Notes under the pieces: generated by a model
Database searches by the model: none
Told to the model about the DNA's origin: nothing
The model's input: only the letters and a program-made list of their open reading frames with translations
Shown here: piece by piece, positions 1 to 64,000 of the stretch
Position numbering within the stretch: the first letter of the stretch is position 1
Layout: the number at the start of each line of letters is the position of its first letter
Source: Planctomyces sp. SH-PL62
GTDB lineage: Bacteria > Planctomycetota > Planctomycetia > Planctomycetales > Planctomycetaceae
DNA length: 64,000 nt
Direction of reading: 5' to 3'
NCBI GenBank assembly: GCA_945893045.1
Contig: CAMDEA010000001.1
Span: 1-64,000 of the forward strand
Translations under genes and position numbers: made by a program

Positions 1-849
1 GGCACGGGCAAGGAGTTGGTCGCGCGAATGATTCACGACTCCAGCCCGCGTGCGAGCGGCCCCTACGTCGCCGTCAATTGCGCCGCGTTTCTGGAATCGC
101 TGCTGGAGAGCGAGTTGTTCGGTCACGAAAAAGGAGCCTTCACCGGTGCAGCTCGGCAGCATCTGGGCCAGTTCGAACGCGCACATCGCGGCACGATTTT
201 CCTCGACGAAGTCGGAGAACTGAGCCTGAGTTGCCAAGCCAAGCTGCTGCGTGTTCTGGAAGGGCATCCCTTCGAGCGAGTCGGCGGCAACCAGCGCGTG
301 GAAGTCGATGTGCGAATCATCGCCGCGACGCACCGGCACCTGCCCGACCTGATCCGTGACGGCCGCTTTCGCGAAGACCTGTTCTTCCGCCTGCGCGTGA
401 TCGAACTCTCCATCCCTCCGCTGCGCGAGCGTGGCGAGGATGTGCTCGTGCTGGCGAGTCACTTCCTCGAACACTACCGCCGGAAACTCGGCACTGGCCC
501 GCTGCGAGTTTCTCCCGCCGCCGCGGAGACGCTGCGCTCACACGCCTGGCCCGGCAACATCCGCGAATTGAAGAACGCGATCGAACGCGCCGTCGTGCTC
601 GGCACGCGAGAAGAAATTCACCCGGACGATCTCGGCCTGCCCGAACGATCGGCACCCTCCGTTGTCTCACGCACGACTTCAACTCCTTCCGCGAAGCTCG
701 CTGACGCGGAATTGCGGCACATTCAATCCGTGTTGCAACAAACTCACGGCAACAAAGCGGAAGCCTGCCGCCTGCTGGGCATCGGTCGCGGCACGCTCTA
801 CAAGAAACTCCAGGAGATCGAAGAACGCTTCGGGGTCGGCACGAAATAA
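1..849 (+). CDS. Sigma-54-dependent transcriptional activator, C-terminal part (5' end outside window)
   Basis: The visible 282 residues are the AAA+ and DNA-binding parts of an NtrC-family activator, which remodels sigma-54 RNA polymerase using ATP. The frame is open at base 1 and opens with GTGKE, the end of Walker A. The sigma-54 contact loop GAFTGA is at visible residues 45-50 and Walker B ([10 protein letters not shown]) at about 64-73. A Fis-type helix-turn-helix lies at about 240-275 ([17 protein letters not shown]). The missing N-terminus would hold the sensory or receiver domain, so the signal is unknown. A paired palindrome follows 5 bases after the stop. Confidence 0.95.
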
Positions 850-854
850 CTTCT

Positions 855-929
855 GTAGCGGAACGGCGCAAGCCGTCCGGTTTCTGCGAATCGCCGCCCG
901 AAACCGGAGGGCTTGCGCCCTGCCGCTAC
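855..929. repeat. REPIN-like paired palindrome with GTAG/CTAC ends
   Basis: Arms 855-883 and 901-929 are inverted copies of each other (25 of 29 positions). Each arm also folds on itself: ACGGC-gcaa-GCCGT in the left arm and AGGGC-gcaa-GCCCT in the right. The stem difference between the arms is a compensated C-G to G-C swap. Terminal GTAG and CTAC match the tetranucleotide that flanks REP hairpins. Confidence 0.8.
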
Positions 930-995
930 TTTGAACTCCGGGAAGTTATTTTGGTCCGACCCCTTCGGGGCCAACTCAGCGAATGAGGATGCACT

Positions 996-1102
996 AGTGC
1001 CTCGTCAGGTATTGATATTAGGGTCGCCAAACTCGTGAGAGTTCGGAGCGTCTGAAGTCTCACGACTCCAGCGACCACAAAACTTACGGCTGACGGGGCA
1101 CT
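996..1102. repeat. Widely spaced inverted repeat
   Basis: AGTGCCTCGTCAG (996-1008) faces CTGACGGGGCACT (1090-1102), 12 of 13 pairs, across a spacer of about 80 bases. It fills most of the gap between the activator and the BNR gene. It may be a degenerate member of the paired palindromes found elsewhere in the window. Confidence 0.5.
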
Positions 1103-1122
1103 ATCCGTTGCAGACCGCGAGA

Positions 1123-2235
1123 TCACACGACGGCGACTTTCACGCAGTGGATGTTGGGCAGCGAATCGAACAGGCAGTCCCATTCCTCGCCGCCGTCGCG
1201 GCCGATCCAGAGTTGGCCGGTGGTCGTGCCGAAGTAAAGCGCGGGGGACTTGAGGTGGTCCATATCCATGCCATCGCGCTGGACCGTGAAATAGCTCAGC
1301 TTCTTCGGCAAACCTTTCGCGAGTTTTCGCCAAGAGTCGCCACCGTTCTCGCTGCGCCACACGGCGGGTGAACCACCGGGACAGGTGCGTGTCGTCGGTT
1401 CCAGCGGCATGACATAGACGACGTCGGGATTGTGTGGATGCACGACGATTGGAAAACCGAAATCGGTCGGGAGTCCTTTGGCGATCGATCGCCAACTGTG
1501 ACCGTGATCGTCGCTGCGCAGCACGCCGATGTCGGGACGCGATCCGCCGGGGCCGGTCCATTCGGACCAGCCGCCGTGGTTCTGCATGTAGAGCCGGCCG
1601 GGAGCATTCTTGTGCCCGGCGATCTTGTGGACGCACTGGCCGAACTCCGGGTACGGATCAGGTGAGAATCCCGCACCGACTCCGTTGTTCGCGGCTTGGA
1701 AGGTCGCGCCGCCGTCTTCGCTCAGGTAATGGCCGCCGGTCGAGATGCCCAAGTGAATGCGGTTGCCAGCGCGGTAGATCGTGTGCATGCACAAGCCGCC
1801 GTTGCCGGGCTGCCATTGCTTGGCGTGCGCGTGATTGCTGATCCCGTTGACCAGTTCCCACGAGTCGCCGCCGTTGCTGCTGTGAAAGAGCGACGCCGGT
1901 TCAACGCCGCAAAACAAATCTTTCTTGCCGGTGCCTGGCTCAATCGACCAGATGTTGGCGAGCGCTCGGCCGTCCTCTTTCGGGAACGCGGGAGCGGACT
2001 TCGTTTCCTTGAATGTCTTGCCGAGATCTTTCGAGACCAGCACTTTCATTCCGAACCAGGGATTGCAGCTCGACCCATAAATTTTCGGCGTGCCGCGCGT
2101 GTCGATCAGCGACGAATAAACCGGCACACCATTTCCGAACGGCCCTCGCAGCGAGAACTTGCCTCGCGTCTTGGAACCTTCAGCGACAAACAAACCCTTC
2201 TTGGTTCCGATCGTGAGCACAACGCGTTCGGGCAT
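1123..2235 (-). CDS. BNR/sialidase-like beta-propeller protein
   Basis: This 370-residue protein carries repeated BNR-type Asp-box turns, for example SxDxGxTF and SEDGGATF at about residue 170 and SENGGDSW near 290. These mark the blades of a sialidase or VPS10-like beta-propeller. No signal peptide is visible, so it is probably cytoplasmic. The start has a strong AGGAGG ribosome site 6 bases upstream that overlaps the stop of the MoaD-like gene, so the two are translationally close. Enzymatic activity cannot be claimed, because BNR folds are often non-enzymatic and no sialidase FRIP motif was recognised. Confidence 0.8.
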   Translation of the reverse strand: MPERVVLTIGTKKGLFVAEGSKTRGKFSLRGPFGNGVPVYSSLIDTRGTPKIYGSSCNPWFGMKVLVSKDLGKTFKETKSAPAFPKEDGRALANIWSIEPGTGKKDLFCGVEPASLFHSSNGGDSWELVNGISNHAHAKQWQPGNGGLCMHTIYRAGNRIHLGISTGGHYLSEDGGATFQAANNGVGAGFSPDPYPEFGQCVHKIAGHKNAPGRLYMQNHGGWSEWTGPGGSRPDIGVLRSDDHGHSWRSIAKGLPTDFGFPIVVHPHNPDVVYVMPLEPTTRTCPGGSPAVWRSENGGDSWRKLAKGLPKKLSYFTVQRDGMDMDHLKSPALYFGTTTGQLWIGRDGGEEWDCLFDSLPNIHCVKVAVV

Positions 2236-2237
2236 GA

Positions 2238-2525
2238 TTAACCTCCTGAGACTGCGGGAAGAATGAAGAGCGTATCACCGGGTGCCAGTAGAGTCTCCAG
2301 CCCTTGCCGCTCGCGCACATGGGCCGAGTTTACGAACAAATTGAGGTGACGACGCACCGCGCCGGTTTCGTCGCAGATGCTACGGTACAAAGTCGGGCGC
2401 AGACGTTCCAATTCGACAAGCGCGGCACGCACGCTTGAGGCGGAAAGGGAGAATTCCCTTGCCCCATCGCATTCGGCACGCAGTTCGCGCGGGACATGAA
2501 TCGTGATGGTCGTGGACGTGGTCAG
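2238..2525 (-). CDS. MoaD/ThiS-like ubiquitin-fold sulfur carrier
   Basis: About 95 residues form a ubiquitin-like beta-grasp sequence ending in Gly-Gly (PAVSGG), the mark of MoaD and ThiS carriers that are thiocarboxylated at the terminal glycine. IHVPRELR at the N-terminus and the GDTLFILPAV stretch before the GG match MoaD-like proteins. The start is uncertain: no ATG, GTG or TTG lies in frame near the family start, and the earliest plausible codon is a CTG overlapping the surE stop. The BNR gene follows within 3 bases. In planctomycetes such carriers need not belong to molybdopterin synthesis, and no moaE is near. Confidence 0.7.
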   Translation of the reverse strand: MTTSTTITIHVPRELRAECDGAREFSLSASSVRAALVELERLRPTLYRSICDETGAVRRHLNLFVNSAHVRERQGLETLLAPGDTLFILPAVSGG

Positions 2526-3211
2526 CCTCCGATGGTCAGTTTCGTCAGCGCGATCTGGCCCGCGAAGCAAACATCGACGTCGTGGCCGCCGGTGCGGGGG
2601 CGGTCGCGGTAGATGCCTCGATAGTGCCAGCGGTCTTCGAGCGGCTCGAACCGCACGTCGTGACGATTGAGATCCAAACGGCACTCGACGATCGGCGGAT
2701 GCGGATGCGTCGGTTCCCAGATCGGGAAGTTGACGTTCCAGAAGCCCTCCGCCGGAGGAGCCTCGGCCAGCAGACGCGACAGAACGCCGCGCAACAGAAC
2801 GGCTCGTGACGGCCAATCGACGGAATCTTTGCGACCGACGTATTGCGATAACGCGATGCCGGGAGTCCCTAACAGCACCGCTTCGCGCACGGCGGCGACG
2901 GTCCCGGACATGTAGACGTCGATGCCGAGATTGCCGCCGTCGTTGACTCCCGACAGCACCCAATCGACATCGGCCGCGAGGTGCATCAAGCCCAGCCGAG
3001 CACAGTCGGCAGGCGTGCCATCGCAGGCGAACTCGCCAGGGCGGACGTTAGTCAACGCGAGCGGCCGGTCGTTGGTCACTTGATGCCCGCAGCCGGAACG
3101 GACTCCGTCAGGGGCGACGACGATCACCTCGCCAAATTCGCGAGCGATCTCGGCCAGCAATCGCAGGCCAGGGGCCTCGATGCCGTCATCATTGGTCAGC
3201 AGGAATTTCAT
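2522..3211 (-). CDS. surE: 5'/3'-nucleotidase SurE
   Basis: SurE dephosphorylates nucleoside monophosphates using a divalent metal and is linked to survival under stress. The 229-residue protein begins with the family signature MKFLLTNDDGIEAPGL, in which the DD pair binds metal. It also has the conserved VVAPDGVRSGCGHQVT and VLSGVNDGGNLG segments. Length is slightly below the usual 250. It heads a leftward group with the MoaD-like and BNR genes, and its stop overlaps the likely start of the MoaD-like gene. A divergent patatin gene begins 129 bases away. Confidence 0.95.
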   Translation of the reverse strand: MKFLLTNDDGIEAPGLRLLAEIAREFGEVIVVAPDGVRSGCGHQVTNDRPLALTNVRPGEFACDGTPADCARLGLMHLAADVDWVLSGVNDGGNLGIDVYMSGTVAAVREAVLLGTPGIALSQYVGRKDSVDWPSRAVLLRGVLSRLLAEAPPAEGFWNVNFPIWEPTHPHPPIVECRLDLNRHDVRFEPLEDRWHYRGIYRDRPRTGGHDVDVCFAGQIALTKLTIGG

Positions 3212-3339
3212 GGAGCCTCGCGGGGAAAGAATGCTCTTGGGGCAATCGTGGAATTCGATCTATGTTCCCGTGGAAATCTCAGGGGCGGGATTCTGTCGAA
3301 CGTCATCACTCCGAGCAAACCCTTCACACTCGATCGACT

Positions 3340-4569
3340 ATGTCACGCCGCATCCATTCTTCCTTGTGGCTGCTGATCTTTCTCTCGCTGACGGGCTGCG
3401 CGATCTCGCGCCGTTACGGTTCGTTGGAACTGCCGCAAGCGGCTCGGCTGGTCGAATTGGGCGAGCCGGCCGAGGTGGCTCCGCGCGTGCAGCAGTCGGA
3501 GATTCGGTTGGTCTCGGCGACAGCGGCTCGCGAGCCGAGCAACGTGCTCGTCCTCTCCGGCGGCGGGTCGAACGGAGCGTACACGGCCGGAGTCCTCAAC
3601 GGTTGGACGGAAGCCGGGAATCGGCCGCAGTTCGATGTCGTCACCGGCATCAGCACCGGAGCACTGATCGCGCCGTTTGCCTTTCTGGGTTCTGAGTTCG
3701 ATGGCCTCTTGAAGCGAAACTATACGGAGAGTCGTGATCGCGACATCTTCATTCGCCGCTGGTTGCCGGCTCTGCTCTACGCCGACTCGCTGGCCGATTC
3801 CGCTCCGCTGCGAAAACGAATCGCCAGCGAGATCACGCCGACGATTCTGAAACGCATCGCCGAGGCCCATCGCGATGGCCGGCGGTTGTACGTCGGCACG
3901 ACCGACCTCGACACGAAGCGACTCGTCGTCTGGGACTTGGGAGCGATCGCCGACGGCAAAGATCCGAACAAGCTCGAACTGTTTCGCGATGTGCTGCTGG
4001 CATCCGCATCGGTCCCCGGCTTGCTGCCACCCGTCGAGATCGACATCAACGTCGAGGGCGAACGACACGCGGAGCTGCACGTCGATGGCGGTGTCGCCGC
4101 GTCATTGTTCCTGCAACCGGCAATGCTCGGCATGTCGGCATCCGATCCCGACGAGGCGAAGGTCCGTGACGACTTGAACGTGTATGTCATCGTCGCCGGA
4201 CAGCTCCGGCTTCCTCGCCGTAAAGTGCAACGCAAACTCTCGGCCGTCATCGAAGAGTCGGTCGGCGGAGTGCTGCAAGCTCAGATGGATGGCGACTTAC
4301 TCAAGACCTACTTGCTGAGCCGCTGGGGAGGTGCGACCTTCGCACTGACCGCCGTGCCGCGCGAATTGGCCGAAGAGTCATCGCCGATGGTGTTCGATCC
4401 GGCCACGATGCAGAAGCTGTTCGACGTGGGCTTCAAGCACGCAGCCTCCAAAGCCGGCTGGCAGAACGCTCCGCTCAGCCTCTCGCCCGAAGAACAAATC
4501 CCGCCGCGCGGAAGCGTGCAATTCAAGCTCGAAGAGCCACACGCGGGCCGAGCGATCGCATCTGAGTGA
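3340..4569 (+). CDS. Patatin-like phospholipase lipoprotein
   Basis: A patatin-family lipid acyl hydrolase of 409 residues. The ATG at 3340 was chosen because it gives a lipoprotein signal peptide (SLWLLIFLSLTGC), so the protein is predicted to be membrane anchored. Catalytic features are visible: glycine-rich oxyanion loop GGGSNGAY, nucleophile elbow GISTG, and the catalytic Asp in DGG (HVDGGVAASLF), giving the Ser-Asp dyad. It is divergent from surE. The substrate is not evident. A perfect paired palindrome begins one base after its stop. Confidence 0.9.
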   Translation: MSRRIHSSLWLLIFLSLTGCAISRRYGSLELPQAARLVELGEPAEVAPRVQQSEIRLVSATAAREPSNVLVLSGGGSNGAYTAGVLNGWTEAGNRPQFDVVTGISTGALIAPFAFLGSEFDGLLKRNYTESRDRDIFIRRWLPALLYADSLADSAPLRKRIASEITPTILKRIAEAHRDGRRLYVGTTDLDTKRLVVWDLGAIADGKDPNKLELFRDVLLASASVPGLLPPVEIDINVEGERHAELHVDGGVAASLFLQPAMLGMSASDPDEAKVRDDLNVYVIVAGQLRLPRRKVQRKLSAVIEESVGGVLQAQMDGDLLKTYLLSRWGGATFALTAVPRELAEESSPMVFDPATMQKLFDVGFKHAASKAGWQNAPLSLSPEEQIPPRGSVQFKLEEPHAGRAIASE

Positions 4570-4570
4570 C

Positions 4571-4674
4571 GTGGGGCAGGTTTTCAACCTGCCCGCTCGT
4601 TGGTCGCTCGATTTCGATCCGCACAACCGATTCGCAAGTCGGAATTGGGCGGGCAGGTTGAAAACCTGCCCCAC
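4571..4674. repeat. Paired palindrome, two perfect 25-bp inverted arms
   Basis: Arms 4571-4595 and 4650-4674 are exact reverse complements (25 of 25). Each contains its own hairpin, GGCAGGTT-ttc-AACCTGCC on the left and GGCAGGTT-gaa-AACCTGCC on the right. The 54-base spacer has no gene. The layout is REPIN-like, but the ends are GTGG/CCAC rather than GTAG/CTAC. It may also end transcription of the patatin gene. Confidence 0.8.
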
Positions 4675-4810
4675 GCTTTGCGATCCAAAACTTTCGGCCC
4701 AGCCGAAAAAATGGATCAGAATCCGTTTTCCCATCGGGTTTGCCGAAGTATTCTGATGGCCGACTGAGTTTCTCCCGCCTCGTACTCCCGCCCCGATAAG
4801 GTCTCCAAAT

Positions 4811-6133
4811 ATGCTCGACCTGATTGGCCCTGGAACCCGCAACTGTGACGGCGTTTCTCGCCGCGATTTCATCCGCGTTGGCGGCCTCGCCGCTAGCGGC
4901 CTGACTCTGGCGAACACGCTACGAGCCGAATCGACTGCCGATGCGAAGCCCGCGCGACGCAAGGCCGTCATTCAGATCTGGCAAGCCGGTGGGCCTAGTC
5001 ATATCGACATGTATGATTTGAAGCCGGGTGCTCCGTCCGAGTTCCGTGGCGAGTTCAAGCCGATCTCCACCAACATCCCCGGCATCGAGATTGGCGAGCA
5101 TTGCCCGCTGCAAGCTCAGGTCATGGACAAGCTGGCGATCGTCCGCTCGGCAACGCACACGAACGCCGGGCACGGCATGGGTTCGCAGTGGATGCTGACC
5201 GGCTATCAGCCGACGATCGAGGTCAACAACAACATCTATCCGGCGTGTGGTTCTGTCGTCGCTCGCATGAAGGGGGCAAATGCTGAGAGCCTGCCAGCCT
5301 ACGTCAACCTGCCGAACTCGCTGGGACTCGGCAAGGCCGCGTACCTCGGAGCGTCCTTTAATCCGTTCTCGCCCGATAGCAATCCGAACGATGATGGCTT
5401 CAACGTCCGCAACCTGAAACTTCCCGGCCGAGTGAGCCTCTCACGCCTCGAACGCCGACAAGGTTTGATGGGCAAACTCGACACGATCCGCCGCGACATC
5501 GACACGCAGGGTGACATCGCCGGCCTCGACACGTTCTACCGCGACGCAATGGAGATGATCACGAACGACCGCGCCGTGCGAGCCTTCAACATCCAAAAAG
5601 AAGACCCGAAGCTCCGCGATCAATACGGCCGCAACGATCTCGGACAAAGTTGCCTGCTGGCTCGGCGCTTGGTCGAAGCGGGCGTGACCTACGTCACCAT
5701 TCAAGCGGGCGGTGGCTGGGACACTCACGGTGACAATTTTGCTCAGCTCAAAAACAACCTGCTGCCAAAATTCGACCGAGCGGTCGCCGCACTCGTCACC
5801 GACTTGCATCAACGCGGCTTGTTCGACGACGTGTTGGTGATGTGCTTCGGAGAATTCGGCCGCACCCCGCGCATCAACGGCGGCTCCGGCCGCGACCACT
5901 GGCCCGGCGCGATGAGCGTGGTCTTCGGCGGCGGTGGACTCACGATGGGTCAAGCGATCGGCACGACCGATTCGCGCGCCGAGTACCCGACCTCGAAGCC
6001 ATACACCCCCGGCTGCGTCCTCTCGACGATGTACAAGGTGCTCGACATCGACCACCACCACGTCTTCTTCGACCAAGCCAAACGCCCGCTGCCAATCCTC
6101 AACGAAGGCGAGCCGATTCCGGAGTTGGTTTGA
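4811..6133 (+). CDS. DUF1501 protein with Tat-like signal
   Basis: A 440-residue DUF1501 protein, an alkaline-phosphatase-superfamily-like family that is abundant in planctomycetes and of unproven substrate. A twin-arginine motif is near the N-terminus (SRRDFIRVGG) followed by a hydrophobic stretch ending near LRAES, so export by Tat is likely. Family segments include QIWQAGGPSHIDMYDLKP, AGGGWDTHGDN and GEFGRTPRINGG with a downstream GRDHWP. AAGG precedes the ATG. The exported PPC-domain gene follows 71 bases downstream, and such pairs are common in planctomycetes. Confidence 0.92.
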   Translation: MLDLIGPGTRNCDGVSRRDFIRVGGLAASGLTLANTLRAESTADAKPARRKAVIQIWQAGGPSHIDMYDLKPGAPSEFRGEFKPISTNIPGIEIGEHCPLQAQVMDKLAIVRSATHTNAGHGMGSQWMLTGYQPTIEVNNNIYPACGSVVARMKGANAESLPAYVNLPNSLGLGKAAYLGASFNPFSPDSNPNDDGFNVRNLKLPGRVSLSRLERRQGLMGKLDTIRRDIDTQGDIAGLDTFYRDAMEMITNDRAVRAFNIQKEDPKLRDQYGRNDLGQSCLLARRLVEAGVTYVTIQAGGGWDTHGDNFAQLKNNLLPKFDRAVAALVTDLHQRGLFDDVLVMCFGEFGRTPRINGGSGRDHWPGAMSVVFGGGGLTMGQAIGTTDSRAEYPTSKPYTPGCVLSTMYKVLDIDHHHVFFDQAKRPLPILNEGEPIPELV

Positions 6134-6158
6134 GTGATCGATTTTCTTGCGAATGCAC

Positions 6159-6183
6159 ACACGGGCGGTTTGACCGCCCGTGT
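6159..6183. terminator. Strong hairpin after DUF1501 gene
   Basis: An 11-bp perfect stem ACACGGGCGGT / ACCGCCCGTGT with a 3-base loop lies 26 bases after the DUF1501 stop and 22 bases before the next start. The following TTCGTTTTCGG is only partly T-rich, so this could be a weak terminator or another dispersed palindrome. Confidence 0.5.
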
Positions 6184-6204
6184 TCGTTTTCGGAGTTACG
6201 AAAT

Positions 6205-8346
6205 ATGACGAGGTGTTTTCTCTTCGGATGTTTTTTGTTTGGTTGGCTGGCAGTCGCTTCTGTCCAAGCAGAGCTTCCCCTCATTCGGTTTGACCGCCTC
6301 AGCCCGATTGGTGCGGCGGCGGGTTCAACGATCGAGGTCGAAGTTCTTGGCGGCGACATTGAAGAGGTGAAGTCGTTGCTGTTCGATCATCCAGGGTTGA
6401 AGGCGGAGTTCGTCAAGGAACGGTTTTTCAAAGTCAGCGTCGCGGCGGATGTGCCGGCGGGGACGTATGACGTGCGGTTGGTCGGCCGATTCGGTGTGAG
6501 CAATCCTCGGCTGCTGGCGATTTCGCACGGGCTGACGGATGTCGCGGAAGTCGAGCCGAACAATGAGCCAGAAAAGGCGCAGCTTGTCGCGGTGAACTCG
6601 GCGATCAATGGGAGCAGCGACCAAAACGGCGAAGACTGGTTTCGATTCGAAGCCAAGCGTGGGCAGCGGGTCACCGTGGATTGCCTGGGCACGCGGTTGG
6701 ACTCGACGGTGGATGGGACGCTCACGTTGACGAACAAGGCGGGGAAACAACTCGCGTCGAATAGCGATTACTTCGGGGCCGATCCGTTTCTCGATTTCGT
6801 CGCGCCGGAGGACGGGGAGTTCTTCGTAAAGTTTCACGATCTGACGTACAACGGCGGAGCACCGTATCGGCTGGTCATCTCGGATCGGCCGCATGTCGAG
6901 AACGTTTTTCCGCGAGCGATCACGGCGGGGCAATCGGCGACGTTGACGGTGCTCGGCCGGAATCTCGGCAGCGGGGCGAAGAAGTCGGCGGCGCAGATTC
7001 ATGAGGCTCCGCTGGAGGAGATCGCGTTGCCAGTGTCGGCTCCGGCGGACGTGCTCGACTTGCAGACGTATCGGTTTCTCGAACATCCGACCGATCATTC
7101 GGTGTTGCCGACTGCCGGGACATGCACGCTCACCGGGTTTCAGTGGCGGCCGGAGTTGCCCGGCGTCGGGCTGGCGCTGAATGCTCAGCGACTGCTCGTG
7201 ACGCGCGAGCCGGTCACGGTCGAAGCGGAACCGAACAACTCGTTCGAGTCGCCGCAGCCGATCACGCTTCCCGCGATTGTCGCCGGTCGATTCGATCAGC
7301 CGCGCGACACCGATTGGTTTGAAGTCTCGGTCCCGGAGAATGGCCAGTACGCCGTCGAGATTTTCTGCGAACGAATCAGCGGTCGAGCCGATCCCGTCGT
7401 CGTCGCCTTCGATGAGAAGAAGAATCGCGTCGGCGAGTTCGACGACTTCGGCCACCGCACGAACGCCTTCGACGGCCACTTGCGAGACCCCGTCGGCATG
7501 TTGTCGCTCAACAAGGACCAGAAGTATCGGCTGCTCGTGCAGGAGCGATACGGCCGAGGCGGGCCGCGTTATCAATACGTCCTCTCGCTGCGAAAGCCGC
7601 AGCCCGATTTCTATCCGGCGGCCATTCACAGTCAGAACCCCGGCCCCGGCCACGTCACACTATGGAAGGGAGGCACCGCGTATCTCGACGTGGTGACGCA
7701 CTTCCGCGACGGGTTGAACGCGCCGATCACGATCACCGCCGAGGGCCTGCCGCCGGGAGTCCATTTCGCTCCGACGACGACCGACGATCAGCGCGGCACG
7801 TTCGTGCTGTGGTCCGACGAGAACGCCGCCGATGTCGTTGGCCCAATCAAACTGTTCGCGACCGCGAAGGTCGGCGAGCAAACGCTTCGCCGCGAAATTC
7901 GGCCGTACACACGAGTCTGGAACCAAGCCAACATCAGCAGCAGTCGGCCAACGCGAGAACAACTCATCTCTGTGCGTGAAACCGCGCCGTATTCGCTGGA
8001 ACTCGTGCCGAATCAAATCGAGATCGAAGCCGGCAAGACGATCGAACTGAAAGTCCAAGCCAAACGCTACTGGCCCGAATTCAAGAACTCGATTAATCTG
8101 ATCCCGCTGGCGTTCAAAGGGAATTTCCAGATGCCCAACACGACTATCGCTGCCGACACGAACGACGTGACGATCCGCATCACGGTGCAAGCCGGCACTC
8201 GCCCCGGCGAGTACACGATGTCGGTGCTCGGCCAAGCTCAAGTGCCGTTCAACAAAGCCAAAGATGCGAAGGACCGCCCCAACACGCTGGTCTCCATGGC
8301 CAGCCGTCCGGTGACGATCAAAGTTGTCGAGCCACCGAAGAAGTAG
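6205..8346 (+). CDS. Exported PPC-domain protein
   Basis: A 713-residue secreted protein. The ATG at 6205 gives a cleavable signal peptide (FLFGCFLFGWLAVASVQA). Two pre-peptidase C-terminal (PPC) type modules can be seen, each starting with an EVEPNNEPEKAQ or EAEPNNSFESPQ motif and continuing through DWFRFEA or DWFEVSV; these are beta-sandwich domains usually found on exported proteins. An IPT/TIG-like stretch (VFPRAITAGQSATLTVLGRN) lies between them. It probably works with the DUF1501 protein just upstream. No enzymatic motif was found. Confidence 0.85.
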   Translation: MTRCFLFGCFLFGWLAVASVQAELPLIRFDRLSPIGAAAGSTIEVEVLGGDIEEVKSLLFDHPGLKAEFVKERFFKVSVAADVPAGTYDVRLVGRFGVSNPRLLAISHGLTDVAEVEPNNEPEKAQLVAVNSAINGSSDQNGEDWFRFEAKRGQRVTVDCLGTRLDSTVDGTLTLTNKAGKQLASNSDYFGADPFLDFVAPEDGEFFVKFHDLTYNGGAPYRLVISDRPHVENVFPRAITAGQSATLTVLGRNLGSGAKKSAAQIHEAPLEEIALPVSAPADVLDLQTYRFLEHPTDHSVLPTAGTCTLTGFQWRPELPGVGLALNAQRLLVTREPVTVEAEPNNSFESPQPITLPAIVAGRFDQPRDTDWFEVSVPENGQYAVEIFCERISGRADPVVVAFDEKKNRVGEFDDFGHRTNAFDGHLRDPVGMLSLNKDQKYRLLVQERYGRGGPRYQYVLSLRKPQPDFYPAAIHSQNPGPGHVTLWKGGTAYLDVVTHFRDGLNAPITITAEGLPPGVHFAPTTTDDQRGTFVLWSDENAADVVGPIKLFATAKVGEQTLRREIRPYTRVWNQANISSSRPTREQLISVRETAPYSLELVPNQIEIEAGKTIELKVQAKRYWPEFKNSINLIPLAFKGNFQMPNTTIAADTNDVTIRITVQAGTRPGEYTMSVLGQAQVPFNKAKDAKDRPNTLVSMASRPVTIKVVEPPKK

Positions 8347-8395
8347 CGCGGCATGGGCAACACGTCGCATTGAGATCGGCGCGAGTGCTCCGGAA

Positions 8396-8872
8396 TCATG
8401 TCGTCGCAGGATCCAATTCATCCCGCGTCCGGATGACTCGCAGAAACGTCGCTGGATCGACGATTTGCAGGCTCGGAAAACGCCGTCGAAAATCAGCATC
8501 GGCCATCAAGTCCAGCAGATCTCGATCTCGACTGACGAGGAACCCGGCGCGAGTTGCGATCGCGAGATTGATATAGGGCTCGTCTTTCGGATCGCGTGGC
8601 AACGTGAAGTCGTTTGGCACGTCGGAAACAACTAGCGCCTTGCCGACAACCGATTCAACGAACTCCGTCACCCATTCCGGGGACAACGCAGGGAACCTCT
8701 TCACGAGTTCCGGTCGAGACAAGACATCGCGCAATTCCGTCAGAATGAGCGGACTGATGCAGAGCGTGACCAAGCCGTCGTCAACAGTTCGAAAGCAAGC
8801 CCGCGCCGGACTACTCGGCCGCGCGGCCCCTTGCAGAAAGACCATGCAGTCGAAGACGACTCGTGCGGTCAT
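8396..8872 (-). CDS. PIN-domain toxin
   Basis: A 158-residue PIN-domain protein of the 'putative toxin-antitoxin system toxin' type (COG1569). Acidic metal-binding residues are visible: the N-terminal VVFDCMVF Asp, a central glutamate in LTELRDVL, DPKDEPYINLA, and the terminal SRDRDLL. Such toxins cut RNA. Its start overlaps the stop of the upstream antitoxin by 4 bases (ATGA), so the two are co-translated. The 3' end reaches to 50 bases from the convergent PPC gene. Confidence 0.88.
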   Translation of the reverse strand: MTARVVFDCMVFLQGAARPSSPARACFRTVDDGLVTLCISPLILTELRDVLSRPELVKRFPALSPEWVTEFVESVVGKALVVSDVPNDFTLPRDPKDEPYINLAIATRAGFLVSRDRDLLDLMADADFRRRFPSLQIVDPATFLRVIRTRDELDPATT

Positions 8873-9126
8873 GGTCGCAGGCTCTGCTTGGCTTGCCAGA
8901 CATTCTCGCGACCTTCTTCAAAAAGTTGATCCAATTCCTCATCGGTGACACCCGCGGCGGCCACCGATTGAGCAAATGGCTCACAGATTTCGTCCAGCGT
9001 CTGGCTGCGTGACAGTTTCTCGCGAACGGCTTCCACGACAAACGCCGCCACATTCTGGGGAACACGAGCCAGCCGCTCGCGGAGCGTCGCTTCGATGTCA
9101 GGCGGAAACTCAATGATCACGCTCAT
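8869..9126 (-). CDS. Antitoxin partner of PIN toxin
   Basis: An 85-residue protein encoded directly upstream of the PIN toxin with a 4-base overlap, the usual antitoxin-first order. Its N-terminus (MSVIIEFPPDIEATLRERL) suits a short beta strand followed by a ribbon-helix-helix-like helix. The acidic C-terminus (TDEELDQLFEEGRENVW) is a plausible toxin-binding tail. The assignment rests mainly on context, since the sequence is not diagnostic of a named antitoxin family. These antitoxins commonly autorepress their operon, and the promoter would lie in the 150 bases to the right. Confidence 0.75.
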   Translation of the reverse strand: MSVIIEFPPDIEATLRERLARVPQNVAAFVVEAVREKLSRSQTLDEICEPFAQSVAAAGVTDEELDQLFEEGRENVWQAKQSLRP

Positions 9127-9278
9127 GGCAACTCCAACTCAGCCTCGTCAACAGTGATTGCTCACATGATTGGCCTCCAGGAAGCCAATTGGTTCAGAAG
9201 TAGTCTAGCCTGATTCAAACCGGCGAACGAAGGTCAAAGTCTCAGATCGCCGGATGTCAGCCAGCGCATCGTTCGGCT

Positions 9279-10733
9279 TCAGGCCAGCACGCCCTGCACG
9301 ACTTTGCCATGCACGTCGGTCAGGCGGTAGTCGCGGCCTTGGAAGCGGAACGTCAGACGCTCGTGATTGAAGCCGAGCAGATGCAACAGCGTGGCTTGCA
9401 GGTCGTGGACGTGGACCTTGTCCTTCGCGACAGAGAAGCCGAGGTCGTCGGACTCGCCGTACATCGTCCCCCCTTTCACGCCGGCACCGGCCAGCCACAT
9501 GCTGTAGCAGTCGGGATAATGGTCGCGGCCAAGGTTCATGCTGCCCGCGGTGCGGCCTTCGCGGAACGGAGTGCGGCCGAACTCGCCGCCCCAGACGATC
9601 AGCGTGTCTTCGAGCAATCCGCGCTGCTTGAGGTCTTTCATCAACGCGGCGATCGGCTTGTCCATCGTCGCGCACTTGCGTGTGAGTCCATCGCGGATGT
9701 CTTCGCCCGGTCCGGTACCGTGGAAGTCCCAGCCCCAGTCGAAGAGCTGCACGTACCGCACGCCCGCCTCGATCAGCCGCCGAGCCAGCAGGCAGTTGTT
9801 GGCGAGGCTCGATGTGCCCGGCTTCGCGCCGTATTCGTCGAGCACCGCTTGTGGCTCCTTCGTGATGTCCATGACTTCTGGCACCGACGTCTGCATGCGG
9901 AACGCGAGTTCGTACTGCGCGATCCGCGTCGTCGTTTCGGGATGTCCGAGTTCCTTGGCTTGCTGCTCGTTGAGATCGCGCAACGCATCGAGGCTCAGTC
10001 GGCGCATCTCGCGGTCCATGCCTTCCGGGTCGGAGGCATATAGCACCGGATCACCTTGCGAGCGGCATTGCACTCCTTGAAATACTGATGGCAGGAAGCC
10101 AGTGCCGAACGAATTCTTTCCGCCGTTCGGCTGCACTCCGCTGCTGATGAGCACCATGAATCCCGGCAGGTTTTCGTTCTCCGAGCCGAGGCCGTAAGTG
10201 ACCCATGCCCCCAACGACGGCCGGCCCGATCGCGGCGAGCCGGTGTAAAGCAGCAACTCGGCCGGAGCGTGATTGAACTGGTCGGTGTTCATTGACCGGA
10301 TGACGCACATCTCGTCGGCGACGCCATGCAGATGCGGAATCGCGTCCGACATCCACACGCCGTCCTTGCCGTGCTGTGAAAACGTCCGCTTTGTCCCCAG
10401 TAACTTCGGCACCCCCGACGTGAACGCGAAGCGTTTCCCTTTGAGATACGCATCCGGGCAGTTCTCACCGTCGTGCTTGACCAACTCCGGCTTGTAATCG
10501 AATAAGTCCAAGTGCGGCGGCGAACCGGTCATGTGCAGATAGATGACTCGCTTCGCCTTGCCGTCGAAGTGGGCCTTCTTCGGAGCCAGCGGTTCAACCG
10601 ACTTGGTCGGCGGAGCGGCCGGAGCATCCTTTGCCAGCATCGACGCTAGTGCGATCGCGCCGAGACCCGCTCCGGTCTCGCGGAAGAAATGCCTTCTCGT
10701 TGAGTGTTGCAACAATTCGATTCGGGGTTCCAT
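9279..10733 (-). CDS. DUF1501 protein, second copy
   Basis: A 484-residue DUF1501 family protein, only distantly similar to the copy at 4811. The N-terminus has a Tat-like STRRHFFRETGAGLGAIALA, so export is likely. Family segments include YLHMTGSPPHLDLFDYKP, FDWGWDFHGTG and GGEFGRTPFREG with GRDHYPDCY. In planctomycetes such genes usually sit beside DUF1549/DUF1553 cytochromes. Here the large DUF1549/DUF1553 gene lies upstream on the same strand with a Uma2 gene between. The true substrate is unknown. Confidence 0.92.
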   Translation of the reverse strand: MEPRIELLQHSTRRHFFRETGAGLGAIALASMLAKDAPAAPPTKSVEPLAPKKAHFDGKAKRVIYLHMTGSPPHLDLFDYKPELVKHDGENCPDAYLKGKRFAFTSGVPKLLGTKRTFSQHGKDGVWMSDAIPHLHGVADEMCVIRSMNTDQFNHAPAELLLYTGSPRSGRPSLGAWVTYGLGSENENLPGFMVLISSGVQPNGGKNSFGTGFLPSVFQGVQCRSQGDPVLYASDPEGMDREMRRLSLDALRDLNEQQAKELGHPETTTRIAQYELAFRMQTSVPEVMDITKEPQAVLDEYGAKPGTSSLANNCLLARRLIEAGVRYVQLFDWGWDFHGTGPGEDIRDGLTRKCATMDKPIAALMKDLKQRGLLEDTLIVWGGEFGRTPFREGRTAGSMNLGRDHYPDCYSMWLAGAGVKGGTMYGESDDLGFSVAKDKVHVHDLQATLLHLLGFNHERLTFRFQGRDYRLTDVHGKVVQGVLA

Positions 10734-10780
10734 CGTACAATCCTCAGATTGAATTCATGTCGGCACCAAGCGGTGACGAC

Positions 10781-11500
10781 CTACGAACGTTTCTGTTGAG
10801 CCAAATGGCTGACGAACTCCGCGTGCTCGGCACTCACCAAGCCTTGTTGAAGAACCTGAATCACTTGCTTGAGATGGCCCGCCGTCATCGCGGTGGCGTC
10901 GAGCCACAAACCGGGGAACTGCGGGCTTCGTAGAATTCCATCCGTGTCGGGTGACAACCGCTCGAACTGTCCTTCGCGCAGAATGAACCAATCAATCTCT
11001 TCGTCTTGAGTGCGCCAGACGAGGTACTCGCGGACGCCATTTCGGCGATAGACATTCAACTTCGCGTGCAAGTCGAAGCTGACCGTGCTCGACGAGACTT
11101 CGCCGACTAACTCCGGCGCGCCTTCGATGTACCCGTCAACAATGTCCGCCTGCCCGCCGAATTCCGGCAGTCGCAGCAACAGACAATCCGGCTGCGGCAT
11201 GTTGTCGAGGTCCAGGCGAAGTGACGAATTGTCGCCGGAAACCACACCTCCGGTTTCGGCTTCGTACAAAGCTAGCCAGGCATTCATGTGATTGTGTTCG
11301 TGCGCATGTCCCTCAAACTTCACGGCGGCGGCGGCCATGTAAACGACCCCTTCGATGAGTTCGGCCTTCTTGAGATTCGGCATGGCGTTGTATCGCCGCT
11401 CGAATTCGTCGCGAGTCAGCCGGTCACCCTGTTCGAGCGGCGGCGTTGGCCGAGGCGTATCACGTCGCTTAATGGGCGGTTGTGTTTGCAGAGTTGTCAT
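10781..11500 (-). CDS. Uma2 family (DUF820) PD-(D/E)XK protein
   Basis: A 239-residue member of the Uma2/DUF820 family, restriction-endonuclease-fold proteins that are numerous in cyanobacteria and planctomycetes. Visible family features are RLTRDEFERRYNAMPNLKKAELIEGVVYM, the QPDCLLLRLPE strand with a conserved PD-like Asp, and PELVGEVSSSTVSFDLHAKLNVYRRNGVREYLVW. In the last segment E-V-S replaces the usual E-(V/I)-L/K core, so catalysis is uncertain. It lies between the DUF1501 and DUF1549/DUF1553 genes on the same strand. Cellular role unknown. Confidence 0.88.
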   Translation of the reverse strand: MTTLQTQPPIKRRDTPRPTPPLEQGDRLTRDEFERRYNAMPNLKKAELIEGVVYMAAAAVKFEGHAHEHNHMNAWLALYEAETGGVVSGDNSSLRLDLDNMPQPDCLLLRLPEFGGQADIVDGYIEGAPELVGEVSSSTVSFDLHAKLNVYRRNGVREYLVWRTQDEEIDWFILREGQFERLSPDTDGILRSPQFPGLWLDATAMTAGHLKQVIQVLQQGLVSAEHAEFVSHLAQQKRS

Positions 11501-11547
11501 TCGACGATCTCCTGACTCGGAACGGTGCGTGGCGAAACCAGTCTAAC

Positions 11548-14500
11548 TCACCGTCGCATGAACATCTCATCCAAATTCAGCAGCACGTTACCCACGACGG
11601 TCCACGCCGCGAGATCAACCGGATCAGCTCCTTCGGGCAACGGACCGAGCGGATTCGTGGCGAGCTTGCGTGCCTTCTCAACATCTTTCGCGAAGCGTTC
11701 GCGAGCGCTGTTGAAGAGCTTTGTGAGGTCCGCCAGTTCCGGGTCAGTCGGCGGGCGGGACGTGCATTGCTGGAAGCCGGCTCGGAGGTGATCGGCGGGC
11801 GACGTACCGCTCTTGGCCATTGTGCGGGCCAGCGCTTGGGCCGCTTCGATGTAGACCGGGTCGTTGAGCGTGACGAGCGCTTGCAGCGGCGTGTTAGTAC
11901 GGGCACGGCGAAGCGTGCAGACTTCGCGGTTGGGGGCATCGAATGCGGACATCGACGGATACGGGTTCGAGCGTCGCCACGTTGTGTACAAGCCGCGACG
12001 GTATTTGTCCTCGCCGGCGCTTGTTTGCCAGTCGATACCGCTGCCGAACGCGGCGCTCACGCCGAGCGCTGGTTGCAGCGGCTTCACCGGTGGGCCGTGC
12101 ATCTTTGGACTGAGCAACCCACTGACGGCCAACGCCTGATCGCGAATCATCTCGGCCGACAGCCGAAACCGCGGGCCGCGGGCCAGCAGGTAGTTTTCGG
12201 GATCGCGATCCAGCAACTCCGGCGTGACCTTTGAGGATTGCCGATACGTCGCCGACGTCACGATCAGCTTCAACACGGCTTTCGTGTCCCACTTCAAACG
12301 CACGACTTCGGTCGCCAGCCAATCAAGTAACTCCGGATGGGTCGGCAGATCACCCTGCGAACCGAACTCTTCACTGGTCCGCACGAGGCCGTTGCCGAAG
12401 ATCGTCTCCCAGTAGCGATTGGCCAGCACGCGCGCGGTCAGCGGGTTGTTGTCGTCGATCAGCCACTTCGCCAACGCGAGCCGATCCGGCGCGGCGGCCG
12501 ATTCGGGCGGCAGCGGATGAAACGCGGCAGGGACACCAGGCGTCACTTCTTTGCCGAGGTCCATGAAATTGCCGCGCAGTTGGATATTCGTCTTGCGACG
12601 TTTGTCGGCCGCGAGTTCTCGCAGGATCGGCACCATCGTTGCCGGCTTGAGCTCCGCCAGGCTCTTGCGAGTCGCCGCCAACTGATCGCGTGCGGCGGCC
12701 AATTCGGGAGTGATCGTCAGATAGAACTTCGTCAGTTCGGCACGTTGCGTTTCGTTTCGTTGCTCGGCCGGAGTGTTCAGGATCGCCAAGACTTGAGCCG
12801 GAACGCGAGCCGCCTCGGCCGCGCGTGGGTCGTCCGTCAGCGACAGTCGGAACTTGCCGAGCGTGTGATTCTCGAACGACGACGAATGTTCGAGCGTGAC
12901 CGTCAGCGTCGAACCGTCCGCGACCTCGACCGGTGCCGACGTCAACAGCGTCAGGACATGCGGCTGATCAATTTTCCCGCCGACGGCCCAGCCTTTATTC
13001 GCTTGCGGCGCGAGCACGACCTTCGCCTCGAAACCATCCGCTTGGTTGTGATCGGCGAACGCCATTGCGAACGGCACGCCGCGAACGCCGCTGAGCGCGA
13101 ACTCGGACGACGGCTTCGGTGGATCGACGTAATCCTTCTGCCAAACCGGTTCGTGCTTGTCGTTCAGCACGAGGATACGGAAATTGCGCATCCGCTCCTC
13201 GGTCGTAGCGTCGGTGCGGTTCCACAGGACGACTCGATCAATCGGTTGCTCAGACTTGAGATCGACTTCCCACCACGGGTTGTCTTCCTGAGCCGTGTGC
13301 GAGACCGAGTTCTTTTGATAATCGCCGTCCGTGTTACCGTCGTTCGCTCGCTTGGCGTCGCCGCCGAAATCGGTCGTGCTCTGCTTGGCCTCCCCTTTCG
13401 ATGCGAGGTTGTCGTTGCTGGTGAAGACCTGCACTTCGGCCAGATGCAGAAAACGCGCTTTGCCGGGCAACTCGACTCGAACGAACCGGCCATTGAGTCG
13501 CGTGCCATTTGGCGGAGCGATCGTGGCCGAGATACTCGACAACACAAAGTTGCCGCCGCCGAACCCCGCCCCTTTGCCTGGCAGCGCGTCGTCTGGCAAC
13601 GATTCCAGTCGCATGGCATTCAGCTTGCCAGTCGCGAGTGGAACCTCAATCGAATACGTCGCCTTGCTTGCGGCCTTATCCGCGCGGATCGTTCCGTCGT
13701 CAGCCACGCTGAGCGTCACGCCGCCATCCGACTTGCCATTCGCCGGCTTGAGCGGCTTCCACGCCAGCGACCTCGGAAACGCCGCGTCCCATTTCGCGAA
13801 CGATTCCAAGACAGCGGGCGTTGGCGTGACGATCTCCTTTTCCAGTCGAGCCACATCCGCCAGCCACGTTTCCTTTTGCTGACGCTGTTCCGAAGAAAAC
13901 AACTCCAGCCGAGGTGTTTCATCCGCCCGGTCGGCGTCTTCGGTCTGATTCAGAATCGCGAACAGCTTGAAGAATTCTTCCTGCGTGATTGGGTCGTACT
14001 TGTGTGTGTGGCATTGAGCGCACGCGATCGTGGTCCCCATCCAAGTCGCCATTGTCGTGTTGACGCGGTCCACAATGGCAACGCTGCGGAACTCTTCGTC
14101 GTTCGTGCCCCCTTCGTTGTTGGTCAGCGTGTTGCGATGAAACGCGGTCGCGATGAGTTGCTCTTCGGTCGGATTCGGCAGCAAGTCACCAGCAATTTGT
14201 TCGACGGTGAATTGGTCGAACGGCATGTTTTTGTTGAACGCTTTGATGACCCAATCACGATACCCCCAAATCGTCCGCGCCGGGTCGTCCGCGTACCCCG
14301 CCGAGTCCGCGTACCGCGCGAGATCCAACCACTGCCGCGCCCAATGCTCGCCGTAGCTTTCCTTCGCCAGCATCCGATCCACGAACTTCTCGTAAGCCTG
14401 CGGATCGTTGTCGTTCACGAACACTTCAATCTCCGCCACCGTCGGCGGCAATCCCGTCACGTCCAGCGCGACGCGACGCCCGAGTGCATAGCGATCCGCT

Positions 14501-15024
14501 TCCGGCGAGGGCTTCAAGCCCTCACGCCCCAGCCGTGCGAAGATGAAGTTGTCGATCGGGTTTCGGATTTCAAATTTCAAATTTGAGATTTGAGATTTGA
14601 GATTTGAGATTTCCGGCACCGCTGGCCGTACCGGTTTCTCGTACGACCAATGCTTTGCGAATTTCGCTCCCTGCTGAATCCACGCCTTGAACAACTCGAT
14701 GTCGCGCGCGTCCAGAGGCTTCCCGTGTCCGGCCGGCGGCATCCGCTCATCCGAGTTGTTAGTCGTGATGCGGAGAATCAGTTCACTCTCGTCCGGCTTT
14801 CCGGAGACGACAGCGGACTTGCCGGATTCGAGTTTCGCGATCGCGCCGTCGCGCGAATCGAATCGCAATCCGGCTTGCCGTTCCTTCTCATCCGGCCCGT
14901 GACACTTCCAGCAGCGATTCGACAGGATCGGGCGAATATCACGATTGAAGTCGATCACCGAGTCGGCGGCCAGCACGTCACTGACCGCGAGCATCGAAAC
15001 GAATAGAACGAGAGCGCGTCGCAT
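11548..15024 (-). CDS. Large planctomycete cytochrome c / DUF1549 / DUF1553 (PSD1) protein
   Basis: A 1158-residue exported protein. The ATG at 15024 gives a signal peptide (RRALVLFVSMLAVSDVLAA); an upstream in-frame extension looks non-coding. Domains in order: a planctomycete cytochrome c domain with one haem site CWKCH at residues 38-42; the PSCyt2/DUF1549 region (DNFIFARLGREGLKPSPEA, HWARQWLDLARYADS); a central discoidin-like stretch (residues roughly 530-660, DNPWWEVDLKS, IDRVVLWNRTD); and the C-terminal DUF1553/PSD1 region (NRYWETIFGNGLVRTSEEFG, RRSNPYPSMSAFDAPNRE). It is thought to act in surface polysaccharide use, but this is unproven. A heptad DNA repeat sits in frame near residue 140. 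Confidence 0.93.
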   Translation of the reverse strand: MRRALVLFVSMLAVSDVLAADSVIDFNRDIRPILSNRCWKCHGPDEKERQAGLRFDSRDGAIAKLESGKSAVVSGKPDESELILRITTNNSDERMPPAGHGKPLDARDIELFKAWIQQGAKFAKHWSYEKPVRPAVPEISNLKSQISNLKFEIRNPIDNFIFARLGREGLKPSPEADRYALGRRVALDVTGLPPTVAEIEVFVNDNDPQAYEKFVDRMLAKESYGEHWARQWLDLARYADSAGYADDPARTIWGYRDWVIKAFNKNMPFDQFTVEQIAGDLLPNPTEEQLIATAFHRNTLTNNEGGTNDEEFRSVAIVDRVNTTMATWMGTTIACAQCHTHKYDPITQEEFFKLFAILNQTEDADRADETPRLELFSSEQRQQKETWLADVARLEKEIVTPTPAVLESFAKWDAAFPRSLAWKPLKPANGKSDGGVTLSVADDGTIRADKAASKATYSIEVPLATGKLNAMRLESLPDDALPGKGAGFGGGNFVLSSISATIAPPNGTRLNGRFVRVELPGKARFLHLAEVQVFTSNDNLASKGEAKQSTTDFGGDAKRANDGNTDGDYQKNSVSHTAQEDNPWWEVDLKSEQPIDRVVLWNRTDATTEERMRNFRILVLNDKHEPVWQKDYVDPPKPSSEFALSGVRGVPFAMAFADHNQADGFEAKVVLAPQANKGWAVGGKIDQPHVLTLLTSAPVEVADGSTLTVTLEHSSSFENHTLGKFRLSLTDDPRAAEAARVPAQVLAILNTPAEQRNETQRAELTKFYLTITPELAAARDQLAATRKSLAELKPATMVPILRELAADKRRKTNIQLRGNFMDLGKEVTPGVPAAFHPLPPESAAAPDRLALAKWLIDDNNPLTARVLANRYWETIFGNGLVRTSEEFGSQGDLPTHPELLDWLATEVVRLKWDTKAVLKLIVTSATYRQSSKVTPELLDRDPENYLLARGPRFRLSAEMIRDQALAVSGLLSPKMHGPPVKPLQPALGVSAAFGSGIDWQTSAGEDKYRRGLYTTWRRSNPYPSMSAFDAPNREVCTLRRARTNTPLQALVTLNDPVYIEAAQALARTMAKSGTSPADHLRAGFQQCTSRPPTDPELADLTKLFNSARERFAKDVEKARKLATNPLGPLPEGADPVDLAAWTVVGNVLLNLDEMFMRR
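14567..14608. repeat. In-frame 7-bp tandem repeat (ATTTCAA x2, ATTTGAG x4)
   Basis: Six consecutive heptanucleotides lie inside the DUF1549/DUF1553 gene: ATTTCAA twice (14567-14580) then ATTTGAG four times (14581-14608). On the coding strand it encodes a low-complexity EISNLKSQISNLKFEI stretch in the linker between the cytochrome and DUF1549 regions. The run is AT-rich within a GC-rich gene. Confidence 0.85.
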
Positions 15025-15140
15025 CTTTGAAGGCTTCCAAAATGGCCAAGTGGGCTGGCCGGACGCAGGTGGGGAAATCACTGCGGAACATGATACAAAC
15101 TCTGAGGTCAGGTTGAAGCTTTCGGAGCAACTCCGCGCGG

Positions 15141-16925
15141 TCATCGCTCGCCCTTGAGCAATCCCTTGGCACGCAGCTTTCCGTCGGGGTCGAGGAGTTC
15201 AATCGGTGGCGGCACGGCCGGCAATTGCAGTTTGATGGCCACTCGCTCTTCCAGAAACACGGCGGCGGTTCCATCGGCGAAGACCATGCGCCAGCCCGGC
15301 ATCCCATGCAGACCATTGATCGCGTTTCGAGAGAATCGGCTGTCGAGAATGACCACCGGCATTTCAGCTTCGCCCCGACGCAGGATTTGTTCCCAGCGGC
15401 GGTCTCGCTGGGACATCATCTGTAACAGTTGCAGGTACAACCGAAACGTCTGCTCGGTGCAAACCTCCAGGCGGCCATCCATGAAGACTCGGCGTTCGGG
15501 TCCGTTGTGATAGGTATAGACGGCCGCCTGTCCGTTGTTCGCGACAAAGGCACGCTGGGGAAAGCCGGGCTGTCCTGCGAATTTCGCCGCCGCGTGGATG
15601 AACCAATTTGGGGTTTCGCCCACTCCGCACGAGCGGCCTTCGCCGCAGAGCTGATGCCACACGCCCGTAATGATCAACACGCAACCAACCAGCCAGATGC
15701 CCGTGACGCCCAGCGACCATCGCGACGTTTTCTTTTCATCCACAAATTGGTCGTGCTCGCCACGAGGTTGGTTCGAGATGGTGTAGGCTTCGCCGAAATT
15801 GGCGCACGTGACAAATCCCGCCACGAGCGCAAAAACCGTGGAGTTCCGCGTCGCTTTCCATTCCAGATACGAGAAGGCCGCGAACAAGACGAGCCGAAAT
15901 GGACTCCACTGACCTCGTCGGCCGAGGCTCATGAACGAAGCGGCCGCCACAACCCACGTCACGAGTTCGGACAACAGCAGCACATTGCTCAACCCGTGCT
16001 GGAGCAGGAAGTCGATCGGCGATTTGAACTCGCCAATGTGCTGCGAATAGAAGTCCTGCTCGACCGTCAATTTGCGAAGGACGACCAGCGGAAAGAAGGC
16101 CCCTTCTTCAAAGTATGGATTCACAAACGCCGCGAGCACGATGAGTCCCGCCACCTGCAGGATCAACTTGACCGAAGGGTGCCGTTCGATCGGCCGCAGT
16201 CCAAAGTGGGTCCACGTCAGATCGGAGACCGATGAATTGGACGGTCCCCTCTCACGTGCGGCGGGAGGGGACGCCAGCATCCGACGCACGGCGTAGTCGA
16301 TGACGAATGCCACCGCCACAACCGGCCCCAGAGCAAACAGCGAATGGCAATTCACCCAGAGGAGTTGCATGACCGGCAACCACCAGACCAGCTTCGGCCG
16401 CTCGGAAAGACGCGGCACGATCCACAACCAGGCGGCCAAGAACACTTGTGAGAGAATCTCCGGCCGCTCGAACGCACGTCCGCTGATCGCGATTGCCGGA
16501 GCCATCCAGAGCGCGGCTCGTCCCCAGTTCGGCAGTGACTTGCCACTCGCCGCGTACGCAATCGCCGCGCTGGCCGCGATGATCCCCGCCTTGACGAGAA
16601 TCACCAATGACAGGCCCCCCCATCGAAACACGAGCGCGAGCGCGATCTGAAAACCCCAATGCAGGTCGATCCAAACTTTGTCGGCGTCCGTGAACGTGTA
16701 GAGATCCAAGAACGGCACACAGCGGTGCTCCAAGATGTAGTCGCCGGTGCGCAGGTGCCACCAGAGGTCGGTGTCGCTGGTCGGGAAAATGCAGGCTATG
16801 AAGACCCACAGAATCATGGCTGGAGCAACGAGGCGGTCCCAGCCGAGAGTGCCGCCAGTCACGCCGTTCCGAGCGGGAACCGCCGCCGAAGTTGTCGAAC
16901 ACGAATGCTGCTGACCCCGTGTCAT
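15141..16925 (-). CDS. Polytopic membrane protein, glycosyltransferase-C-like
   Basis: A 594-residue integral membrane protein with about ten hydrophobic spans, for example APAMILWVFIACIF, LSLVILVKAGIIAASAAIA and LFALGPVVAVAFVIDYAV. The first periplasmic loop holds DTDLWWHLRTGDYIL followed by DLYTFTDADKVWIDLHW. This resembles the acidic first loop of GT-C glycosyltransferases and related hypothetical proteins, but the catalytic assignment is only suggestive. A soluble tail includes RRVFMDGRLEVC. Its start overlaps the upstream SGNH-like gene stop by 4 bases (ATGA), so they are co-translated. Confidence 0.75.
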   Translation of the reverse strand: MTRGQQHSCSTTSAAVPARNGVTGGTLGWDRLVAPAMILWVFIACIFPTSDTDLWWHLRTGDYILEHRCVPFLDLYTFTDADKVWIDLHWGFQIALALVFRWGGLSLVILVKAGIIAASAAIAYAASGKSLPNWGRAALWMAPAIAISGRAFERPEILSQVFLAAWLWIVPRLSERPKLVWWLPVMQLLWVNCHSLFALGPVVAVAFVIDYAVRRMLASPPAARERGPSNSSVSDLTWTHFGLRPIERHPSVKLILQVAGLIVLAAFVNPYFEEGAFFPLVVLRKLTVEQDFYSQHIGEFKSPIDFLLQHGLSNVLLLSELVTWVVAAASFMSLGRRGQWSPFRLVLFAAFSYLEWKATRNSTVFALVAGFVTCANFGEAYTISNQPRGEHDQFVDEKKTSRWSLGVTGIWLVGCVLIITGVWHQLCGEGRSCGVGETPNWFIHAAAKFAGQPGFPQRAFVANNGQAAVYTYHNGPERRVFMDGRLEVCTEQTFRLYLQLLQMMSQRDRRWEQILRRGEAEMPVVILDSRFSRNAINGLHGMPGWRMVFADGTAAVFLEERVAIKLQLPAVPPPIELLDPDGKLRAKGLLKGER

Positions 16926-18169
16926 TGAACGAACCAGGACTTCGTCGTGGAATCGATCTCGAAGAACTTCAGCAGCAACTGGCCCACTTTGCGTTGACCG
17001 GACGGTGATTGATGCGTGCCGTCGTTAGGAGTGAAGTCGGCAGGCTCGTAAGAGAACCCGTCTTCGCGTGGCGTCGAGCCGTTCGCCCAAAGATATGGTC
17101 CCCAACTCAACCACGGTGCTTTGACCTCGCCGCGAGCGGAATCAAAGTTGAGAGCCTTGTCTCCTTTGATCTGCTGCTCGATCAGCCACTTCACCGAGAA
17201 CGCCGACTCGAAGGCATACGGTTCGGGATTGAGCGATGAGGTCGCGTAACCGCCATAAGTGCGGCTCGACAAGTACGCCAGTTTTACGTTTGGAAACCGC
17301 ACGGGAAGAATCTGCACGATCTTCACCAACTCTGCCTGCAAAGTTTGAGCGTACTTTGGAAAGCCCTGCGTCGGTCCGGCGTCGGCTTGCTTGATCCACA
17401 CGACTTGCACTTGCTCGCGCGAGACGTTCGCTTGCTTCAGCCGTTGATCGACCGTGTCCCAATACTGCTTGCCGCGTCGGCCATCTTCCGGGTCTTGGAT
17501 TGCAGCGGCGGTCATGCCCCCCTGTGCGCCGTTGACGAACAGCACGCGCGGATTCAAAGCGGACGCCTCGCGGAGCGCCCGCTGAAATCCGTCCGACGAC
17601 TGCGATGTGTTGCTCATGCCGATCGACAGCAGCACGATCTTGCCGTTCGACTCGGGTTGGCCCTGAGCGTTCAGCGGTTGCACTTGCTTGGCCAGCTTGA
17701 GTCCCGCCGCCTCGTGATCTTTGGGCCGCTCGTTATGGCTATCGGGATAGAAGCCTCCCTCAAAGTTTTGATACTTCGCCGTTCCCAATTCATTCAGCGG
17801 CTTGAGCGATTTCGTGTCGGGCGAGACCGGTTTGCCGTCGTTCCTGCGAGCCGGTTCGTTGCCGCCGCGCTGATCACCCCGCGCGATTCCCCGCAACTCT
17901 TTGCCGTCGCGAGTGACGGGAGCCACCATCACGGCGCTTCCCTCGCGAAAGTCCTTTAATTTCTCCGCCAAGTCTTTGCCGGAACTGTTCAGCACGCGAG
18001 TGTCATCAGTCAGCGTGAACTCGCGCTGCTTGCCGTCGATCTCGACCGTGACCTTCTTGCCGGGGACGTCCAGTTTCTTGAGCGTCCCGCGCAGAATCTC
18101 CTGCGCCGGCAACAGACTTGGACAGAGCAACGCAGCCAGAACAACGCAGCGAACCAAAATCCGATTCAT
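16922..18169 (-). CDS. Secreted SGNH-hydrolase-like protein
   Basis: A 415-residue exported protein. The ATG at 18169 gives a signal peptide (RILVRCVVLAALLCPSLLPA). Residues about 23-95 form a small beta-rich domain (RGTLKKLDVPGKKVTVEIDG). The rest resembles SGNH or sialate esterase-like folds: an initial strand with KIVLLSIGMSNTSQSSDG, a FVNGAQGGMTAA block, and a late DGTHQSPSGQRKVG block that supplies a D-x-x-H pair. The nucleophile Ser in GMSN fits the family only loosely. It is the first gene of a pair with the membrane protein. Confidence 0.65.
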   Translation of the reverse strand: MNRILVRCVVLAALLCPSLLPAQEILRGTLKKLDVPGKKVTVEIDGKQREFTLTDDTRVLNSSGKDLAEKLKDFREGSAVMVAPVTRDGKELRGIARGDQRGGNEPARRNDGKPVSPDTKSLKPLNELGTAKYQNFEGGFYPDSHNERPKDHEAAGLKLAKQVQPLNAQGQPESNGKIVLLSIGMSNTSQSSDGFQRALREASALNPRVLFVNGAQGGMTAAAIQDPEDGRRGKQYWDTVDQRLKQANVSREQVQVVWIKQADAGPTQGFPKYAQTLQAELVKIVQILPVRFPNVKLAYLSSRTYGGYATSSLNPEPYAFESAFSVKWLIEQQIKGDKALNFDSARGEVKAPWLSWGPYLWANGSTPREDGFSYEPADFTPNDGTHQSPSGQRKVGQLLLKFFEIDSTTKSWFVQ

Positions 18170-18213
18170 GGCAAGGCTCCGAAAAAGGCTGAAGAGATTG
18201 CTCCGCCGTGCCA

Positions 18214-18286
18214 ATCCGTGACCTCCGCGTCATCCGTGTTTAATTCCGTCCGGACGGCGAACACGGATGACGCGGAAGCCACGGAT
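18214..18286. repeat. Paired inverted repeat between SDR and SGNH-like genes
   Basis: Arms 18214-18240 and 18260-18286 match at 25 of 27 positions as reverse complements (core CCGCGTCATCCGTGTT). It lies upstream of the SGNH-like start and 15 bases beyond the SDR stop, so it could act as a terminator for the SDR gene. There is no T-tract. Confidence 0.7.
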
Positions 18287-18301
18287 TCGATTCAGGGGGG
18301 C

Positions 18302-19033
18302 TCATTGATAGTCCTGATGCGTCGGCTTCAAGATGAGTTCGGGAACGTGAGCCCGTTTCGGCAGGCAGGCGATGGCGACGACGATTTCCGAAAAATCTTC
18401 GGGCTTGAGGATCGCCGCGCGATGTTCATCGCTGACCGCTTTCGGACGCTTTTCGAGAATCGGTGTGTCAACCTCGCCGGGATAGATCGTTGTCACGCGG
18501 ATGCCGTTCTTGCCATCCTCGTTGGCGACGGCGGTCGAGAGGCCGGACATTGCGAACTTCGACGCCACGTAAGCGATGCCGCCGATTGCGAACGCGCGTT
18601 TGCCGCTGATCGACGAGATGTTGATGATCAGCCCATCCTTTCGCTCGCGCATTTGCGGCAACACGGCATACATGCAGTTGTAGATCCCGGTCGAGTTCGC
18701 AGTCATGACTTCGTCGAACTGTTCCGGCAGCATCTCGGCCATCGAACGGTTCTTGATATTCGTCCCCGCCGAGTTCACCAGAATGTCGATCTGACCAAGC
18801 TGCTGCGTCGCCCAATCGAACAGCGCATTGACGGCCGCTCGGTCGCCGACATCGCAGGCGCGATAAATCATCGCCGGCTGCCGGGACCATTCGGAGGCCG
18901 CCGTCTGGAGTGCCTCTTCTCGCCGTCCCGAAAGGGCCACTCGGCAACCTTCTGATGCCAGAGCTTTGGCGATGCCGTATCCAATGCCGGTGGCCCCGCC
19001 GGTGACGAGAGCAGTCTTGCCTTGCAGTTTCAT
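18302..19033 (-). CDS. Short-chain dehydrogenase/reductase
   Basis: A 243-residue classical SDR. The cofactor-binding glycine motif is TGGATGIG at residues 11-18, followed by NSAG near residue 87 and the catalytic Ser and YxxxK (SISGKRAF, then YVASK). The basic residues in LSGRREEAL after the second strand suggest NADP(H) preference. Substrate cannot be named from sequence. It appears monocistronic, with about 440 gene-free bases upstream and a paired palindrome downstream. Confidence 0.92.
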   Translation of the reverse strand: MKLQGKTALVTGGATGIGYGIAKALASEGCRVALSGRREEALQTAASEWSRQPAMIYRACDVGDRAAVNALFDWATQQLGQIDILVNSAGTNIKNRSMAEMLPEQFDEVMTANSTGIYNCMYAVLPQMRERKDGLIINISSISGKRAFAIGGIAYVASKFAMSGLSTAVANEDGKNGIRVTTIYPGEVDTPILEKRPKAVSDEHRAAILKPEDFSEIVVAIACLPKRAHVPELILKPTHQDYQ

Positions 19034-19113
19034 CGAAGCAGTCTCCTTGAGGTGATCAAATCGGATGGTCCGCCGTCGGCGGATTGCCCGTCTGCGAATT
19101 CACCAAAAAGATC

Positions 19114-19137
19114 GACGGGCAGGAGTGCCCATCCTAC
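19114..19137. repeat. REP half-element ending CATCCTAC
   Basis: This arm (GACGGGCAGGAGTGCCCATC then CTAC) matches the reverse complement of the left arm of the paired element at 55300-55360 with one change. The opposite arm here is degraded: only TTGCCCGTC near 19085 still pairs. Confidence 0.7.
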
Positions 19138-19294
19138 AAGATTGCAGCCCAGCCAGCATCCATTTCACAACGCAGCCGGCTTGATCGTTGGATGATCGGC
19201 GTTCGCTTCCTCGGCAAACGGCGGCCTCCTTCGATCTCGCGGCGATGGAACGAGAGATGGAGAGCCATCAACGGTATCGAGCGAAGCCAGTGAC

Positions 19295-19319
19295 CTCCAT
19301 CCGCTTTACGCGGATGGAG
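19295..19319. repeat. CCATCC hairpin
   Basis: CTCCATCCGC-tttac-GCGGATGGAG, a perfect 10-bp stem with a 5-base loop. It shares the CCATCC...GGATGG core and 5-base loop with four hairpins at 24746-24968. Confidence 0.7.
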
Positions 19320-19476
19320 AATCAGCGCGACGGTGAAATCGCCGCGAGCACCTTCTTCAGGTTCCGCACGAGCTAGCTTCTGGATGCTCGCTCACGACTG
19401 ACGAACCCGCGCCACCGTGATTGCCATTGCGATGGCACAATCAGCGCTCCGCTTGCAGCCGACGACTCGTTAAGCG

Positions 19477-19944
19477 TCACTTGGTCAACACGAAGTCCGC
19501 AGTATTTTTCCCCTCTTTGACCGTAGAAACGACCATCTTCGAGGGTGTTGAATACTTCTCAGGAAATGGGGCAGCTCCGGTTGTGAGTGACACCTTCGCC
19601 CCGGCAGCAGGGTCCGTCGCGCCAGCACCGGCGTTGTTCGACGGTGGCATGATCGTCACTTGGTACGTCAATCCCGGCAAATCGGGACTGCCATCACACT
19701 GCAGCGTGTATTCGCCACTCGCATTGACAACTCCGGTCGCGAGATACCCTCCCTTTTCGGTCGATTGAAAAAGAACCTGCGAGCCTTCTGGAATCGGCTT
19801 TCCTTCAAACGTGACTTTACCGCTCACTTGACCAAAAGGCCCCTTGAACGGTTCAGGTCCGCCTTCCCCACACCCGGCGACAAGTAACATCAACACGACA
19901 GACAGACCAAACGGCTTCACGCTCAGTGCAGACCGAAGCATCAT
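19477..19944 (-). CDS. Lipoprotein with carboxypeptidase-regulatory-like fold
   Basis: About 155 residues. The ATG at 19944 (or the adjacent ATG at 19941) gives a lipoprotein signal peptide with lipobox VAGC (LSVVLMLLVAGCGEG). The mature part, VSGKVTFEGKPIPEGSQVLFQ, is the first strand pair of a transthyretin-like carboxypeptidase regulatory domain. In planctomycetes such small lipoproteins very often sit next to DUF1559 genes, as here: the DUF1559 gene is 92 bases upstream on the same strand. Role unknown; likely surface-associated. Confidence 0.85.
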   Translation of the reverse strand: MMLRSALSVKPFGLSVVLMLLVAGCGEGGPEPFKGPFGQVSGKVTFEGKPIPEGSQVLFQSTEKGGYLATGVVNASGEYTLQCDGSPDLPGLTYQVTIMPPSNNAGAGATDPAAGAKVSLTTGAAPFPEKYSTPSKMVVSTVKEGKNTADFVLTK

Positions 19945-20036
19945 GGTGTTTCTCACGGTAAGGACCGATTCAAACAGAAATCTCGAAGGCAAGCGACGTT
20001 GCCCTCGAGATCAACGAAGTTAGTTGAGAACGCGAC

Positions 20037-20999
20037 TTAGTAGTTTGCAACAGACTTGCCATCGTTGCGAACGGATAGATAGGTCAGAGTATCCATGTTG
20101 ATGTTGTTGTTGATGAAGCGAACGGTTCCATCAGTCATCGCGGTATGTGCTCCGCCAGTGTGTGCAGAGGACATCGGGGTGTTGTACCGCGCATGAGCGG
20201 CCCCTGGCTGCGAACCAATCAAAGTTCTGGACGCGGAATTCGGGGGATATTTCGTGACAATCCGCTGAAGCATCCAAGCACCGTTCCAACTACTGTGAGT
20301 ACCCATCGTCCAGCCCCAGTCGTTTCCAGGTCGTATTTCTCCCGGGGTTCCGGCCGGATCTTTGACCAGGACGCTGATCTCGCCCACGATGATTGTGTTC
20401 GAGCTTCCGTCACTGCAATCTTTGATGCCCTTCCATTTGTTGGAGGGCATGATGCCCCTGTCAGAATAGTAGGCAATGCCGCCTGGAATATAATTGACGC
20501 CGTCATTCCAGTTCACCGTGCTCGCCGCCCCGGCCATCCCAAAATAATGTGGATTCATCAACTGGCCGCACGGCGCGATCATCGTCTCCAACGGAGAGGA
20601 GGGACATAGCAGCCAAGGAAGTTTCTTACCGCCTGCCGCGGCTCTGTTGTTCACGGCAGCGACACCACCGGAACACACCCAGCCTTCATCGGCTTGGTTG
20701 AAATTCCATTGTTTGAACATCGCGTTCTGTTCCATAAAGGGCAGCATTCCAACCCACATGCTGTGAACCCAGCCGCCACCTCCAAGGGGTTCGCCGCCGG
20801 GGAACATCAAATTGGTGTCATGATAGTTGGCCAACCCCAGTCCCACCTGCTTCAGGTTGTTCTTACACTGGGAACGCCGTGCGGCTTCGCGGGCCTGCTG
20901 CACGGCGGGCAACAGCAGAGCAATCAATACGGCGATGATCGCGATCACCACCAGCAATTCAATCAGCGTGAAACCAGATTTTCGGGGCGTCAATTTCAT
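20037..20999 (-). CDS. DUF1559 protein with type II pseudopilin N-terminus
   Basis: A 320-residue member of the DUF1559 family, which is strongly expanded in planctomycetes. The ATG at 20999 follows an AAAGGAA ribosome site. The N-terminus has the prepilin cleavage and methylation signal: basic leader KLTPRKSG, then [20 protein letters not shown] with Glu at position 5. [17 protein letters not shown] follows. The C-terminus has the typical H-x-DG block ([15 protein letters not shown]). It is likely processed by a prepilin peptidase and assembled or anchored in the envelope. Function of the family is unproven. Confidence 0.95.
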
Positions 21000-21475
21000 C
21001 TCGATCGTTCCTTTGAAGTGAAAACAGAATTCCGAGTAACGGTCTATTGCGAGGCCGGTCCTGCGAAACAACAGGTAAATGACACAGGCCGTTGCAAAAC
21101 TTTCGCAACACCAATCGCCCCGAAATCTCTGAGCAAAGAGTTCGAGAAACTCACAAGTTTTAGAACTTTAGAGTCGCACACATTAAGGAGGGATGAAGCT
21201 CTCGGTCATTCCTTAAAATCTCTTGGAAACTAAATTTCAAACAAAATCTTTCAGGTTTTTGAATTCGACTGGACATGTTGTCAAAAACGGACGGCAGCTC
21301 TTGAAAAGTCCAGAATGGATAACCAAAACGAGTTCGTTATTCAAGTTGCACTCGGTTGACACTTACCGCCGTTTAACATTCAGCATCAGCGATTTTCCTT
21401 GCACGGTGGAGTTGGTTGACGGCCGAGAAAGTTCGGTTTCAGTGGTAGCCGATCCGCACTTAATTCTCGTTTGTG
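21000..21475. other. Gene-free, AT-richer intergenic region
   Basis: It lies between the DUF1559 start and the stop of the CRTAC1-like gene. It is visibly AT-richer than its neighbours (for example near 21220-21290). Short open frames have no coding features. It probably holds the DUF1559 promoter, but no confident -35/-10 pair was found. Confidence 0.5.
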
Positions 21476-24400
21476 TCAGGGAGTTTCTTCGTTGATGTTG
21501 CGGCCTTCGTGCTTAGTTGGCGAAATCTTGAGTTGTGCCAGGGGCTTGTTTTCAATCAGCAACCACTGTCGATTGACAGCCAGATTCTCGAAGTCCTGCC
21601 GAAGCCCACTTGGCCAAGTGACTTCCACTAAGTCCACTTTCGTCTTTTCCCCAATTCCGAACACGAGGCACCGCTCGTTCGAGGCTTGGAAACCGTCCCC
21701 GGCGGTCAGTTGGCGCAACCAAGTCTGTTTGCCACTTTGAAGCCGAATACTTGTACCGATCGCGTCCCGACTGGAATCCACGCCAACCAAGCGAAACGAC
21801 AAATAATTTCCGGGACGCTCCGTCCGATTGGTGAGTAGCGCGGCCGGTTCATTCAGTTGGGAAACACAAACGTCTTCCCGCCCGTCGCGGTTCCAGTCGA
21901 TCCGCACCAGCGAGCGTCCGAGATGTTCTCTCTGAAAGAATTCTCCCAGCAACGGACTGGGTATCTCGGCAAACGAACCGTTCCCTTGATTTCGGTAGTA
22001 TTGCGGTGGCATCCGGTAAGGAATCAGTGGATCCAGAGGATCATGGACATGACCGTTCGTGAGAATGAGGTCCGGATATCCGTCGAGTTCTCCATCCAGG
22101 AATTGCGTGCCCCATCCCAGCTTCAGGAAGCTGGAGTCCGCGAGTTTTGTCTGGCGAGATAGATCGCGAAACGAGCCATCCGGTTGCTGGACGTAAAAGT
22201 CATTGAATTGTCGATAAAAGTTGGTGACAAACAGATCGAGCCGACCGTCACCGTTGTAATCTCCCGCCGCGACTCCCATGCAGGCTTTGGAGGCTCCCTG
22301 GTCGTCAAAAGCGAGTCCGTTGAGTAGTCCTTGTTCTTGAAACTTGATCGCGTTGGGGACCATCGTTTGATTGCGGAAGAAGAAATTGGCCGACATGTCG
22401 TTGGCCACAAACAGGCTCAGGTGATGTGAGCCATCGAAGTCGGCGGCAACGACTCCCAGGCCGCGACCATCGGAAGCCACAAGGCCACTGGACTCGGTCA
22501 CATCACGGAATCGGCCATCGCCGAGATTCAAGTAGAGGCGATCCTGTTCCGCCGAGAAATCCAACGGAGCACAGCGAGGATTCTGCCGCTTGTTGCAAGC
22601 ACGCCGTGCCACCTCGACACGTTCGAGATACGTGACGACATACAAATCCGGCAGGCCATCCTGGTTGAAGTCTGCGAAGACACAACTGGAGGTCCAGCCG
22701 CCCGCAATCGTTCCTGATTGGGCCGTGACATCGGCAAACGTGCCATCGCCGTTGTTGCGGTAAAGTTGATTCGCACCGATGTTCCCGACATACAAATCCG
22801 GGAAGCCATCGTTATCAAAATCTCCAACAGTGACCCCTTGGCCGTAACCGATGTCTTGAATTCCCGCTTGGGAGCTGACGTTGAGGAATTGCCCTCGTGG
22901 CTGATCCTGAGAATCGGCCTGGCCTCCGCCGAGATTCCGAAACAACTGGTCGCTCGCGGATGGATCGAACGCCCCGGGAGGTAGCCGGCCTCCTTGAGTA
23001 AAAAAGAGGTCGGGCCAATGGTCGCCATCGTAATCCAGAACGGCCACGCCTCCCCCGTTCATCTCAAACATCGATTCCTGGTCGCCCGACGAGGCACCGT
23101 TGAGGTAAGTGAACTGCAATCCGGAACTGGCGGCATCGTCTCGAAACGCCACGTAGTTGTCTTTGCGAATTGGAGGTTGGCGAGGGTTCGATGGATCGGT
23201 GGGAACGCTGTGATCCGGCAGTGGAAACTGCGAAAGATCAAGTTGAAAGGCCGGGTTCTTGGAGATCGTCGTGTGTGTTTCGGAGGACATCAGCGTGCGA
23301 TGCAACCGCTGTTGCGTTGAGCTGGCCCAATCTGGAAGCGCTCCCTTCTCCATGAGGACCAATTGGCACCATCCCGCCGCTTCCCAATCACGTCCCAGAA
23401 ATTCCAGTTGTTCGACGACGGCTCGAATCTTGTCCAAGTTGCGTTCGCCTGGGTTCACCTCGATTTGAAGTTGGAGCTTCGTCAACCGGTTCGCTCGGTC
23501 GGCAAAAGAGGGCGCTTGCTCGGTCATGCCCAGTTGCGCCAAGACCTGTGACAGACGAAAATTCGCACGCGAGGTATTGGGATCGCGTCGTAAGGATTCC
23601 CAAAAGCAGCGTGCGGCAGATTTCAACTGACCCTGCTTTTCGGCCCAGATCCCCAGGCTCAGCCAGACCTCGGAGCGATCGTCAGCCGAAGTTGGCAGTT
23701 GATCTCGCGCCTGTTCGACTTCTTCCGCGGTCCCTGTCTCAACGAGTAATTCCAGCAGCAGAGCATGAGCATCAACAGACTCGGGATATTTCCGCAGAAT
23801 CGTTTCCAGGATCTCCTTAGCTTTAGCCGGCTGATTGTTCCGCAAGGCATGGATCGCCAAGGGGAAATTCGGCAAAGGGTCATTCGGAACCACCGACAAA
23901 CAGCCTGCGGCAAACTCGGCGGGATTCGCCAGACTCGACTTTCGACTGCTGGCGAAAATCAGGTAATTGGAATTGACGGTTCCCGATCGCAGTCGCTGGA
24001 AGATCAGTTGGCGTGCTTCCCAGGAGCGTCCTTCCAAAGCCAACAGATAGATGAGTTGATCCAAAGTGGCGGGATCATTGGGGGTGGATTCCAAAGATTT
24101 TCGGAGCCACTCTTCGGCTTCCGAAACACGACCGGCCTCAAAGGCCAGCCGGCCCAATTGACTCTGCACGCCGCCGATCAAATGTCTCTCGCTGTCTGGC
24201 ACGCGCTGGAGGTAGGCCATCGCCGCGGCTGGCTTTTTCATCGCCACGCACGCCGAGCCGGCGATCGCGAGCGCTCGCCCCAACACGGGATTCGATTGCA
24301 GCTCTTTGTCCGAAAGCTCAAGTGCCTCCTGATAGTTTCCGCGACTCAGAGCCAGTTCGGCCTTCCGGATGCCGGAGTTTGAAACAGATCCAAACCACAG

Positions 24401-24529
24401 AACGGTGATGAAAATCGCCAACCCGAATACGACAAATTGTCGCGTCTCAGGAACGAGCAATGGTGCAGGCTCGGTCGTAGACGGGTTAAGAGGAACGGCT
24501 TTTCGGTTGGGACTGTTTCGTCGGCTCAT
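21476..24529 (-). CDS. TPR / FG-GAP / UnbV (CRTAC1-like) membrane-anchored protein
   Basis: A 1017-residue protein. A single membrane span lies at about residues 33-50 (FVVFGLAIFITVLWFGSV). Residues about 55-420 are TPR-like helical repeats. Residues about 460-900 hold FG-GAP/VCBS repeats with calcium-type D-x-D-x-DG loops (DYDGDHWPDLFF, DFDNDGFPDLYVGN, DYNGDGRLDLFVTNF). The C-terminus is an ASPIC/UnbV domain (RDAIGTSIRLQSGKQTWLRQL, VTWPSG). It should be anchored with the propeller outside the cytoplasm. It is homologous to the two tandem genes at 25082 and 28117 but clearly diverged. A 61-residue membrane gene overlaps its start by 4 bases. Confidence 0.9.
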   Translation of the reverse strand: MSRRNSPNRKAVPLNPSTTEPAPLLVPETRQFVVFGLAIFITVLWFGSVSNSGIRKAELALSRGNYQEALELSDKELQSNPVLGRALAIAGSACVAMKKPAAAMAYLQRVPDSERHLIGGVQSQLGRLAFEAGRVSEAEEWLRKSLESTPNDPATLDQLIYLLALEGRSWEARQLIFQRLRSGTVNSNYLIFASSRKSSLANPAEFAAGCLSVVPNDPLPNFPLAIHALRNNQPAKAKEILETILRKYPESVDAHALLLELLVETGTAEEVEQARDQLPTSADDRSEVWLSLGIWAEKQGQLKSAARCFWESLRRDPNTSRANFRLSQVLAQLGMTEQAPSFADRANRLTKLQLQIEVNPGERNLDKIRAVVEQLEFLGRDWEAAGWCQLVLMEKGALPDWASSTQQRLHRTLMSSETHTTISKNPAFQLDLSQFPLPDHSVPTDPSNPRQPPIRKDNYVAFRDDAASSGLQFTYLNGASSGDQESMFEMNGGGVAVLDYDGDHWPDLFFTQGGRLPPGAFDPSASDQLFRNLGGGQADSQDQPRGQFLNVSSQAGIQDIGYGQGVTVGDFDNDGFPDLYVGNIGANQLYRNNGDGTFADVTAQSGTIAGGWTSSCVFADFNQDGLPDLYVVTYLERVEVARRACNKRQNPRCAPLDFSAEQDRLYLNLGDGRFRDVTESSGLVASDGRGLGVVAADFDGSHHLSLFVANDMSANFFFRNQTMVPNAIKFQEQGLLNGLAFDDQGASKACMGVAAGDYNGDGRLDLFVTNFYRQFNDFYVQQPDGSFRDLSRQTKLADSSFLKLGWGTQFLDGELDGYPDLILTNGHVHDPLDPLIPYRMPPQYYRNQGNGSFAEIPSPLLGEFFQREHLGRSLVRIDWNRDGREDVCVSQLNEPAALLTNRTERPGNYLSFRLVGVDSSRDAIGTSIRLQSGKQTWLRQLTAGDGFQASNERCLVFGIGEKTKVDLVEVTWPSGLRQDFENLAVNRQWLLIENKPLAQLKISPTKHEGRNINEETP

Positions 24530-24711
24530 GTCGGTTTCCGATCACGCAGCCAACCGAAGATCAAGAAGCCAATCCCGGCCAGCGTCGACACCGCGGCAAA
24601 CGGAATCAGAATGGTTTGTGCATAGATTTGATGAGGAAACCCAATGAGATAGGCATGCGAAAAAGCCTGCTCTCCCGCAAGAATCAGGATGGCTCCGGTG
24701 ACGGTCTTCAT
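24526..24711 (-). CDS. Small two-helix membrane protein
   Basis: A 61-residue protein made mainly of two hydrophobic segments (VTGAILILAGEQAF and ILIPFAAVSTLAGIGFLIFGWL) with a basic C-terminus RDRKPT. Its stop overlaps the CRTAC1-like start by 4 bases (ATGA), so co-translation is likely and the frame is probably real despite its size. No family was recognised. It might help insert or anchor the downstream protein, but that is inference. Confidence 0.65.
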   Translation of the reverse strand: MKTVTGAILILAGEQAFSHAYLIGFPHQIYAQTILIPFAAVSTLAGIGFLIFGWLRDRKPT

Positions 24712-24745
24712 TCCTGTCGATCCTTAAAGAGATTGCCTTCCGCCC

Positions 24746-24968
24746 CCATCCAGCTTGTCTGGATGGAGCGAACGATGGTGAGCTAAGAACGACAAACATC
24801 CCTTGTCTCAGACCCCATCCACCTCGTGCGGATGGTGAAGCAGATCACTCGGGCGGCGAATGCCAAAGAATCTGATTCACCATCCAGACGAGCTGGATGG
24901 GGTCTGGCGAATCAAATTGTTGTCGGGTTAGCACTCCATCTTGGGCTCCATCCAGACGAGCTGGATGG
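24746..24968. repeat. Cluster of four CCATCC hairpins
   Basis: The four units are 24746-24766, 24815-24835, 24880-24900 and 24948-24968. Each is CCATCCAN, a 5-base loop, then the complement ending GGATGG; units 3 and 4 are identical (loop acgag). They occupy most of the gene-free 24712-25081 gap, between the small membrane gene and the end of the tandem CRTAC1-like pair. Nothing else was seen in the gap. Confidence 0.85.
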
Positions 24969-25081
24969 GGACCAAAACAAAAATCTGGAATTCGTTCGTT
25001 TCAGAAAAAATGAACGTCCGCCCCAAGTTCTGTTACAGGACCGGGGGGGCTGACGCCGCCCCGCTCGCCTGTCTCCTCCTT

Positions 25082-28030
25082 TTACGGATTCCGGTGCAAA
25101 AAAACGATCCGACGTGAGCCTTCGACGAGCAGCAGTTCCGAGTCGATGGGGATGGCTTCTTCAAAGAGTTCGTCTGCGCCCGAGGGCCAGGCGACAGAGA
25201 TCGAATCAATCCGTTCGGTCGCACCCAGACCGAAGATCATGACTCGCTCGTTGCTCACCGATAAGCCATCGCCCCCCACGAGCTGCTTCGACCAAGTCTT
25301 CTCGCCCGCTGTCACGCGAACCGTGGCACCAATGGCTTCGCGATCCGATGCCACACCGCGCAGCCTCACACTCAGAAACTTTCCTCGACGCGGGCTTTCG
25401 TTCATCAGCAGCGCGAAGGGAGAGCCGATGTGGCTCACAGCCAAGTCGTCTCGACCGTCGCGGTTCACATCCAGGCGAGCGACGGCCCGACCGATCCAAT
25501 TCCGTGTGAAGTACGGACCAATCTGTTCCGGAGCCGTAAGCGTGAACCGGCCGTGGCCTCGATTCTGGAAAAAGTGCGGCGGCATTTGGAACGAGTTCGC
25601 GTTGGCAAACAGTTCTCCGTTGGCCACGAACAGATCGTCGAAGCCATCCAGATCACCGTCGAGGAACTGCGTGCCCCAGCCCATCGGAGCGTATCCCGCT
25701 TCCGCCAATCCGGATTCTCGAATGCCGTCCACCCACACGTCGCCGGATTGCTGGAGATAAAGGTTATTCAGTTCGCGACTGAAGTTCGTGACGAAGAGAT
25801 CAAGGCGGCCATCTTGATTCGCATCTCCGGCGGCGATGCCCATTGAGGACTTCGCATTGCCGGCGGCGTCATACGCGAGACCGGTCTGCACACCTTGCTC
25901 GATGAACCGCAGCGGCCCGCCCGGCTGGTCTGCGTGATTCACAAAGTAAAAGCAGGCGGTCGTGTCGTTCGCCACGAACACATTGAGCCGGCGGCTGCCA
26001 TCGAAATCAGCGAGCACCACGCCCAGCCCTTTGCCGTTAGGGGCGATGATTCCAGACTCGGAGGTGACGTCGGCAAACCGGCCATCACCGAGGTTCTGGT
26101 ACAGCCGGTCCTGAGCCGCAGGAAAAAGAGTCGGATTGCACTGCACTCGTTCGCTGGCTTGATGCACGCAGTTTCGAGTAAAGACATCCGGGCCGCTCAA
26201 GTAATTCACGACATAGAGATCCTGCAGTCCGTCACCGTTGAGATCACCGAAGGCCGCGCATGAAGTCCAATCCTCTCCCGCCACTCCGGCGCTCTGGGTG
26301 GCATCGCGGAACGTCCCGTCGCCGTTGTTCATCCAGAGCCGGTTCGCTCCGATATTGCCGACATACACGTCCGGAAAACCATCCGAATCCACATCGCCGA
26401 TGCTGGCCGACTGACTGAGTCCGTTCTCGACAAGCCCCGCCGCGACCGTGATGTCCTCGAAGCGCTCGCCACCCACGTTGCGGAAGAGTCGGTCAAGGTG
26501 TTTCGTCTGCCGATCGCTCACCGGCCAGGTGCAGCCTTGTGCGAGATACAGATCGGGCCAGCCATCGACATCGAAATCGAGAGCGCCGACGCCTCCGCCG
26601 CTGAACTCAAACATGCGAGCGACTCCGGACGCCGGATCAGCGCCGTTGTGAAAGAGGAAGTTGATCCCCAACGCACGAGCGCGATCGTTGAATCGGACCG
26701 CGCCGCCGCCGGATTCCGTCGTCCCCTTCGCGAGATCCCGCACGGTCAGAGAATCCCAATCCGGCAGCGGATATTCGTCCGGCCGAATGTTCCAGTCCGA
26801 TTCGCTCGTCCTCACAAAAAGCTGCGTCGGCGGTGACACGTCAGACTGCAACCGGGCCACAGTCGATTGTGCCCAACGGTCCTCCGGAAAGAGCCGCGCC
26901 GCTTCGTGAGACCAGCCCAGCGCTTCCCACGGTCGCTGCAACGATTCGGCAAGCTCCACCGCTTCGCGAAGTCGATCGAGCTGATCCGGAAACGTGCCGA
27001 TCACCGACTCATAACGTTCCAAAAGTTTCGCTCGGCGGGCGCAGGCTTCAGCGCGTAGTGCTTCTCCCATATCGCGGAACAGTTGCGTCAGATGATAAAA
27101 CGCCTGCCGATGAAAGGGATCGAGTTCGACGGCTTGCAGCAGACAGCGGACGGCTCCGCGCTGCTCACCATGACTGCGCGCATAAAGGCCGCGAACCATC
27201 CAGACCAGCGGATGCTCTTCAGAAGAACGACTGAGCGAGCGATTCCAGCGCCGGAACTCATCGTCTGTGCCAACGGACAACAGAAACCATCCGCGACGCG
27301 CTTGTGCTTCGGTCAACTCAGGATCTCGCGCCAGAATCGCCTCCAGCAGTCGTAATGTTTGCTGCGGGTTCGCGACGAATTGCTCGACATTGACACCATT
27401 GAGCAGCGGCAGCGGATCATTGGGGACACCGCTCTGACAGACGCTCAAATAGTTGCCGTCTCCGCCGGTCAAGATCGGATGATTCTCCGACCAGCCTGTC
27501 GTCATCAGGTACTCACGGCGAAAGTACCCTTGCCGGAACAGCTCCAGCACATAGGGCTGAGCCTCGCGGTAACGGTTCTCGAACCGCAGCAACATGGCCA
27601 GATTGTGGTTGGCATCGTGATGGTGCGCATCGCGAGCCACGATCTGACGAAGTACCTGCTCGGCCTCGCGAATGCGACCCGCATCGAGCAACCGGTCGGC
27701 GTGGTCGTAGACCCGATCAAGCGGCGCATCTGCCGCTGGAGGGGAATCGCACGGCTGACGCCGATAGCTAGGCTGAGTGCGTTTCAGTTTCGTTTCCGCT
27801 CGTGCCGCCAGCATCATCCCTTCGTCGCGCGCCGAGCCTTCACGAACAGCCTGCCACGCCAGCTTCGCGGCTTCCTCGAATCGCTCGCCGGCGAGCAACT
27901 CGGACACCTCCTGAAGCATTCGATCCGCATCGGTCTCGATCGGCCGAATCCATTGGCTCACTATGAGAATCGCCACAACGCCGACCACCAGTCCGGCGGC
28001 AATGCGTTTCAGCCAAGGGGATCCAAACAT
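25082..28030 (-). CDS. CRTAC1-like TPR/FG-GAP/UnbV protein, tandem paralog A
   Basis: A 982-residue protein. Residues 1-28 hold a short basic segment and one membrane span (IAAGLVVGVVAILIVSQWI). TPR-like repeats fill about 30-400. FG-GAP/VCBS repeats follow (DFDVDGWPDLYLAQG, DVDSDGFPDVYVGNIGANR, DANQDGRLDLFVTNF), and the ASPIC/UnbV domain is C-terminal (DREAIGATVRVTAGEKTW, FGLGATERIDSISVAWPSG). It is closely similar end to end to the gene at 28117, so the pair is a tandem duplication. The cytoplasmic side is tiny; the bulk is predicted periplasmic. Role unknown, possibly surface recognition or assembly. Confidence 0.9.
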   Translation of the reverse strand: MFGSPWLKRIAAGLVVGVVAILIVSQWIRPIETDADRMLQEVSELLAGERFEEAAKLAWQAVREGSARDEGMMLAARAETKLKRTQPSYRRQPCDSPPAADAPLDRVYDHADRLLDAGRIREAEQVLRQIVARDAHHHDANHNLAMLLRFENRYREAQPYVLELFRQGYFRREYLMTTGWSENHPILTGGDGNYLSVCQSGVPNDPLPLLNGVNVEQFVANPQQTLRLLEAILARDPELTEAQARRGWFLLSVGTDDEFRRWNRSLSRSSEEHPLVWMVRGLYARSHGEQRGAVRCLLQAVELDPFHRQAFYHLTQLFRDMGEALRAEACARRAKLLERYESVIGTFPDQLDRLREAVELAESLQRPWEALGWSHEAARLFPEDRWAQSTVARLQSDVSPPTQLFVRTSESDWNIRPDEYPLPDWDSLTVRDLAKGTTESGGGAVRFNDRARALGINFLFHNGADPASGVARMFEFSGGGVGALDFDVDGWPDLYLAQGCTWPVSDRQTKHLDRLFRNVGGERFEDITVAAGLVENGLSQSASIGDVDSDGFPDVYVGNIGANRLWMNNGDGTFRDATQSAGVAGEDWTSCAAFGDLNGDGLQDLYVVNYLSGPDVFTRNCVHQASERVQCNPTLFPAAQDRLYQNLGDGRFADVTSESGIIAPNGKGLGVVLADFDGSRRLNVFVANDTTACFYFVNHADQPGGPLRFIEQGVQTGLAYDAAGNAKSSMGIAAGDANQDGRLDLFVTNFSRELNNLYLQQSGDVWVDGIRESGLAEAGYAPMGWGTQFLDGDLDGFDDLFVANGELFANANSFQMPPHFFQNRGHGRFTLTAPEQIGPYFTRNWIGRAVARLDVNRDGRDDLAVSHIGSPFALLMNESPRRGKFLSVRLRGVASDREAIGATVRVTAGEKTWSKQLVGGDGLSVSNERVMIFGLGATERIDSISVAWPSGADELFEEAIPIDSELLLVEGSRRIVFLHRNP

Positions 28031-28044
28031 ACGAACTCCACTCA

Positions 28045-28096
28045 GTAGCCGCGTTCGCCAGAACGCGGCCGGCCCGCACTCTGGCGAGTACGGCGT
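28045..28096. repeat. Degenerate REPIN-like element between tandem paralogs
   Basis: The left arm starts GTAGCCGCGTTCGCCAGAAC with an internal CGCGTT-cgccag-AACGCG hairpin. The right arm carries a matching CGCACT-ctggcg-AGTACG hairpin in inverted order. It lies in the 86-base gap between the two CRTAC1-like genes. Confidence 0.65.
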
Positions 28097-28116
28097 CTCC
28101 GAAGCGAGAAAGACTT

Positions 28117-31068
28117 TTACGGATTCCGATTCAAGAAAACGATTCGACGGGAGCCTTCGACAACCAGTAATTCCGAGTTGGTCGGTATAGCTTCCTGAAT
28201 GACGTCATCGGTCCCGGCGGGCCACGCAACGGTGATCGAATCAATCGACTCGATCTCACCCAGCCCAAAGGTCAGCACGCGCTCGTTGCTCACCGCGAAG
28301 CCGTCGCCCCCGACGAGCTGCCGCGACCAAGTCTGGCCTTTCGCCGTCACTCGCACCGTCGCACCGATGGCCTCTCGATCCGACACCACACCACGCAGCC
28401 TCACACTGAGAAACCGCCCGTGACGCGGACTCTCGTTGACGAGCAGCGCAAACGGTGAGTCAACGTGAGTGACCGCCAGATCGGCCAGCCCGTCCCGATT
28501 CACGTCCAGGCGAGCGACCGACCGACCCAGCCAACTCTGTTGAAAATATGGGCCAAGGCTTTCCGGCACTGCCAGAGTGAACCGGCCGTTGCCTCGATTG
28601 CGGAAATAATGCTGCGGCATCTGATAGAGGGTCGACGTGGGATAGAGATCTCCATTCGCGACGAAGAGGTCATCGAGTCCATCGAGGTCTCCGTCGAGGA
28701 ACTGTGTGCCCCAACCCATCATCGCGTATCCTGGTTCGGCCAATCCGGATTCTCGAATGCCGTCCACGAACACGCCGCCTGGCTGCTGGAGATAAAGGGT
28801 GTTGACCTCTTTCGTGAAGTTCGTGACGAACAGGTCGAGGAGTCCATCCTGATTCGCATCTCCCGCGGCGGCACCCATTGAGGACTGCGCATTTCCGGCT
28901 CCGTCATACGCGAGGCCGGTCTGCACACCTTGCTCGACGAACCGTAGCGGCACGCCCGGTTGGTCGGCACGATTCACGAAGTAAAAGTTCGCGGTCGTGT
29001 CGTTCGCCACGAACATGTTGAGCCGACGGCTCCCGTCGAAATCGGCCATCACCACCGCCAGCCCTTTGCCGTTGGGGGCGATGATTCCAGACTCGGCGGT
29101 GACGTCCGCAAACCGGCCATCACCGAGATTCTGGTACAGCCGATCCTGAGCCGCAGGAAACAAAGTCGGACTGCACTGCACAGGCACTCGATCACCAACC
29201 GGATGAATGCACCTTCTTGTGAACACATCCGGTCCGCTCAGGTAATTCACGACATAGAGATCCTGCAAACCGTCGCCGTTGAGATCACCGAAGGCTGCGC
29301 TCGCGGTCCAGTCATTCCCCGCGACTCCAGCGCTCTCAGTCGCATCGTGGAACGTGCCGTCTCCGTTGTTCAACCACAGTCGATTCGCTCCGATATTGCC
29401 GACATACACGTCCTGAAAACCGTCCGCGTTGATGTCACCGATGCTCGCCGACTGACTCAGGCCGTTCTCGACGAGGCCCGCTGCGGCCGTGACGTCCTCG
29501 AATCGTTCGCCACGGACGTTGCGGAAGAGCCGGTCCAGGTGTTTCGTTTGCCGATCATTCACCGGCCAGTGACATCCCTGTGTGAGATAAAGATCGGGCC
29601 AGCCGTCGCCGTCGAAGTCCACAACACCGACCCCGCCGCCGCTCAACTCGAACATGTAAGCGGTCCCGGACGCCGGATCAGCACCGTTGTGAAAGAGGAA
29701 GTTCAAACCGAGAGCCTTCGCGCGGTCCGCAAATCGGACAGCGCCGCCGGGTGAACTCGCAGGCGGCGCGCGCTCCTTGACGATCAACGAGTTCCAATCC
29801 GGAAGCGGGTATTCCGTCGGCCGAATGTTCCAGTCGGCGTTTCTCGTGATCGCACAGAGCGACATTTGTGGAGACACCTCGGACTGCAATCGCACGACCG
29901 TCGCTCTCGACGACTGATCCTCTGGAAACAACCGAGCGGCTTCAGAAGCCCAACCCAACGCTTCCCAAATTCGCTGCAACGATTCGGCAATTTCCACGGC
30001 GGCGTGAAGCTGCTCCAGTGTTGTCGGCGGCGCGCCAAGCACCGACTCGAAGCGTTCCAACAGGCTGGTCCGGCGAGCGCAGGCTTCCGCATTTGGGATT
30101 TCTCCCAGTTCGCGGAACAGTTGCGTCAGATGATAAAACGCCTGCCGGTTGCCAGGATCGAGTTCGATCGCTTGCAGCAGACAGCGGACTGCTCCGCGCT
30201 GGTCACCGTGGCTGCGCGTGTAGAGTCCGCGAACAACCCAGACCAGCGGATGATCGTCGGCAGCACGGCCGAGCGAACGATTCCAGGACAAGAACTCGTC
30301 GTCCGTGCCGGCCGTCAACAGCAGCCATCCGCGCCGCGCCTGCGCCTCCACCAATTCCGAGTCTCGCGCGAGGATGGCTTCCAACAGCCGCAAGGCCGGT
30401 TTCGGGTCCGCGACGAAATCTTCCACACTGACTCGGTTGAGCATCGGAAGTGGATCATTGGGAACTCCACTCCGACACACGTCCAAATAAAGTTCGTCTC
30501 CGCCCACCAACAGCCCGCGATTCTCCGCGCGGCCCGTCGTCAGCAGGTACTCACGACGAAAGCATCCCTGTCGATACAACTCCAGCACATACGGCTGCGC
30601 CTCGCGGTAGCGATTCTCCAGCCGCAGCAACATCGCCAGATTGTGATTGGCATCGTGATGGTGCGCATCGCGAGCCAAGACCTGACGCAGCACTTGCTCG
30701 GCATCGCGAATGCGACCCGCATCCAGCAACCGGTCGGCATGATCGTAGATTCGGTCCAACGGCGCATCGGCCGCCGGAGGAGAATCACATGGCTGAGGTT
30801 GATAGCCGGGCTGCGAGCGTTTCAGTCTCGCGCCCGCTCGTGCCAACAGCAGAATCCCGTCTTCACGCTGCACGTGCTCGCGCATGACCTTTGAAGCCAG
30901 TGCTCCCGCTTCCTCGAATCGCTCGGCGGCGAGCATCTCAGACACTTCCCGCAGCATTCGATCGGCATCGCTCTCGATGGGCCGAACCCATTGGCTCACG
31001 ATGAGAATCGCCACCAGGCCGACAGCCAGTCCGGCAGAAATGCGATTCCGCCACGGTGAATCAAACAT
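28117..31068 (-). CDS. CRTAC1-like TPR/FG-GAP/UnbV protein, tandem paralog B
   Basis: A 983-residue protein with the same layout as its neighbour at 25082: a membrane span near residues 9-28 (ISAGLAVGLVAILIVSQWV), TPR-like repeats, FG-GAP/VCBS loops (DFDGDGWPDLYLTQG, DINADGFQDVYVGNI, DANQDGLLDLFVTNF), then an ASPIC/UnbV domain (DREAIGATVRVTAKGQTW). The N-terminus MFDSPWRNRISAGL is also shared with the seven-haem cytochrome upstream (MFDSPWLNRHPAGL). All three genes run leftward; a GTAG/CTAC palindrome separates this gene from the cytochrome. Duplication appears recent relative to the 21476 copy. Confidence 0.9.
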   Translation of the reverse strand: MFDSPWRNRISAGLAVGLVAILIVSQWVRPIESDADRMLREVSEMLAAERFEEAGALASKVMREHVQREDGILLLARAGARLKRSQPGYQPQPCDSPPAADAPLDRIYDHADRLLDAGRIRDAEQVLRQVLARDAHHHDANHNLAMLLRLENRYREAQPYVLELYRQGCFRREYLLTTGRAENRGLLVGGDELYLDVCRSGVPNDPLPMLNRVSVEDFVADPKPALRLLEAILARDSELVEAQARRGWLLLTAGTDDEFLSWNRSLGRAADDHPLVWVVRGLYTRSHGDQRGAVRCLLQAIELDPGNRQAFYHLTQLFRELGEIPNAEACARRTSLLERFESVLGAPPTTLEQLHAAVEIAESLQRIWEALGWASEAARLFPEDQSSRATVVRLQSEVSPQMSLCAITRNADWNIRPTEYPLPDWNSLIVKERAPPASSPGGAVRFADRAKALGLNFLFHNGADPASGTAYMFELSGGGVGVVDFDGDGWPDLYLTQGCHWPVNDRQTKHLDRLFRNVRGERFEDVTAAAGLVENGLSQSASIGDINADGFQDVYVGNIGANRLWLNNGDGTFHDATESAGVAGNDWTASAAFGDLNGDGLQDLYVVNYLSGPDVFTRRCIHPVGDRVPVQCSPTLFPAAQDRLYQNLGDGRFADVTAESGIIAPNGKGLAVVMADFDGSRRLNMFVANDTTANFYFVNRADQPGVPLRFVEQGVQTGLAYDGAGNAQSSMGAAAGDANQDGLLDLFVTNFTKEVNTLYLQQPGGVFVDGIRESGLAEPGYAMMGWGTQFLDGDLDGLDDLFVANGDLYPTSTLYQMPQHYFRNRGNGRFTLAVPESLGPYFQQSWLGRSVARLDVNRDGLADLAVTHVDSPFALLVNESPRHGRFLSVRLRGVVSDREAIGATVRVTAKGQTWSRQLVGGDGFAVSNERVLTFGLGEIESIDSITVAWPAGTDDVIQEAIPTNSELLVVEGSRRIVFLNRNP

Positions 31069-31192
31069 ACGAATTCCCAGGCCGATGATGTGCGATCGAG
31101 AAGATTTAGCGAACCGTATCGAGTCTACCGCGCAGCCACGAATGAGCCAGGCGAGCAGGGCGGCGTCAGATCAATGGCACTGACTTTGGAAA

Positions 31193-31259
31193 GTAGCAGG
31201 CACATTCCATGTGCCGTCCGCAATTCTCAGGCTGACGGCACATGGAATGTGCCTGCTAC
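31193..31259. repeat. Perfect REPIN-like element, GTAG/CTAC ends
   Basis: Arms 31193-31218 and 31234-31259 are exact reverse complements (26 of 26). Each arm has an internal GGCACAT-tcc-ATGTGCC hairpin. It lies between the cytochrome stop and the start of paralog B. Confidence 0.88.
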
Positions 31260-31288
31260 ATGGACGCCGCCCCGCTCGCCTGATTGTT

Positions 31289-33235
31289 TTATGGTTGAAG
31301 GGGCGAGGAACTCTTCACAGCTCGCCGCCGTGGATCGACTCGGCGACGGTATTCGATCAAATCATTCAATCGCGGCTTCAGGGTTTCAACCTCAGTCAGC
31401 TCGCCCGTGTTGGTCAGCAGATAGATGAGCCGCTCGCAATAGCGTGGGTCGTCCGGAGCGAGTTCACACGCCCGTCTCACCGCCTGAATCGCGGCCTCCG
31501 TTTCGCCGCCGACGTCCAAGCACTCGCTGAGCATCAAGTAAGCTTCGGGAATCGGTCGCAGCTTCACCGTTCGTTCCAGCCAGGGCCGCGCTTCGGTCGG
31601 AAGACGCTGTTCGTAGTAACTCATTCCCAGAGTGAAGCAGGCGGACGCCCAAGCGGAAGGAGACGCTGCTTTGGCGTCAACAACGGCCTGGGCACTGTGC
31701 ATCATTTGCTCCCGATTCACACCCCAATGCAGCCGCGCGAGTGCGGCATCGACTTCGGAATCCTCCCCGCCTTCCTGGCTGAACAGCAGCAGCAGTTGCG
31801 CGGCTCGCTTCCGATATTCGGGAATGTGAGCGACCTGCTCCGTCGCCTCGGAGAACTGCAAGTAACCCAGCCCCAGGTTGCGGATCTCATCCAATTCGAC
31901 CGCCTCGGGGCTTCCCGGAATGAGCACCAATGCGTCCGCTTCCTTCTTCGATGTCGTCGCGGCCGGAGCCGGCTTGTGGATTCCGATCCGGTGATGAGTG
32001 AATGCGAAGTGCGGAATCTCGGTCGGACCGCGCGGCATGTGACACTGGATGCAATCGTCTGCGATTGTTGTCACGCGGCGATCGTCCGCGCTGGCCTTGC
32101 AGGACTGATCCGTGTGGCACTGCAAACATTTCTCGCGAAAGACCGCCGGCATCTCCGCAGGTGTCTGCTCCGCATGAGGGTCGTGGCAAGTCAGACAAGT
32201 CATCCGTTTATTCGCTTGATAGCAACGGCTGAGCCGCATCTGTTCGACGTGCCCCACGACGGTCATGTCGGCACTGGGCGACTGCGGCGCGTAGTGCGCG
32301 AGATAGTCCGACAACTTGCGGCCCGGTCGAAAGTCGAGCAGGCTGCGACCACGCCGCTCGACCGTCGCCGCGCTGTGTAAATGACATTGAGCACACACAT
32401 CCTCGCCGAGTTGGCGATCAAAGTGGACGGGATTGAAAATGGTCTCGTCCAGTTCGATATTGGTCCCTTGGCCCGCGATCACACCGTCCCACTTGCGAGC
32501 GTGTAACTCGCCCGGGCCATGACAGCGTTCGCAGTCAATCGCCAACGAAGGCAACGCGACCCGCTGCGGACTGCGATCGAGCGATTCCACACGCCCGGCA
32601 TGACAGACCAGGCAGCGCAACAGGACCGGGCGTTGGAATCCCAGATTGCCCCTGTCGTAACCGGGGGACAACTTCCATTCTTTCGGAGCGGAGTACCAAG
32701 TCGCCGGCGACACGAAGAGACAGCCGTCACGATCGACGAGATAACTTCGCGAAAAACTTCCGGACCCGATGACATATCGCACCGGCAGATCGCACAAGAT
32801 GAGCGGCGACCCCGCGGTGGTGCGGATGGATTCCTCTTGTCGCAGGCGACCATCTTGGCGGTAGATGCGATAGTGCCGCTGTGAAACGGGATCGGAGAAC
32901 TCGCCATCGGGCGGTTCAACTCCGAGATCAATCTCCGCCAGAGCACGCGAATGAGCGGTGTGGTGGTATGAGGATTCTTCCGCACGATGGCAGGCGGCAC
33001 AGCGCTCCGTGCCGATGTAGTCCACATCGGTCTGAGCATTCTTCACCGGCGCGGCCGCGATCGGTGGTAATTGCACCGCCGGCGGTTTCGCGGGCAGCGC
33101 AGGCGATGTCGGGGGCGTGGGCTGACCACAGCCCGACAGCCATGTCAACACAATGCAGAACCGAGCCACACAGGAATGCGCCAGCGAATGAACAAGTCCA
33201 GCGGGATGACGATTCAACCAAGGCGAATCAAACAT
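31289..33235 (-). CDS. Seven-haem c-type cytochrome lipoprotein with TPR tail
   Basis: A 648-residue protein from the ATG at 33235, chosen because it restores the N-terminus shared with paralog B (MFDSPWLNRHPAGL). A lipobox LSGC lies at residues 33-36. Seven CxxCH haem sites are visible: CAACH, CLVCH, CERCH, CAQCH, CLTCH, CLQCH and CIQCH. Extra His residues (SYHHTAHS, THHRIGIH) may be distal ligands. The last 200 residues are TPR-like. It is likely an envelope electron carrier related to cytochrome c554-type multihaem proteins; partners are not evident. The upstream in-frame extension to 33343 looks like remnant DNA rather than coding sequence. Confidence 0.88.
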   Translation of the reverse strand: MFDSPWLNRHPAGLVHSLAHSCVARFCIVLTWLSGCGQPTPPTSPALPAKPPAVQLPPIAAAPVKNAQTDVDYIGTERCAACHRAEESSYHHTAHSRALAEIDLGVEPPDGEFSDPVSQRHYRIYRQDGRLRQEESIRTTAGSPLILCDLPVRYVIGSGSFSRSYLVDRDGCLFVSPATWYSAPKEWKLSPGYDRGNLGFQRPVLLRCLVCHAGRVESLDRSPQRVALPSLAIDCERCHGPGELHARKWDGVIAGQGTNIELDETIFNPVHFDRQLGEDVCAQCHLHSAATVERRGRSLLDFRPGRKLSDYLAHYAPQSPSADMTVVGHVEQMRLSRCYQANKRMTCLTCHDPHAEQTPAEMPAVFREKCLQCHTDQSCKASADDRRVTTIADDCIQCHMPRGPTEIPHFAFTHHRIGIHKPAPAATTSKKEADALVLIPGSPEAVELDEIRNLGLGYLQFSEATEQVAHIPEYRKRAAQLLLLFSQEGGEDSEVDAALARLHWGVNREQMMHSAQAVVDAKAASPSAWASACFTLGMSYYEQRLPTEARPWLERTVKLRPIPEAYLMLSECLDVGGETEAAIQAVRRACELAPDDPRYCERLIYLLTNTGELTEVETLKPRLNDLIEYRRRVDPRRRAVKSSSPLQP

Positions 33236-33302
33236 AGGCATTCTCGAACCGTTGAGGAGTGGTCGAAAATCTGCGGCGAACTCTGCTGAGTGCCGGAAGC
33301 TT

Positions 33303-33329
33303 TTACGGATTCCGGCACCAGAAAACGAT
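33303..33329 (-). pseudogene. Remnant of a CRTAC1-like gene 3' end
   Basis: Read leftward, these bases encode IVFWCRNP-stop. Both tandem CRTAC1-like genes end IVFLHRNP-stop or IVFLNRNP-stop, and the bases around the stop (CTTTTACGGATTCCG on the plus strand) are the same in all three places. Further upstream the similarity is lost. This looks like the cut tail of a further paralog lying immediately before the cytochrome gene. Confidence 0.6.
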
Positions 33330-33446
33330 TCACCACGACGCACACGTTGAATCCATCGCTGAAATTGCAGGAAACCTGACCCGCTTGCAAATCATCACGT
33401 TGAGTCAGATACTTTTTCAGTGTGTCATCAATGTTGATTTCACTTC

Positions 33447-33520
33447 GCGCCCGTAGCTCAATTGGATAGAGCGTCGGACTTCGGATCCGAAGGTTGGGGG
33501 TTCGACTCCCTCCGGGCGTA
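33447..33520 (+). tRNA. tRNA-Arg (anticodon TCG)
   Basis: A 74-base cloverleaf: acceptor GCGCCCG pairs with CGGGCGT (one G-T), D stem GCTC/GAGC, anticodon stem TCGGA/TCCGA with loop CTTCGGA (anticodon TCG), and T stem GGGGG/CCCTC with loop TTCGACT. CCA is not encoded. Its 3' 43 bases form the attachment site of the element downstream. Confidence 0.95.
33478..33520. repeat. attL core (3' end of tRNA-Arg)
   Basis: These 43 bases, from the anticodon stem to the last base of the tRNA, recur exactly at 51242-51284 in the same orientation. Flanks differ immediately outside, as expected for site-specific integration. Confidence 0.92.
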
Positions 33521-33546
33521 ATGACTTACGACGAGCCGAATTGATC

Positions 33547-33568
33547 TGTCAGAGAAGATGTCAGAGAA
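33547..33568 (+). promoter_or_regulatory. Left arm-type direct repeats, candidate integrase sites
   Basis: Two copies of TGTCAGAGAA (33547-33556 and 33559-33568), 12 bases apart, lie just inside attL. Two more copies in the same orientation lie just inside attR (51092-51112). Paired short repeats at both ends of a tyrosine-integrase element are typical of arm-binding sites. Confidence 0.6.
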
Positions 33569-33589
33569 TTCGGCTCGGTGATGGCAAGT

Positions 33590-33630
33590 AAAAAACTCCT
33601 GTCAGTGGTCTTGGCGGATACTGACAGGAG
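33590..33630 (-). terminator. Intrinsic terminator reading leftward out of the element
   Basis: An 11-bp perfect stem (CTCCTGTCAGT / ACTGACAGGAG, 33596-33630) is followed on the minus strand by six T residues. It would stop transcripts leaving the element toward the tRNA gene. Confidence 0.7.
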
Positions 33631-33689
33631 TTCGAGAACCTTCCTTGGCTCTCTTGGTGTGTTTCACAACCAGCAAGGGAGGTTCAATC

Positions 33690-34691
33690 GTGCCGCACTA
33701 TCCGAAACCGTTTTTCCGGGAAAACCGTTGTCTCTGGTATGTCCAAGTTGACGGCAAACAGATCAATTTGGGGGCTGATCGCGAGACTGCGTTTCGTCAG
33801 TACCATCAACTGATGCAGCAGCCCGCGCAGACGGCGACAAGCACCGCAGCCGTTTCTGTCGCCTCGATCGTGGATGCGTTTCTGGATTGGAGTCAGAAGC
33901 ACCAAGCCGAGCGGACATATTCCCGCTACGGCGAGTACTGCCAATCGTTCGTCAATCTGTTTCCCGATCTGCTGGTGTCGGACATCAAACCATTCCACAT
34001 TCAGGAATGGGTCGATTCGCAGTCGGGGTGGGGGAACACGACGAAGCGAAATGCGATCGTCGCGATGAAGCGAGCATTCAATTGGGCCGACAAGCAAGGC
34101 CACATTTCCGTGAACCCCATTCGTCACGCGGAAAAGCCGACTCCCGACAAACGCGAAGACTTCATCACGGCAGCCGATCACAAGAAAGTTCTTGCACAAG
34201 TTCGCGATCAAGAATTTCGTGATCTGTTGGTGCTTGCGTGGGAGACGGGTGCTCGGCCGCGTGAGCTGTTTCGTCTCGAAGCCCGGCATGTGGATTTGGA
34301 GAATGGCCGCTGGGTCTTTCCGAAGAGCGAGTCGAAAGGGAAACGGCAGTCGCGGACGATCTACTTGTCCGAAGTCGCTCTGGAAATCACGCAGCGACTG
34401 ATGGCCAAGCCGATTCAAGGACCGCTTCTCCGAAACGCGAACGGGCAGCCGTGGGGCACGGAGTCGGTCAACTGTCGCTTCTGTCGTCTCAAAAAATGGA
34501 TTGGCAAAAAAGTCTGTCTGTATCTGTGGCGGCATGGGTACGCTCATCGGATGTTGAGCCAGCAAGTCGATTCGTTGGTCGTGGCAACGCTCATGGGGCA
34601 TGTCGATACCACGATGCTTTCGACCGTTTACGGTCACTTGATGAAAAATCAAAAGTTGCTGCGTGAGGCGGTTCGAAAATCGGTGAGCTGA
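33690..34691 (+). CDS. Tyrosine recombinase / integrase
   Basis: A 333-residue tyrosine integrase that should recombine the 43-bp att sites flanking the element. The GTG start at 33690 is chosen because GGGAGG lies 7 bases upstream; an in-frame start at 33645 has no such site. An N-terminal SAM-like core-binding domain covers about residues 55-140. Catalytic residues are visible: Arg in ETGARPRELFRLE, the box II YLWRHGYAHRM (RH conserved, the usual first His replaced by Tyr), then GHVDTTMLSTVYGHL with the nucleophile Tyr. It sits immediately inside attL, with an excisionase gene convergent to it. Confidence 0.93.
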   Translation: MPHYPKPFFRENRCLWYVQVDGKQINLGADRETAFRQYHQLMQQPAQTATSTAAVSVASIVDAFLDWSQKHQAERTYSRYGEYCQSFVNLFPDLLVSDIKPFHIQEWVDSQSGWGNTTKRNAIVAMKRAFNWADKQGHISVNPIRHAEKPTPDKREDFITAADHKKVLAQVRDQEFRDLLVLAWETGARPRELFRLEARHVDLENGRWVFPKSESKGKRQSRTIYLSEVALEITQRLMAKPIQGPLLRNANGQPWGTESVNCRFCRLKKWIGKKVCLYLWRHGYAHRMLSQQVDSLVVATLMGHVDTTMLSTVYGHLMKNQKLLREAVRKSVS

Positions 34692-34706
34692 TCTGCTGAG
34701 GAAGAG

Positions 34707-34741
34707 GGGAGTCTGTCTGAAACGGATTCGGACAGACTCCC
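34707..34741. terminator. Hairpin between convergent integrase and excisionase genes
   Basis: GGGAGTCTGTC and GACAGACTCCC form an 11-bp perfect stem around a 13-base loop, followed on the plus strand by GTTTCTGTC. It lies 15 bases after the integrase stop and 8 bases from the excisionase stop, so it may serve both genes. Confidence 0.7.
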
Positions 34742-34748
34742 GTTTCTG

Positions 34749-34976
34749 TCAGACCGGCAACTTGATGTGCTTGAGCGTCGATTGTGCGGGACGCCTTCTC
34801 GCGGTCACTCGTTCCCGTGGCCCGCGTTTCGTGGATTCAAGATAGTCCTGAATCTGCTCTTCGCTCACGCGGACGCCGGGACAACGATGATGGCCGAGCT
34901 TGCCGGTTTCGATTAGTTGATACGCCGTCGATACCGAGCAATTAAGGAGCTTTGCGACCTGGCTGACTTTCAGCAT
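34749..34976 (-). CDS. Excisionase-like HTH protein
   Basis: A 75-residue protein with a MerR/excisionase-type winged helix: KVSQVAKLLNCSVSTAYQLIETGKLGHHRCPG, then VSEEQIQDYLES, the classic layout of HTH_17 excisionases. AAGGAGA precedes the ATG. It is convergent with the integrase and lies inside the left end of the element, so directing excision is the likely job. The basic tail (ERVTARRRPAQ) may add DNA contacts. It overlaps the upstream 88-codon gene by 35 bases. Confidence 0.88.
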   Translation of the reverse strand: MLKVSQVAKLLNCSVSTAYQLIETGKLGHHRCPGVRVSEEQIQDYLESTKRGPRERVTARRRPAQSTLKHIKLPV

Positions 34977-35208
34977 GGCTCGTCTCCTTCTCTTTCGAGT
35001 CGATTTGTTCGGATCGGGATTTCATCGCTTCCCAAAAATGTTTGCGGCAAAGGAAACCAGTCAGGCCATCTTTGAAGATGGCTTGCACTCCCTCGCCGTG
35101 GGCGAGGCACCACACACATTTGGGGGCGCAAGCTGAATAGAAAATAGGCGGGGCATTGCAATACTCAGGCTGGAGCGTCAAGTTCCTCGGCACCGCCGGG
35201 TTGATCAT
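34942..35208 (-). CDS. Small putative zinc-binding protein
   Basis: An 88-residue frame whose 3' end overlaps the excisionase start by 35 bases. Cys and His residues are spaced as in a zinc knuckle: CVWCLAHGEGVQ followed by FLCRKHFWEAM. That pattern, and the position in the same leftward group as the excisionase, favour a real gene. No ribosome site stands out before the ATG at 35208. It was not recognised as a known family; an element-control role is only a guess. Confidence 0.5.
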   Translation of the reverse strand: MINPAVPRNLTLQPEYCNAPPIFYSACAPKCVWCLAHGEGVQAIFKDGLTGFLCRKHFWEAMKSRSEQIDSKEKETSHAESQPGRKAP

Positions 35209-35356
35209 GCAAACGTCTTTGCAAAAATCAGAAGTCTCATCGGCGTCTTCGGCTTGGCTTTTCTGTGGCTTGTCATGTCAAGACAATGCGTTAAGGGCAG
35301 AGTTGGGCTCCTTCGCCTAACGAATTAACGGCCTAGTAGTCGATTCTTGAGGATGC

Positions 35357-36175
35357 GTGGAAAATGGAGAATCTGGGGCAGGATTTTGGGATGACATCCT
35401 CATGCGAACCACGGTAGTTGACGAACGGTGGAGTCAGGCATCGGGGATTCCGTTTCGTCGATTGCAGGTTGGACCAGAACAAGAATTGGTGAATTGGTTC
35501 CTTCAAGAGTTACCATTTTCACCACCCGCAGGATGCCGCACGACGGTCTTTCGCGAGCCACGACTGGAATCTGGTTTTCCAGATGTGGTCGTCGTCATTT
35601 GGCGTCCGGAGACAACTCTGCGATGGGCGGATCAGCGGCGAGAGTTAACGACCCGCGATATCCGGGTGTTACATCACTTGGCATTACGAGGCCCTTCGAC
35701 TCTGGAAGAATTGAGCGAACCGTTTGCGGGCGGGCTCGTGCGATGTCTCGAACGACTTGAGTCAGCGGCTACGATCCGTCGAATTGGAAAAAGATATTCG
35801 GCCCGTTCTTTGTCGCGAACATTTGCAGTCCAGCGTATCATAGCTTTTGAAGCGAAGGTCCGTGGTTGGAATGGAGTGCTGGCTCAAGCGTCTCTAAACA
35901 CTTGGTTCGCATCTCACTCTTTCGTATTGATCCCAGACAGTCCGCGAGTTGAAGATTTTGCGCAGGCAGCACTTCTGAGAGGTGTCGGTGTTTGGACGCA
36001 AGATCATGGCTGTGTGAGCCAACCGGCAGAAGACATTGGACGGTTGCCTCTTTCCTATGCTTCGTGGTTGTTCAACGAGTGGGTCTGGAGAATTCATCGT
36101 CTCGATTCGGATTCGGATTCATGTCTCTCGACGTCAATTGGCTACGAACAAAATTCCCTGTGCTGCAAAACCTGA
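35357..36175 (+). CDS. PD-(D/E)XK nuclease-like protein with inserted winged helix
   Basis: A 272-residue protein, first gene of a three-gene rightward group. A GTG at 35357 follows GAGG; an ATG at 35402 is the alternative start. Nuclease-like signature: Glu in FREPRLESG (67/71), P-D at 75-76 (SGFPDVVVVIW), then E-A-K at 165-167 (IIAFEAKVRGW), with Gln177 downstream. Between the PD and ExK strands (about 98-150) lies a winged-helix-like insert (TTRDIRVLHHLALRGPSTLEELSEPF). No known family name was recognised. Its last 55 bases overlap the kinase start, implying coupled translation. Role in defence or DNA processing is inferred from fold and location only. Confidence 0.65.
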   Translation: MENGESGAGFWDDILMRTTVVDERWSQASGIPFRRLQVGPEQELVNWFLQELPFSPPAGCRTTVFREPRLESGFPDVVVVIWRPETTLRWADQRRELTTRDIRVLHHLALRGPSTLEELSEPFAGGLVRCLERLESAATIRRIGKRYSARSLSRTFAVQRIIAFEAKVRGWNGVLAQASLNTWFASHSFVLIPDSPRVEDFAQAALLRGVGVWTQDHGCVSQPAEDIGRLPLSYASWLFNEWVWRIHRLDSDSDSCLSTSIGYEQNSLCCKT

Positions 36176-36972
36176 TTCCGATTGGCAGTGGCGGGCAGAA
36201 GTGGGTCTTCTCCGCTGACCATCCGAGTGACGGAGCCGTTGTCCTAAAATTGATTCAGCCACGAATGAGCATTGACCTCGTCACACGAGAAATCAGCGCC
36301 GTCCGTCAGGTTGCTTCTCCGAGAGTTCCTGAAATTCTCGATGCTGGAGAAATCGACACGCCTCTTGGAAAGTGCTTTTGGTTTCGTGAACGGCGTATTG
36401 AGGGAAGTCCTGTTTCGGACCTCCTCCGACTTGGTCCCTTGGATATCGTGAGGGTACTTCGGCTCGGTCTTCATACGCTCGAAGCCTTGGCAAAATCAGA
36501 GCAAGAGCGGATTGTCCACCGAGACGTCAAACCAGCCAACATCATCTGTGACAAGCAAGACAGTTTCTGGCTTCTCGACTTCGGCTTGGCGAGGCACTTG
36601 CAGCTTACGTCATTGACTCCAACGGCGGACGCTTTTGGGAAATGCACACCGGGCTACGCTCCACCGGAACAAATTCACAATGTCAAACGCGATATTGATT
36701 CGCGAGCCGATCTATTCGCCCTCGGCGTGACCTTGTTCGAATGTGCGACCGGGCGAAACCCATTTCACGACGGAGCGAGGGACGTGCTTGAGGTTCTTCG
36801 TCGTGTCGAAACACGACCGCTCCCCCTTCTCAAATTGTCGTTCGGATCGGCCAACGAATTTCGAGACCTCATTGCCTGCATGACCCAAAAACGACGAGAC
36901 CATCGCCCGCGAACAGCCCAGGCAGCGTTGACATGGATACAAGAGATTTGTGTAAGAGAAAACGTCAGATAG
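36121..36972 (+). CDS. Serine/threonine protein kinase
   Basis: A 283-residue Hanks-type kinase domain with no membrane span or extra domain. Visible motifs: glycine loop IGSGGQKWVF (21-30), ATP Lys43 in VVLKLIQ, catalytic HRDVKPAN (133-140) and DFGLAR (153-158), followed by GYAPPEQ and DLFALGVTLFECATGRNPF. All key residues are present, so it should be active. It overlaps the nuclease-like gene by 55 bases and ends 9 bases before the next gene. Free-standing kinases inside mobile elements are known from several phage-defence systems; whether that applies here is untested. Confidence 0.93.
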   Translation: MSLDVNWLRTKFPVLQNLIPIGSGGQKWVFSADHPSDGAVVLKLIQPRMSIDLVTREISAVRQVASPRVPEILDAGEIDTPLGKCFWFRERRIEGSPVSDLLRLGPLDIVRVLRLGLHTLEALAKSEQERIVHRDVKPANIICDKQDSFWLLDFGLARHLQLTSLTPTADAFGKCTPGYAPPEQIHNVKRDIDSRADLFALGVTLFECATGRNPFHDGARDVLEVLRRVETRPLPLLKLSFGSANEFRDLIACMTQKRRDHRPRTAQAALTWIQEICVRENVR

Positions 36973-36981
36973 GCGGCTTTT

Positions 36982-38190
36982 ATGGAAATGTATCTTCAAT
37001 TCGGTTTTGGAATGATGGACCACTGCCGTCAACTTCTTGGGCAGTGGAGTGGCGGGACTGTTGCATTGAGTCCCCGTGACTTAACCGACGATCAACTAAT
37101 TCGTCTTTCCGGGGACGTCCGACGCATTCAGAACGGCTATGTACTTCTCGACCCGCAATTCTATCTGCCGCATTCGGATCACGAACGACTGTGTTCACAC
37201 TCCTACTGGCCGGACAACTACCAAACCTCGGTGTTCTGGCAAGGGCCGCCACTGAGCCAGTTGCTGACAACCTTATTGGCGAAGAACCAGCAGCTTGGTT
37301 GTCGAGCGTTCATTTTGCCCGGTTTGCTGGCTACGCAAGTGGACGATGATTGGCTCGCCGTTCAGACAGCAATTGTGAATGAAGCGGAAAGCCTCCCGTC
37401 CCCGTTGCCAAGAATCGCGACCATTGCCCTCTCGGCGGATGCCACGCGAGATTCTGACCAGATTGGCAATCTGGTCGAGGCGGCTGAAAACTGGCCGGTT
37501 GATGGGTTCTATGTGGTCGCCGAACATCCGGACGGGAATTACCTTGTTGATGACCCCAATTGGCTTGCCAATTTCTTAGATCTAGCAGGTGGTCTTCGGC
37601 TGCTAGATAGGGAAGTAATCCTCGGATATTGCAACCATCAGATTCTTTGCGCCGCCTGCGTAAAAGTGAATGCAGTTTGTTCCGGAACATGGATGAATGT
37701 TCGATCATTTTTTCCGGAAAAATTTCAGGCAACTACTGATGAAGAAATCAAGCAACGTAGCCGGTGGTACTACTGTCCGCAGGCATTGTCTGAATACAAA
37801 ATCCCGTTCCTCGACGTGGCAAAGCGGCAAGGTGTTCTCGACGAAATGCGACCACCGCAAGAACTTGATGGTGGTTATACGTCGGTATTGTTTTCAGGAG
37901 CTCAGCCGTCAACAGTGGATTTCTCTGAACAAGCTGCTTTCCGTCACTACTTACACGCACTTCGTGGGCAGGTAGGGACAGCAGTGCTCGGTACATTCGA
38001 TGATACTATGGCCCATCATGAGCAGGCTTTGACAGCGGCTGAGACGTTGTTGGACACTCTACATGCGGCTGGCGTTCTTGGTCAGAAGCGAGATTTCGGC
38101 GACATTATTGACGTGAATCGGGCCGCCCTCTCAATTCTGCGAACAACTCGCGGGCCAATGCTCCGGCACCGATGGGCAACGCTCCAATAG
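36982..38190 (+). CDS. Conserved-looking protein of unknown function, third gene of kinase module
   Basis: A 402-residue soluble protein starting 9 bases after the kinase stop. I do not recognise the family. Regular alternation of strands and helices, such as RIATIALSADATRDSDQ, DGFYVVAEHPDGNYLV and REVILGYCNHQILCAACVKVNA, suggests an alpha/beta barrel. HADHERLCSHSYWPDNY-type residues near 65-80 (HSDHERLCSHSYW), CNHQILCAAC and the invariant-looking SGTWMNVRSFFPEKF are candidate active-site or metal-binding segments. A tRNA-guanine-transglycosylase-like barrel is one possibility to test. It ends 18 bases before the convergent methylase-like gene. Confidence 0.6.
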   Translation: MEMYLQFGFGMMDHCRQLLGQWSGGTVALSPRDLTDDQLIRLSGDVRRIQNGYVLLDPQFYLPHSDHERLCSHSYWPDNYQTSVFWQGPPLSQLLTTLLAKNQQLGCRAFILPGLLATQVDDDWLAVQTAIVNEAESLPSPLPRIATIALSADATRDSDQIGNLVEAAENWPVDGFYVVAEHPDGNYLVDDPNWLANFLDLAGGLRLLDREVILGYCNHQILCAACVKVNAVCSGTWMNVRSFFPEKFQATTDEEIKQRSRWYYCPQALSEYKIPFLDVAKRQGVLDEMRPPQELDGGYTSVLFSGAQPSTVDFSEQAAFRHYLHALRGQVGTAVLGTFDDTMAHHEQALTAAETLLDTLHAAGVLGQKRDFGDIIDVNRAALSILRTTRGPMLRHRWATLQ

Positions 38191-38208
38191 CCTGGAATCA
38201 AGTGATTC

Positions 38209-39024
38209 TTAAAAGAGTCGAAGCTGATTCGTGCGACGCATTGGTTCGTCGTCTGCCTCACCGTTTGGATCGCACGGTTCATCCGATGAAGCTAGAGCGG
38301 CTGGTAACTCAACCGGTGATGTTGGCTCAGTGACGATCTTCTGCACTGGCTCCGGGCAGTTGTCGAGCGGCACTTCGGAGATGACGCCCGTCAGGTCAAA
38401 GCCTGTGCGATAGACGAGCCGCCGCTCATCGGTGAGCGAGTTGCCCTGGATGACGTAGCCATAGAGGTTTCTCAAGGCGAGGTTGATCGCACACATTCGG
38501 ACGCATCGCAAATCGACGTCTTGCCCAACGAACAGCCAATGCGGGTGCATTTCCGCGACGGCCAACAGCATCCGGCCGCAGCCGCATGCAGGATCGCAAA
38601 CACTGTTTTTCTCGTGCTTCGCCTCTTCGGGAACATCGCCGACAGTCATGGCTGCCATCATGCGGGCGATCGGTTCCGGCGTGAGAAACTGGCCGTTCTC
38701 GCCGTAGGTGATCGCACCTTGATACAGGTCGCCCAAGATGTCTTTCATCTCCCCGCGAGTCTCCTCGGCCTCCATCGCTGCGACGGATTTCGCGAAGAGT
38801 TCCGCGATGGAATCGCACCCGCGTCGTCCCGGCTTCCCTTGTGAGTGCTTCTTCACGACCGCCATGTACTGCTCTTCCATCCGCTGGCCGGAGAGCGAGC
38901 ACACGGTCATGTGCAAGAAATCCTCGAATGCCTGGCCACGACTGACGCCACTACGTCGTGCCGCCTCGTCGAGGGTTTTGAGAAGGTCGGCCGATTCGGG
39001 GTAAAAGAATTGTTCCTTCGCCAT
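38209..39024 (-). CDS. N6-adenine methylase-like protein without visible NPPY motif
   Basis: A 271-residue protein from the ATG at 39024. Residues about 130-160 give the type I HsdM-like entry GENGQFLTPEPIARMMA, followed by the SAM-binding motif DPACGCGRMLLAVAEMHP and GQDVDLRCVRMCAINLAL. These are typical of N6-adenine methylases. The catalytic NPP(Y/F) expected after the NSLTDERR strand is absent; the matching strand reads GVISEVPLDN. It may be inactive, use a different tetrapeptide, or be a regulator. Its tail is polar and ends NQLRLF. Convergent with the kinase module. Confidence 0.75.
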   Translation of the reverse strand: MAKEQFFYPESADLLKTLDEAARRSGVSRGQAFEDFLHMTVCSLSGQRMEEQYMAVVKKHSQGKPGRRGCDSIAELFAKSVAAMEAEETRGEMKDILGDLYQGAITYGENGQFLTPEPIARMMAAMTVGDVPEEAKHEKNSVCDPACGCGRMLLAVAEMHPHWLFVGQDVDLRCVRMCAINLALRNLYGYVIQGNSLTDERRLVYRTGFDLTGVISEVPLDNCPEPVQKIVTEPTSPVELPAALASSDEPCDPNGEADDEPMRRTNQLRLF

Positions 39025-39330
39025 GTGGCGGATTGGGATGAAATCAGAAGAGCTGTCCTGGCTTGGATGGCTTCTCGGTCGGTATCGGTACACGTTGCTC
39101 GGAAGCGGCGGCGGTCAGCCGTTCAAGATGCTGCAAGCGTGCTGGTTCAGGGGCCGGTGTGCGTGCGGATTTCGTCATATAAAGGAGAGGGGCAGACTGC
39201 CGCACGGCAAGCGTTCCGTCAACATGACAGCAGCAATTGGCTGCAAAGGCGATTGAGACGGTTCTACCGCATTCGTAATTCCAATTAGAACTCAGGACTT
39301 ACATGACGACAACAATTGCGAAAAACAAAC

Positions 39331-40047
39331 CTAGCCCGCTCTTGGCATCCGAAGCTCGGCCTCATCAAGACATCTGAGTAATTGCCGAATCCGCTCTACC
39401 TCAGAATGAAATAGTCGACAGAGAGGGTCCACAATTCTCCCTGCCATCATGAAGTCTTTTGCTAAAGCATCCACAGCAACAGCGTATGCCTTCTTCGTCA
39501 CTGACGCTCCGTTCTCAACACAAGACGTCAGCAGTCGATTGCAGTTAAACGTGTGAGTGTCTTCCTGTATGTCATCAATATCATCAGCTATTTCAGACAA
39601 CACATCAAATAACTGCCATCTTGCTAAAACTACTTTAGATGGCATTATCCCGGCGTGCCGCACTACCAGCGTCCGCTGAATCTCGACATCACACTTCTTT
39701 AAGTGATAGTGTCGATCTATGGGAATGGTAAGTGCCGATCGTCCGGTGCGCAGCCCTAATTCAACCTCCTGATATCCAACAATCGGTCGGCAAATCGCAT
39801 TTGCTTCTTCACGCGAAATCCCAAACTCTTCTGCAAGTGCCGAAAAGATCGGCTCCCAAACACAAGTCAACTCAGCCGAAGAAATTAACCAACGCGACTC
39901 GCCAAAAAGGTCTAAACGGTAAACAGCCTCTTGCAATCGCGCAAGCCGTCGTTCAAGTTGTGAGAATGCAGCGAGACCGCAGACCGCCTCTGCGAAAAGC
40001 GGGATTTGGCGTATCTCAAATAGAAATTGCGTCTTCTCTTTGAGCAC
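39331..40047 (-). CDS. Unknown helical protein, possible class I isoprenoid-synthase fold
   Basis: A 238-residue, largely helical soluble protein. The only suggestive motif is an acidic cluster ADDIDDIQEDTHTFNCN near residue 155, resembling the D-D-x-x-(D)-x-E-D metal-binding helix of class I isoprenoid synthases and placed after a helix carrying RWQLFDVLSEI. A paired aspartate-rich region earlier in the chain was not found, so activity is doubtful. It is the last of a leftward group, 12 bases after a small membrane gene and downstream of a sodium:solute symporter. The region is AT-richer than the chromosome. Confidence 0.4.
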   Translation of the reverse strand: MLKEKTQFLFEIRQIPLFAEAVCGLAAFSQLERRLARLQEAVYRLDLFGESRWLISSAELTCVWEPIFSALAEEFGISREEANAICRPIVGYQEVELGLRTGRSALTIPIDRHYHLKKCDVEIQRTLVVRHAGIMPSKVVLARWQLFDVLSEIADDIDDIQEDTHTFNCNRLLTSCVENGASVTKKAYAVAVDALAKDFMMAGRIVDPLCRLFHSEVERIRQLLRCLDEAELRMPRAG

Positions 40048-40059
40048 AATTAACTCCGA

Positions 40060-40563
40060 TTATGATTCCGGTCCAGTCTCTGGAAAACGAGGGCGAATTA
40101 GATCAATGATCGCCTTTCCCCCCTCGAATTTGAATGCAGTCGCGATCGTGAACGTCACGCAGACAACACACAAAATGACCGCCACTGCGTGGAAGACTGA
40201 GGCAGCTTTTGCGAACTGAGCGTCAATCTGTTGGATTGAGTGCAGAAACTCAAGACTCCCGCCAACGACAATGCACATAAGGGCCGAAGACGACCAGCCC
40301 ACAATCAGTGACCGCAAATGTGACATCGACACAACGCGGCTCTCGGTTGTTTCAAGTACAAGCAGGTACAAATGCAAACTCGAAAATATCTTATCACAAA
40401 CATCTCCACTCTTTAGATCATGGGCCATGCGCAAGAACTGTCTCTTAACATCGGCCTCCTGTCGTGCCGCCCAGTAGTTTATGAATGCCTGCGTTGTAAA
40501 CAGGCAACCAAACATTGTCCCAATCCACACTGTTAGTGATACCTGACCGGATGCGATGCCCAT
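40060..40563 (-). CDS. Small membrane protein of transporter group
   Basis: A 167-residue protein with three probable membrane spans: SLTVWIGTMFGCLFTTQAFI at the N-terminus, SLIVGWSSSALMCIVVGGSL in the middle, and VFHAVAVILCVVCVTFTIA near the end. A charged central region of about 50 residues lies between the first two. No family was recognised. It starts 4 bases after the symporter stop and ends 12 bases before the isoprenoid-like gene, so the three are an operon. It may be an accessory subunit of the symporter. Confidence 0.6.
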   Translation of the reverse strand: MGIASGQVSLTVWIGTMFGCLFTTQAFINYWAARQEADVKRQFLRMAHDLKSGDVCDKIFSSLHLYLLVLETTESRVVSMSHLRSLIVGWSSSALMCIVVGGSLEFLHSIQQIDAQFAKAASVFHAVAVILCVVCVTFTIATAFKFEGGKAIIDLIRPRFPETGPES

Positions 40564-40567
40564 TTGA

Positions 40568-42019
40568 TTACCTAGCGATATAGACGCTTCTCAACAATCC
40601 GATGCACAGTACGACCAGGACGGTGAAAAACGAGAGCAATGGTGCTGACTCAGCGAGCAATCTGATGTTCCAAACCCATGAGGATACAACAGCGGCCAAT
40701 CCGGTAACAAAAGCAAGCACCATTGCCAAACTAGCGGTGGAACCAAGAGCCTTTGCCTTTTCAGGCCAGAAAAATTGCAAACAAAGTGGTAGGAAGAAAA
40801 CGACTTGGCCAGAGAATACGGCGATTGCAATGTCGCTTATCGGTCTTTTGAGCCAGATTGCCAGAATTGCCACGAATGCCGAAAGGAATCCGAAAAAGAC
40901 AGTATACAATTGACCGGTAACGACGATCCGCCGCTCATCAGTGGCGCTTCTCGTGGTGTGATCTCGTGGGACTTGTAATAAATCGAAGACGACCGTCAGG
41001 GCAGAGCAGTTTAGTAATTCGTCTGCTGTTGAAAGCATTGCCCCAATAAATCCCGCTATGATTATTCCAGTTAGTGGCGCAGGTAGTTGCTGTAATGAGA
41101 GGAACACCCGTAATGGCTGATCGCTGTGCGCGATCTCAATGTTATGCCGACGTAACCAGAGTCCGACAAAAATCGGTGCCGAATAACAAATCGCCAACAG
41201 GGCTCCGCCGCTGATCGTCCAGCTCGCAATTGATTTCTCCTTCTTGTGCCATGCTGCACAACGCTGCCAACTGTCGAGCACGCAGAAATGAAATGGTATG
41301 AACAACAGTGCCATACCTAAAGCATACAGCACTGATTCTGTGATATCTGGTAATGGAGGCGGGCTGCCGACTAGCTCTGCCGGAACTACTGACAAACCAT
41401 CTCTCGGATATGCGAGATAGCCGATGATGATCGCTGCGGCGAGGGCAAAAATGTCAAGAAAGAAGTCCGATATTGCAACACCGCGAAAACCGCCTATGTA
41501 TGTGAATGCGGCGCAGCACGCCGCCAAAACAAGTCCGAGAGTTACGTCATATCCACTTGGCAGTCCAAGCCAGTGGAAAACGAGCATTGCGCCATAAAAT
41601 TCAAGTCCAACAGTGCCTGTGAAGCCGATGATCGTCCAACATGAGGCCCATTTTTGAAGCTGAGGTGAGGCGAACCCTTCGGCGAGAGCTTGATGAAGCA
41701 TTTGCCCCTTTGCCACATAGGGCTGAATGTGGTTATACAATATCGAAAATAGACATGATCCTAGAAACCAAAAGACCGGTACAACGAATACACAGGCACC
41801 TCGGTAATATGCCTCGTGTGCAAGTAAAAGAAAAATAGTCGTGAATGTTAGATTCGCTCCAAAGTAAGTGGATACGACGCTTGTGGTGCTGAGTGTTCCT
41901 TGAGCAATAAAATACCCACGCCATCCTTTGTTTTGAGAACGACCAAAAATCGCGAGGATAGCGGCTATGATCGGAATAGCCGTTAAGACAAGCCAGTCGG
42001 CGAGTGTCATGGAAATCAT
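40568..42019 (-). CDS. Sodium:solute symporter (SSS family)
   Basis: A 483-residue polytopic protein with about 13 membrane spans. The ATG at 42019 follows a GGAG site. SSS/SLC5 family landmarks: STYFGANLTFTTIFLL in the first helices, YTIGGFRGVAISDFFLD-like FTYIGGFRGVAISDFF, a DSWQRCAAW loop, and the conserved sodium-site helix FIGAMLSTADELLNCSA. It would import an organic solute with sodium across the cytoplasmic membrane; the substrate is not evident. First gene of a leftward trio inside the mobile element, which is unusual cargo for such an element. Confidence 0.88.
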   Translation of the reverse strand: MISMTLADWLVLTAIPIIAAILAIFGRSQNKGWRGYFIAQGTLSTTSVVSTYFGANLTFTTIFLLLAHEAYYRGACVFVVPVFWFLGSCLFSILYNHIQPYVAKGQMLHQALAEGFASPQLQKWASCWTIIGFTGTVGLEFYGAMLVFHWLGLPSGYDVTLGLVLAACCAAFTYIGGFRGVAISDFFLDIFALAAAIIIGYLAYPRDGLSVVPAELVGSPPPLPDITESVLYALGMALLFIPFHFCVLDSWQRCAAWHKKEKSIASWTISGGALLAICYSAPIFVGLWLRRHNIEIAHSDQPLRVFLSLQQLPAPLTGIIIAGFIGAMLSTADELLNCSALTVVFDLLQVPRDHTTRSATDERRIVVTGQLYTVFFGFLSAFVAILAIWLKRPISDIAIAVFSGQVVFFLPLCLQFFWPEKAKALGSTASLAMVLAFVTGLAAVVSSWVWNIRLLAESAPLLSFFTVLVVLCIGLLRSVYIAR

Positions 42020-42151
42020 GGGTGTGCTCCGCATTGGCAACTTTTGTAGCGTAAAGGCTGAATGCCGTCTATGTTACGTTGGTTTCTGTGCCCACCAACT
42101 GACAGTGGAGACATGCGTTGATTCTTTCAGTCAAAATGTACTCGAAGGTGT

Positions 42152-44410
42152 TCATCGGAGTCGTCCGGCGATTGCAGAGTGAATTTGCTCGAACGCTTGA
42201 CCGTGTTCACGGCGGGAACGCTCACTCACGATCGCGAGGCGGTCGTCGGTGACGGCAGGCGGCGAGAAGGATTGCATGGAGAACGGATTGCTCGGCATTC
42301 CGTCAATCAGCAGCCGAGCGTAGGCGGTGTACCGAGGAAGGTTCGTCAAGTCTTGCGACGTCAGTTGTCCGGGATGTTTGCTCAATTGCTCGGCGAGCGG
42401 TCCCGCGTCGTCGGCTCCGACTTGGAACGCGACAATGGAACCGACGTTGCCGAAGACGGCGTCACTGGTGGTCTCATCAAGTTGCTTCAAATACTGATGG
42501 GCGATGGTCAGGCTCAGGCGATACTTGCGGGCCTCGCTCAAGATGGATGCGAACGAACTGGTCGTGAAATTTTGAAACTCGTCAATGTAGAGATAGAAGT
42601 CGCGACGGTCTGCTTCGGGGATGTCGGCTCGCGTCATGGCCGCCTGTTGAATCGCGGTGACAAGGAATGCCCCCAGCAGTGTGGCGTTGTCTTCGCCGAC
42701 TCGGCCTTTGCTGAGATTCACGATCAGGACTTTGCCTTGGTCCATGATTTCGCGAAGGTTTAGTGATCGATCGGGCTGGCTGACGATGGCTCGCATGGTG
42801 CGATTGGTCAGGAACGGACGAATTTTGTTTTGGATCGCCGCTACAGCCTCGGTGCGATAGCGGTCGTCCCAACTCGCGAACTCGTGCATCCAGAAACTGC
42901 GGACCACGTCGTCGCGAATCTTTGGAACGATGAAGTCTCGGAAGTTCCGCTCGGCGAGCAGTCGCATCAATTCCAACATCGTGCCGCCTTGCTCGACGAT
43001 CGCGAACACGGCGTTGCGGAGTGTGTCCTCCAACCTCGGTCCCCACGAATCGTGCAGCTTCTTGAACGCGGACACGACACCCGACGTGACTTGGTCGATC
43101 AGTGCTGGGTCGCGACACGCGAGCGGATTAAACGACACCGCGAACTCACGATCGCCAGCGTCAAACAGGATCACGTCGTTCGTGCGATGTGTCGGCATCA
43201 ACCGCAGAATCGAAATGGCAAGGTCGCCGTGCGGATCAACGAGACAGACACCGCGACCGGCTTCAATGTCGGCATAGATTTGATTCTGAAGCAGCGTTGT
43301 CTTGCCCATACCCGTCTTGCCGACGATGTAAAGGTGTCGGCGACGATCTTCCTGCGATATGCCGATGATGCGACGGTCATCGCGAAATCGAATCTGGCCG
43401 ACGATGACCGCCCCGTTCTCTCTTCCTGAATAGAACTTGGCCGGAGATTCGAGTTCTGAGAACTCGGTTGTCTGCATCTGCTCGGCGAGAACGGTGGCCG
43501 TGGGTGGGTGCCACAACGTCGCAAGTTCCTCATGCGACAACAAAAAGCCGTGACCACGAAGCGGCTTCAAGGAAGCCTTCCGGATCGGGCCAAGGCGGAA
43601 TGTCGCGAGCCGTGATTTTGTGAAGGCTCCAAACGCTCCGGCCATCTGGCGGATTCGATCGCTCGCCTCACGATGACGCTCGGCGGGAGCCGTGACGATC
43701 AGGCGAATATGCGACTCGAACAAATGCCCGCCCACTTTTTCACTCGCGGCTTGCAGGTCATCTTCGCGGTCGTGCAACCGACTCGTCGAGGTTTCGAGAG
43801 TTGTTCGTGACGGCTCTGCGGACCTCCAAGCAATCACGCCAAGCAGCCACGCCAGCAGCCAGCCATGCGGTCGCGTGATGTGGCGAGCGTAATAGCGAGC
43901 GAGTCTGTGGTGGTGATGGAAGAATTCGCGGTCGAGCCGTTTCACAGCATGGACGGCTTGGTGACAGCGTCGCGGCGTCGCCGGAGAGATGATGATCTCG
44001 ATGCGGCACTGCACCTGCTCGTCGGGCTTGATAGCTCGCAAGATGCCGTTGATGGGGTCGGCGAAGTTCCGGTTCAGCATGTCCTCGAATTGTGCGTGCC
44101 GAAGAATCGGGAAGAGTTCGGGAATCAATTCCAGTTCGGCGGCCCACGTCTTCCATTCTGTGGGGCATGGCTCATTCTGCTCGACGGTGGTGATCGAACA
44201 GTTCGGATAGTTCGCGGTGATCGGGCCGGTGACGAATTCATCCATGCTCTGAAGCGACCGCACGAAAAGAGCAACTCGCCCCTCGTGCGTGCCATAGACC
44301 AATGATATCGACTGTCGCTCGTGATTCGCCTGATGAATCGCGGCGAGTGCCTTCTCCATGTACCTGGGGCCGCGTTCGTTGGTCGCCGGTGCGGAGATGA
44401 GTTTGAGCAC
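42152..44410 (-). CDS. VirD4/TraG-like DNA-translocating ATPase
   Basis: A 752-residue ATPase of the type IV coupling protein / HerA superfamily. The Walker A is VGKTGMGKTTLL near residue 375, followed by GVCLVDPHGDLA. A Walker B-like strand FYLYIDEFQNF lies near 610, and SLTIAHQYLKQLD close to it is the usual sensor-type segment. The long N-terminal half (HITRPHGWLLAWLLGVIAW) has at most one or two weak hydrophobic stretches, so membrane anchoring is unclear. It probably pumps or segregates element DNA. No relaxase or VirB genes are nearby. Confidence 0.88.
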   Translation of the reverse strand: MLKLISAPATNERGPRYMEKALAAIHQANHERQSISLVYGTHEGRVALFVRSLQSMDEFVTGPITANYPNCSITTVEQNEPCPTEWKTWAAELELIPELFPILRHAQFEDMLNRNFADPINGILRAIKPDEQVQCRIEIIISPATPRRCHQAVHAVKRLDREFFHHHHRLARYYARHITRPHGWLLAWLLGVIAWRSAEPSRTTLETSTSRLHDREDDLQAASEKVGGHLFESHIRLIVTAPAERHREASDRIRQMAGAFGAFTKSRLATFRLGPIRKASLKPLRGHGFLLSHEELATLWHPPTATVLAEQMQTTEFSELESPAKFYSGRENGAVIVGQIRFRDDRRIIGISQEDRRRHLYIVGKTGMGKTTLLQNQIYADIEAGRGVCLVDPHGDLAISILRLMPTHRTNDVILFDAGDREFAVSFNPLACRDPALIDQVTSGVVSAFKKLHDSWGPRLEDTLRNAVFAIVEQGGTMLELMRLLAERNFRDFIVPKIRDDVVRSFWMHEFASWDDRYRTEAVAAIQNKIRPFLTNRTMRAIVSQPDRSLNLREIMDQGKVLIVNLSKGRVGEDNATLLGAFLVTAIQQAAMTRADIPEADRRDFYLYIDEFQNFTTSSFASILSEARKYRLSLTIAHQYLKQLDETTSDAVFGNVGSIVAFQVGADDAGPLAEQLSKHPGQLTSQDLTNLPRYTAYARLLIDGMPSNPFSMQSFSPPAVTDDRLAIVSERSRREHGQAFEQIHSAIAGRLR

Positions 44411-44436
44411 GTCCGCAGCGTATCACGAGCGACCGT

Positions 44437-45063
44437 TCAGGGCTTGGGGCGATAATCGCGGGGGTCGATGCACGAGTCGTAGGTGGCTTTATTGATCGGA
44501 CACCAGTCCGTGTGATTGATGCCACGTCGGTTGCTCGCCGCCGGATCGTCCGGAAAGGCACTGGCGATCTTGATCCAACGATTCTGAAAGCTCGCGACCA
44601 GACGAGTCAGCGAGGCCAGTTCACTGAGGTCTTGGTCCTGACTAAAGATCAACGCCACATCGAATTCAAAGCGATGCGCCGAGTCGAGCGCATCGAGAGC
44701 CAGTCGCACGTCGATCCCCTTCTCCTCGCCACTGAGAAATGTGTGATTGCCAAATCCCGGTACGGCGATGGTCTTGTGGCGATACACGAGCGGACGGCTG
44801 TAAACCTCGATGCCGCGACGACCCATCATGGCGAGCTTGTTGGACCAAAACCCGTTCCAAAACGGGTTGTCGGATGCGCTGGGAACTCCCGTGTAGAATT
44901 TGACGCCGGTCAACGTCCAGCCGCGTGTGGCACAGACAACCTGAGCCAGCTTTTGAACATCGTAGTTCGGGAAGTTGTAACCGAAGGCATTGCGGGCATT
45001 GTGAAAGAGGTTCTGCCCGTCAATGAAGGCGATGGTTCGCTTTGGGGTCGGTTCGGCAGGCAT
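44437..45063 (-). CDS. NYN-domain (LabA/DUF88) putative RNase
   Basis: A 208-residue NYN domain, a PIN-like nuclease fold. The ATG at 45063 is preferred because the family begins just after it (RTIAFIDGQNLFHNARN); an in-frame start at 45189 is possible. Acidic active-site residues are visible: IDGQN, GIDVRLALDAL and FSQDQDLSELA. Such proteins process or degrade RNA. It lies between the VirD4-like and replication-relaxation genes, in the element's backbone and on the same strand, suggesting a control or maintenance role for the element. Confidence 0.85.
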   Translation of the reverse strand: MPAEPTPKRTIAFIDGQNLFHNARNAFGYNFPNYDVQKLAQVVCATRGWTLTGVKFYTGVPSASDNPFWNGFWSNKLAMMGRRGIEVYSRPLVYRHKTIAVPGFGNHTFLSGEEKGIDVRLALDALDSAHRFEFDVALIFSQDQDLSELASLTRLVASFQNRWIKIASAFPDDPAASNRRGINHTDWCPINKATYDSCIDPRDYRPKP

Positions 45064-45401
45064 CGGACTGTCCGAGAAAAAAATAACCCGACTGAGGCCT
45101 TGCGGCGGGTCAGCCGGGTAAGAAGTAGAGCTACTATCGGCGTCTGGCGTGCAAAAGTCAATCACTTCGGTGAGGTTTCGGAATTTCACCGGATCGAGCA
45201 GCCGTTGGAATTCTGGAAGACGTGGATTTCCCGATCACGAATTCCTTTCACAAAACCGCCTCAGTTGAGTGTGTGTGTCTCGCATGAGGCGGTTGCCGCC
45301 ACGTTTCAAGATCGGTCGCTTACTTCCTCATCCATTCGGAGAAGGGACGCGGCGTGATACCCGCGTCAAACGAACGTCGGAACGATGGTCGGGCCGTGAC
45401 G

Positions 45402-46310
45402 TTAGCAGACACTCGCGAACTGAGTCACTGGCCGACTGAGCCGTACTGGTGCTCGGTGAAAGTTCGACGACGGGTGCAGGTTGACGAGAGAGTGCCAGCG
45501 TCCGTGATGGTCGATGAAAAGCGGATTCTGCAAGGCCCGTGACTCGGTGAGATAAGCGTCTTGTGTCGCCGCGTAAACAAGGTGCCGGTCGGCGTTGCGA
45601 GCACACGCCTGAGCCAGCCAAAGAATGTGATACGCACGCTCCTGGCTTCGCGTCAGAAACACGGCTCGGAAAAACGGTCGCGTGCCGGTCTTCGTGTTCC
45701 CCTTCCACCACGCGACGAGCGAGTCTTGATACGCCTCGTAGTTGAGCAACTTCGTGCGGATGCTCTGTTCGGCATTCGAGTCGATGGACTCGGTGGATTG
45801 GTCGATCTCGAAGTAGATATTGAACTGTTTGCCGGCGAGAGCGAACTGAAAGAAGCAGTCGGGATAGAACGTGTGCGAAGCAATATCGATGCGAGCTTCG
45901 CCGTCGCCATAAAAGAACGGAATGGTGCATCGGTCGCGGTGAGCCGTCACGAGCGAATGCACGATGACCTCGGCGATGACTTGCGTGTGTTGAAACCTTG
46001 ATGGTGAAATCGCTTCAAATCGCGAACGAGGTGGGAGCGTCGCCTCGGCTCCATGCACTGTTCTGAATCCTTCGGCCGTGAGCTTGTACCAGTTGACTGG
46101 CCCACCGACTCCCTGCGTTGCCGAGAACGCTCGGACGAGTCCGCCCTCTGCGAGCGTTTGCAGACGCTCACGAATACGGCGGTCATCATGAAACGGTCCT
46201 CCGGGAAATGTCTCGCTCGCCTTCAAAATGAGCGTCGTTGTTGCGGGCGTGCGAGCCAGTAGTCGCAGAAGCGACAGGTCTCGTGCCGACAAGATCATAG
46301 TGTTTGTCAT
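45402..46310 (-). CDS. Replication-relaxation family protein
   Basis: A 302-residue protein of the replication-relaxation family, found on plasmids and integrative elements. An N-terminal winged helix (LSARDLSLLRLLARTPATTTLIL, DDRRIRERLQTLAEGGLVRAF) is followed by a restriction-nuclease-like region with PDCFFQFALAGKQFNIYFEIDQSTESI. It probably binds DNA near the element's replication region. It is encoded divergently from the primase-like gene, and the annotated starts overlap by 7 bases, so one start is probably too long: ATG 46298 is an alternative for this gene. Confidence 0.85.
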   Translation of the reverse strand: MTNTMILSARDLSLLRLLARTPATTTLILKASETFPGGPFHDDRRIRERLQTLAEGGLVRAFSATQGVGGPVNWYKLTAEGFRTVHGAEATLPPRSRFEAISPSRFQHTQVIAEVIVHSLVTAHRDRCTIPFFYGDGEARIDIASHTFYPDCFFQFALAGKQFNIYFEIDQSTESIDSNAEQSIRTKLLNYEAYQDSLVAWWKGNTKTGTRPFFRAVFLTRSQERAYHILWLAQACARNADRHLVYAATQDAYLTESRALQNPLFIDHHGRWHSLVNLHPSSNFHRAPVRLSRPVTQFASVC

Positions 46311-47563
46311 CTGTCCGGAACGAAGCGTACCATCGTCTTCGTCTTCCCACCTATCTCTTGAATCGTCCCGGTTACATCAACGTCGATCAGCTTCAAGCGG
46401 AAACAACACTCGAACAGGCGGCGGCGAAGTGTGGTATCACGCTCGACATTCATGGGGACGGGAAAGAGGTTCGTCTCGATTGCCCGTTCGCTTGTGTCGG
46501 CGATCATTGCGGGCGGCGTGAGATTGCTGTGAACATCGAAAATCCGCAGAAGGTTTTCATGTGCCATGCGTATCAATGCGGGTTTCGAGGAAACCTCCTC
46601 GCCTTGATGCACGGCTGGCTCACCGGCATGAAACCAACCGGCGACAAACTCAAAGGCGACGAGTTTCATCGCGTCAAGAACATTCTCGCGAGCGACACCG
46701 CGTTGCCCACGAAAACCGACCGCGTCGTGCCGATTGCGGCCGACGACTCCCCTCCTCCCTTTTCCACTCGCAATGTTCCGCTCGCGGAATCCGCCGAAGA
46801 AAAGATTCGTGAACTCGCGACGCTCGACGACAAGTTCATCGTCGATGTTGCCAACATGCCACCGGCGGCGGCGAGCTACGTCCGCCGTCACCCCTCCCTC
46901 TCTCCTGAGTCGATGAAGAAATGGCGTGTCGGCGTCCTGCCGATGGATGGCGGCAGCGACAAACGCGGCTTGAGCTTGCGAGGCAACGCCATCTATCCCC
47001 TCCTGTCAGAAGACGGACAAGTGCTCGCCTGGATTGGTCGCGATCCCAAGTACGAAGAGAAAGAGCGTGACTTCACTCGCCTCTCTCCCGCTGAGCGAAC
47101 CGGAGAAACCCCACCGATGAAACATCGCTTTCCAAAAGGCATTCATCGCGGCTTGGAACTCTTCGGGCAACAAGCCGGTCGTCTGAAAGAGCCGAGCTAC
47201 CGCGAGTCGATTGCCAGTCACGGCATCATCGTGGTGGAAGGCTTCAACGACGTGATCGGACTCGACAATATCGGCGTTCCGGCGGTCGCGGTCATGTCCA
47301 ACCGTATGACAGAAATGCAGGGCGACAAGGTCGCCTTGTGGGCGAAGCAACTCGCGAGCGGCAAAGTGACGCTGATGTTCGACTGCGAACCCAGCGGCAT
47401 CGACGGAGCGAAAGAAGCTCTTTGGTTCTTTGCGCAGCGACAACTCGATGTCCGTCTCGCTTGGACGCCGTGGATGCACGGCGGAAAATTCGCGGGGAAG
47501 CAGCCGGAGTCTCTCACGGCCGCCGAATGGAATGAGGCGATCCTCCCGGCCATCGCGCGTTGA
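46304..47563 (+). CDS. DnaG-like primase / Toprim protein
   Basis: A 419-residue protein with primase features. A zinc-ribbon-like segment (LDCPFACVGDHCGRREIAV, then FMCHAYQCGFRGNLLALM) lies at about residues 60-105. The middle has SLRGNAIYPLLSEDGQVLAWIGRDPKY, as in the DnaG N-terminal core. A Toprim-like strand pair follows (IIVVEGFNDVIGLDNIGVPAVAV and KVTLMFDCEPSGIDGAKEAL), with Glu and DxE/D-type residues. The start is uncertain: TTG at 46304 or TTG at 46358. It likely makes primers for replication of the element. Confidence 0.8.
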   Translation: MSSVRNEAYHRLRLPTYLLNRPGYINVDQLQAETTLEQAAAKCGITLDIHGDGKEVRLDCPFACVGDHCGRREIAVNIENPQKVFMCHAYQCGFRGNLLALMHGWLTGMKPTGDKLKGDEFHRVKNILASDTALPTKTDRVVPIAADDSPPPFSTRNVPLAESAEEKIRELATLDDKFIVDVANMPPAAASYVRRHPSLSPESMKKWRVGVLPMDGGSDKRGLSLRGNAIYPLLSEDGQVLAWIGRDPKYEEKERDFTRLSPAERTGETPPMKHRFPKGIHRGLELFGQQAGRLKEPSYRESIASHGIIVVEGFNDVIGLDNIGVPAVAVMSNRMTEMQGDKVALWAKQLASGKVTLMFDCEPSGIDGAKEALWFFAQRQLDVRLAWTPWMHGGKFAGKQPESLTAAEWNEAILPAIAR

Positions 47564-47747
47564 TGCGGCGGCAGTGCCGCCCTGTTGTGAGTCACCGCGT
47601 CCCGTCGTGGCTCCGCCACGAACACACCGGGCCGCGTCGTGAGTGGAGCTTCCGAGTTGATCGCTAGCACTCGTGACCGCCGATCGTCTCGTCGGCGAGT
47701 CGTGACGCTCCGCGTCGCTCACGCCGTCGGGCGTGTGTCGTGCGGGC

Positions 47748-47863
47748 ACCACGTCGCTTGCTGCGTAGGCAGCCGCGACAGGACGGAATGCAGCCGCGTC
47801 GGTCACGAAGGTGCCAGCGTGTCGAAAGTCCGTCCTGTCGCGGCTGCTGCCTGCGACGTGGTG
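47748..47863. repeat. Large inverted repeat within the element
   Basis: CACCACGTCGC...GCAGCCGCGACAGGACGG on the left is mirrored by CCGTCCTGTCGCGGCTGC...GCGACGTGGTG on the right, with about 40 bases between. It resembles the chromosomal paired palindromes but is larger and within element DNA. Confidence 0.65.
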
Positions 47864-48269
47864 CCCCTCCTCGTGTCGTGAGTTTTCGGCTTCCACAAGC
47901 CGAGTGGTCGGTCGAACTCCGTTCGCCTGTATTCCGCCGGAACTTCGCCGGTGCGGGCGGAATCAAACCGCCATCAAGGCGATCCGGCGGCGGCTGAGCG
48001 AACAATTCTGCGACCACGTTGTTGCGATGTTGTCGAATTGATGGTCTCGCCGACTCCCCTCTTTTTTCTCTTGAGTTGATTGCCGTCCGGCCCGCTCCGC
48101 CGGGCCGGTGTTTTTTGAAACAGACCAATCCCCTATCGACTCGCGTTTGAGCATCAAATCGAACTTCCCAAAACACACCCGCTTTGTGTGCTTACAAGAG
48201 TTACTTGTTCTTGCTTGATCTTGGGACGACGCGAATGCCAGAGCGGCAAGCCAAACGGTTGAGGAACGA

Positions 48270-48355
48270 CTTCCTTTCATGCTCCCAATAACTTGGTTTC
48301 ATGGTCCCATTTTCTTCCTTTCATGCTCCCATGTGACTTCCTTTGAAGATCCCGG
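48270..48355 (+). repeat. Iteron-like array, four 19-bp direct repeats
   Basis: Copies begin at 48270, 48292, 48314 and 48337, a 22-23-base period (two helix turns). Consensus is ACTTCCTTTCATGCTCCCA. Copies 1 and 3 are nearly identical; 2 and 4 are degenerate (ACTTGGTTTCATGGTCCCA; ACTTCCTTTGAAGATCCCG). The array is 0.6 kb upstream of the HTH gene and 1.2 kb upstream of the initiator gene. Confidence 0.72.
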
Positions 48356-48398
48356 ATCGACAGGAAGCAATTAGATCATTCCCCTGCTGAGCGTGACC

Positions 48399-48814
48399 TG
48401 AACGTGGCCACGAGCAGAGTCTGATCGCGGTCATTGAGCGTTCGCTGGACATGCTCTTGAGCGTGCTATCAAGAATTCTACTGACAGACGTATTTCGTCG
48501 GTCGTTCTGCTTGATCGTAGAACATGGTCCAAACCATTCCTTCAACGAGAAACACACCTCATCGAAACAAAAGCTCGTGCCGAAATGCGATCCGCTCAAG
48601 GGACGCTCATCACAAACTTTATGAGCGTTCACTGGGCACGCTCGTGATCGCGTCCACGAGCATGATCGGTTCTGCCCGAAGTCGCACCGAGTACCGAGCA
48701 TCGACCGTGTCCATGACCTTACTCAGTTCATCAACTTTGAACGTGCCGCGAATGGCTTTGACATTGGGTTGAACGTGGCTCGTGAGTATGCCACTCGATG
48801 CTCTTGAACGTGTC
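48399..48814 (+). promoter_or_regulatory. Scattered TGAACGTG-type motifs upstream of HTH gene
   Basis: Five same-strand motifs, TGA(A/G)CGTG(G/C/T)(C/T), lie at 48399, 48458, 48738, 48770 and 48805. Two near-identical segments with GAGCGTTCGCTGGACATGCT and GAGCGTTCACTGGGCACGCT also occur (48435 and about 48623). They may be binding sites for the HTH protein or the initiator. Confidence 0.45.
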
Positions 48815-48910
48815 CGTTTCGAGGCATGGCAAGGCTCGTCGCATGACCTGTCCAATCTGCTTGCCAGCGTCAACCAAGAGGCGTAGTGTCGGACCATCAC
48901 TCCCCTCTCG

Positions 48911-49486
48911 ATGTCCGACCGATTCCTCACCATCAGCGACGCTGAGAAATTCACCGGCAAGAGTCGCAGCACACTGAGGCGTTTCATCGACAGCATCGTG
49001 AAGGCCGATAACTCACCGGATCGTTCGTTGCTTTTGCCGACAATCGCCGAAGTGCTCGCACTGCGAGAACAGAGTCAACCGTTCTCCTGGCGGATCAATG
49101 AAGAGTTACTGCGTCGCCAGTTCGTCAAGCTAGACGATGCGACGACGCCTGATGTGGGACAGGGGAGCGGAGCCGTTGCAGGCAGCGATTCGTCGCGGCT
49201 GGTGACGGTGCTCGAAAAGAGCATTGCGATGCTCGAACGCGAACTCTCTGAAAAGAACAATCAGATTGCGGCGATGAACGAGCGAATGCGAGAGAGCAAT
49301 ATCCTGATGAAAGACTTGCACCAGCGATTGGCACTCCCGGCGGCAAAGTCGAGCGAGGGACAAATCGTTGACGAGCGGCGACCGCCATCAGCGGGGAACT
49401 CGAAAACGTCATCCGCCTCTCGCGAAGGATCGTCCATCGAAACGCAACCTCGCAAGAGCCGCTTCGGCTGGCTCTTCGGCGAGTGA
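48911..49486 (+). CDS. HTH and coiled-coil protein, likely replication or partition partner
   Basis: A 191-residue protein. The N-terminus is an excisionase- or MerR-like helix-turn-helix (FLTISDAEKFTGKSRSTLRRFIDSI). Residues about 95-145 form a coiled coil (VLEKSIAMLERELSEKNNQIAAMNERMRESN), and the C-terminus ends in a short conserved-looking RKSRFGWLFGE. Its stop overlaps the initiator start (TGATG), so the two are co-translated. The layout resembles plasmid-borne accessory proteins for initiator control. The promoter region upstream has repeated TGAACGTG motifs, which it may bind. Confidence 0.7.
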   Translation: MSDRFLTISDAEKFTGKSRSTLRRFIDSIVKADNSPDRSLLLPTIAEVLALREQSQPFSWRINEELLRRQFVKLDDATTPDVGQGSGAVAGSDSSRLVTVLEKSIAMLERELSEKNNQIAAMNERMRESNILMKDLHQRLALPAAKSSEGQIVDERRPPSAGNSKTSSASREGSSIETQPRKSRFGWLFGE

Positions 49487-51051
49487 TGCGATTCCGACTT
49501 CATCCAAACATGCGAGCAACTCTGACACAAATCTCGGCATCAACTGCGGAGTCAACTCAAGTCGATCCGAGCCGCGAAAGGGGATCGGCACCTCGAACGC
49601 TGCGGCACATCGTTCAAGTGGAAACGAATCTGCTGCGGTTCCCGTTCTTTGCTCTGCACACAAAAGGACTGCGTGACATTGATGCGAAGGAAGTCCGGGG
49701 AACTCGCCTCGAAAACGGTCAGTCGCACGAGTTCGTGTTCCGCGTTTCTCGCAACACGGATCATCTCTATCCGGGGCCGCTCTCGCGGAAAGCTCACTTC
49801 GCACTGCTCAGTCTGCTTCGGAAACAGGGCTTCCCATTTCGCAATCCGATCGCGTTCACTTGGCGACAACTCGCCCGCGAGATGCAGGTGGCCTACAGCG
49901 GATCGACAACGATCAGTCGGTTAAAGGACGCCTTGCACAGCACGCTCGGTGCGATGATCAAAAGCAGCTACGCCCTCAAGGAAGGGGAGTCGCGGATCAC
50001 GCTTCCCGCTCGCGAGCGAGGCTACATGCTCTACTCCGAATGTCTCTTCATCAACGACCGCCGAGTGGACGGCACGATTGCCGATCAGAACTTCGTGACG
50101 CTCAGCGACTGGTATCTCGCGAATCTCAACTCGCTCTACGCTGCTCCGATCGACTACGCCCTCTGGAACCGCCTCAACGACCGCAGTCCGCTGGCTAGTC
50201 GCCTCTATGAATTCTTGCTCTTCAACTTCTCGGCGGCGATCGACACGTTCACGATCAATTACGCCAAGCTCTGCCAATTCCTCCCTGCGAAAGTCGAACC
50301 CTACGCCTCACAAGCCAAAGAACAACTCGCTCCCGCATTCCGTCTGCTCTTGGAAGAGGGGATTGTCGGAGCCGTGAATTGGACGATCGGCAAGCGTGAC
50401 GACCTGCAATTGAATGTGACTCGCGGCCTTCACTTGAACGAGTCACTCAGATTGCCGAAACCGAACGCCGATGTTCAACAAGCGATGACAACTCCGTCAC
50501 GAGCCGCAATTCAACCCGATCTCTTCGACTCCGTAACAACGAGCGAGTCCACGAACACCCTCTCGCCCGCCGAGCGCCTCGTCCAGCAGTTCCACGCGGC
50601 GTGGAGTGGGGAACCGGCAACACCGGGTTCCCTCGGTGAACTCACCGCCGCGAAAGAATGTCTCGATCGTTACGGCTTCGATCTCGCATCGCACCTGCTC
50701 CCGAAAGTCATCAAACGCCTACGCGAAAAATTCCCCGACGCGAAAACCTTTGGAGCCGCCCGCCCCTACTTCACCGAACTCCACGCCGAACACGAAAAAC
50801 GCCAACGCATCGCCGACATCTCGAAGGCCACAAACCTCAAAGAAGAGATGGAAGCCGAACAACACCGCCAAAACGAAGTACGCAAAGCGACTCTGGAATC
50901 TGCATGGCACTCACTTCCGATCGCAGACCAGAACTCAATCCGCGAATCCGTGGTCGGGAAAAATCCGAGATTACTCCTCGACAAGCATCCCGTTCTCCTT
51001 CACCGTTTTTGCCTCGACGAACTCGGTCGAAGGTCGGTGCCCACCGACTGA
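49486..51051 (+). CDS. Plasmid-type replication initiator protein
   Basis: A 521-residue protein from the ATG at 49486 (a GTG one codon upstream is possible). The N-terminal half resembles plasmid initiator proteins with winged-helix domains: LLRFPFFALHTKG, then FRNPIAFTWRQLAREMQVAYSGSTTISRLKDAL and RLYEFLLFNFSAAIDTFTINYAKLCQFLP. The C-terminus is highly charged and helical. It should bind the iteron-like repeats upstream. It is the last gene before the right arm sites and attR. Similarity to a named family was judged by pattern only. Confidence 0.75.
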   Translation: MRFRLHPNMRATLTQISASTAESTQVDPSRERGSAPRTLRHIVQVETNLLRFPFFALHTKGLRDIDAKEVRGTRLENGQSHEFVFRVSRNTDHLYPGPLSRKAHFALLSLLRKQGFPFRNPIAFTWRQLAREMQVAYSGSTTISRLKDALHSTLGAMIKSSYALKEGESRITLPARERGYMLYSECLFINDRRVDGTIADQNFVTLSDWYLANLNSLYAAPIDYALWNRLNDRSPLASRLYEFLLFNFSAAIDTFTINYAKLCQFLPAKVEPYASQAKEQLAPAFRLLLEEGIVGAVNWTIGKRDDLQLNVTRGLHLNESLRLPKPNADVQQAMTTPSRAAIQPDLFDSVTTSESTNTLSPAERLVQQFHAAWSGEPATPGSLGELTAAKECLDRYGFDLASHLLPKVIKRLREKFPDAKTFGAARPYFTELHAEHEKRQRIADISKATNLKEEMEAEQHRQNEVRKATLESAWHSLPIADQNSIRESVVGKNPRLLLDKHPVLLHRFCLDELGRRSVPTD

Positions 51052-51091
51052 CTTTCACGAATACTATTCGCGCGGCATATTCAGTAACCGA

Positions 51092-51112
51092 TGTCAGAGA
51101 ATTGTCAGAGAA
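51092..51112 (+). promoter_or_regulatory. Right arm-type direct repeats
   Basis: TGTCAGAGAA at 51092-51101 and 51103-51112, in the same orientation as the two left copies (33547-33568), followed by a partial copy GTCAGATG (51113-51120). They lie 130 bases inside attR. Confidence 0.6.
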
Positions 51113-51241
51113 GTCAGATGCAAAATTCAAAAACGCCGCTAAAATCTGGAACAGTTTGAGAGTTGAGGATTGGTGTTCGCGTTGCCCTAAGTCACACAGC
51201 CGCAAAGCCAAAGTCGCTAGTTGATACGAATCTCTACGCGA

Positions 51242-51284
51242 ACTTCGGATCCGAAGGTTGGGGGTTCGACTCCCTCCGGGCGTA
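51242..51284. repeat. attR core
   Basis: Exact 43-bp copy of the 3' end of tRNA-Arg at 33478-33520. The sequence to its right includes a terminator hairpin that most likely belonged to the tRNA gene before insertion. Confidence 0.92.
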
Positions 51285-51290
51285 CTGCCT

Positions 51291-51327
51291 CAAAACCCTC
51301 ATTTTCTGCGGAAATTCGAGGGTTTTG
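51291..51327 (+). terminator. Displaced tRNA-Arg terminator
   Basis: CAAAACCCTC and GAGGGTTTTG form a perfect 10-bp stem around a 17-base loop, followed by TTGTTT. It starts 7 bases after attR, the position expected for the terminator of the intact tRNA-Arg before the element inserted. Confidence 0.7.
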
Positions 51328-52027
51328 TTGTTTCTGGTCCGACGCCGAATCGGTGGCCATCGGACCAGTTAAAAACGGTTGAGAACGGCTGATTTCGGCA
51401 GGGCGTGTGCAACCATTTGCGCAACCAAAATCCGAAGCGCCGTTCGTCGTACCGGTCGCCCGCATCGGTTGCGAGTCGGGGGCGGTGATGGTCGGCAGCG
51501 ATTCGAGAGCCGAATTCATGTCGATCAGTCCCAAGTGAGTGTAGCGGTCCATCGTCAGGGCGATGGTCGAATGCCGAGCAAGTTGCTGGGCGAGCTTCGG
51601 ATGAATTCCGCCAGCCGCGAGGTTGCTGATGAACGTGTGGCGCAGCGAATGAAAGTCGGCGATGCCGTCAGCGGTGACGTAGGGAATGCCGGCCGCTTCC
51701 AAATCGTTGCGGAGCATTTTGAAGGCTCGCTCCGACCACGTTCCCGGAAACAGACGCTCTGGCTTCACGTCTACCGAACGATGCAACGACAGGGTGACTC
51801 GTTGGCCATCTTGTGCCCGCTCGCGTTCTGAGAGCCACTGACGCAATCGTGCGGCAAGGTCCGGGTGAAGCGGTAGAACAGCATCTGTTTGGACTGTGGC
51901 CTCATCGAGCTTAGCGGCGACTTTGAAAAGGCCGCGTCACTGACAGGTAGAACGAAACTCGGATGAGGGTGCCGCCAAACTTTGGCGATCCTTCGCGAGA
52001 AGGGCTCAAAATCACAGGGGATGTCCA

Positions 52028-52279
52028 ATGGCAGCTATCGACGCAACCGACTTCACGGCCTTGCGGCATCGCATGATCGTCGTCACCGCTGCGGCTGAAG
52101 TGTTGCCGCCTCCGTTCGCGAAGCAGTTGGCCGACGGCGGGCGTATGGTTCTGCCGTTGGGTGATGCGCACTCGCAAAGCTCGTATCGCTTCACGAAGGA
52201 TGGCGAGCGTTCGGTCTCCGAGGATCTGGGGGTCTTTGTGTTTGTCCCGTCGATCGGCCGCCTCGGACGTATTTGTTGA
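52028..52279 (+). pseudogene. C-terminal fragment of protein-L-isoaspartate methyltransferase
   Basis: About 83 codons resemble the C-terminus of Pcm: RMIVVTAAAEVLPPPFAKQL, GGRMVLPLG and VFVPSIGRLG match the usual post-SAM strand, the GGRMV(I/L)P turn and the terminal FVP segment. The SAM-binding core (VLEIGTGSGY) is not present upstream, where the region instead joins the integrase remnant. It therefore looks like a broken gene left by rearrangement rather than a working enzyme. Confidence 0.65.
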
Positions 52280-52360
52280 GAAAGTCGCGATTGACTTTCG
52301 AAAGGGACGATCATGTCTGCCGGGCGAATTTGTGTTCGCGAAGTGGTAAGCCTCAGTCCG

Positions 52361-52729
52361 CTAGCTGGCAATCTCGCTCAACAACGTGGCCAGCGGCGGA
52401 ATGTCGAGCGGCTTGGGGATCACGCAGCGCATCCCGGCGTTCAGGCATTCGGCGGCGAGGGGATGGTGTGGCTCGCCGGTGATCAGCAGCGCGACGGTCT
52501 CAGGGCACAGCTTGTGGACCGCTTGGAAGAGCAGCAGTCCGTCCATGCCCGGCATCATCAAGTCCAGCAACGCGATGTCGAAACATCCGCGGCGCGCTTT
52601 CTCCAAGGCTGCCGGACCATCGAGGGCCGTCTCCACGCGGTAGCCCAAGTCCGAAAAGATATCGGACAGATTCGAGCAGGTGTCGGCATCATCATCGACA
52701 ACCAGCATCGAACGTTGTGTGAAACTCAT
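52361..52729 (-). CDS. Stand-alone response-regulator receiver protein
   Basis: A 122-residue CheY-like receiver from the ATG at 52729, preceded by AAGGA. Key residues are present: acidic pair in LVVDDDAD, phospho-acceptor Asp in IALLDLMMPGMDG, Thr in LLITGEP, and Lys in CVIPKPLDIPP. There is no output domain, so it should relay phosphate or bind a partner. No intact histidine kinase is in the window, though a kinase fragment lies 1.1 kb to the right. A paired palindrome lies just upstream. Confidence 0.92.
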   Translation of the reverse strand: MSFTQRSMLVVDDDADTCSNLSDIFSDLGYRVETALDGPAALEKARRGCFDIALLDLMMPGMDGLLLFQAVHKLCPETVALLITGEPHHPLAAECLNAGMRCVIPKPLDIPPLATLLSEIAS

Positions 52730-52760
52730 GGTGCGTCCTTGTTGAGGTGAAAGCACTCCC

Positions 52761-52824
52761 GTAGCCACGCTCGCCAAGAGCGTGGGGCACACGGGCAACC
52801 CACGCTCTTGGCGAGCGTGGCTAC
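52761..52824. repeat. REPIN-like element, perfect arms
   Basis: Arms 52761-52786 and 52799-52824 are exact reverse complements (26 of 26), with GTAG/CTAC ends and internal CCACGCTC-gccaa-GAGCGTGG hairpins. A second copy with one mismatch is at 54018-54084. Confidence 0.9.
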
Positions 52825-52846
52825 CACTTCTCTTCCGTGGATACCA

Positions 52847-53089
52847 TTAGCCGACGACGATGTTGTTGGAAAGGATCGGAAACTCGGTCGCGTCCATCAC
52901 GGCATGTTGGACCATTTGTTTTCCGTAGTAGGTCTTCGTGCGGCCTTCCAGGATTAATCCCTCATCAGCGGTGCGGATCCGAAAGTTGTTGACACGCAGC
53001 GAAAAATCGCGGCGAATCGCTTGTTGGATTTGAACCAACTCTTCTGAGGCCGGAACTTCAAGCAGTTCGGTGTCGAATGGCAAATACAT
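52847..53089 (-). CDS. Small BON-domain-like protein
   Basis: An 80-residue protein whose strand-helix-strand pattern (IQQAIRRDFSLRVNNFRIRTADEGLILEGRTKTYYGKQMVQHAV split over residues 22-65) fits a BON domain: a helix, a V/I-rich strand, DEGLILEGRTKT, a further helix, and a final strand. There is no signal peptide, so it is probably cytoplasmic, unlike OsmY. Such small BON proteins occur next to stress genes. It is leftward, with the pseudo-receiver gene 108 bases upstream. Confidence 0.65.
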   Translation of the reverse strand: MYLPFDTELLEVPASEELVQIQQAIRRDFSLRVNNFRIRTADEGLILEGRTKTYYGKQMVQHAVMDATEFPILSNNIVVG

Positions 53090-53197
53090 GAATCACCTCG
53101 AATGGGGAGACGCTTGGAAGCAATTCCAACTTCCAATGTCGCGGCAAGGTCACGCGAGCGATCCGTGCCCGCGAATCCATGAAAACGATGTTCAACG

Positions 53198-53629
53198 TCA
53201 GGAACAAGCGGCTTCGAATTGTTGGACACGTCGCAACGAACGCTCGCCACCGGAGACGTCTGACTCGATGGCGCGAATGCACTCCAACAGCCGGCCCATC
53301 AGGAATGGTTTGCGGAGGTAACGAAAGACGCACGGTTCTTCGCGCAGCTCGGAGACGTTCTCATCCGCCGTGCAGCCGGTCAGGATCACCGAGGGGCCGC
53401 GACGTTCGCGTGATTCTTCTTGCAGGCAATCCATCAAACCGTCCGTTCCGCCCCACGGCAGGTTTACCGAAGCCACAATCACGTTGGGCACGTCGTTGCG
53501 AATGATCGATAGACGACATTCCACACCGCCCGACGCGGAGAGCACTCGATAGCCACAGCGGGCCAGGTAACACTGAAACAACTCGGCCAACTCCGGATCG
53601 TCGTCGGCAACCAGGATCGTTGTTTCCAT
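53198..53629 (-). CDS. Receiver-like protein lacking the phospho-acceptor Asp
   Basis: A 143-residue CheY-like domain from the ATG at 53629, after AAAGGA. The acidic pair (LVADDDPELAELF), the Thr region (VILTGCTADE) and the Lys (FRYLRKPF) are kept. The strand that should end in the phosphorylated Asp reads NVIVASVNLPWGGTDG, so Ser takes the Asp position. It is therefore a pseudo-receiver and cannot be phosphorylated in the usual way. Its partner may be the intact receiver or a kinase elsewhere. Confidence 0.85.
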   Translation of the reverse strand: METTILVADDDPELAELFQCYLARCGYRVLSASGGVECRLSIIRNDVPNVIVASVNLPWGGTDGLMDCLQEESRERRGPSVILTGCTADENVSELREEPCVFRYLRKPFLMGRLLECIRAIESDVSGGERSLRRVQQFEAACS

Positions 53630-53669
53630 CGCAGTCGTCCTTTCGTACTTCCGGTTGATGACCTCGGTC

Positions 53670-53734
53670 GGGAGAGTTGCGAGCGACTCTGATGCAGGAC
53701 TCCCGTCTCGTGATTCCCGGCTCGCAACTCTCCC
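53670..53734. repeat. Inverted repeat upstream of pseudo-receiver
   Basis: GGGAGAGTTGCGAGC (53670-53684) and GCTCGCAACTCTCCC (53720-53734) are perfect 15-bp inverted arms. They lie 41 bases upstream of the ATG at 53629, so they may affect its expression, or may be another dispersed palindrome. Confidence 0.75.
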
Positions 53735-53869
53735 ACCTTGAGGCTCGTGGTTGACGGGCGTGATTGTGCCACCGATTTCCAAAATGCAAATCCGTTGTTG
53801 CCTGATTCTCGCGTAGGCAATTCCATTACCCCTCGCAACGGTCAAGAGTGACGCACGCAATTCCGTAGG

Positions 53870-54016
53870 ATGAACGATCAAGCAGAAGCCGCGTCCGGCA
53901 TGGGCTTGAATATCATGCGCTACCGAGCCAGCCAGATCGGCGCGACGCTCAACGTGGAATCGCTCGACGATGGCAGCTTGCTGGTGATCTGCACGGTCGC
54001 AATGGAGCAACCATGA
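53870..54016 (+). pseudogene. C-terminal fragment of a sensor histidine kinase
   Basis: A 48-codon frame reads GMGLNIMRYRASQIGATLNV followed by DDGSLLVICTV. This is the G2-box end of a NarX/DegS-type HATPase domain (GMGL-x-x-M). Nothing upstream encodes the rest of the kinase. The fragment is next to receiver genes that may once have been its partners, and ends one base before a paired palindrome. Confidence 0.7.
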
Positions 54017-54017
54017 C

Positions 54018-54084
54018 GTAGCCACGCTCGCCAAGAGCGTGGGAGTCTTCACGGAAAACCCACGCTCTTAGCGAGCGTGGCTAC
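54018..54084. repeat. REPIN-like element, second copy of the 52761 family
   Basis: Arms 54018-54043 and 54059-54084 match with one mismatch. They share the GTAGCCACGCTCGCCAAGAG arm with 52761-52824. The right arm's CTAC supplies the TAG stop of the leftward gene that follows. Confidence 0.9.
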
Positions 54085-54680
54085 TCGGTCTTCTGAAGGT
54101 CGGCGAAGTCTCGCCGCACTTGCTCGATCCGCAGGCGATACTGCTCGGCGTCGCCGAAGTCGAGAAAGTGGGCATAGCGGCTATGTCTGGCTTTCAGCCC
54201 GATCGCATGTTTGACGGGACACCAGTATTGCTCGGTGCGGCCGGCGATCTCCTGCACATAGGCCAGCACTCCGTTGGCGTATTCGCAATAGCCGCAATTC
54301 AATCGCTCCAATGGATTGAGATACTTCAGCAGGCGGCGGTCCATGACGACGTAATCGCTCCGCCGCACTTTGGGGATGCCATACACCGGGAAGCAACACC
54401 ACTGAAAAACGCTGGCCGTCAGGTGCAACAGAACGACGGGCACAAGCACCACCCAGATGAATGGCGTGGTGAGAACATTGAACAGGCTCGACTCACGCAC
54501 ATAATTCGCCACCGTCTTGGCCAGCTTGCGATGCTGCGCGATGACAGCGGCCGTGAAGTGGGCCTTCTTGTCACGCACTTCGTAGCTGAACTCCGCTTCC
54601 TTCTTCTTGATTTCCGCCACGAGTTCGTGTTCGAGTTGCTGAATCTTTTCGAGCAGTACAGAGAGTTTGTCGGTCATCAT
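54081..54680 (-). CDS. Conserved-looking membrane protein of unknown function
   Basis: About 199 residues from the first ATG of an MM pair at 54680. The first 70 residues are helical and charged (coiled-coil-like: LLEKIQQLEHELVAEIKKKEAEF). One hydrophobic stretch follows (PFIWVVLVPVVLLHLTASVFQWCCF). After it comes a compact soluble region with a striking C-x-x-C/His block, LERLNCGYCEYANGVLAYVQ then YWCPVKHAIG, that may bind metal or a cofactor. No family was recognised. Its stop lies in a REPIN arm. Confidence 0.7.
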   Translation of the reverse strand: MMTDKLSVLLEKIQQLEHELVAEIKKKEAEFSYEVRDKKAHFTAAVIAQHRKLAKTVANYVRESSLFNVLTTPFIWVVLVPVVLLHLTASVFQWCCFPVYGIPKVRRSDYVVMDRRLLKYLNPLERLNCGYCEYANGVLAYVQEIAGRTEQYWCPVKHAIGLKARHSRYAHFLDFGDAEQYRLRIEQVRRDFADLQKTE

Positions 54681-54782
54681 GGACTTTCGGAGAACGGCAG
54701 GACTGTTGTGCGGCACGAAAAGAGGCCCGGCGTTTGGAAACGCCGGGCCTGCGGACTTCGCTTCGGCAACAGCATACCGCCG

Positions 54783-55280
54783 TCACAGCGGAACTGGCGC
54801 GACGAAATTCTCAGTCGCATGGGCCATGACCTGCACCGCTCGCGAGCGAATGGTGAGCACCGGACAATCGGCGGTGCGGACGACCTTCTCGGCGATGCTC
54901 CCCAGGACGGCGTGCTTCAAGCCCGTGTGGCCGTGCGTGCCGATGACGATGATGTCGATGGCGTGCTGCCGCGCGTAGGTCGTGATCTCGTCGGCGACAT
55001 TGCCGACTCGAACCTTCCGCACGATCGCCTTCCCTTTCGACCAGATGGCGTCGGGAATCTCAGCGAGGATATTCTCGGCACCGTCCACGATCTCCGCGAT
55101 GTGTTCGGGCTTGGCCCACAGAGTAACCGCCGTGTAAGGCATCATGCTCGTCAGGTCGTGGAGCACATGCAACACATGCAACTCGGCACCAAACTGGTCC
55201 GCCAGATCACACGCATAGTGAGCGGCCGCCTTGGTGGCCTCGCTGAAATCCGTCGGGTAGAGAATGCGTCGAACCTGCAT
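54783..55280 (-). CDS. Universal stress protein (UspA family)
   Basis: A 165-residue Usp domain from the ATG at 55280. Features are the RRILYPTDFSEATKAAAHYA first strand and helix, LHVLHVLHDL, and the ATP-type signature IGTHGHTGLKHAVLGSIAEKV (G-x2-G-x9-G-S). It is likely ATP-binding and expressed under growth arrest or oxygen stress. It lies in a leftward group beside three Hsp20 genes, which is typical of dormancy or hypoxia clusters. A REPIN sits between it and the first Hsp20. Confidence 0.95.
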   Translation of the reverse strand: MQVRRILYPTDFSEATKAAAHYACDLADQFGAELHVLHVLHDLTSMMPYTAVTLWAKPEHIAEIVDGAENILAEIPDAIWSKGKAIVRKVRVGNVADEITTYARQHAIDIIVIGTHGHTGLKHAVLGSIAEKVVRTADCPVLTIRSRAVQVMAHATENFVAPVPL

Positions 55281-55299
55281 GGGATGCCTTTCACGATTT

Positions 55300-55360
55300 G
55301 TAGGATGGGCACTCTTGCCCGTCCGTTCGACATCGAGGACGGGCAAGAGTGCCGTCCTAC
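55300..55360. repeat. REPIN-like element, GTAG/CTAC ends
   Basis: Left arm 55300-55324 (GTAGGATGGGCACTCTTGCC...) and right arm 55337-55360 are inverted with a one-base indel and one substitution. The arm matches the half-element at 19114-19137. Confidence 0.85.
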
Positions 55361-55375
55361 TTGTGGTCAGATCGC

Positions 55376-55864
55376 TCAGCTCGCTTTGACGCTGATCTTC
55401 TGGCCGCGACCTTCTTTGGTCTTCGGGATCGAGACGGTCAGCACGCCGTTCTTGTACTTCGCATCGACTTTGCTTTTGTCGATCCCATCGGGCAGCGTCA
55501 GCGATTCATAGCACTCACGCTCTTCGTGATATTCGCTCCCTTTTTCTTTCGACTCCTTCTTGTGCTTGGCGCGCAGCGTCAGCCGATCGCCAGCCAGGCT
55601 GAGATCAAAATCCTCCGCTTCGAAGCCAGGGGCCTCCGCTTTCAGGACGACTTTGTCGTCCTGGTCATCCAGTTCCAGGCCCCACTTCCAGCCGTTGCCG
55701 TTCTGCGGAGCCAACGCCGGCCAGTTCTCCGAAAAGTCTTCAAACAGTTCGTCGAACTCGTTGCGCATGCGGCGCAGCACCGACGGGAAATCTTGCAGCG
55801 TGGCCACGCTGCCGCCGTTGCCGTTGCCTGCCTTTTTCTTTTTCCAGGGGATCAGGTTCATCAT
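55376..55864 (-). CDS. Small heat-shock protein Hsp20, copy 1
   Basis: A 162-residue Hsp20/alpha-crystallin chaperone from the first of two adjacent ATGs (55864), with AAGGAG 3 bases upstream. The alpha-crystallin domain covers about 60-160: DDKVVLKAEAPGFEAEDFDLS, DRLTLRAKHKKES, and the final KNGVLTVSIPKTKEG before KISVKAS. A short low-complexity stretch (NGNGG) lies in the N-terminal tail. ATP-independent holdase that keeps stressed proteins soluble. First of three Hsp20 genes on this strand, each separated by about 100-200 bases. Confidence 0.95.
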   Translation of the reverse strand: MMNLIPWKKKKAGNGNGGSVATLQDFPSVLRRMRNEFDELFEDFSENWPALAPQNGNGWKWGLELDDQDDKVVLKAEAPGFEAEDFDLSLAGDRLTLRAKHKKESKEKGSEYHEERECYESLTLPDGIDKSKVDAKYKNGVLTVSIPKTKEGRGQKISVKAS

Positions 55865-55966
55865 TCGCTCCTTGGTTGAGGTTGAGAAAATCTCGATCGT
55901 CGTGGTCGAGCACACTCGACCGCAGGTTCATTTCACACTCGCTTCACAAGCAGCGTGCCATGTCAG

Positions 55967-56085
55967 TGACCCCACCGAGCTTGCCTCGGTGGTTTCCAGG
56001 CTTCTGCACTACGGAGTTGAGATTTCGAGCGCAGAGGCTCGTAGTGCAAAAGCCCAATTCCACCGAGGCAAGCTCGGTGGGGTCA
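55967..56085. repeat. Large nested inverted repeat between Hsp20 genes
   Basis: Outer arms TGACCCCACCGAGCTTGCCT... (55967 on) and its complement ending GGTGGGGTCA (56085). Each holds an internal CCACCGAG...CTCGGTGG hairpin, and inner CACTAC...GTAGTG halves face the centre. Confidence 0.8.
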
Positions 56086-56099
56086 GGACAAAAAACAGA

Positions 56100-56510
56100 T
56101 CAGCTCGCTTTGACGGTGATCTTCTGCGACTTCACCCGTTCGTGTTTGGGCAGATGCACGGTCAGCACGCCGAGCTTCGTTTCGGCCGCCAGCTTCGTCG
56201 CGTCGATCTCCACCGGGATGGAGAACGAGCGATGGAAGTCGCCGATGCCGTACTCCGCGTTGAAGTACTCGGTCGGTTGCGGACGCGGAGTCACCTTGCC
56301 ATGCAGCGTGAGCGTGCCGCGTTCAAATCGCAGATCGACATCCTCGGCTTTGACGCCGGGCATGTCGCACTGCAACACGATTTCTTCCGGGGTCTCGAAC
56401 AGATCGACGCGCGGCGTGTAGGTCACTTCGCTCGTCGCTGCCGGAGCAACATTGGCTTTCGTGGCACAGAGTTCCGTTGGCGGTTTCTTCGCCACAGCAG
56501 TATCAGCCAT
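56100..56510 (-). CDS. Small heat-shock protein Hsp20, copy 2
   Basis: A 136-residue Hsp20 from the ATG at 56510 with AAAGGAG about 8 bases upstream. The alpha-crystallin domain covers about 30-136: YTPRVDLFETPEEIVLQCDMPGVKAEDVDL, GTLTLHGKV, FHRSFSIPVEID and the closing LGVLTVHLPKHERVKSQKITVKAS. The N-terminal arm is short and alanine-rich. Differs clearly from its two neighbours, so the three are old duplicates or specialised forms rather than a recent tandem. Confidence 0.95.
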   Translation of the reverse strand: MADTAVAKKPPTELCATKANVAPAATSEVTYTPRVDLFETPEEIVLQCDMPGVKAEDVDLRFERGTLTLHGKVTPRPQPTEYFNAEYGIGDFHRSFSIPVEIDATKLAAETKLGVLTVHLPKHERVKSQKITVKAS

Positions 56511-56540
56511 GAGAGGTCTCCTTTGAGAAGAGGATTTGAT

Positions 56541-56623
56541 GTTTAACCCCAACGCCATCGGCGTGGGCGTGAGTGGCATCACGTCAGACAACTTCGCGCA
56601 CGCCGATGGCGTGGCGGTTAAAC
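56541..56623. repeat. Paired palindrome with GTTTAACC ends
   Basis: Arms 56541-56568 and 56596-56623 match at 25 of 28 positions, with an internal ACGCC-atc-GGCGT hairpin in each. It lies between Hsp20 copies 2 and 3. Confidence 0.75.
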
Positions 56624-56628
56624 GGTGT

Positions 56629-57084
56629 CTACTCGGCTTTGACGGTGATCTTGGTCGGCTTGGCCGCCGGGCTGATGGGCAACTTGATCGAGAGGACTCC
56701 TTGATCGAGCCGAGCCTCGACCTTGTTGGCCACCACGCTGGTGGGCAGAGCAATCGTGCGCTCAAAGTTTCCGCAGGGACGCTCTTGGCGATACCAGTCC
56801 GCCTGTGCCGGCTGACACGCTGCGCGAGAACCCTTGACCGAGAGTTGGTCTTCACCGAGGACGGTGATCTCCAGATCTTCGAGTTTGATCCCCGGCAGTT
56901 CGGCTTCGACGTACACGGTCTCGTCGTCTTCCCACAGATTCATCGCGGGGTACGAGACCGCCAGCGCCGGCCGAGTTGGCGCGGTCGCGCCCCACCGACC
57001 AAAGACTTGGTCCATCTCCTGTCGAAACTGATTCATCTCATCCCAAATCGTGCTGGCGGGTCGCCAGGGTGCTAAGAGATTCAT
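56629..57084 (-). CDS. Small heat-shock protein Hsp20, copy 3
   Basis: A 151-residue Hsp20 from the ATG at 57084, with GGAGGAAGAC just upstream. The N-terminal arm (APWRPASTIWDEMNQFRQEMDQVFGRWG) is typical of Hsp20 class A proteins. The alpha-crystallin domain has ETVYVEAELPGIKLEDLEIT, GNFERTIALPTSVVANKVEA and GVLSIKLPISPAAKPTKITVKAE. First gene of the leftward chaperone group; the 180 bases to its right may hold a shared promoter with the small lipoprotein gene next to it. Confidence 0.95.
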   Translation of the reverse strand: MNLLAPWRPASTIWDEMNQFRQEMDQVFGRWGATAPTRPALAVSYPAMNLWEDDETVYVEAELPGIKLEDLEITVLGEDQLSVKGSRAACQPAQADWYRQERPCGNFERTIALPTSVVANKVEARLDQGVLSIKLPISPAAKPTKITVKAE

Positions 57085-57264
57085 GTCTTCCTCCAATGGA
57101 ACTGAGTGAGGGGCTGGCCCAAGCGCGGGCCTGAGAATTCACAGCCCAACCCGCAGCGTCGCGAGGTGCGCGATGCTTCCTTTTCTGGTGTGCGGTTCGG
57201 ACTGCACGGCGGGCCGAGTCGCAAGTGATGTGCCGAATTTGCCGGTTCAACGAAACGGCTTCGA

Positions 57265-57555
57265 TCAGTCGGCCTTCTTCTCAGGAGTCGTTTCAGGCTT
57301 GGCACCGTCAGCGGGCTTCTTCTCTTCAGGCTCCGTCTTCTTCTCGGCGTCCTCGGATTTCTTTTCACCACTGGCCGGTGCGGCCTCGTCGGGTTTCTTC
57401 ACTTCCTCCTTGCCGTTGGCCACTTTCTTTTCCGGCGTCGCACTCACCGCGGGAGGCGATGTGGAGGGTGTCACCATCGGCTCCGGTTTGCATCCGAAAC
57501 CAACGGCCGTGATCAGGCCGAGCGAGAAAATCAATCTGGCGGGGAAGCGAGTCAT
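57265..57555 (-). CDS. Small charged lipoprotein
   Basis: A 96-residue protein with a lipoprotein signal peptide (PARLIFSLGLITAVGFGC). The mature part is low-complexity and rich in Lys, Glu, Pro and Ala (EKKSEDAEKKTEPEEKKPA), so it is probably disordered and envelope anchored. GAGGAG precedes the ATG at 57555. It is divergent from the malic enzyme gene and not a member of a family that I recognise. Such low-complexity lipoproteins are common in planctomycetes. Confidence 0.75.
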   Translation of the reverse strand: MTRFPARLIFSLGLITAVGFGCKPEPMVTPSTSPPAVSATPEKKVANGKEEVKKPDEAAPASGEKKSEDAEKKTEPEEKKPADGAKPETTPEKKAD

Positions 57556-57760
57556 CACAAGTCTCCTCAAAGAAGTGGTGTTGGCCGTGTCGAGACGTGC
57601 TCGGCGGAAAGCGGCGATCGTACGGCGATGCAAAGCCAGGACCACTTCGGCCCCGACATTGCATTGCAGTCCCGAGACGAGTTGTCGAAGGCGGAATCCT
57701 ATGTCGCACGGATGCGCGCTGCGTGCGGATGTGCTCGGACCATTCAAAGAAAGGGCTCAC

Positions 57761-59125
57761 ATGCCCACCAATGACGAACTTCTTGCGAAGGCCAAGCAAC
57801 CGGCGGAGGACGCGATGCGGTTGCATCCGTTCTACCGAGGCAAGATTCAGATCGCTCCGAAGTGTCCGATCCGCAGCCTGGCCGATTTTGCAATCTGGTA
57901 CACGCCAGGCGTGGCCGCGCCGTGCAAAGCAATCCAGGCCAATCCCGATTTGGTTTATGAGCACACGAACAAAGCCAACTCGATCGCCATCGTTTCCGAC
58001 GGCACGCGCGTGCTCGGCCTGGGGGACATCGGCCCTGAAGCGGGACTGCCGGTGATGGAAGGCAAAGCGTTGTTGTTCAAGCATCTCGGCGGAGTCGATG
58101 CCGTGCCGCTGTGTGTGCGCGCGAAAGACCCCGAAGACTTCATCCGCGTGGTCAAAGCACTCGAACCGTCATTCGGCGGCATCAATCTGGAAGACATCGC
58201 GCAGCCCAAGTGCTTTCAAATCCTCGATCGACTGCGGCGTGAGATGGATATCCCCGTCTGGCACGACGATCAACAGGGGACGGCCACCGTCCTGCTGGCC
58301 GGACTGATCAACGCGCTGAAAGTCGTTGGGAAGCAGCTACCCAACATCCGCGTGGCGATCATCGGTGCCGGGGCCGCGAGCGTCGCGACACTGCGCTTGC
58401 TGGAAGTCAGTGGCCTGAACGCGCGACGGACAATCGTCTGCGACAGCAAGGGAACCCTGCACCGCCAACGTCACGACATCGCCGACCAGCAGGCGCGCTT
58501 TCCCGACAAGTGGCGGATTTGCACGACGACCAATGAAGACGGCCTCACGGGAGGCATCGCCGAGGCGCTGCGCGGGGCCGATGTCTGCATTGCCTTCTCG
58601 GCACCCGGTCCTGAAATCATTCGCCCGGAATGGATCAAGACGATGGCGGCCGATGCGATCGTCTTCGCCTGCGCGAATCCAATTCCGGAGATCTGGCCGT
58701 GGGAGGCTCGCGAAGCCGGAGCACGCATCGTGGCCACGGGCCGCAGTGATTTTCCGAATCAGGTCAATAACTCGCTGGGCTTTCCGGGTCTGTTTCGCGG
58801 CACGTTGGACGTGCGTGCTCGCACGATTACGGACGAGATGGCGCTCGCTGCCGCGCATGAACTGGCCCAAGCCGCTCAGGAACGCGGGCTGCACGAGGAA
58901 CGCATTCTGCCGAGCATGGAAGATTGGGAAGTGGTTCCGCGCGTCGCCGTCGCCACCGCGATGCAGGCGCAGAGGCAAGGAGTCGCTCGGCTGTCGAAGT
59001 CCGCCGAGCAACTGCTGTCCGATGCGACTGCCATGATCCAACTTGCTCGCGAGATGGCTCGCGTGTTGCAGAGCGAAGAGATCATCCGCCCGGTTCCGGA
59101 AATCGCACGCATCGGACACTCTTGA
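57761..59125 (+). CDS. NAD(P)-dependent malic enzyme
   Basis: A 454-residue malic enzyme, which converts malate to pyruvate, CO2 and NAD(P)H. The ATG at 57761 is preferred; the long upstream frame has no family sequence. Motifs: the Tyr in IWYTPGVAAPCKAI, the divalent-metal and Lys region around LGLGDIGPEAGLPVMEGKA, VWHDDQQGTATVLLAG, and the nucleotide loop IIGAGAASVATLRLL. The phosphotransacetylase-like C-terminal domain of long malic enzymes is absent. It leads the rightward half of the stress cluster, followed closely by HPF and CBS genes. Confidence 0.95.
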   Translation: MPTNDELLAKAKQPAEDAMRLHPFYRGKIQIAPKCPIRSLADFAIWYTPGVAAPCKAIQANPDLVYEHTNKANSIAIVSDGTRVLGLGDIGPEAGLPVMEGKALLFKHLGGVDAVPLCVRAKDPEDFIRVVKALEPSFGGINLEDIAQPKCFQILDRLRREMDIPVWHDDQQGTATVLLAGLINALKVVGKQLPNIRVAIIGAGAASVATLRLLEVSGLNARRTIVCDSKGTLHRQRHDIADQQARFPDKWRICTTTNEDGLTGGIAEALRGADVCIAFSAPGPEIIRPEWIKTMAADAIVFACANPIPEIWPWEAREAGARIVATGRSDFPNQVNNSLGFPGLFRGTLDVRARTITDEMALAAAHELAQAAQERGLHEERILPSMEDWEVVPRVAVATAMQAQRQGVARLSKSAEQLLSDATAMIQLAREMARVLQSEEIIRPVPEIARIGHS

Positions 59126-59148
59126 GCCAGACGAAAGGAGCAGCACTC

Positions 59149-59712
59149 ATGCAAGTCCCCCCACAAATCAGTTTCCGCAACATGGAACGCTTCGAGGACA
59201 TCGACGCCCAGGTTCGGGACAAAGTCGCCAAGCTTGAAGAGTTTTGCGATTGCATCACGAGTTGCCATGTGGTGATCGAAGCTCCGCATCAGCATCATCG
59301 CCAAGGCAACCAGTATCGCGTCCGCATTCAGATCGCCGTGCCGCACAAAGAGTTGGTCGTCGATCGGCAACCACCCCTACGGCAATCGGCTGAGGATCTT
59401 CGCGTCGCTGTGCGTGAGGCGTTCGCCAATATGCGGCGACAACTCGAAGACTACATTCGCCAGCTTCGCGGCCACACGAAACAGCACGCCGAGTCGGACC
59501 ACGGTCAGGTGAAGAAATTCTTCCCCGAAGCGGACTACGGCTTCATCGAAAGCTCCGACGGGCGCGAAGTCTTCTTTCACGCCAACAGCCTTCTGGACAA
59601 CCACGACGGGCTAAAACACGGAACGGAGGTCCGCTACGTCGAAGAGGCGGGCGAAAAGGGACCACAAGCGACGTCGATCCGCATTGTGGGACAACACCAC
59701 CATCTGTCTTGA
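59149..59712 (+). CDS. Ribosome hibernation factor (HPF) fused to cold-shock domain
   Basis: A 187-residue fusion. Residues about 1-110 are an HPF/RaiA-type domain (ISFRNMERFEDIDAQVRDKVAKLEEF, then VRIQIAVPHKELVV), which binds the 30S decoding centre of idle ribosomes. Residues about 118-184 are a cold-shock-like domain: HGQVKKFFPEADYGFIESSDGREVFFHANSL, with KKFF and GFI and VFFH as RNA-binding motifs. It starts 23 bases after the malic enzyme stop with AAAGGAG upstream. It probably inactivates ribosomes in stationary phase. No long-HPF dimerization tail is seen. Confidence 0.9.
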   Translation: MQVPPQISFRNMERFEDIDAQVRDKVAKLEEFCDCITSCHVVIEAPHQHHRQGNQYRVRIQIAVPHKELVVDRQPPLRQSAEDLRVAVREAFANMRRQLEDYIRQLRGHTKQHAESDHGQVKKFFPEADYGFIESSDGREVFFHANSLLDNHDGLKHGTEVRYVEEAGEKGPQATSIRIVGQHHHLS

Positions 59713-59858
59713 GAGTGGCCTCGTCGGTCGTGGTGCTGCGCGAATCCGCAAGCAGTTGGACTAAGCCAACACCGATGGCACGCCGAATGCGACACACCGA
59801 AAGACGGCGGCTCTTGTTTGATCATTCACGCGTGTCACATTTCGCAGGAGACAAACCC

Positions 59859-60386
59859 ATGCTGACTGCATCTCGAAAAGCCAAACTGAAACCGGGTTCC
59901 ATCACGGCTGCGGACATCATGAGTCGCAATCTTTTGACCGTCTCGCCGACCGACAAGCTCTCCGAAGCCCTGCAGGTGATGGTCGAGAATCACGTCACCG
60001 GATTACCCGTGGTCGATCGCAAAGGTTGTTGCGTGGGAGTGATCACGGCCACGGACATCCTGACCTACGAGCAATCTCATTCGGACGAGGCCGAAGAAGC
60101 CAACGCCGAATGGAGTCGCTATTTCGATCAAGAAGCCGGCCGCTGGGAGAGTCTGCGAGCTTCGGCATTCGCGCTGGAACACTTCGGGCACATCGCGGTC
60201 AACGAGGTCATGAACACCAACGTCATTTCGGTGCCGAGCGACGCGCCCGTGGAAGACATCGCCCGGCTCATGGTCGAGCAGGAAATTCACCGCGTCATCG
60301 TGGTCGATCGAACGCAGCACCTGCTGGGTGCCGTCTCCGCGATCGACATTGTCCAACTTGTGGCGGACAGCACGTTATCCAACTGA
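59859..60386 (+). CDS. CBS-domain pair protein
   Basis: A 175-residue protein made of two CBS motifs and no other domain. CBS1 is about residues 14-75 (ITAADIMSRNLLTVSPTDKLSEALQVMVENHVTGLPVVD), and CBS2 is about 115-175 (VNEVMNTNVISVPSDAPVEDIARLMVEQEIHRVIVVD). Such pairs bind adenine nucleotides and often act as energy sensors. GCAGGAG precedes the ATG. It follows HPF with a gap of 146 bases, and belongs with the stress and dormancy genes of this cluster. Confidence 0.93.
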   Translation: MLTASRKAKLKPGSITAADIMSRNLLTVSPTDKLSEALQVMVENHVTGLPVVDRKGCCVGVITATDILTYEQSHSDEAEEANAEWSRYFDQEAGRWESLRASAFALEHFGHIAVNEVMNTNVISVPSDAPVEDIARLMVEQEIHRVIVVDRTQHLLGAVSAIDIVQLVADSTLSN

Positions 60387-60447
60387 CCTACGAACACGGG
60401 CTTGATGGAAAGCCCAAGTTGCCCGGTCCCCGGAATAGGAGAGAGTC

Positions 60448-60870
60448 ATGAAAAGGTTCATCGGGATTCTCGTGGCGTTGTTGCTCGTTACAGGGTTTGT
60501 GATCGCGGAACGAGTCGAGGCCCAAAAGACCAAAGGCAAGACACGCGCGGCTTCGACCAAACATCTGATGGTCGGCTTGGTCGCGTCGAATTGCGGACAC
60601 TTAAGGAAGGATCTTGAAGCCGCCGACATCAATTGGGACCACATCACCTTGCATGCCTCGTTGCTGAATGAAGCGGGACACTTGCTGATGGACGATGGCC
60701 GCTGCCCGGACAGCGAATGGGCGAAGGCCGCCAAAGCACTACAGGCGCAGAGTGCCGCAGTCGTGGCGGCCTCCACGAAGGACGACGTGGCCGGCGCGAA
60801 AGCCGCGTTCACGGAACTGACGGCGCAAAGCTGCGCGATCTGTCATACGGCACACAAACCAAAGTCGTAA
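60448..60870 (+). CDS. Exported monohaem c-type cytochrome
   Basis: A 140-residue exported protein with signal peptide KRFIGILVALLLVTGFVIA and AGGAGAGAG upstream of the ATG. A single CAICH haem site lies near the C-terminus (SCAICHTAHKP), as in cytochrome c' four-helix proteins. The helix-rich body (HLRKDLEAADINWDHITLHASLLNEAGHLL split in two) fits that fold. Its redox partner is unknown. It follows the CBS gene by 61 bases. Confidence 0.88.
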   Translation: MKRFIGILVALLLVTGFVIAERVEAQKTKGKTRAASTKHLMVGLVASNCGHLRKDLEAADINWDHITLHASLLNEAGHLLMDDGRCPDSEWAKAAKALQAQSAAVVAASTKDDVAGAKAAFTELTAQSCAICHTAHKPKS

Positions 60871-60892
60871 ATGGAGTCGCATTGAAGGTTCT

Positions 60893-60918
60893 GTCGCCAC
60901 GCTCGCCAGGAGCGTGGG
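60893..60918. repeat. Single REP-like arm
   Basis: GTCGCCACGCTCGCCAGGAG and following bases repeat the arm of the 52761 and 54018 elements, with GTCG instead of GTAG. The inverted partner arm is absent. It lies between the cytochrome and the molybdenum hydroxylase gene. Confidence 0.75.
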
Positions 60919-60949
60919 TTTTCCGCAGACCATTGGGAGTCAGTCACCG

Positions 60950-63238
60950 ATGCCTGCAACCCAGAACCCCGTGACGTCGTTCGCTCAGACAGCTTTCTCT
61001 GAACGAGCGCTCGGCCAGAATGTTCCGCGTCGCGAAGGGGCCGCGAAGCTCTGTGGCAAAGCGTGCTATGTGGATGATCTGCCTCGCCAGGATGTCTGGT
61101 TTGGCGGGACCGTGCGGGCCGATGTTCCGCACGCACGCTTACTCGGCATCCGCTACGACCCGCGGTTTGACTGGAGTTGCGTGGTCGTCGTCACCGCAGC
61201 GGACATTCCGGGCGAGAATGTGGTGCCCGTGGTGATGAGCGATCAGCCGGCGCTCACCGACTCGATCATTCGCTACCACGGCGAACCCGTGGCACTGATC
61301 GCCGCTCCGGACGTGGAGACTCTGCAACAGGCGCTCGACAGTGTCACGCTGGAAACCGCGCCGCTGGAGCCGGTCTTCGAGATCGATGACGCGTTGGCGG
61401 CCAAGGTTCTCGTTGACGATTCCGACAATGTGTTTCGTCACATCGACCTTCGCAAAGGAGACGCTGTTGCGGCTCTGCAATCGGCGGACGTGGTGATCGA
61501 AGGGGAGTATCACACCGGCGCTCAAGAGCACGTCTATCTCGAACCGCAGGGGATGCAGGCCGAACCGACTGAAGACGGCGTCATCATCCGCGGTTCGATG
61601 CAGTGCCCCTACTACATCGTCGAGGGAGTCGCGCTATTGCTTGGTCTGCCGCCGGAGAAAGTCCGCGTGATTCCCTGCGTGACCGGTGGTGGCTTCGGCG
61701 GCAAAGAGGATTTTCCAACGCTGATCGCCGGACATGCGGCGTTACTGGCACACAAGGCCAAGCGGCCAGTGCGGCTGATCTACGATCGCGTCGAGGATCT
61801 GCGCTACACCAGCAAGCGGCATCCGGCGAGAGTCCGACACAAGACCGGCTGGACGCGCGATGGTCGTCTCGTCGCGATGCAAATCGAACTGGTCTTGGAC
61901 GGCGGAGCCTACAGCACACTCAGTCCGCTGGTCTTGCAGCGGTCGGCGATCCATGCGGCGGGGCCGTATCAGTGCGATCACATCCACATCGCGGCCCGCG
62001 CCGTGGCCACCAATCATCCGCCGCGCGGAGCGTTCCGCGGATTCGGAGCGCCGCAGTCCTTGTTCGCGCTCGAAACACACCTCGACTATTGCGCGGCGAA
62101 GCTAGGACTTGATCCGATCGACGTCCGCCGCCGGAACGTGATCCGGCCCGGAGGAACGCTGGCTTGTGGGCAGAACGTGGGTGACGACGCTGCGGTGGGC
62201 GAAGTCTTGGAGCGTGCGCTGACCGAGTCGGATTTCGTCGCTCGCCGCCAGGCGTATGCCACGTTCAACCAACGCGCGTCGTCCTCGACAAGCGTGGAAC
62301 GATTTCGACGCCGTGGAATCGGGCTGTCGCTGTTCATGCACGGCACCGGACTGAATGGGAATGCGGAGGGCTTCTTCAAGTCGGAAGTGCTGCTGCGTGG
62401 CAATTCCGATGGCAAAGTCAGCGTGCTCACCGACCTGATGGAAATCGGACAGGGGACGCAGACGATCGTCGCACAACTGGCGGCGGAAGGGCTGAGGTTG
62501 CCCGTCGAGTGGGTTGTGGCCGAGGAGCCGGACACGGCCGTGTCCCCCAATTCCGGTCCGACGGTGGCTTCGCGAACGGCGGCCGTCGTCGGAGGCTTGC
62601 TGATCACTGCCGGCCAGCGATTTCGGGCCAAAGTCGAGCACCGATCCGGCGGCCCGATCCTCGATGCGTATGCGTTCCGCTCGGCAGTAGCGGAGCTTGT
62701 CTCGCAGGAACCGTTGCAAGTCCGCGTGGCGTATCGCCCGCCGCCGGACTTCCATTGGGACGAAGAGACGCAGCAGGGCGATGCCTATCTGGCTTACACC
62801 TGGAGCTGCTGCGTGGTGGCGCTGGAAGTCGACACGCTGACGGGCGAAGTCAAAGTGCTCGACGTCACGGCCGTGCAAGACGTCGGCCGGGTGGTGCATC
62901 CACTGTTTGCCACCGGACAAGTCGAAGGGGGAGTGACGCAAGCGCTGGGCTGGGCGCTGATGGAGAATTGCGTGTGGTCCGAGGGAGTGATGAAGAACGC
63001 CAACATGACGGACTACACGATCCCCACCGCGATGGATGTCCCGCCCATGCGAGTCGTGTTCCTGGAACACCCACATCCGCGATTTCCGCACGGCGCGAAA
63101 GGGCTGGGGGAACTTCCCGCCGAAGGTCCGGCTCCCGCCGTGGCGAACGCATTGCGTCAGGCGTTGGGGATTCACTTCGACCGTGTCCCCATCACGCCAG
63201 AAATCATTCTGCCCGCCTGGGAGGACCGACAATCATGA
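60950..63238 (+). CDS. Molybdenum hydroxylase large subunit (xanthine dehydrogenase family)
   Basis: A 762-residue molybdopterin-binding subunit from the ATG at 60950, preceded by GGGAG. Family marks are GGGFGGKEDFPTL, the RGFGAPQ loop, and the catalytic Glu in GLGELPAEGPAPAVANAL. A CoxL-type active-site Cys loop (AYRCSFR) was not seen, so xanthine, purine or aldehyde hydroxylation is more likely than CO oxidation; substrate is open. Its stop overlaps the FeS subunit start (ATGA). Order is large, FeS, FAD subunit. Confidence 0.92.
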   Translation: MPATQNPVTSFAQTAFSERALGQNVPRREGAAKLCGKACYVDDLPRQDVWFGGTVRADVPHARLLGIRYDPRFDWSCVVVVTAADIPGENVVPVVMSDQPALTDSIIRYHGEPVALIAAPDVETLQQALDSVTLETAPLEPVFEIDDALAAKVLVDDSDNVFRHIDLRKGDAVAALQSADVVIEGEYHTGAQEHVYLEPQGMQAEPTEDGVIIRGSMQCPYYIVEGVALLLGLPPEKVRVIPCVTGGGFGGKEDFPTLIAGHAALLAHKAKRPVRLIYDRVEDLRYTSKRHPARVRHKTGWTRDGRLVAMQIELVLDGGAYSTLSPLVLQRSAIHAAGPYQCDHIHIAARAVATNHPPRGAFRGFGAPQSLFALETHLDYCAAKLGLDPIDVRRRNVIRPGGTLACGQNVGDDAAVGEVLERALTESDFVARRQAYATFNQRASSSTSVERFRRRGIGLSLFMHGTGLNGNAEGFFKSEVLLRGNSDGKVSVLTDLMEIGQGTQTIVAQLAAEGLRLPVEWVVAEEPDTAVSPNSGPTVASRTAAVVGGLLITAGQRFRAKVEHRSGGPILDAYAFRSAVAELVSQEPLQVRVAYRPPPDFHWDEETQQGDAYLAYTWSCCVVALEVDTLTGEVKVLDVTAVQDVGRVVHPLFATGQVEGGVTQALGWALMENCVWSEGVMKNANMTDYTIPTAMDVPPMRVVFLEHPHPRFPHGAKGLGELPAEGPAPAVANALRQALGIHFDRVPITPEIILPAWEDRQS

Positions 63239-63729
63239 GCGAGCGAACGACCATCCGATTCACCTTGAACGGTCACGCGGTGGAAGTGTCCGCGCCCCCG
63301 ATGCAGCGATTGTTGGACGTGCTCCGCGAAACTTGTGGGTTGACCGGCGCGAAGAACGGTTGCGGTGAAGGAGACTGCGGTGCCTGCACGGTGCTTGTGG
63401 ATGGCATCGCGGTCGTCTCTTGTCTAGTTCCCGTCATTCAGATCGACGGCGCAGAGATCCGCACAGTCGAAAGTCTCGCCCAGGGGGACTGCCTGCATCC
63501 GCTTCAGCAAGCGTTTCTGGAACGAGATGGCACTCAGTGTGGGAGCTGTGCCTCGGGTTTTCTGATGACCGCCTGCTCGCATCTGGAACACGGCGGAGAC
63601 ACCAGCGATGCAGAACTCCGCGCCGCGCTGTCGGGAGTCCTGTGTCGCTGCACCGGCTACAACCGAGTCCTCGAAGCGGTGCAACAAGCGGCGGAAGGAG
63701 CAGGCCATCATGCCGGCGATCGTCTCTGA
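63235..63729 (+). CDS. Molybdenum hydroxylase [2Fe-2S] subunit
   Basis: A 164-residue subunit with two iron-sulfur clusters. The N-terminal plant-ferredoxin-like site is GCGEGDCGACTVLVDG with a later Cys in VVSCLVP; the C-terminal site uses QCGSCASGFLM and LCRCTGYNRVLEAV. It passes electrons from the molybdenum centre to the FAD subunit. Start overlaps the large-subunit stop by 4 bases, and its own 3' end overlaps the FAD-subunit start by 20 bases, so the three are co-translated. Confidence 0.95.
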   Translation: MSERTTIRFTLNGHAVEVSAPPMQRLLDVLRETCGLTGAKNGCGEGDCGACTVLVDGIAVVSCLVPVIQIDGAEIRTVESLAQGDCLHPLQQAFLERDGTQCGSCASGFLMTACSHLEHGGDTSDAELRAALSGVLCRCTGYNRVLEAVQQAAEGAGHHAGDRL

Positions 63730-64000
63730 TCATCGAGTCCACACGCCGAGTGACGTGGACGACGCTCTGCGGTTCCTCGCCGATCACCGCGACGAGGGCT
63801 GGCGTCCGCTGGCGGGCGGCACGGATGTCATGGTCGGCATCTACCGCGACCACACCGGTGGTCAGCGCTGGCTCAACCTGTCTCGGCTGCAAGCACCGCT
63901 TGCCGGCATCCGCCGCGAGGACGATCTGATCCGGATCGGAGCCTTGGCCACGATGGCCGATCTGCGGAAGTCTTCGCTACTGGCCGCAGCGTGCCCCTTG
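63710..64000 (+). CDS. Molybdenum hydroxylase FAD-binding subunit (3' end outside window)
   Basis: The first 97 residues of the FAD subunit. Visible family features are the RPLAGGTDVMVGIYRDHTGG loop that binds the FAD pyrophosphate, LNLSRLQAPLAGI, and IRIGALATMADL. GGAAGGAG lies upstream of the ATG. It overlaps the FeS subunit by 20 bases and completes the classical three-subunit arrangement. Confidence 0.95.
   Translation, partial: MPAIVSDHRVHTPSDVDDALRFLADHRDEGWRPLAGGTDVMVGIYRDHTGGQRWLNLSRLQAPLAGIRREDDLIRIGALATMADLRKSSLLAAACPL

What the first reader, a model, noticed from the sequence alone, without database searches (positions are those of the whole stretch)
35357..38190. Candidate undescribed three-gene nuclease / kinase / unknown module in a mobile element
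Seen: three rightward genes with a 55-base overlap and a 9-base gap, inside a tRNA-Arg element. Gene 1 has P-D...E-x-K with an inserted winged-helix-like segment; gene 2 is a complete Hanks-type kinase; gene 3 is unrecognised, with CNHQILCAAC and SGTWMNVRSFF as candidate active-site segments. Known: kinases and PD-(D/E)XK nucleases both occur in phage-defence systems, and mobile elements often carry them. Inference: the three form one regulated defence or DNA-modification unit.
Basis: partly seen in the sequence, partly recalled or inferred. Interest (0 to 1): 0.78.

Follow-up and report, generated by a model that had tools for sequence, protein, structure and literature searches.

The report
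Nuclease, kinase and TGT-fold defence module
Three neighbouring genes in a planctomycete mobile element (a nuclease, a protein kinase and a third protein shaped like a tRNA-base-swapping enzyme) turn out to be a unit that travels together between distant bacteria and archaea, often beside known virus-defence genes, and that matches no named defence system we could find.

Summary
In detail: three rightward genes (35357-36175, 36121-36972, 36982-38190) in a 17.8-kb tRNA-Arg element with 43-bp att repeats. They are a real unit. In 23 loci found through gene 3 alone, across several bacterial phyla and two plasmids (one archaeal), the nuclease is adjacent in 22 and the kinase in 22; with three loci found through the nuclease, 25 and 23 of 26. 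At least 12 of the 26 lie within about 10 kb of type I restriction-modification, Eco57I-type methylase or BREX-like genes, once inside a BREX-like operon. The nuclease keeps E...GxxD...ExK in 17 of 17. Window gene 3 has no Pfam, NCBIfam or PADLOC family. A relative folds confidently (pLDDT 92) as a TIM barrel whose best PDB matches are tRNA-guanine transglycosylases; it has an invariant Gly where TGT seems to have its nucleophile. A sister family keeps TGT's CxCxxC motif and sits beside a related nuclease, with a SocA/Panacea-like gene and no kinase. I infer an anti-invader module: nuclease plus TGT-fold targeting protein, gated by the kinase. The activity is untested. New variant of a known kind; interest 0.72.

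The parts
35357..36175 (+). Gene 1 (nuc): PD-(D/E)XK-type nuclease, 272 aa; E41, GFPD (73-76) and EAK (165-167) motifs; winged-helix-like insert around residues 97-150
   Evidence: weak MarR-type matches of the alignment (0.04)
36121..36972 (+). Gene 2 (kin): single-domain Hanks-type Ser/Thr kinase, 283 aa, HRDVKPAN and DFG present
36982..38190 (+). Gene 3 (g3): TGT-fold TIM-barrel protein, 402 aa; D57 (after strand 3) and G235 (after strand 8) invariant
   Evidence: own model; homologue model and Foldseek
33447..33520 (+). tRNA-Arg(tcg), integration site of the element
33478..33520 (+). left att repeat (3' part of the tRNA gene), 43 bp
51242..51284 (+). right att repeat, perfect copy, 43 bp
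33645..34691 (+). tyrosine-recombinase-type integrase ORF (by inspection of the translation, no family search)
38209..39093 (-). neighbouring ORF with a partial N-6 DNA methylase match, convergent to the module; may or may not belong to it
   Evidence: PF02384 1.2e-12

Best explanation
A horizontally mobile three-gene anti-invader module. Shown by sequence: the three genes are a conserved unit and often sit in restriction/BREX loci. Inferred: the nuclease and the TGT-fold protein form the effector pair. The TGT-fold protein binds nucleic acid through its barrel, reading or removing a base, and so places the nuclease on DNA (less likely RNA). The kinase switches the pair on or off by phosphorylation when infection, or failure of the neighbouring restriction system, is sensed, making it a second-line or abortive effector. 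The kinase is an exchangeable regulator, because a sister family has a related nuclease and TGT-fold protein with a SocA/Panacea-like gene and no kinase.
For: Co-occurrence: in 23 loci found through g3 alone, nuc 22 and kin 22; in all 26, nuc 25 and kin 23. About 0.29 kinases would be expected by chance within 2 kb of 10 such loci against 9 seen. Defence context: at least 12 of 26; for PF02384 alone, within 10 kb of g3 in 3 of 10 genomes against 0.26 expected (Poisson 0.002; 2 of 9 without the window's own genome, 0.025), within 12 kb in 4 of 10 against 0.31 (12 kb was chosen after seeing the hits). In L010 the trio lies between a DNA methylase and a SNF2 helicase, with PglZ and a DUF6079 (BrxC-type) protein. 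Catalytic residues: nuclease 17 of 17, kinase HRDxKxxN 22 of 22 full-length. Gene 3 fold. Sister family: matches g3 over its length (hhalign probability 98.4, E 1e-14 for the single comparison); nuclease adjacent in 4 of 5 loci that were not found through the nuclease, and kinase in 0 of 10.
Against: No experiment. In 14 of 26 loci I recognised no restriction system (the window has only a lone methylase-like ORF); several are short contigs, and their neighbours were not all searched. Profile comparison of g3 with bacterial TGT (0.3%) or phage DpdA-like TGT (0.4%) finds nothing, so the TGT link rests on fold and on the sister family. The TGT matches have TM about 0.47, rmsd about 7 A, and other barrels follow closely in E-value. 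The window protein's own model (pLDDT 73) ranked other barrels above TGT. One locus (L016) has no kinase. The nuclease fold was not modelled, and the nuclease profile was built from 17 of the neighbouring genes that it then labels.
Confidence: 0.55

Rival explanations
1. tRNA-directed abortive infection: gene 3 uses its TGT fold to dock on tRNA anticodon loops and the nuclease cleaves the tRNA (or gene 3 removes the base) once the kinase signals that the linked restriction system was blocked, as PrrC does beside a type I system.
For: TGT fold; placement directly after hsdM-hsdS in several loci; a SocA/Panacea-like, antitoxin-type gene beside the sister pair (by reading in 8 of 10 loci), which fits a toxic effector. 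The PrrC analogy is recalled, not tested.
Against: PD-(D/E)XK enzymes mostly cut DNA (general knowledge); no tRNA-specific feature was tested; no link to tRNA genes except the integration site.
Confidence: 0.2
2. DNA-modification system: gene 3 is an active transglycosylase that inserts a modified guanine into DNA, and the nuclease cuts unmodified DNA (Dpd-like).
For: TGT fold; TGT homologues act in DNA modification in Dpd systems and are proposed to in BREX-related capture systems (PMC12839542, passages read).
Against: By strand order the TGT nucleophile position is an invariant Gly; the window subgroup lacks the zinc motif; I noticed no 7-deazaguanine synthesis genes in the neighbourhoods that I read, but ran no search for them.
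Confidence: 0.12
3. The kinase is the effector (phosphorylating host translation or phage proteins) and nuclease plus gene 3 form the sensor of invader DNA.
For: Single-gene kinase defence (PD-T4-6) is the best PADLOC match of gene 2, 5.5e-42.
Against: The sister family keeps nuclease plus TGT-fold protein without a kinase in 10 of 10 loci examined; the PADLOC match is a general kinase-domain match.
Confidence: 0.13

Closest known systems
tRNA-guanine transglycosylase / DpdA superfamily (gene 3)
   Same: TIM barrel with a similar C-terminal part; best PDB matches of the g3 homologue are TGTs (8 of the 29 matches at E<=0.001, ranks 1-5, 11, 17, 27; TM 0.46-0.49 by query length); sister family keeps CxCxxC and a downstream His
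   Different: no Pfam TGT match; nucleophile Asp position is Gly; zinc motif absent in the window subgroup; no significant profile match to TGT or DpdA
PglW of type 2 BREX (NERD nuclease plus pseudokinase plus kinase)
   Same: a PD-(D/E)XK-clan nuclease joined to a Ser/Thr kinase in a methylation-linked defence setting (PMC12839542, passages)
   Different: three separate small genes and a third TGT-fold partner; no PglZ or BrxC recognised in the window; kinase matches the PglW model only at 55 bits (cut-off 990)
BREX-related capture (BRC) and Dpd systems
   Same: TGT homologue within defence loci (PMC12839542, passages)
   Different: those have PglZ, DUF6079, STAND NTPase, HerA (BRC) or DpdB/DpdC (Dpd); none recognised in the window, and their TGT is described as a modification enzyme
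Type I restriction-modification with accessory genes (PrrC-like idea, recalled)
   Same: module directly follows hsdM-hsdS in several loci
   Different: no hsd genes recognised in the window's element apart from the lone methylase-like ORF; the three proteins show no match to PrrC models in the libraries searched
PD-T4-6 and MADS kinases
   Same: Hanks-type kinase domain
   Different: PD-T4-6 is a single gene (recalled); MAD6 match is 94.8 bits against a cut-off of 460; genes 1 and 3 match no MADS model in PADLOC

Membership tests
tRNA-guanine transglycosylase family | match to the family profile (PF01702) | tested here: not met
   window gene 3 and 7 relatives: no TGT among Pfam matches up to E=1
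tRNA-guanine transglycosylase family | TGT-type barrel with C-terminal subdomain | tested here: met
   homologue model pLDDT 92.4, top five PDB matches are TGT over about 400 alignment columns, TM about 0.47, rmsd about 7 A; the window protein's own weaker model ranked TGT-related QTRT2 only 28th
tRNA-guanine transglycosylase family | zinc site CxCxxC...H | tested here: not met
   not seen in the 18 kinase-linked g3 sequences aligned (by reading); CxCxxC present in 8 of 10 sister-family proteins (L076 is cut by its contig, L114 lacks it)
tRNA-guanine transglycosylase family | nucleophile Asp after strand 8 | tested here: not met
   G235 in 18 of 18, and the same column Gly in 21 of 21 of A7, at the end of predicted strand 8; correspondence by strand order, TGT residues recalled
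tRNA-guanine transglycosylase family | Asp after strand 3 | tested here: inconclusive
   D57 invariant 18 of 18, 20 of 20 with a residue there in A7; equivalence to the TGT residue is by strand order only
PD-(D/E)XK nuclease (gene 1) | conserved D...(D/E)xK catalytic residues | tested here: met
   E41, G73, D76, E165, K167, A178 invariant in 17 of 17
PD-(D/E)XK nuclease (gene 1) | nuclease core fold | not tested
Hanks-type kinase (gene 2) | kinase domain with HRDxKxxN and DFG-type motif | tested here: met
BREX | PglZ plus BrxC in the locus | tested here: inconclusive
   met in locus L010 (PF08665, DUF6079); in the window's element none was recognised by reading, no PglZ or BrxC profile was run there
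Dpd / BRC | DpdB, DpdC or HerA, STAND partners | not tested
   none recognised by eye among ORFs of the element; no profile search for them
Known defence systems in PADLOC-DB 2.0.0 | genes 1 and 3 match a model | tested here: not met
   no match for the window's genes 1 and 3 up to E=1; of 10 g3, sister and nuclease relatives 9 have none up to 0.01 and one sister nuclease matches PDC-S41 weakly (6.5e-4)

The most novel reading that the evidence does not exclude
A transglycosylase fold that lost its nucleophile has been turned into a base-reading or base-removing targeting subunit for a nuclease, gated by an interchangeable regulator (Hanks kinase in one family, SocA/Panacea-like antitoxin in the other): a new class of regulated, base-directed restriction or suicide system that acts as a second line behind type I, Eco57I-type and BREX systems.
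Probability: 0.3. Interest if true: 0.87.

Novelty: new variant of a known kind. Interest (0 to 1): 0.72.

Why it matters
Kinases and nucleases recur in phage defence, but what the kinase does is often unclear. Here related nuclease/TGT-fold pairs are found with two different regulators, so the roles of effector and switch can be separated experimentally. It would also extend the TGT superfamily, known for modifying tRNA and DNA, into what looks like a recognition or base-removal role in restriction. The window's genes 1 and 3 have no family in the Pfam, NCBIfam and PADLOC copies searched, so annotation by those libraries would miss them.

Tried and rejected
Single-protein search of genome contigs with window gene 3 found no relative and alignment A1 was too divergent to search; a tighter subgroup (A3) worked. 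A pattern scan of viral contigs with A3 and a tblastn of one g3 homologue (L009) against phage records found none. The PPR/alpha-solenoid hits of the g3 profile in PDB have no stretch that passes on its own and were rejected as noise. The zinc-finger hit (0.21) is taken as chance. A direct g3 to TGT profile match was tested and failed; the zinc-type family against phage DpdA-like TGT gave 37% (E 3.5e-4) over the cysteine region only, with kinase and nuclease profiles at about 0.1%. The weak g3 hit in G099 is, by reading, an ATPase-like protein and was dropped; the one in G090 proved to be a sister-family member. Loci L035, L037 and L039 were left out of counts as copies of L017, L015 and L016. 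L098-L100 and five of the ten sister loci (L101, L102, L103, L033, L076) came from the nuclease search, so their nuclease neighbour is there by selection. Of the weaker nuclease hits, the rest have no g3-like neighbour that I recognised. Literature searches listed no paper that I recognised as describing this trio; only passages of PMC12839542 were read, other papers only as listings. Subscription papers and bioRxiv are not covered.
Full report
What is in the window. Three rightward ORFs, 35357-36175, 36121-36972 (from the likely ATG) and 36982-38190, overlap by 55 bases and are separated by 9 bases, as reported. They lie in a mobile element: the tRNA-Arg gene at 33447-33520 is followed by an integrase-type ORF, and a 43-bp perfect repeat of the tRNA's 3' part recurs at 51242-51284, bounding about 17.8 kb. 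The element also has a helix-turn-helix ORF, a VirD4-like ORF, a NYN-like ORF and replication-type ORFs, named by reading their translations, and a methylase-like ORF convergent with the trio (PF02384 1.2e-12).

Families. Gene 2 is a single kinase domain (Pkinase 3.5e-26). PADLOC's best match, PD-T4-6 at 5.5e-42, and NCBIfam's PASTA kinase, 120.7 bits against a cut-off of 450, are general kinase-domain matches. Genes 1 and 3 have no Pfam, PADLOC or NCBIfam family; the only listed match is a zinc finger at 0.21 for gene 3, taken as chance.

The unit is conserved. A protein search of 392 genomes of the phylum found gene 3 in 9, and a profile search in 12, of which one later proved a chance hit and one a sister-family member. 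A relative 51% identical over its length in G168 has the same three genes in the same order. A pattern scan of the genome-contig collection gave 14 loci, three of them copies of loci already held, whose record titles name Planctomycetota, Syntrophaceae, Desulfobacterales, Proteobacteria, Myxococcota, Opitutaceae, Verrucomicrobiales and Chitinispirillaceae. Plasmids of Natribaculum breve and Polaromonas naphthalenivorans carry the trio too. In a table of 26 loci the nuclease is beside g3 in 25 and the kinase in 23. Three of the 26 (L098-L100) were found through the nuclease; in the other 23 the figures are 22 and 22. The exceptions: L048, where the contig ends 84 bases after g3, lacks the nuclease; L016 has a broken 5' end of g3 and no kinase; L098 holds a 72-residue g3 remnant beside the nuclease and no kinase; in L100 the g3 ORF is fused to a kinase-like segment (1.9e-4). 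Orders: nuc-kin-g3 on one strand in 7 (window, L010, L011, L014, L031, L061, L099), kin-g3-nuc on one strand in 2 (L012, L013), kin-g3 with a convergent nuclease in 13; the other four are the exceptions. The nuclease profile was built from 17 of these neighbours; loci outside it (L013, L036, L043, L061) still score 2e-24 to 9e-66. Kinases are common in this phylum (453 matches in 10 genomes), but about 0.29 would be expected within 2 kb of 10 loci against 9 observed.

Defence context. Twelve of the 26 loci (L010, L014, L017, L031, L032, L036, L038, L041-L044, L048) lie within about 10 kb of HsdM/HsdS/HsdR, Eco57I-type methylase or BREX-like genes (L017 and L043 by BLAST cluster only; L036 by a SNF2/PLD helicase and an HsdS-cluster protein without a Pfam match). 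Only 20 neighbouring proteins were run against Pfam for this (one of them in the window), so 12 is a lower bound; in the other 14 I recognised no restriction system, several being short contigs, and the window has only the lone methylase-like ORF. In L010 the trio sits between a DNA methylase and a SNF2 helicase on one strand with PglZ and DUF6079, which PMC12839542 equates with BrxC. As a control, PF02384 has 70 matches in 10 genomes. Within 10 kb of g3, 3 of 10 genomes have one against 0.26 expected (Poisson 0.002), or 2 of 9 without the window's genome (0.025). Within 12 kb, a limit set after seeing the hits, it is 4 of 10 against 0.31 (3e-4).

Gene 1. E41, G73, D76, E165, K167 and A178 are invariant in 17 of 17 relatives, Q177 in 16. 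The insert, present in 5 of 17, resembles a MarR-type winged helix only weakly (0.04).

Gene 3. The window protein modelled from 8 sequences gave pLDDT 73, and Foldseek ranked pyruvate kinase and other barrels first, with the TGT-related QTRT2 at rank 28. A homologue (L009) modelled from 21 sequences gave pLDDT 92.4 and pTM 0.92; its top five PDB matches are tRNA-guanine transglycosylases, 8 of 29 matches at E<=0.001 are TGT, with TM-scores of 0.46-0.49 by query length and rmsd near 7 A over about 400 columns; other barrels such as PEP-binding enzyme I follow at similar E-values with lower TM. In the viral library two proteins named as TGT rank 10 and 25. Invariant residues of 18 sequences are M1, Q6, G8, S30, D57, Y61, P113, L205, G235 and F243; in the 21 rows of A7 the Gly holds in 21 and the Asp in all 20 that reach it. 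By strand order D57 follows strand 3, where TGT has a catalytic Asp, and G235 follows strand 8, where TGT has its nucleophile (TGT residues recalled). So the canonical exchange reaction looks unlikely; base reading or removal is inferred.

A sister family. Weaker nuclease hits led to a related protein beside a related nuclease. Four of these proteins share an invariant CxCxxC and a later His, TGT's zinc pattern; CxCxxC is in 8 of 10 members, L076 being cut by its contig and L114 lacking it. A profile of 8 of them matches g3 over its length (probability 98.4, E 1e-14 for that comparison), while kinase and nuclease controls, and bacterial TGT as well, stay under 1%. Against phage DpdA-like TGTs they reach 37% over the cysteine region; DpdA-like against bacterial TGT reaches 96% in the same test. 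In 10 such loci the nuclease is adjacent in 9 (E 5e-17 to 2e-4) and the kinase in none; five of the ten were found through the nuclease, and among the other five (L113-L117) it is adjacent in 4, L117 starting at a contig end. By reading the ORFs, 8 of the 10 have a SocA-like gene with a GITRL-type segment, not seen in L033 or L117; Pfam SocA_Panacea is weak and under its cut-off (0.006 and 0.019) in the two tested, and the Haloarcula plasmid record names it so. SIR2-type or Abi_2 genes flank two of them.

Interpretation. The constant part is nuclease plus TGT-fold protein; the kinase seems exchangeable with an antitoxin-like regulator. The simplest reading is a potentially toxic nucleic-acid-attacking pair kept under control until infection or failure of the linked restriction system. 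Which nucleic acid is attacked, and whether gene 3 removes a base or only reads it, is open. Published relatives in concept are PglW, where nuclease and kinases are fused, and Dpd/BRC systems, where TGT homologues modify, or are proposed to modify, DNA (PMC12839542, passages); the passages read describe no such trio. Literature searches listed under Tried and rejected found no description of it, within the open-access library only.

Noticed in passing
window 33478-51284: Integrated 17.8-kb element at tRNA-Arg with 43-bp att repeats, a VirD4-like ORF (42152-44410), NYN-like ORF (44437-45189) and replication-type ORFs (45402-51051), the ORFs named by eye.
   Followed up: partly
window 38209-39093 (-): Lone ORF with partial N6_Mtase match (1.2e-12) convergent with gene 3; might be a partner or an element gene.
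   Followed up: partly
window 25082-31068: Two tandem ORFs of 982 and 983 aa, clearly similar to each other by eye, followed by an ORF (31289-33343) with several CxxCH motifs.
   Followed up: no
L103 5332-10802: Sister-family genes flanked by Abi_2 (2e-28), a SIR2-like ORF (weak) and a specificity-subunit-like ORF (by eye): looks like a defence island.
   Followed up: partly
L100 2051-3496 (-): Kinase-like segment fused to a g3-type protein with a CxCxxC motif that matches both the kinase-linked and the sister profile: a possible evolutionary intermediate.
   Followed up: partly
L012 2605-3618: Patatin-like ORF (by eye, DGGGIK) right after the trio.
   Followed up: no
L032 7649-8928 and L016 5574-7208: Gene 3 is broken in these two genomes (split over two frames, and 5' part out of frame); could be decay or assembly error.
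   Followed up: no
L061 13378-20604: Polaromonas plasmid trio is followed by an ORF of unknown function with, by eye, a nuclease-like segment, and by a UvrD-type helicase (as annotated).
   Followed up: no
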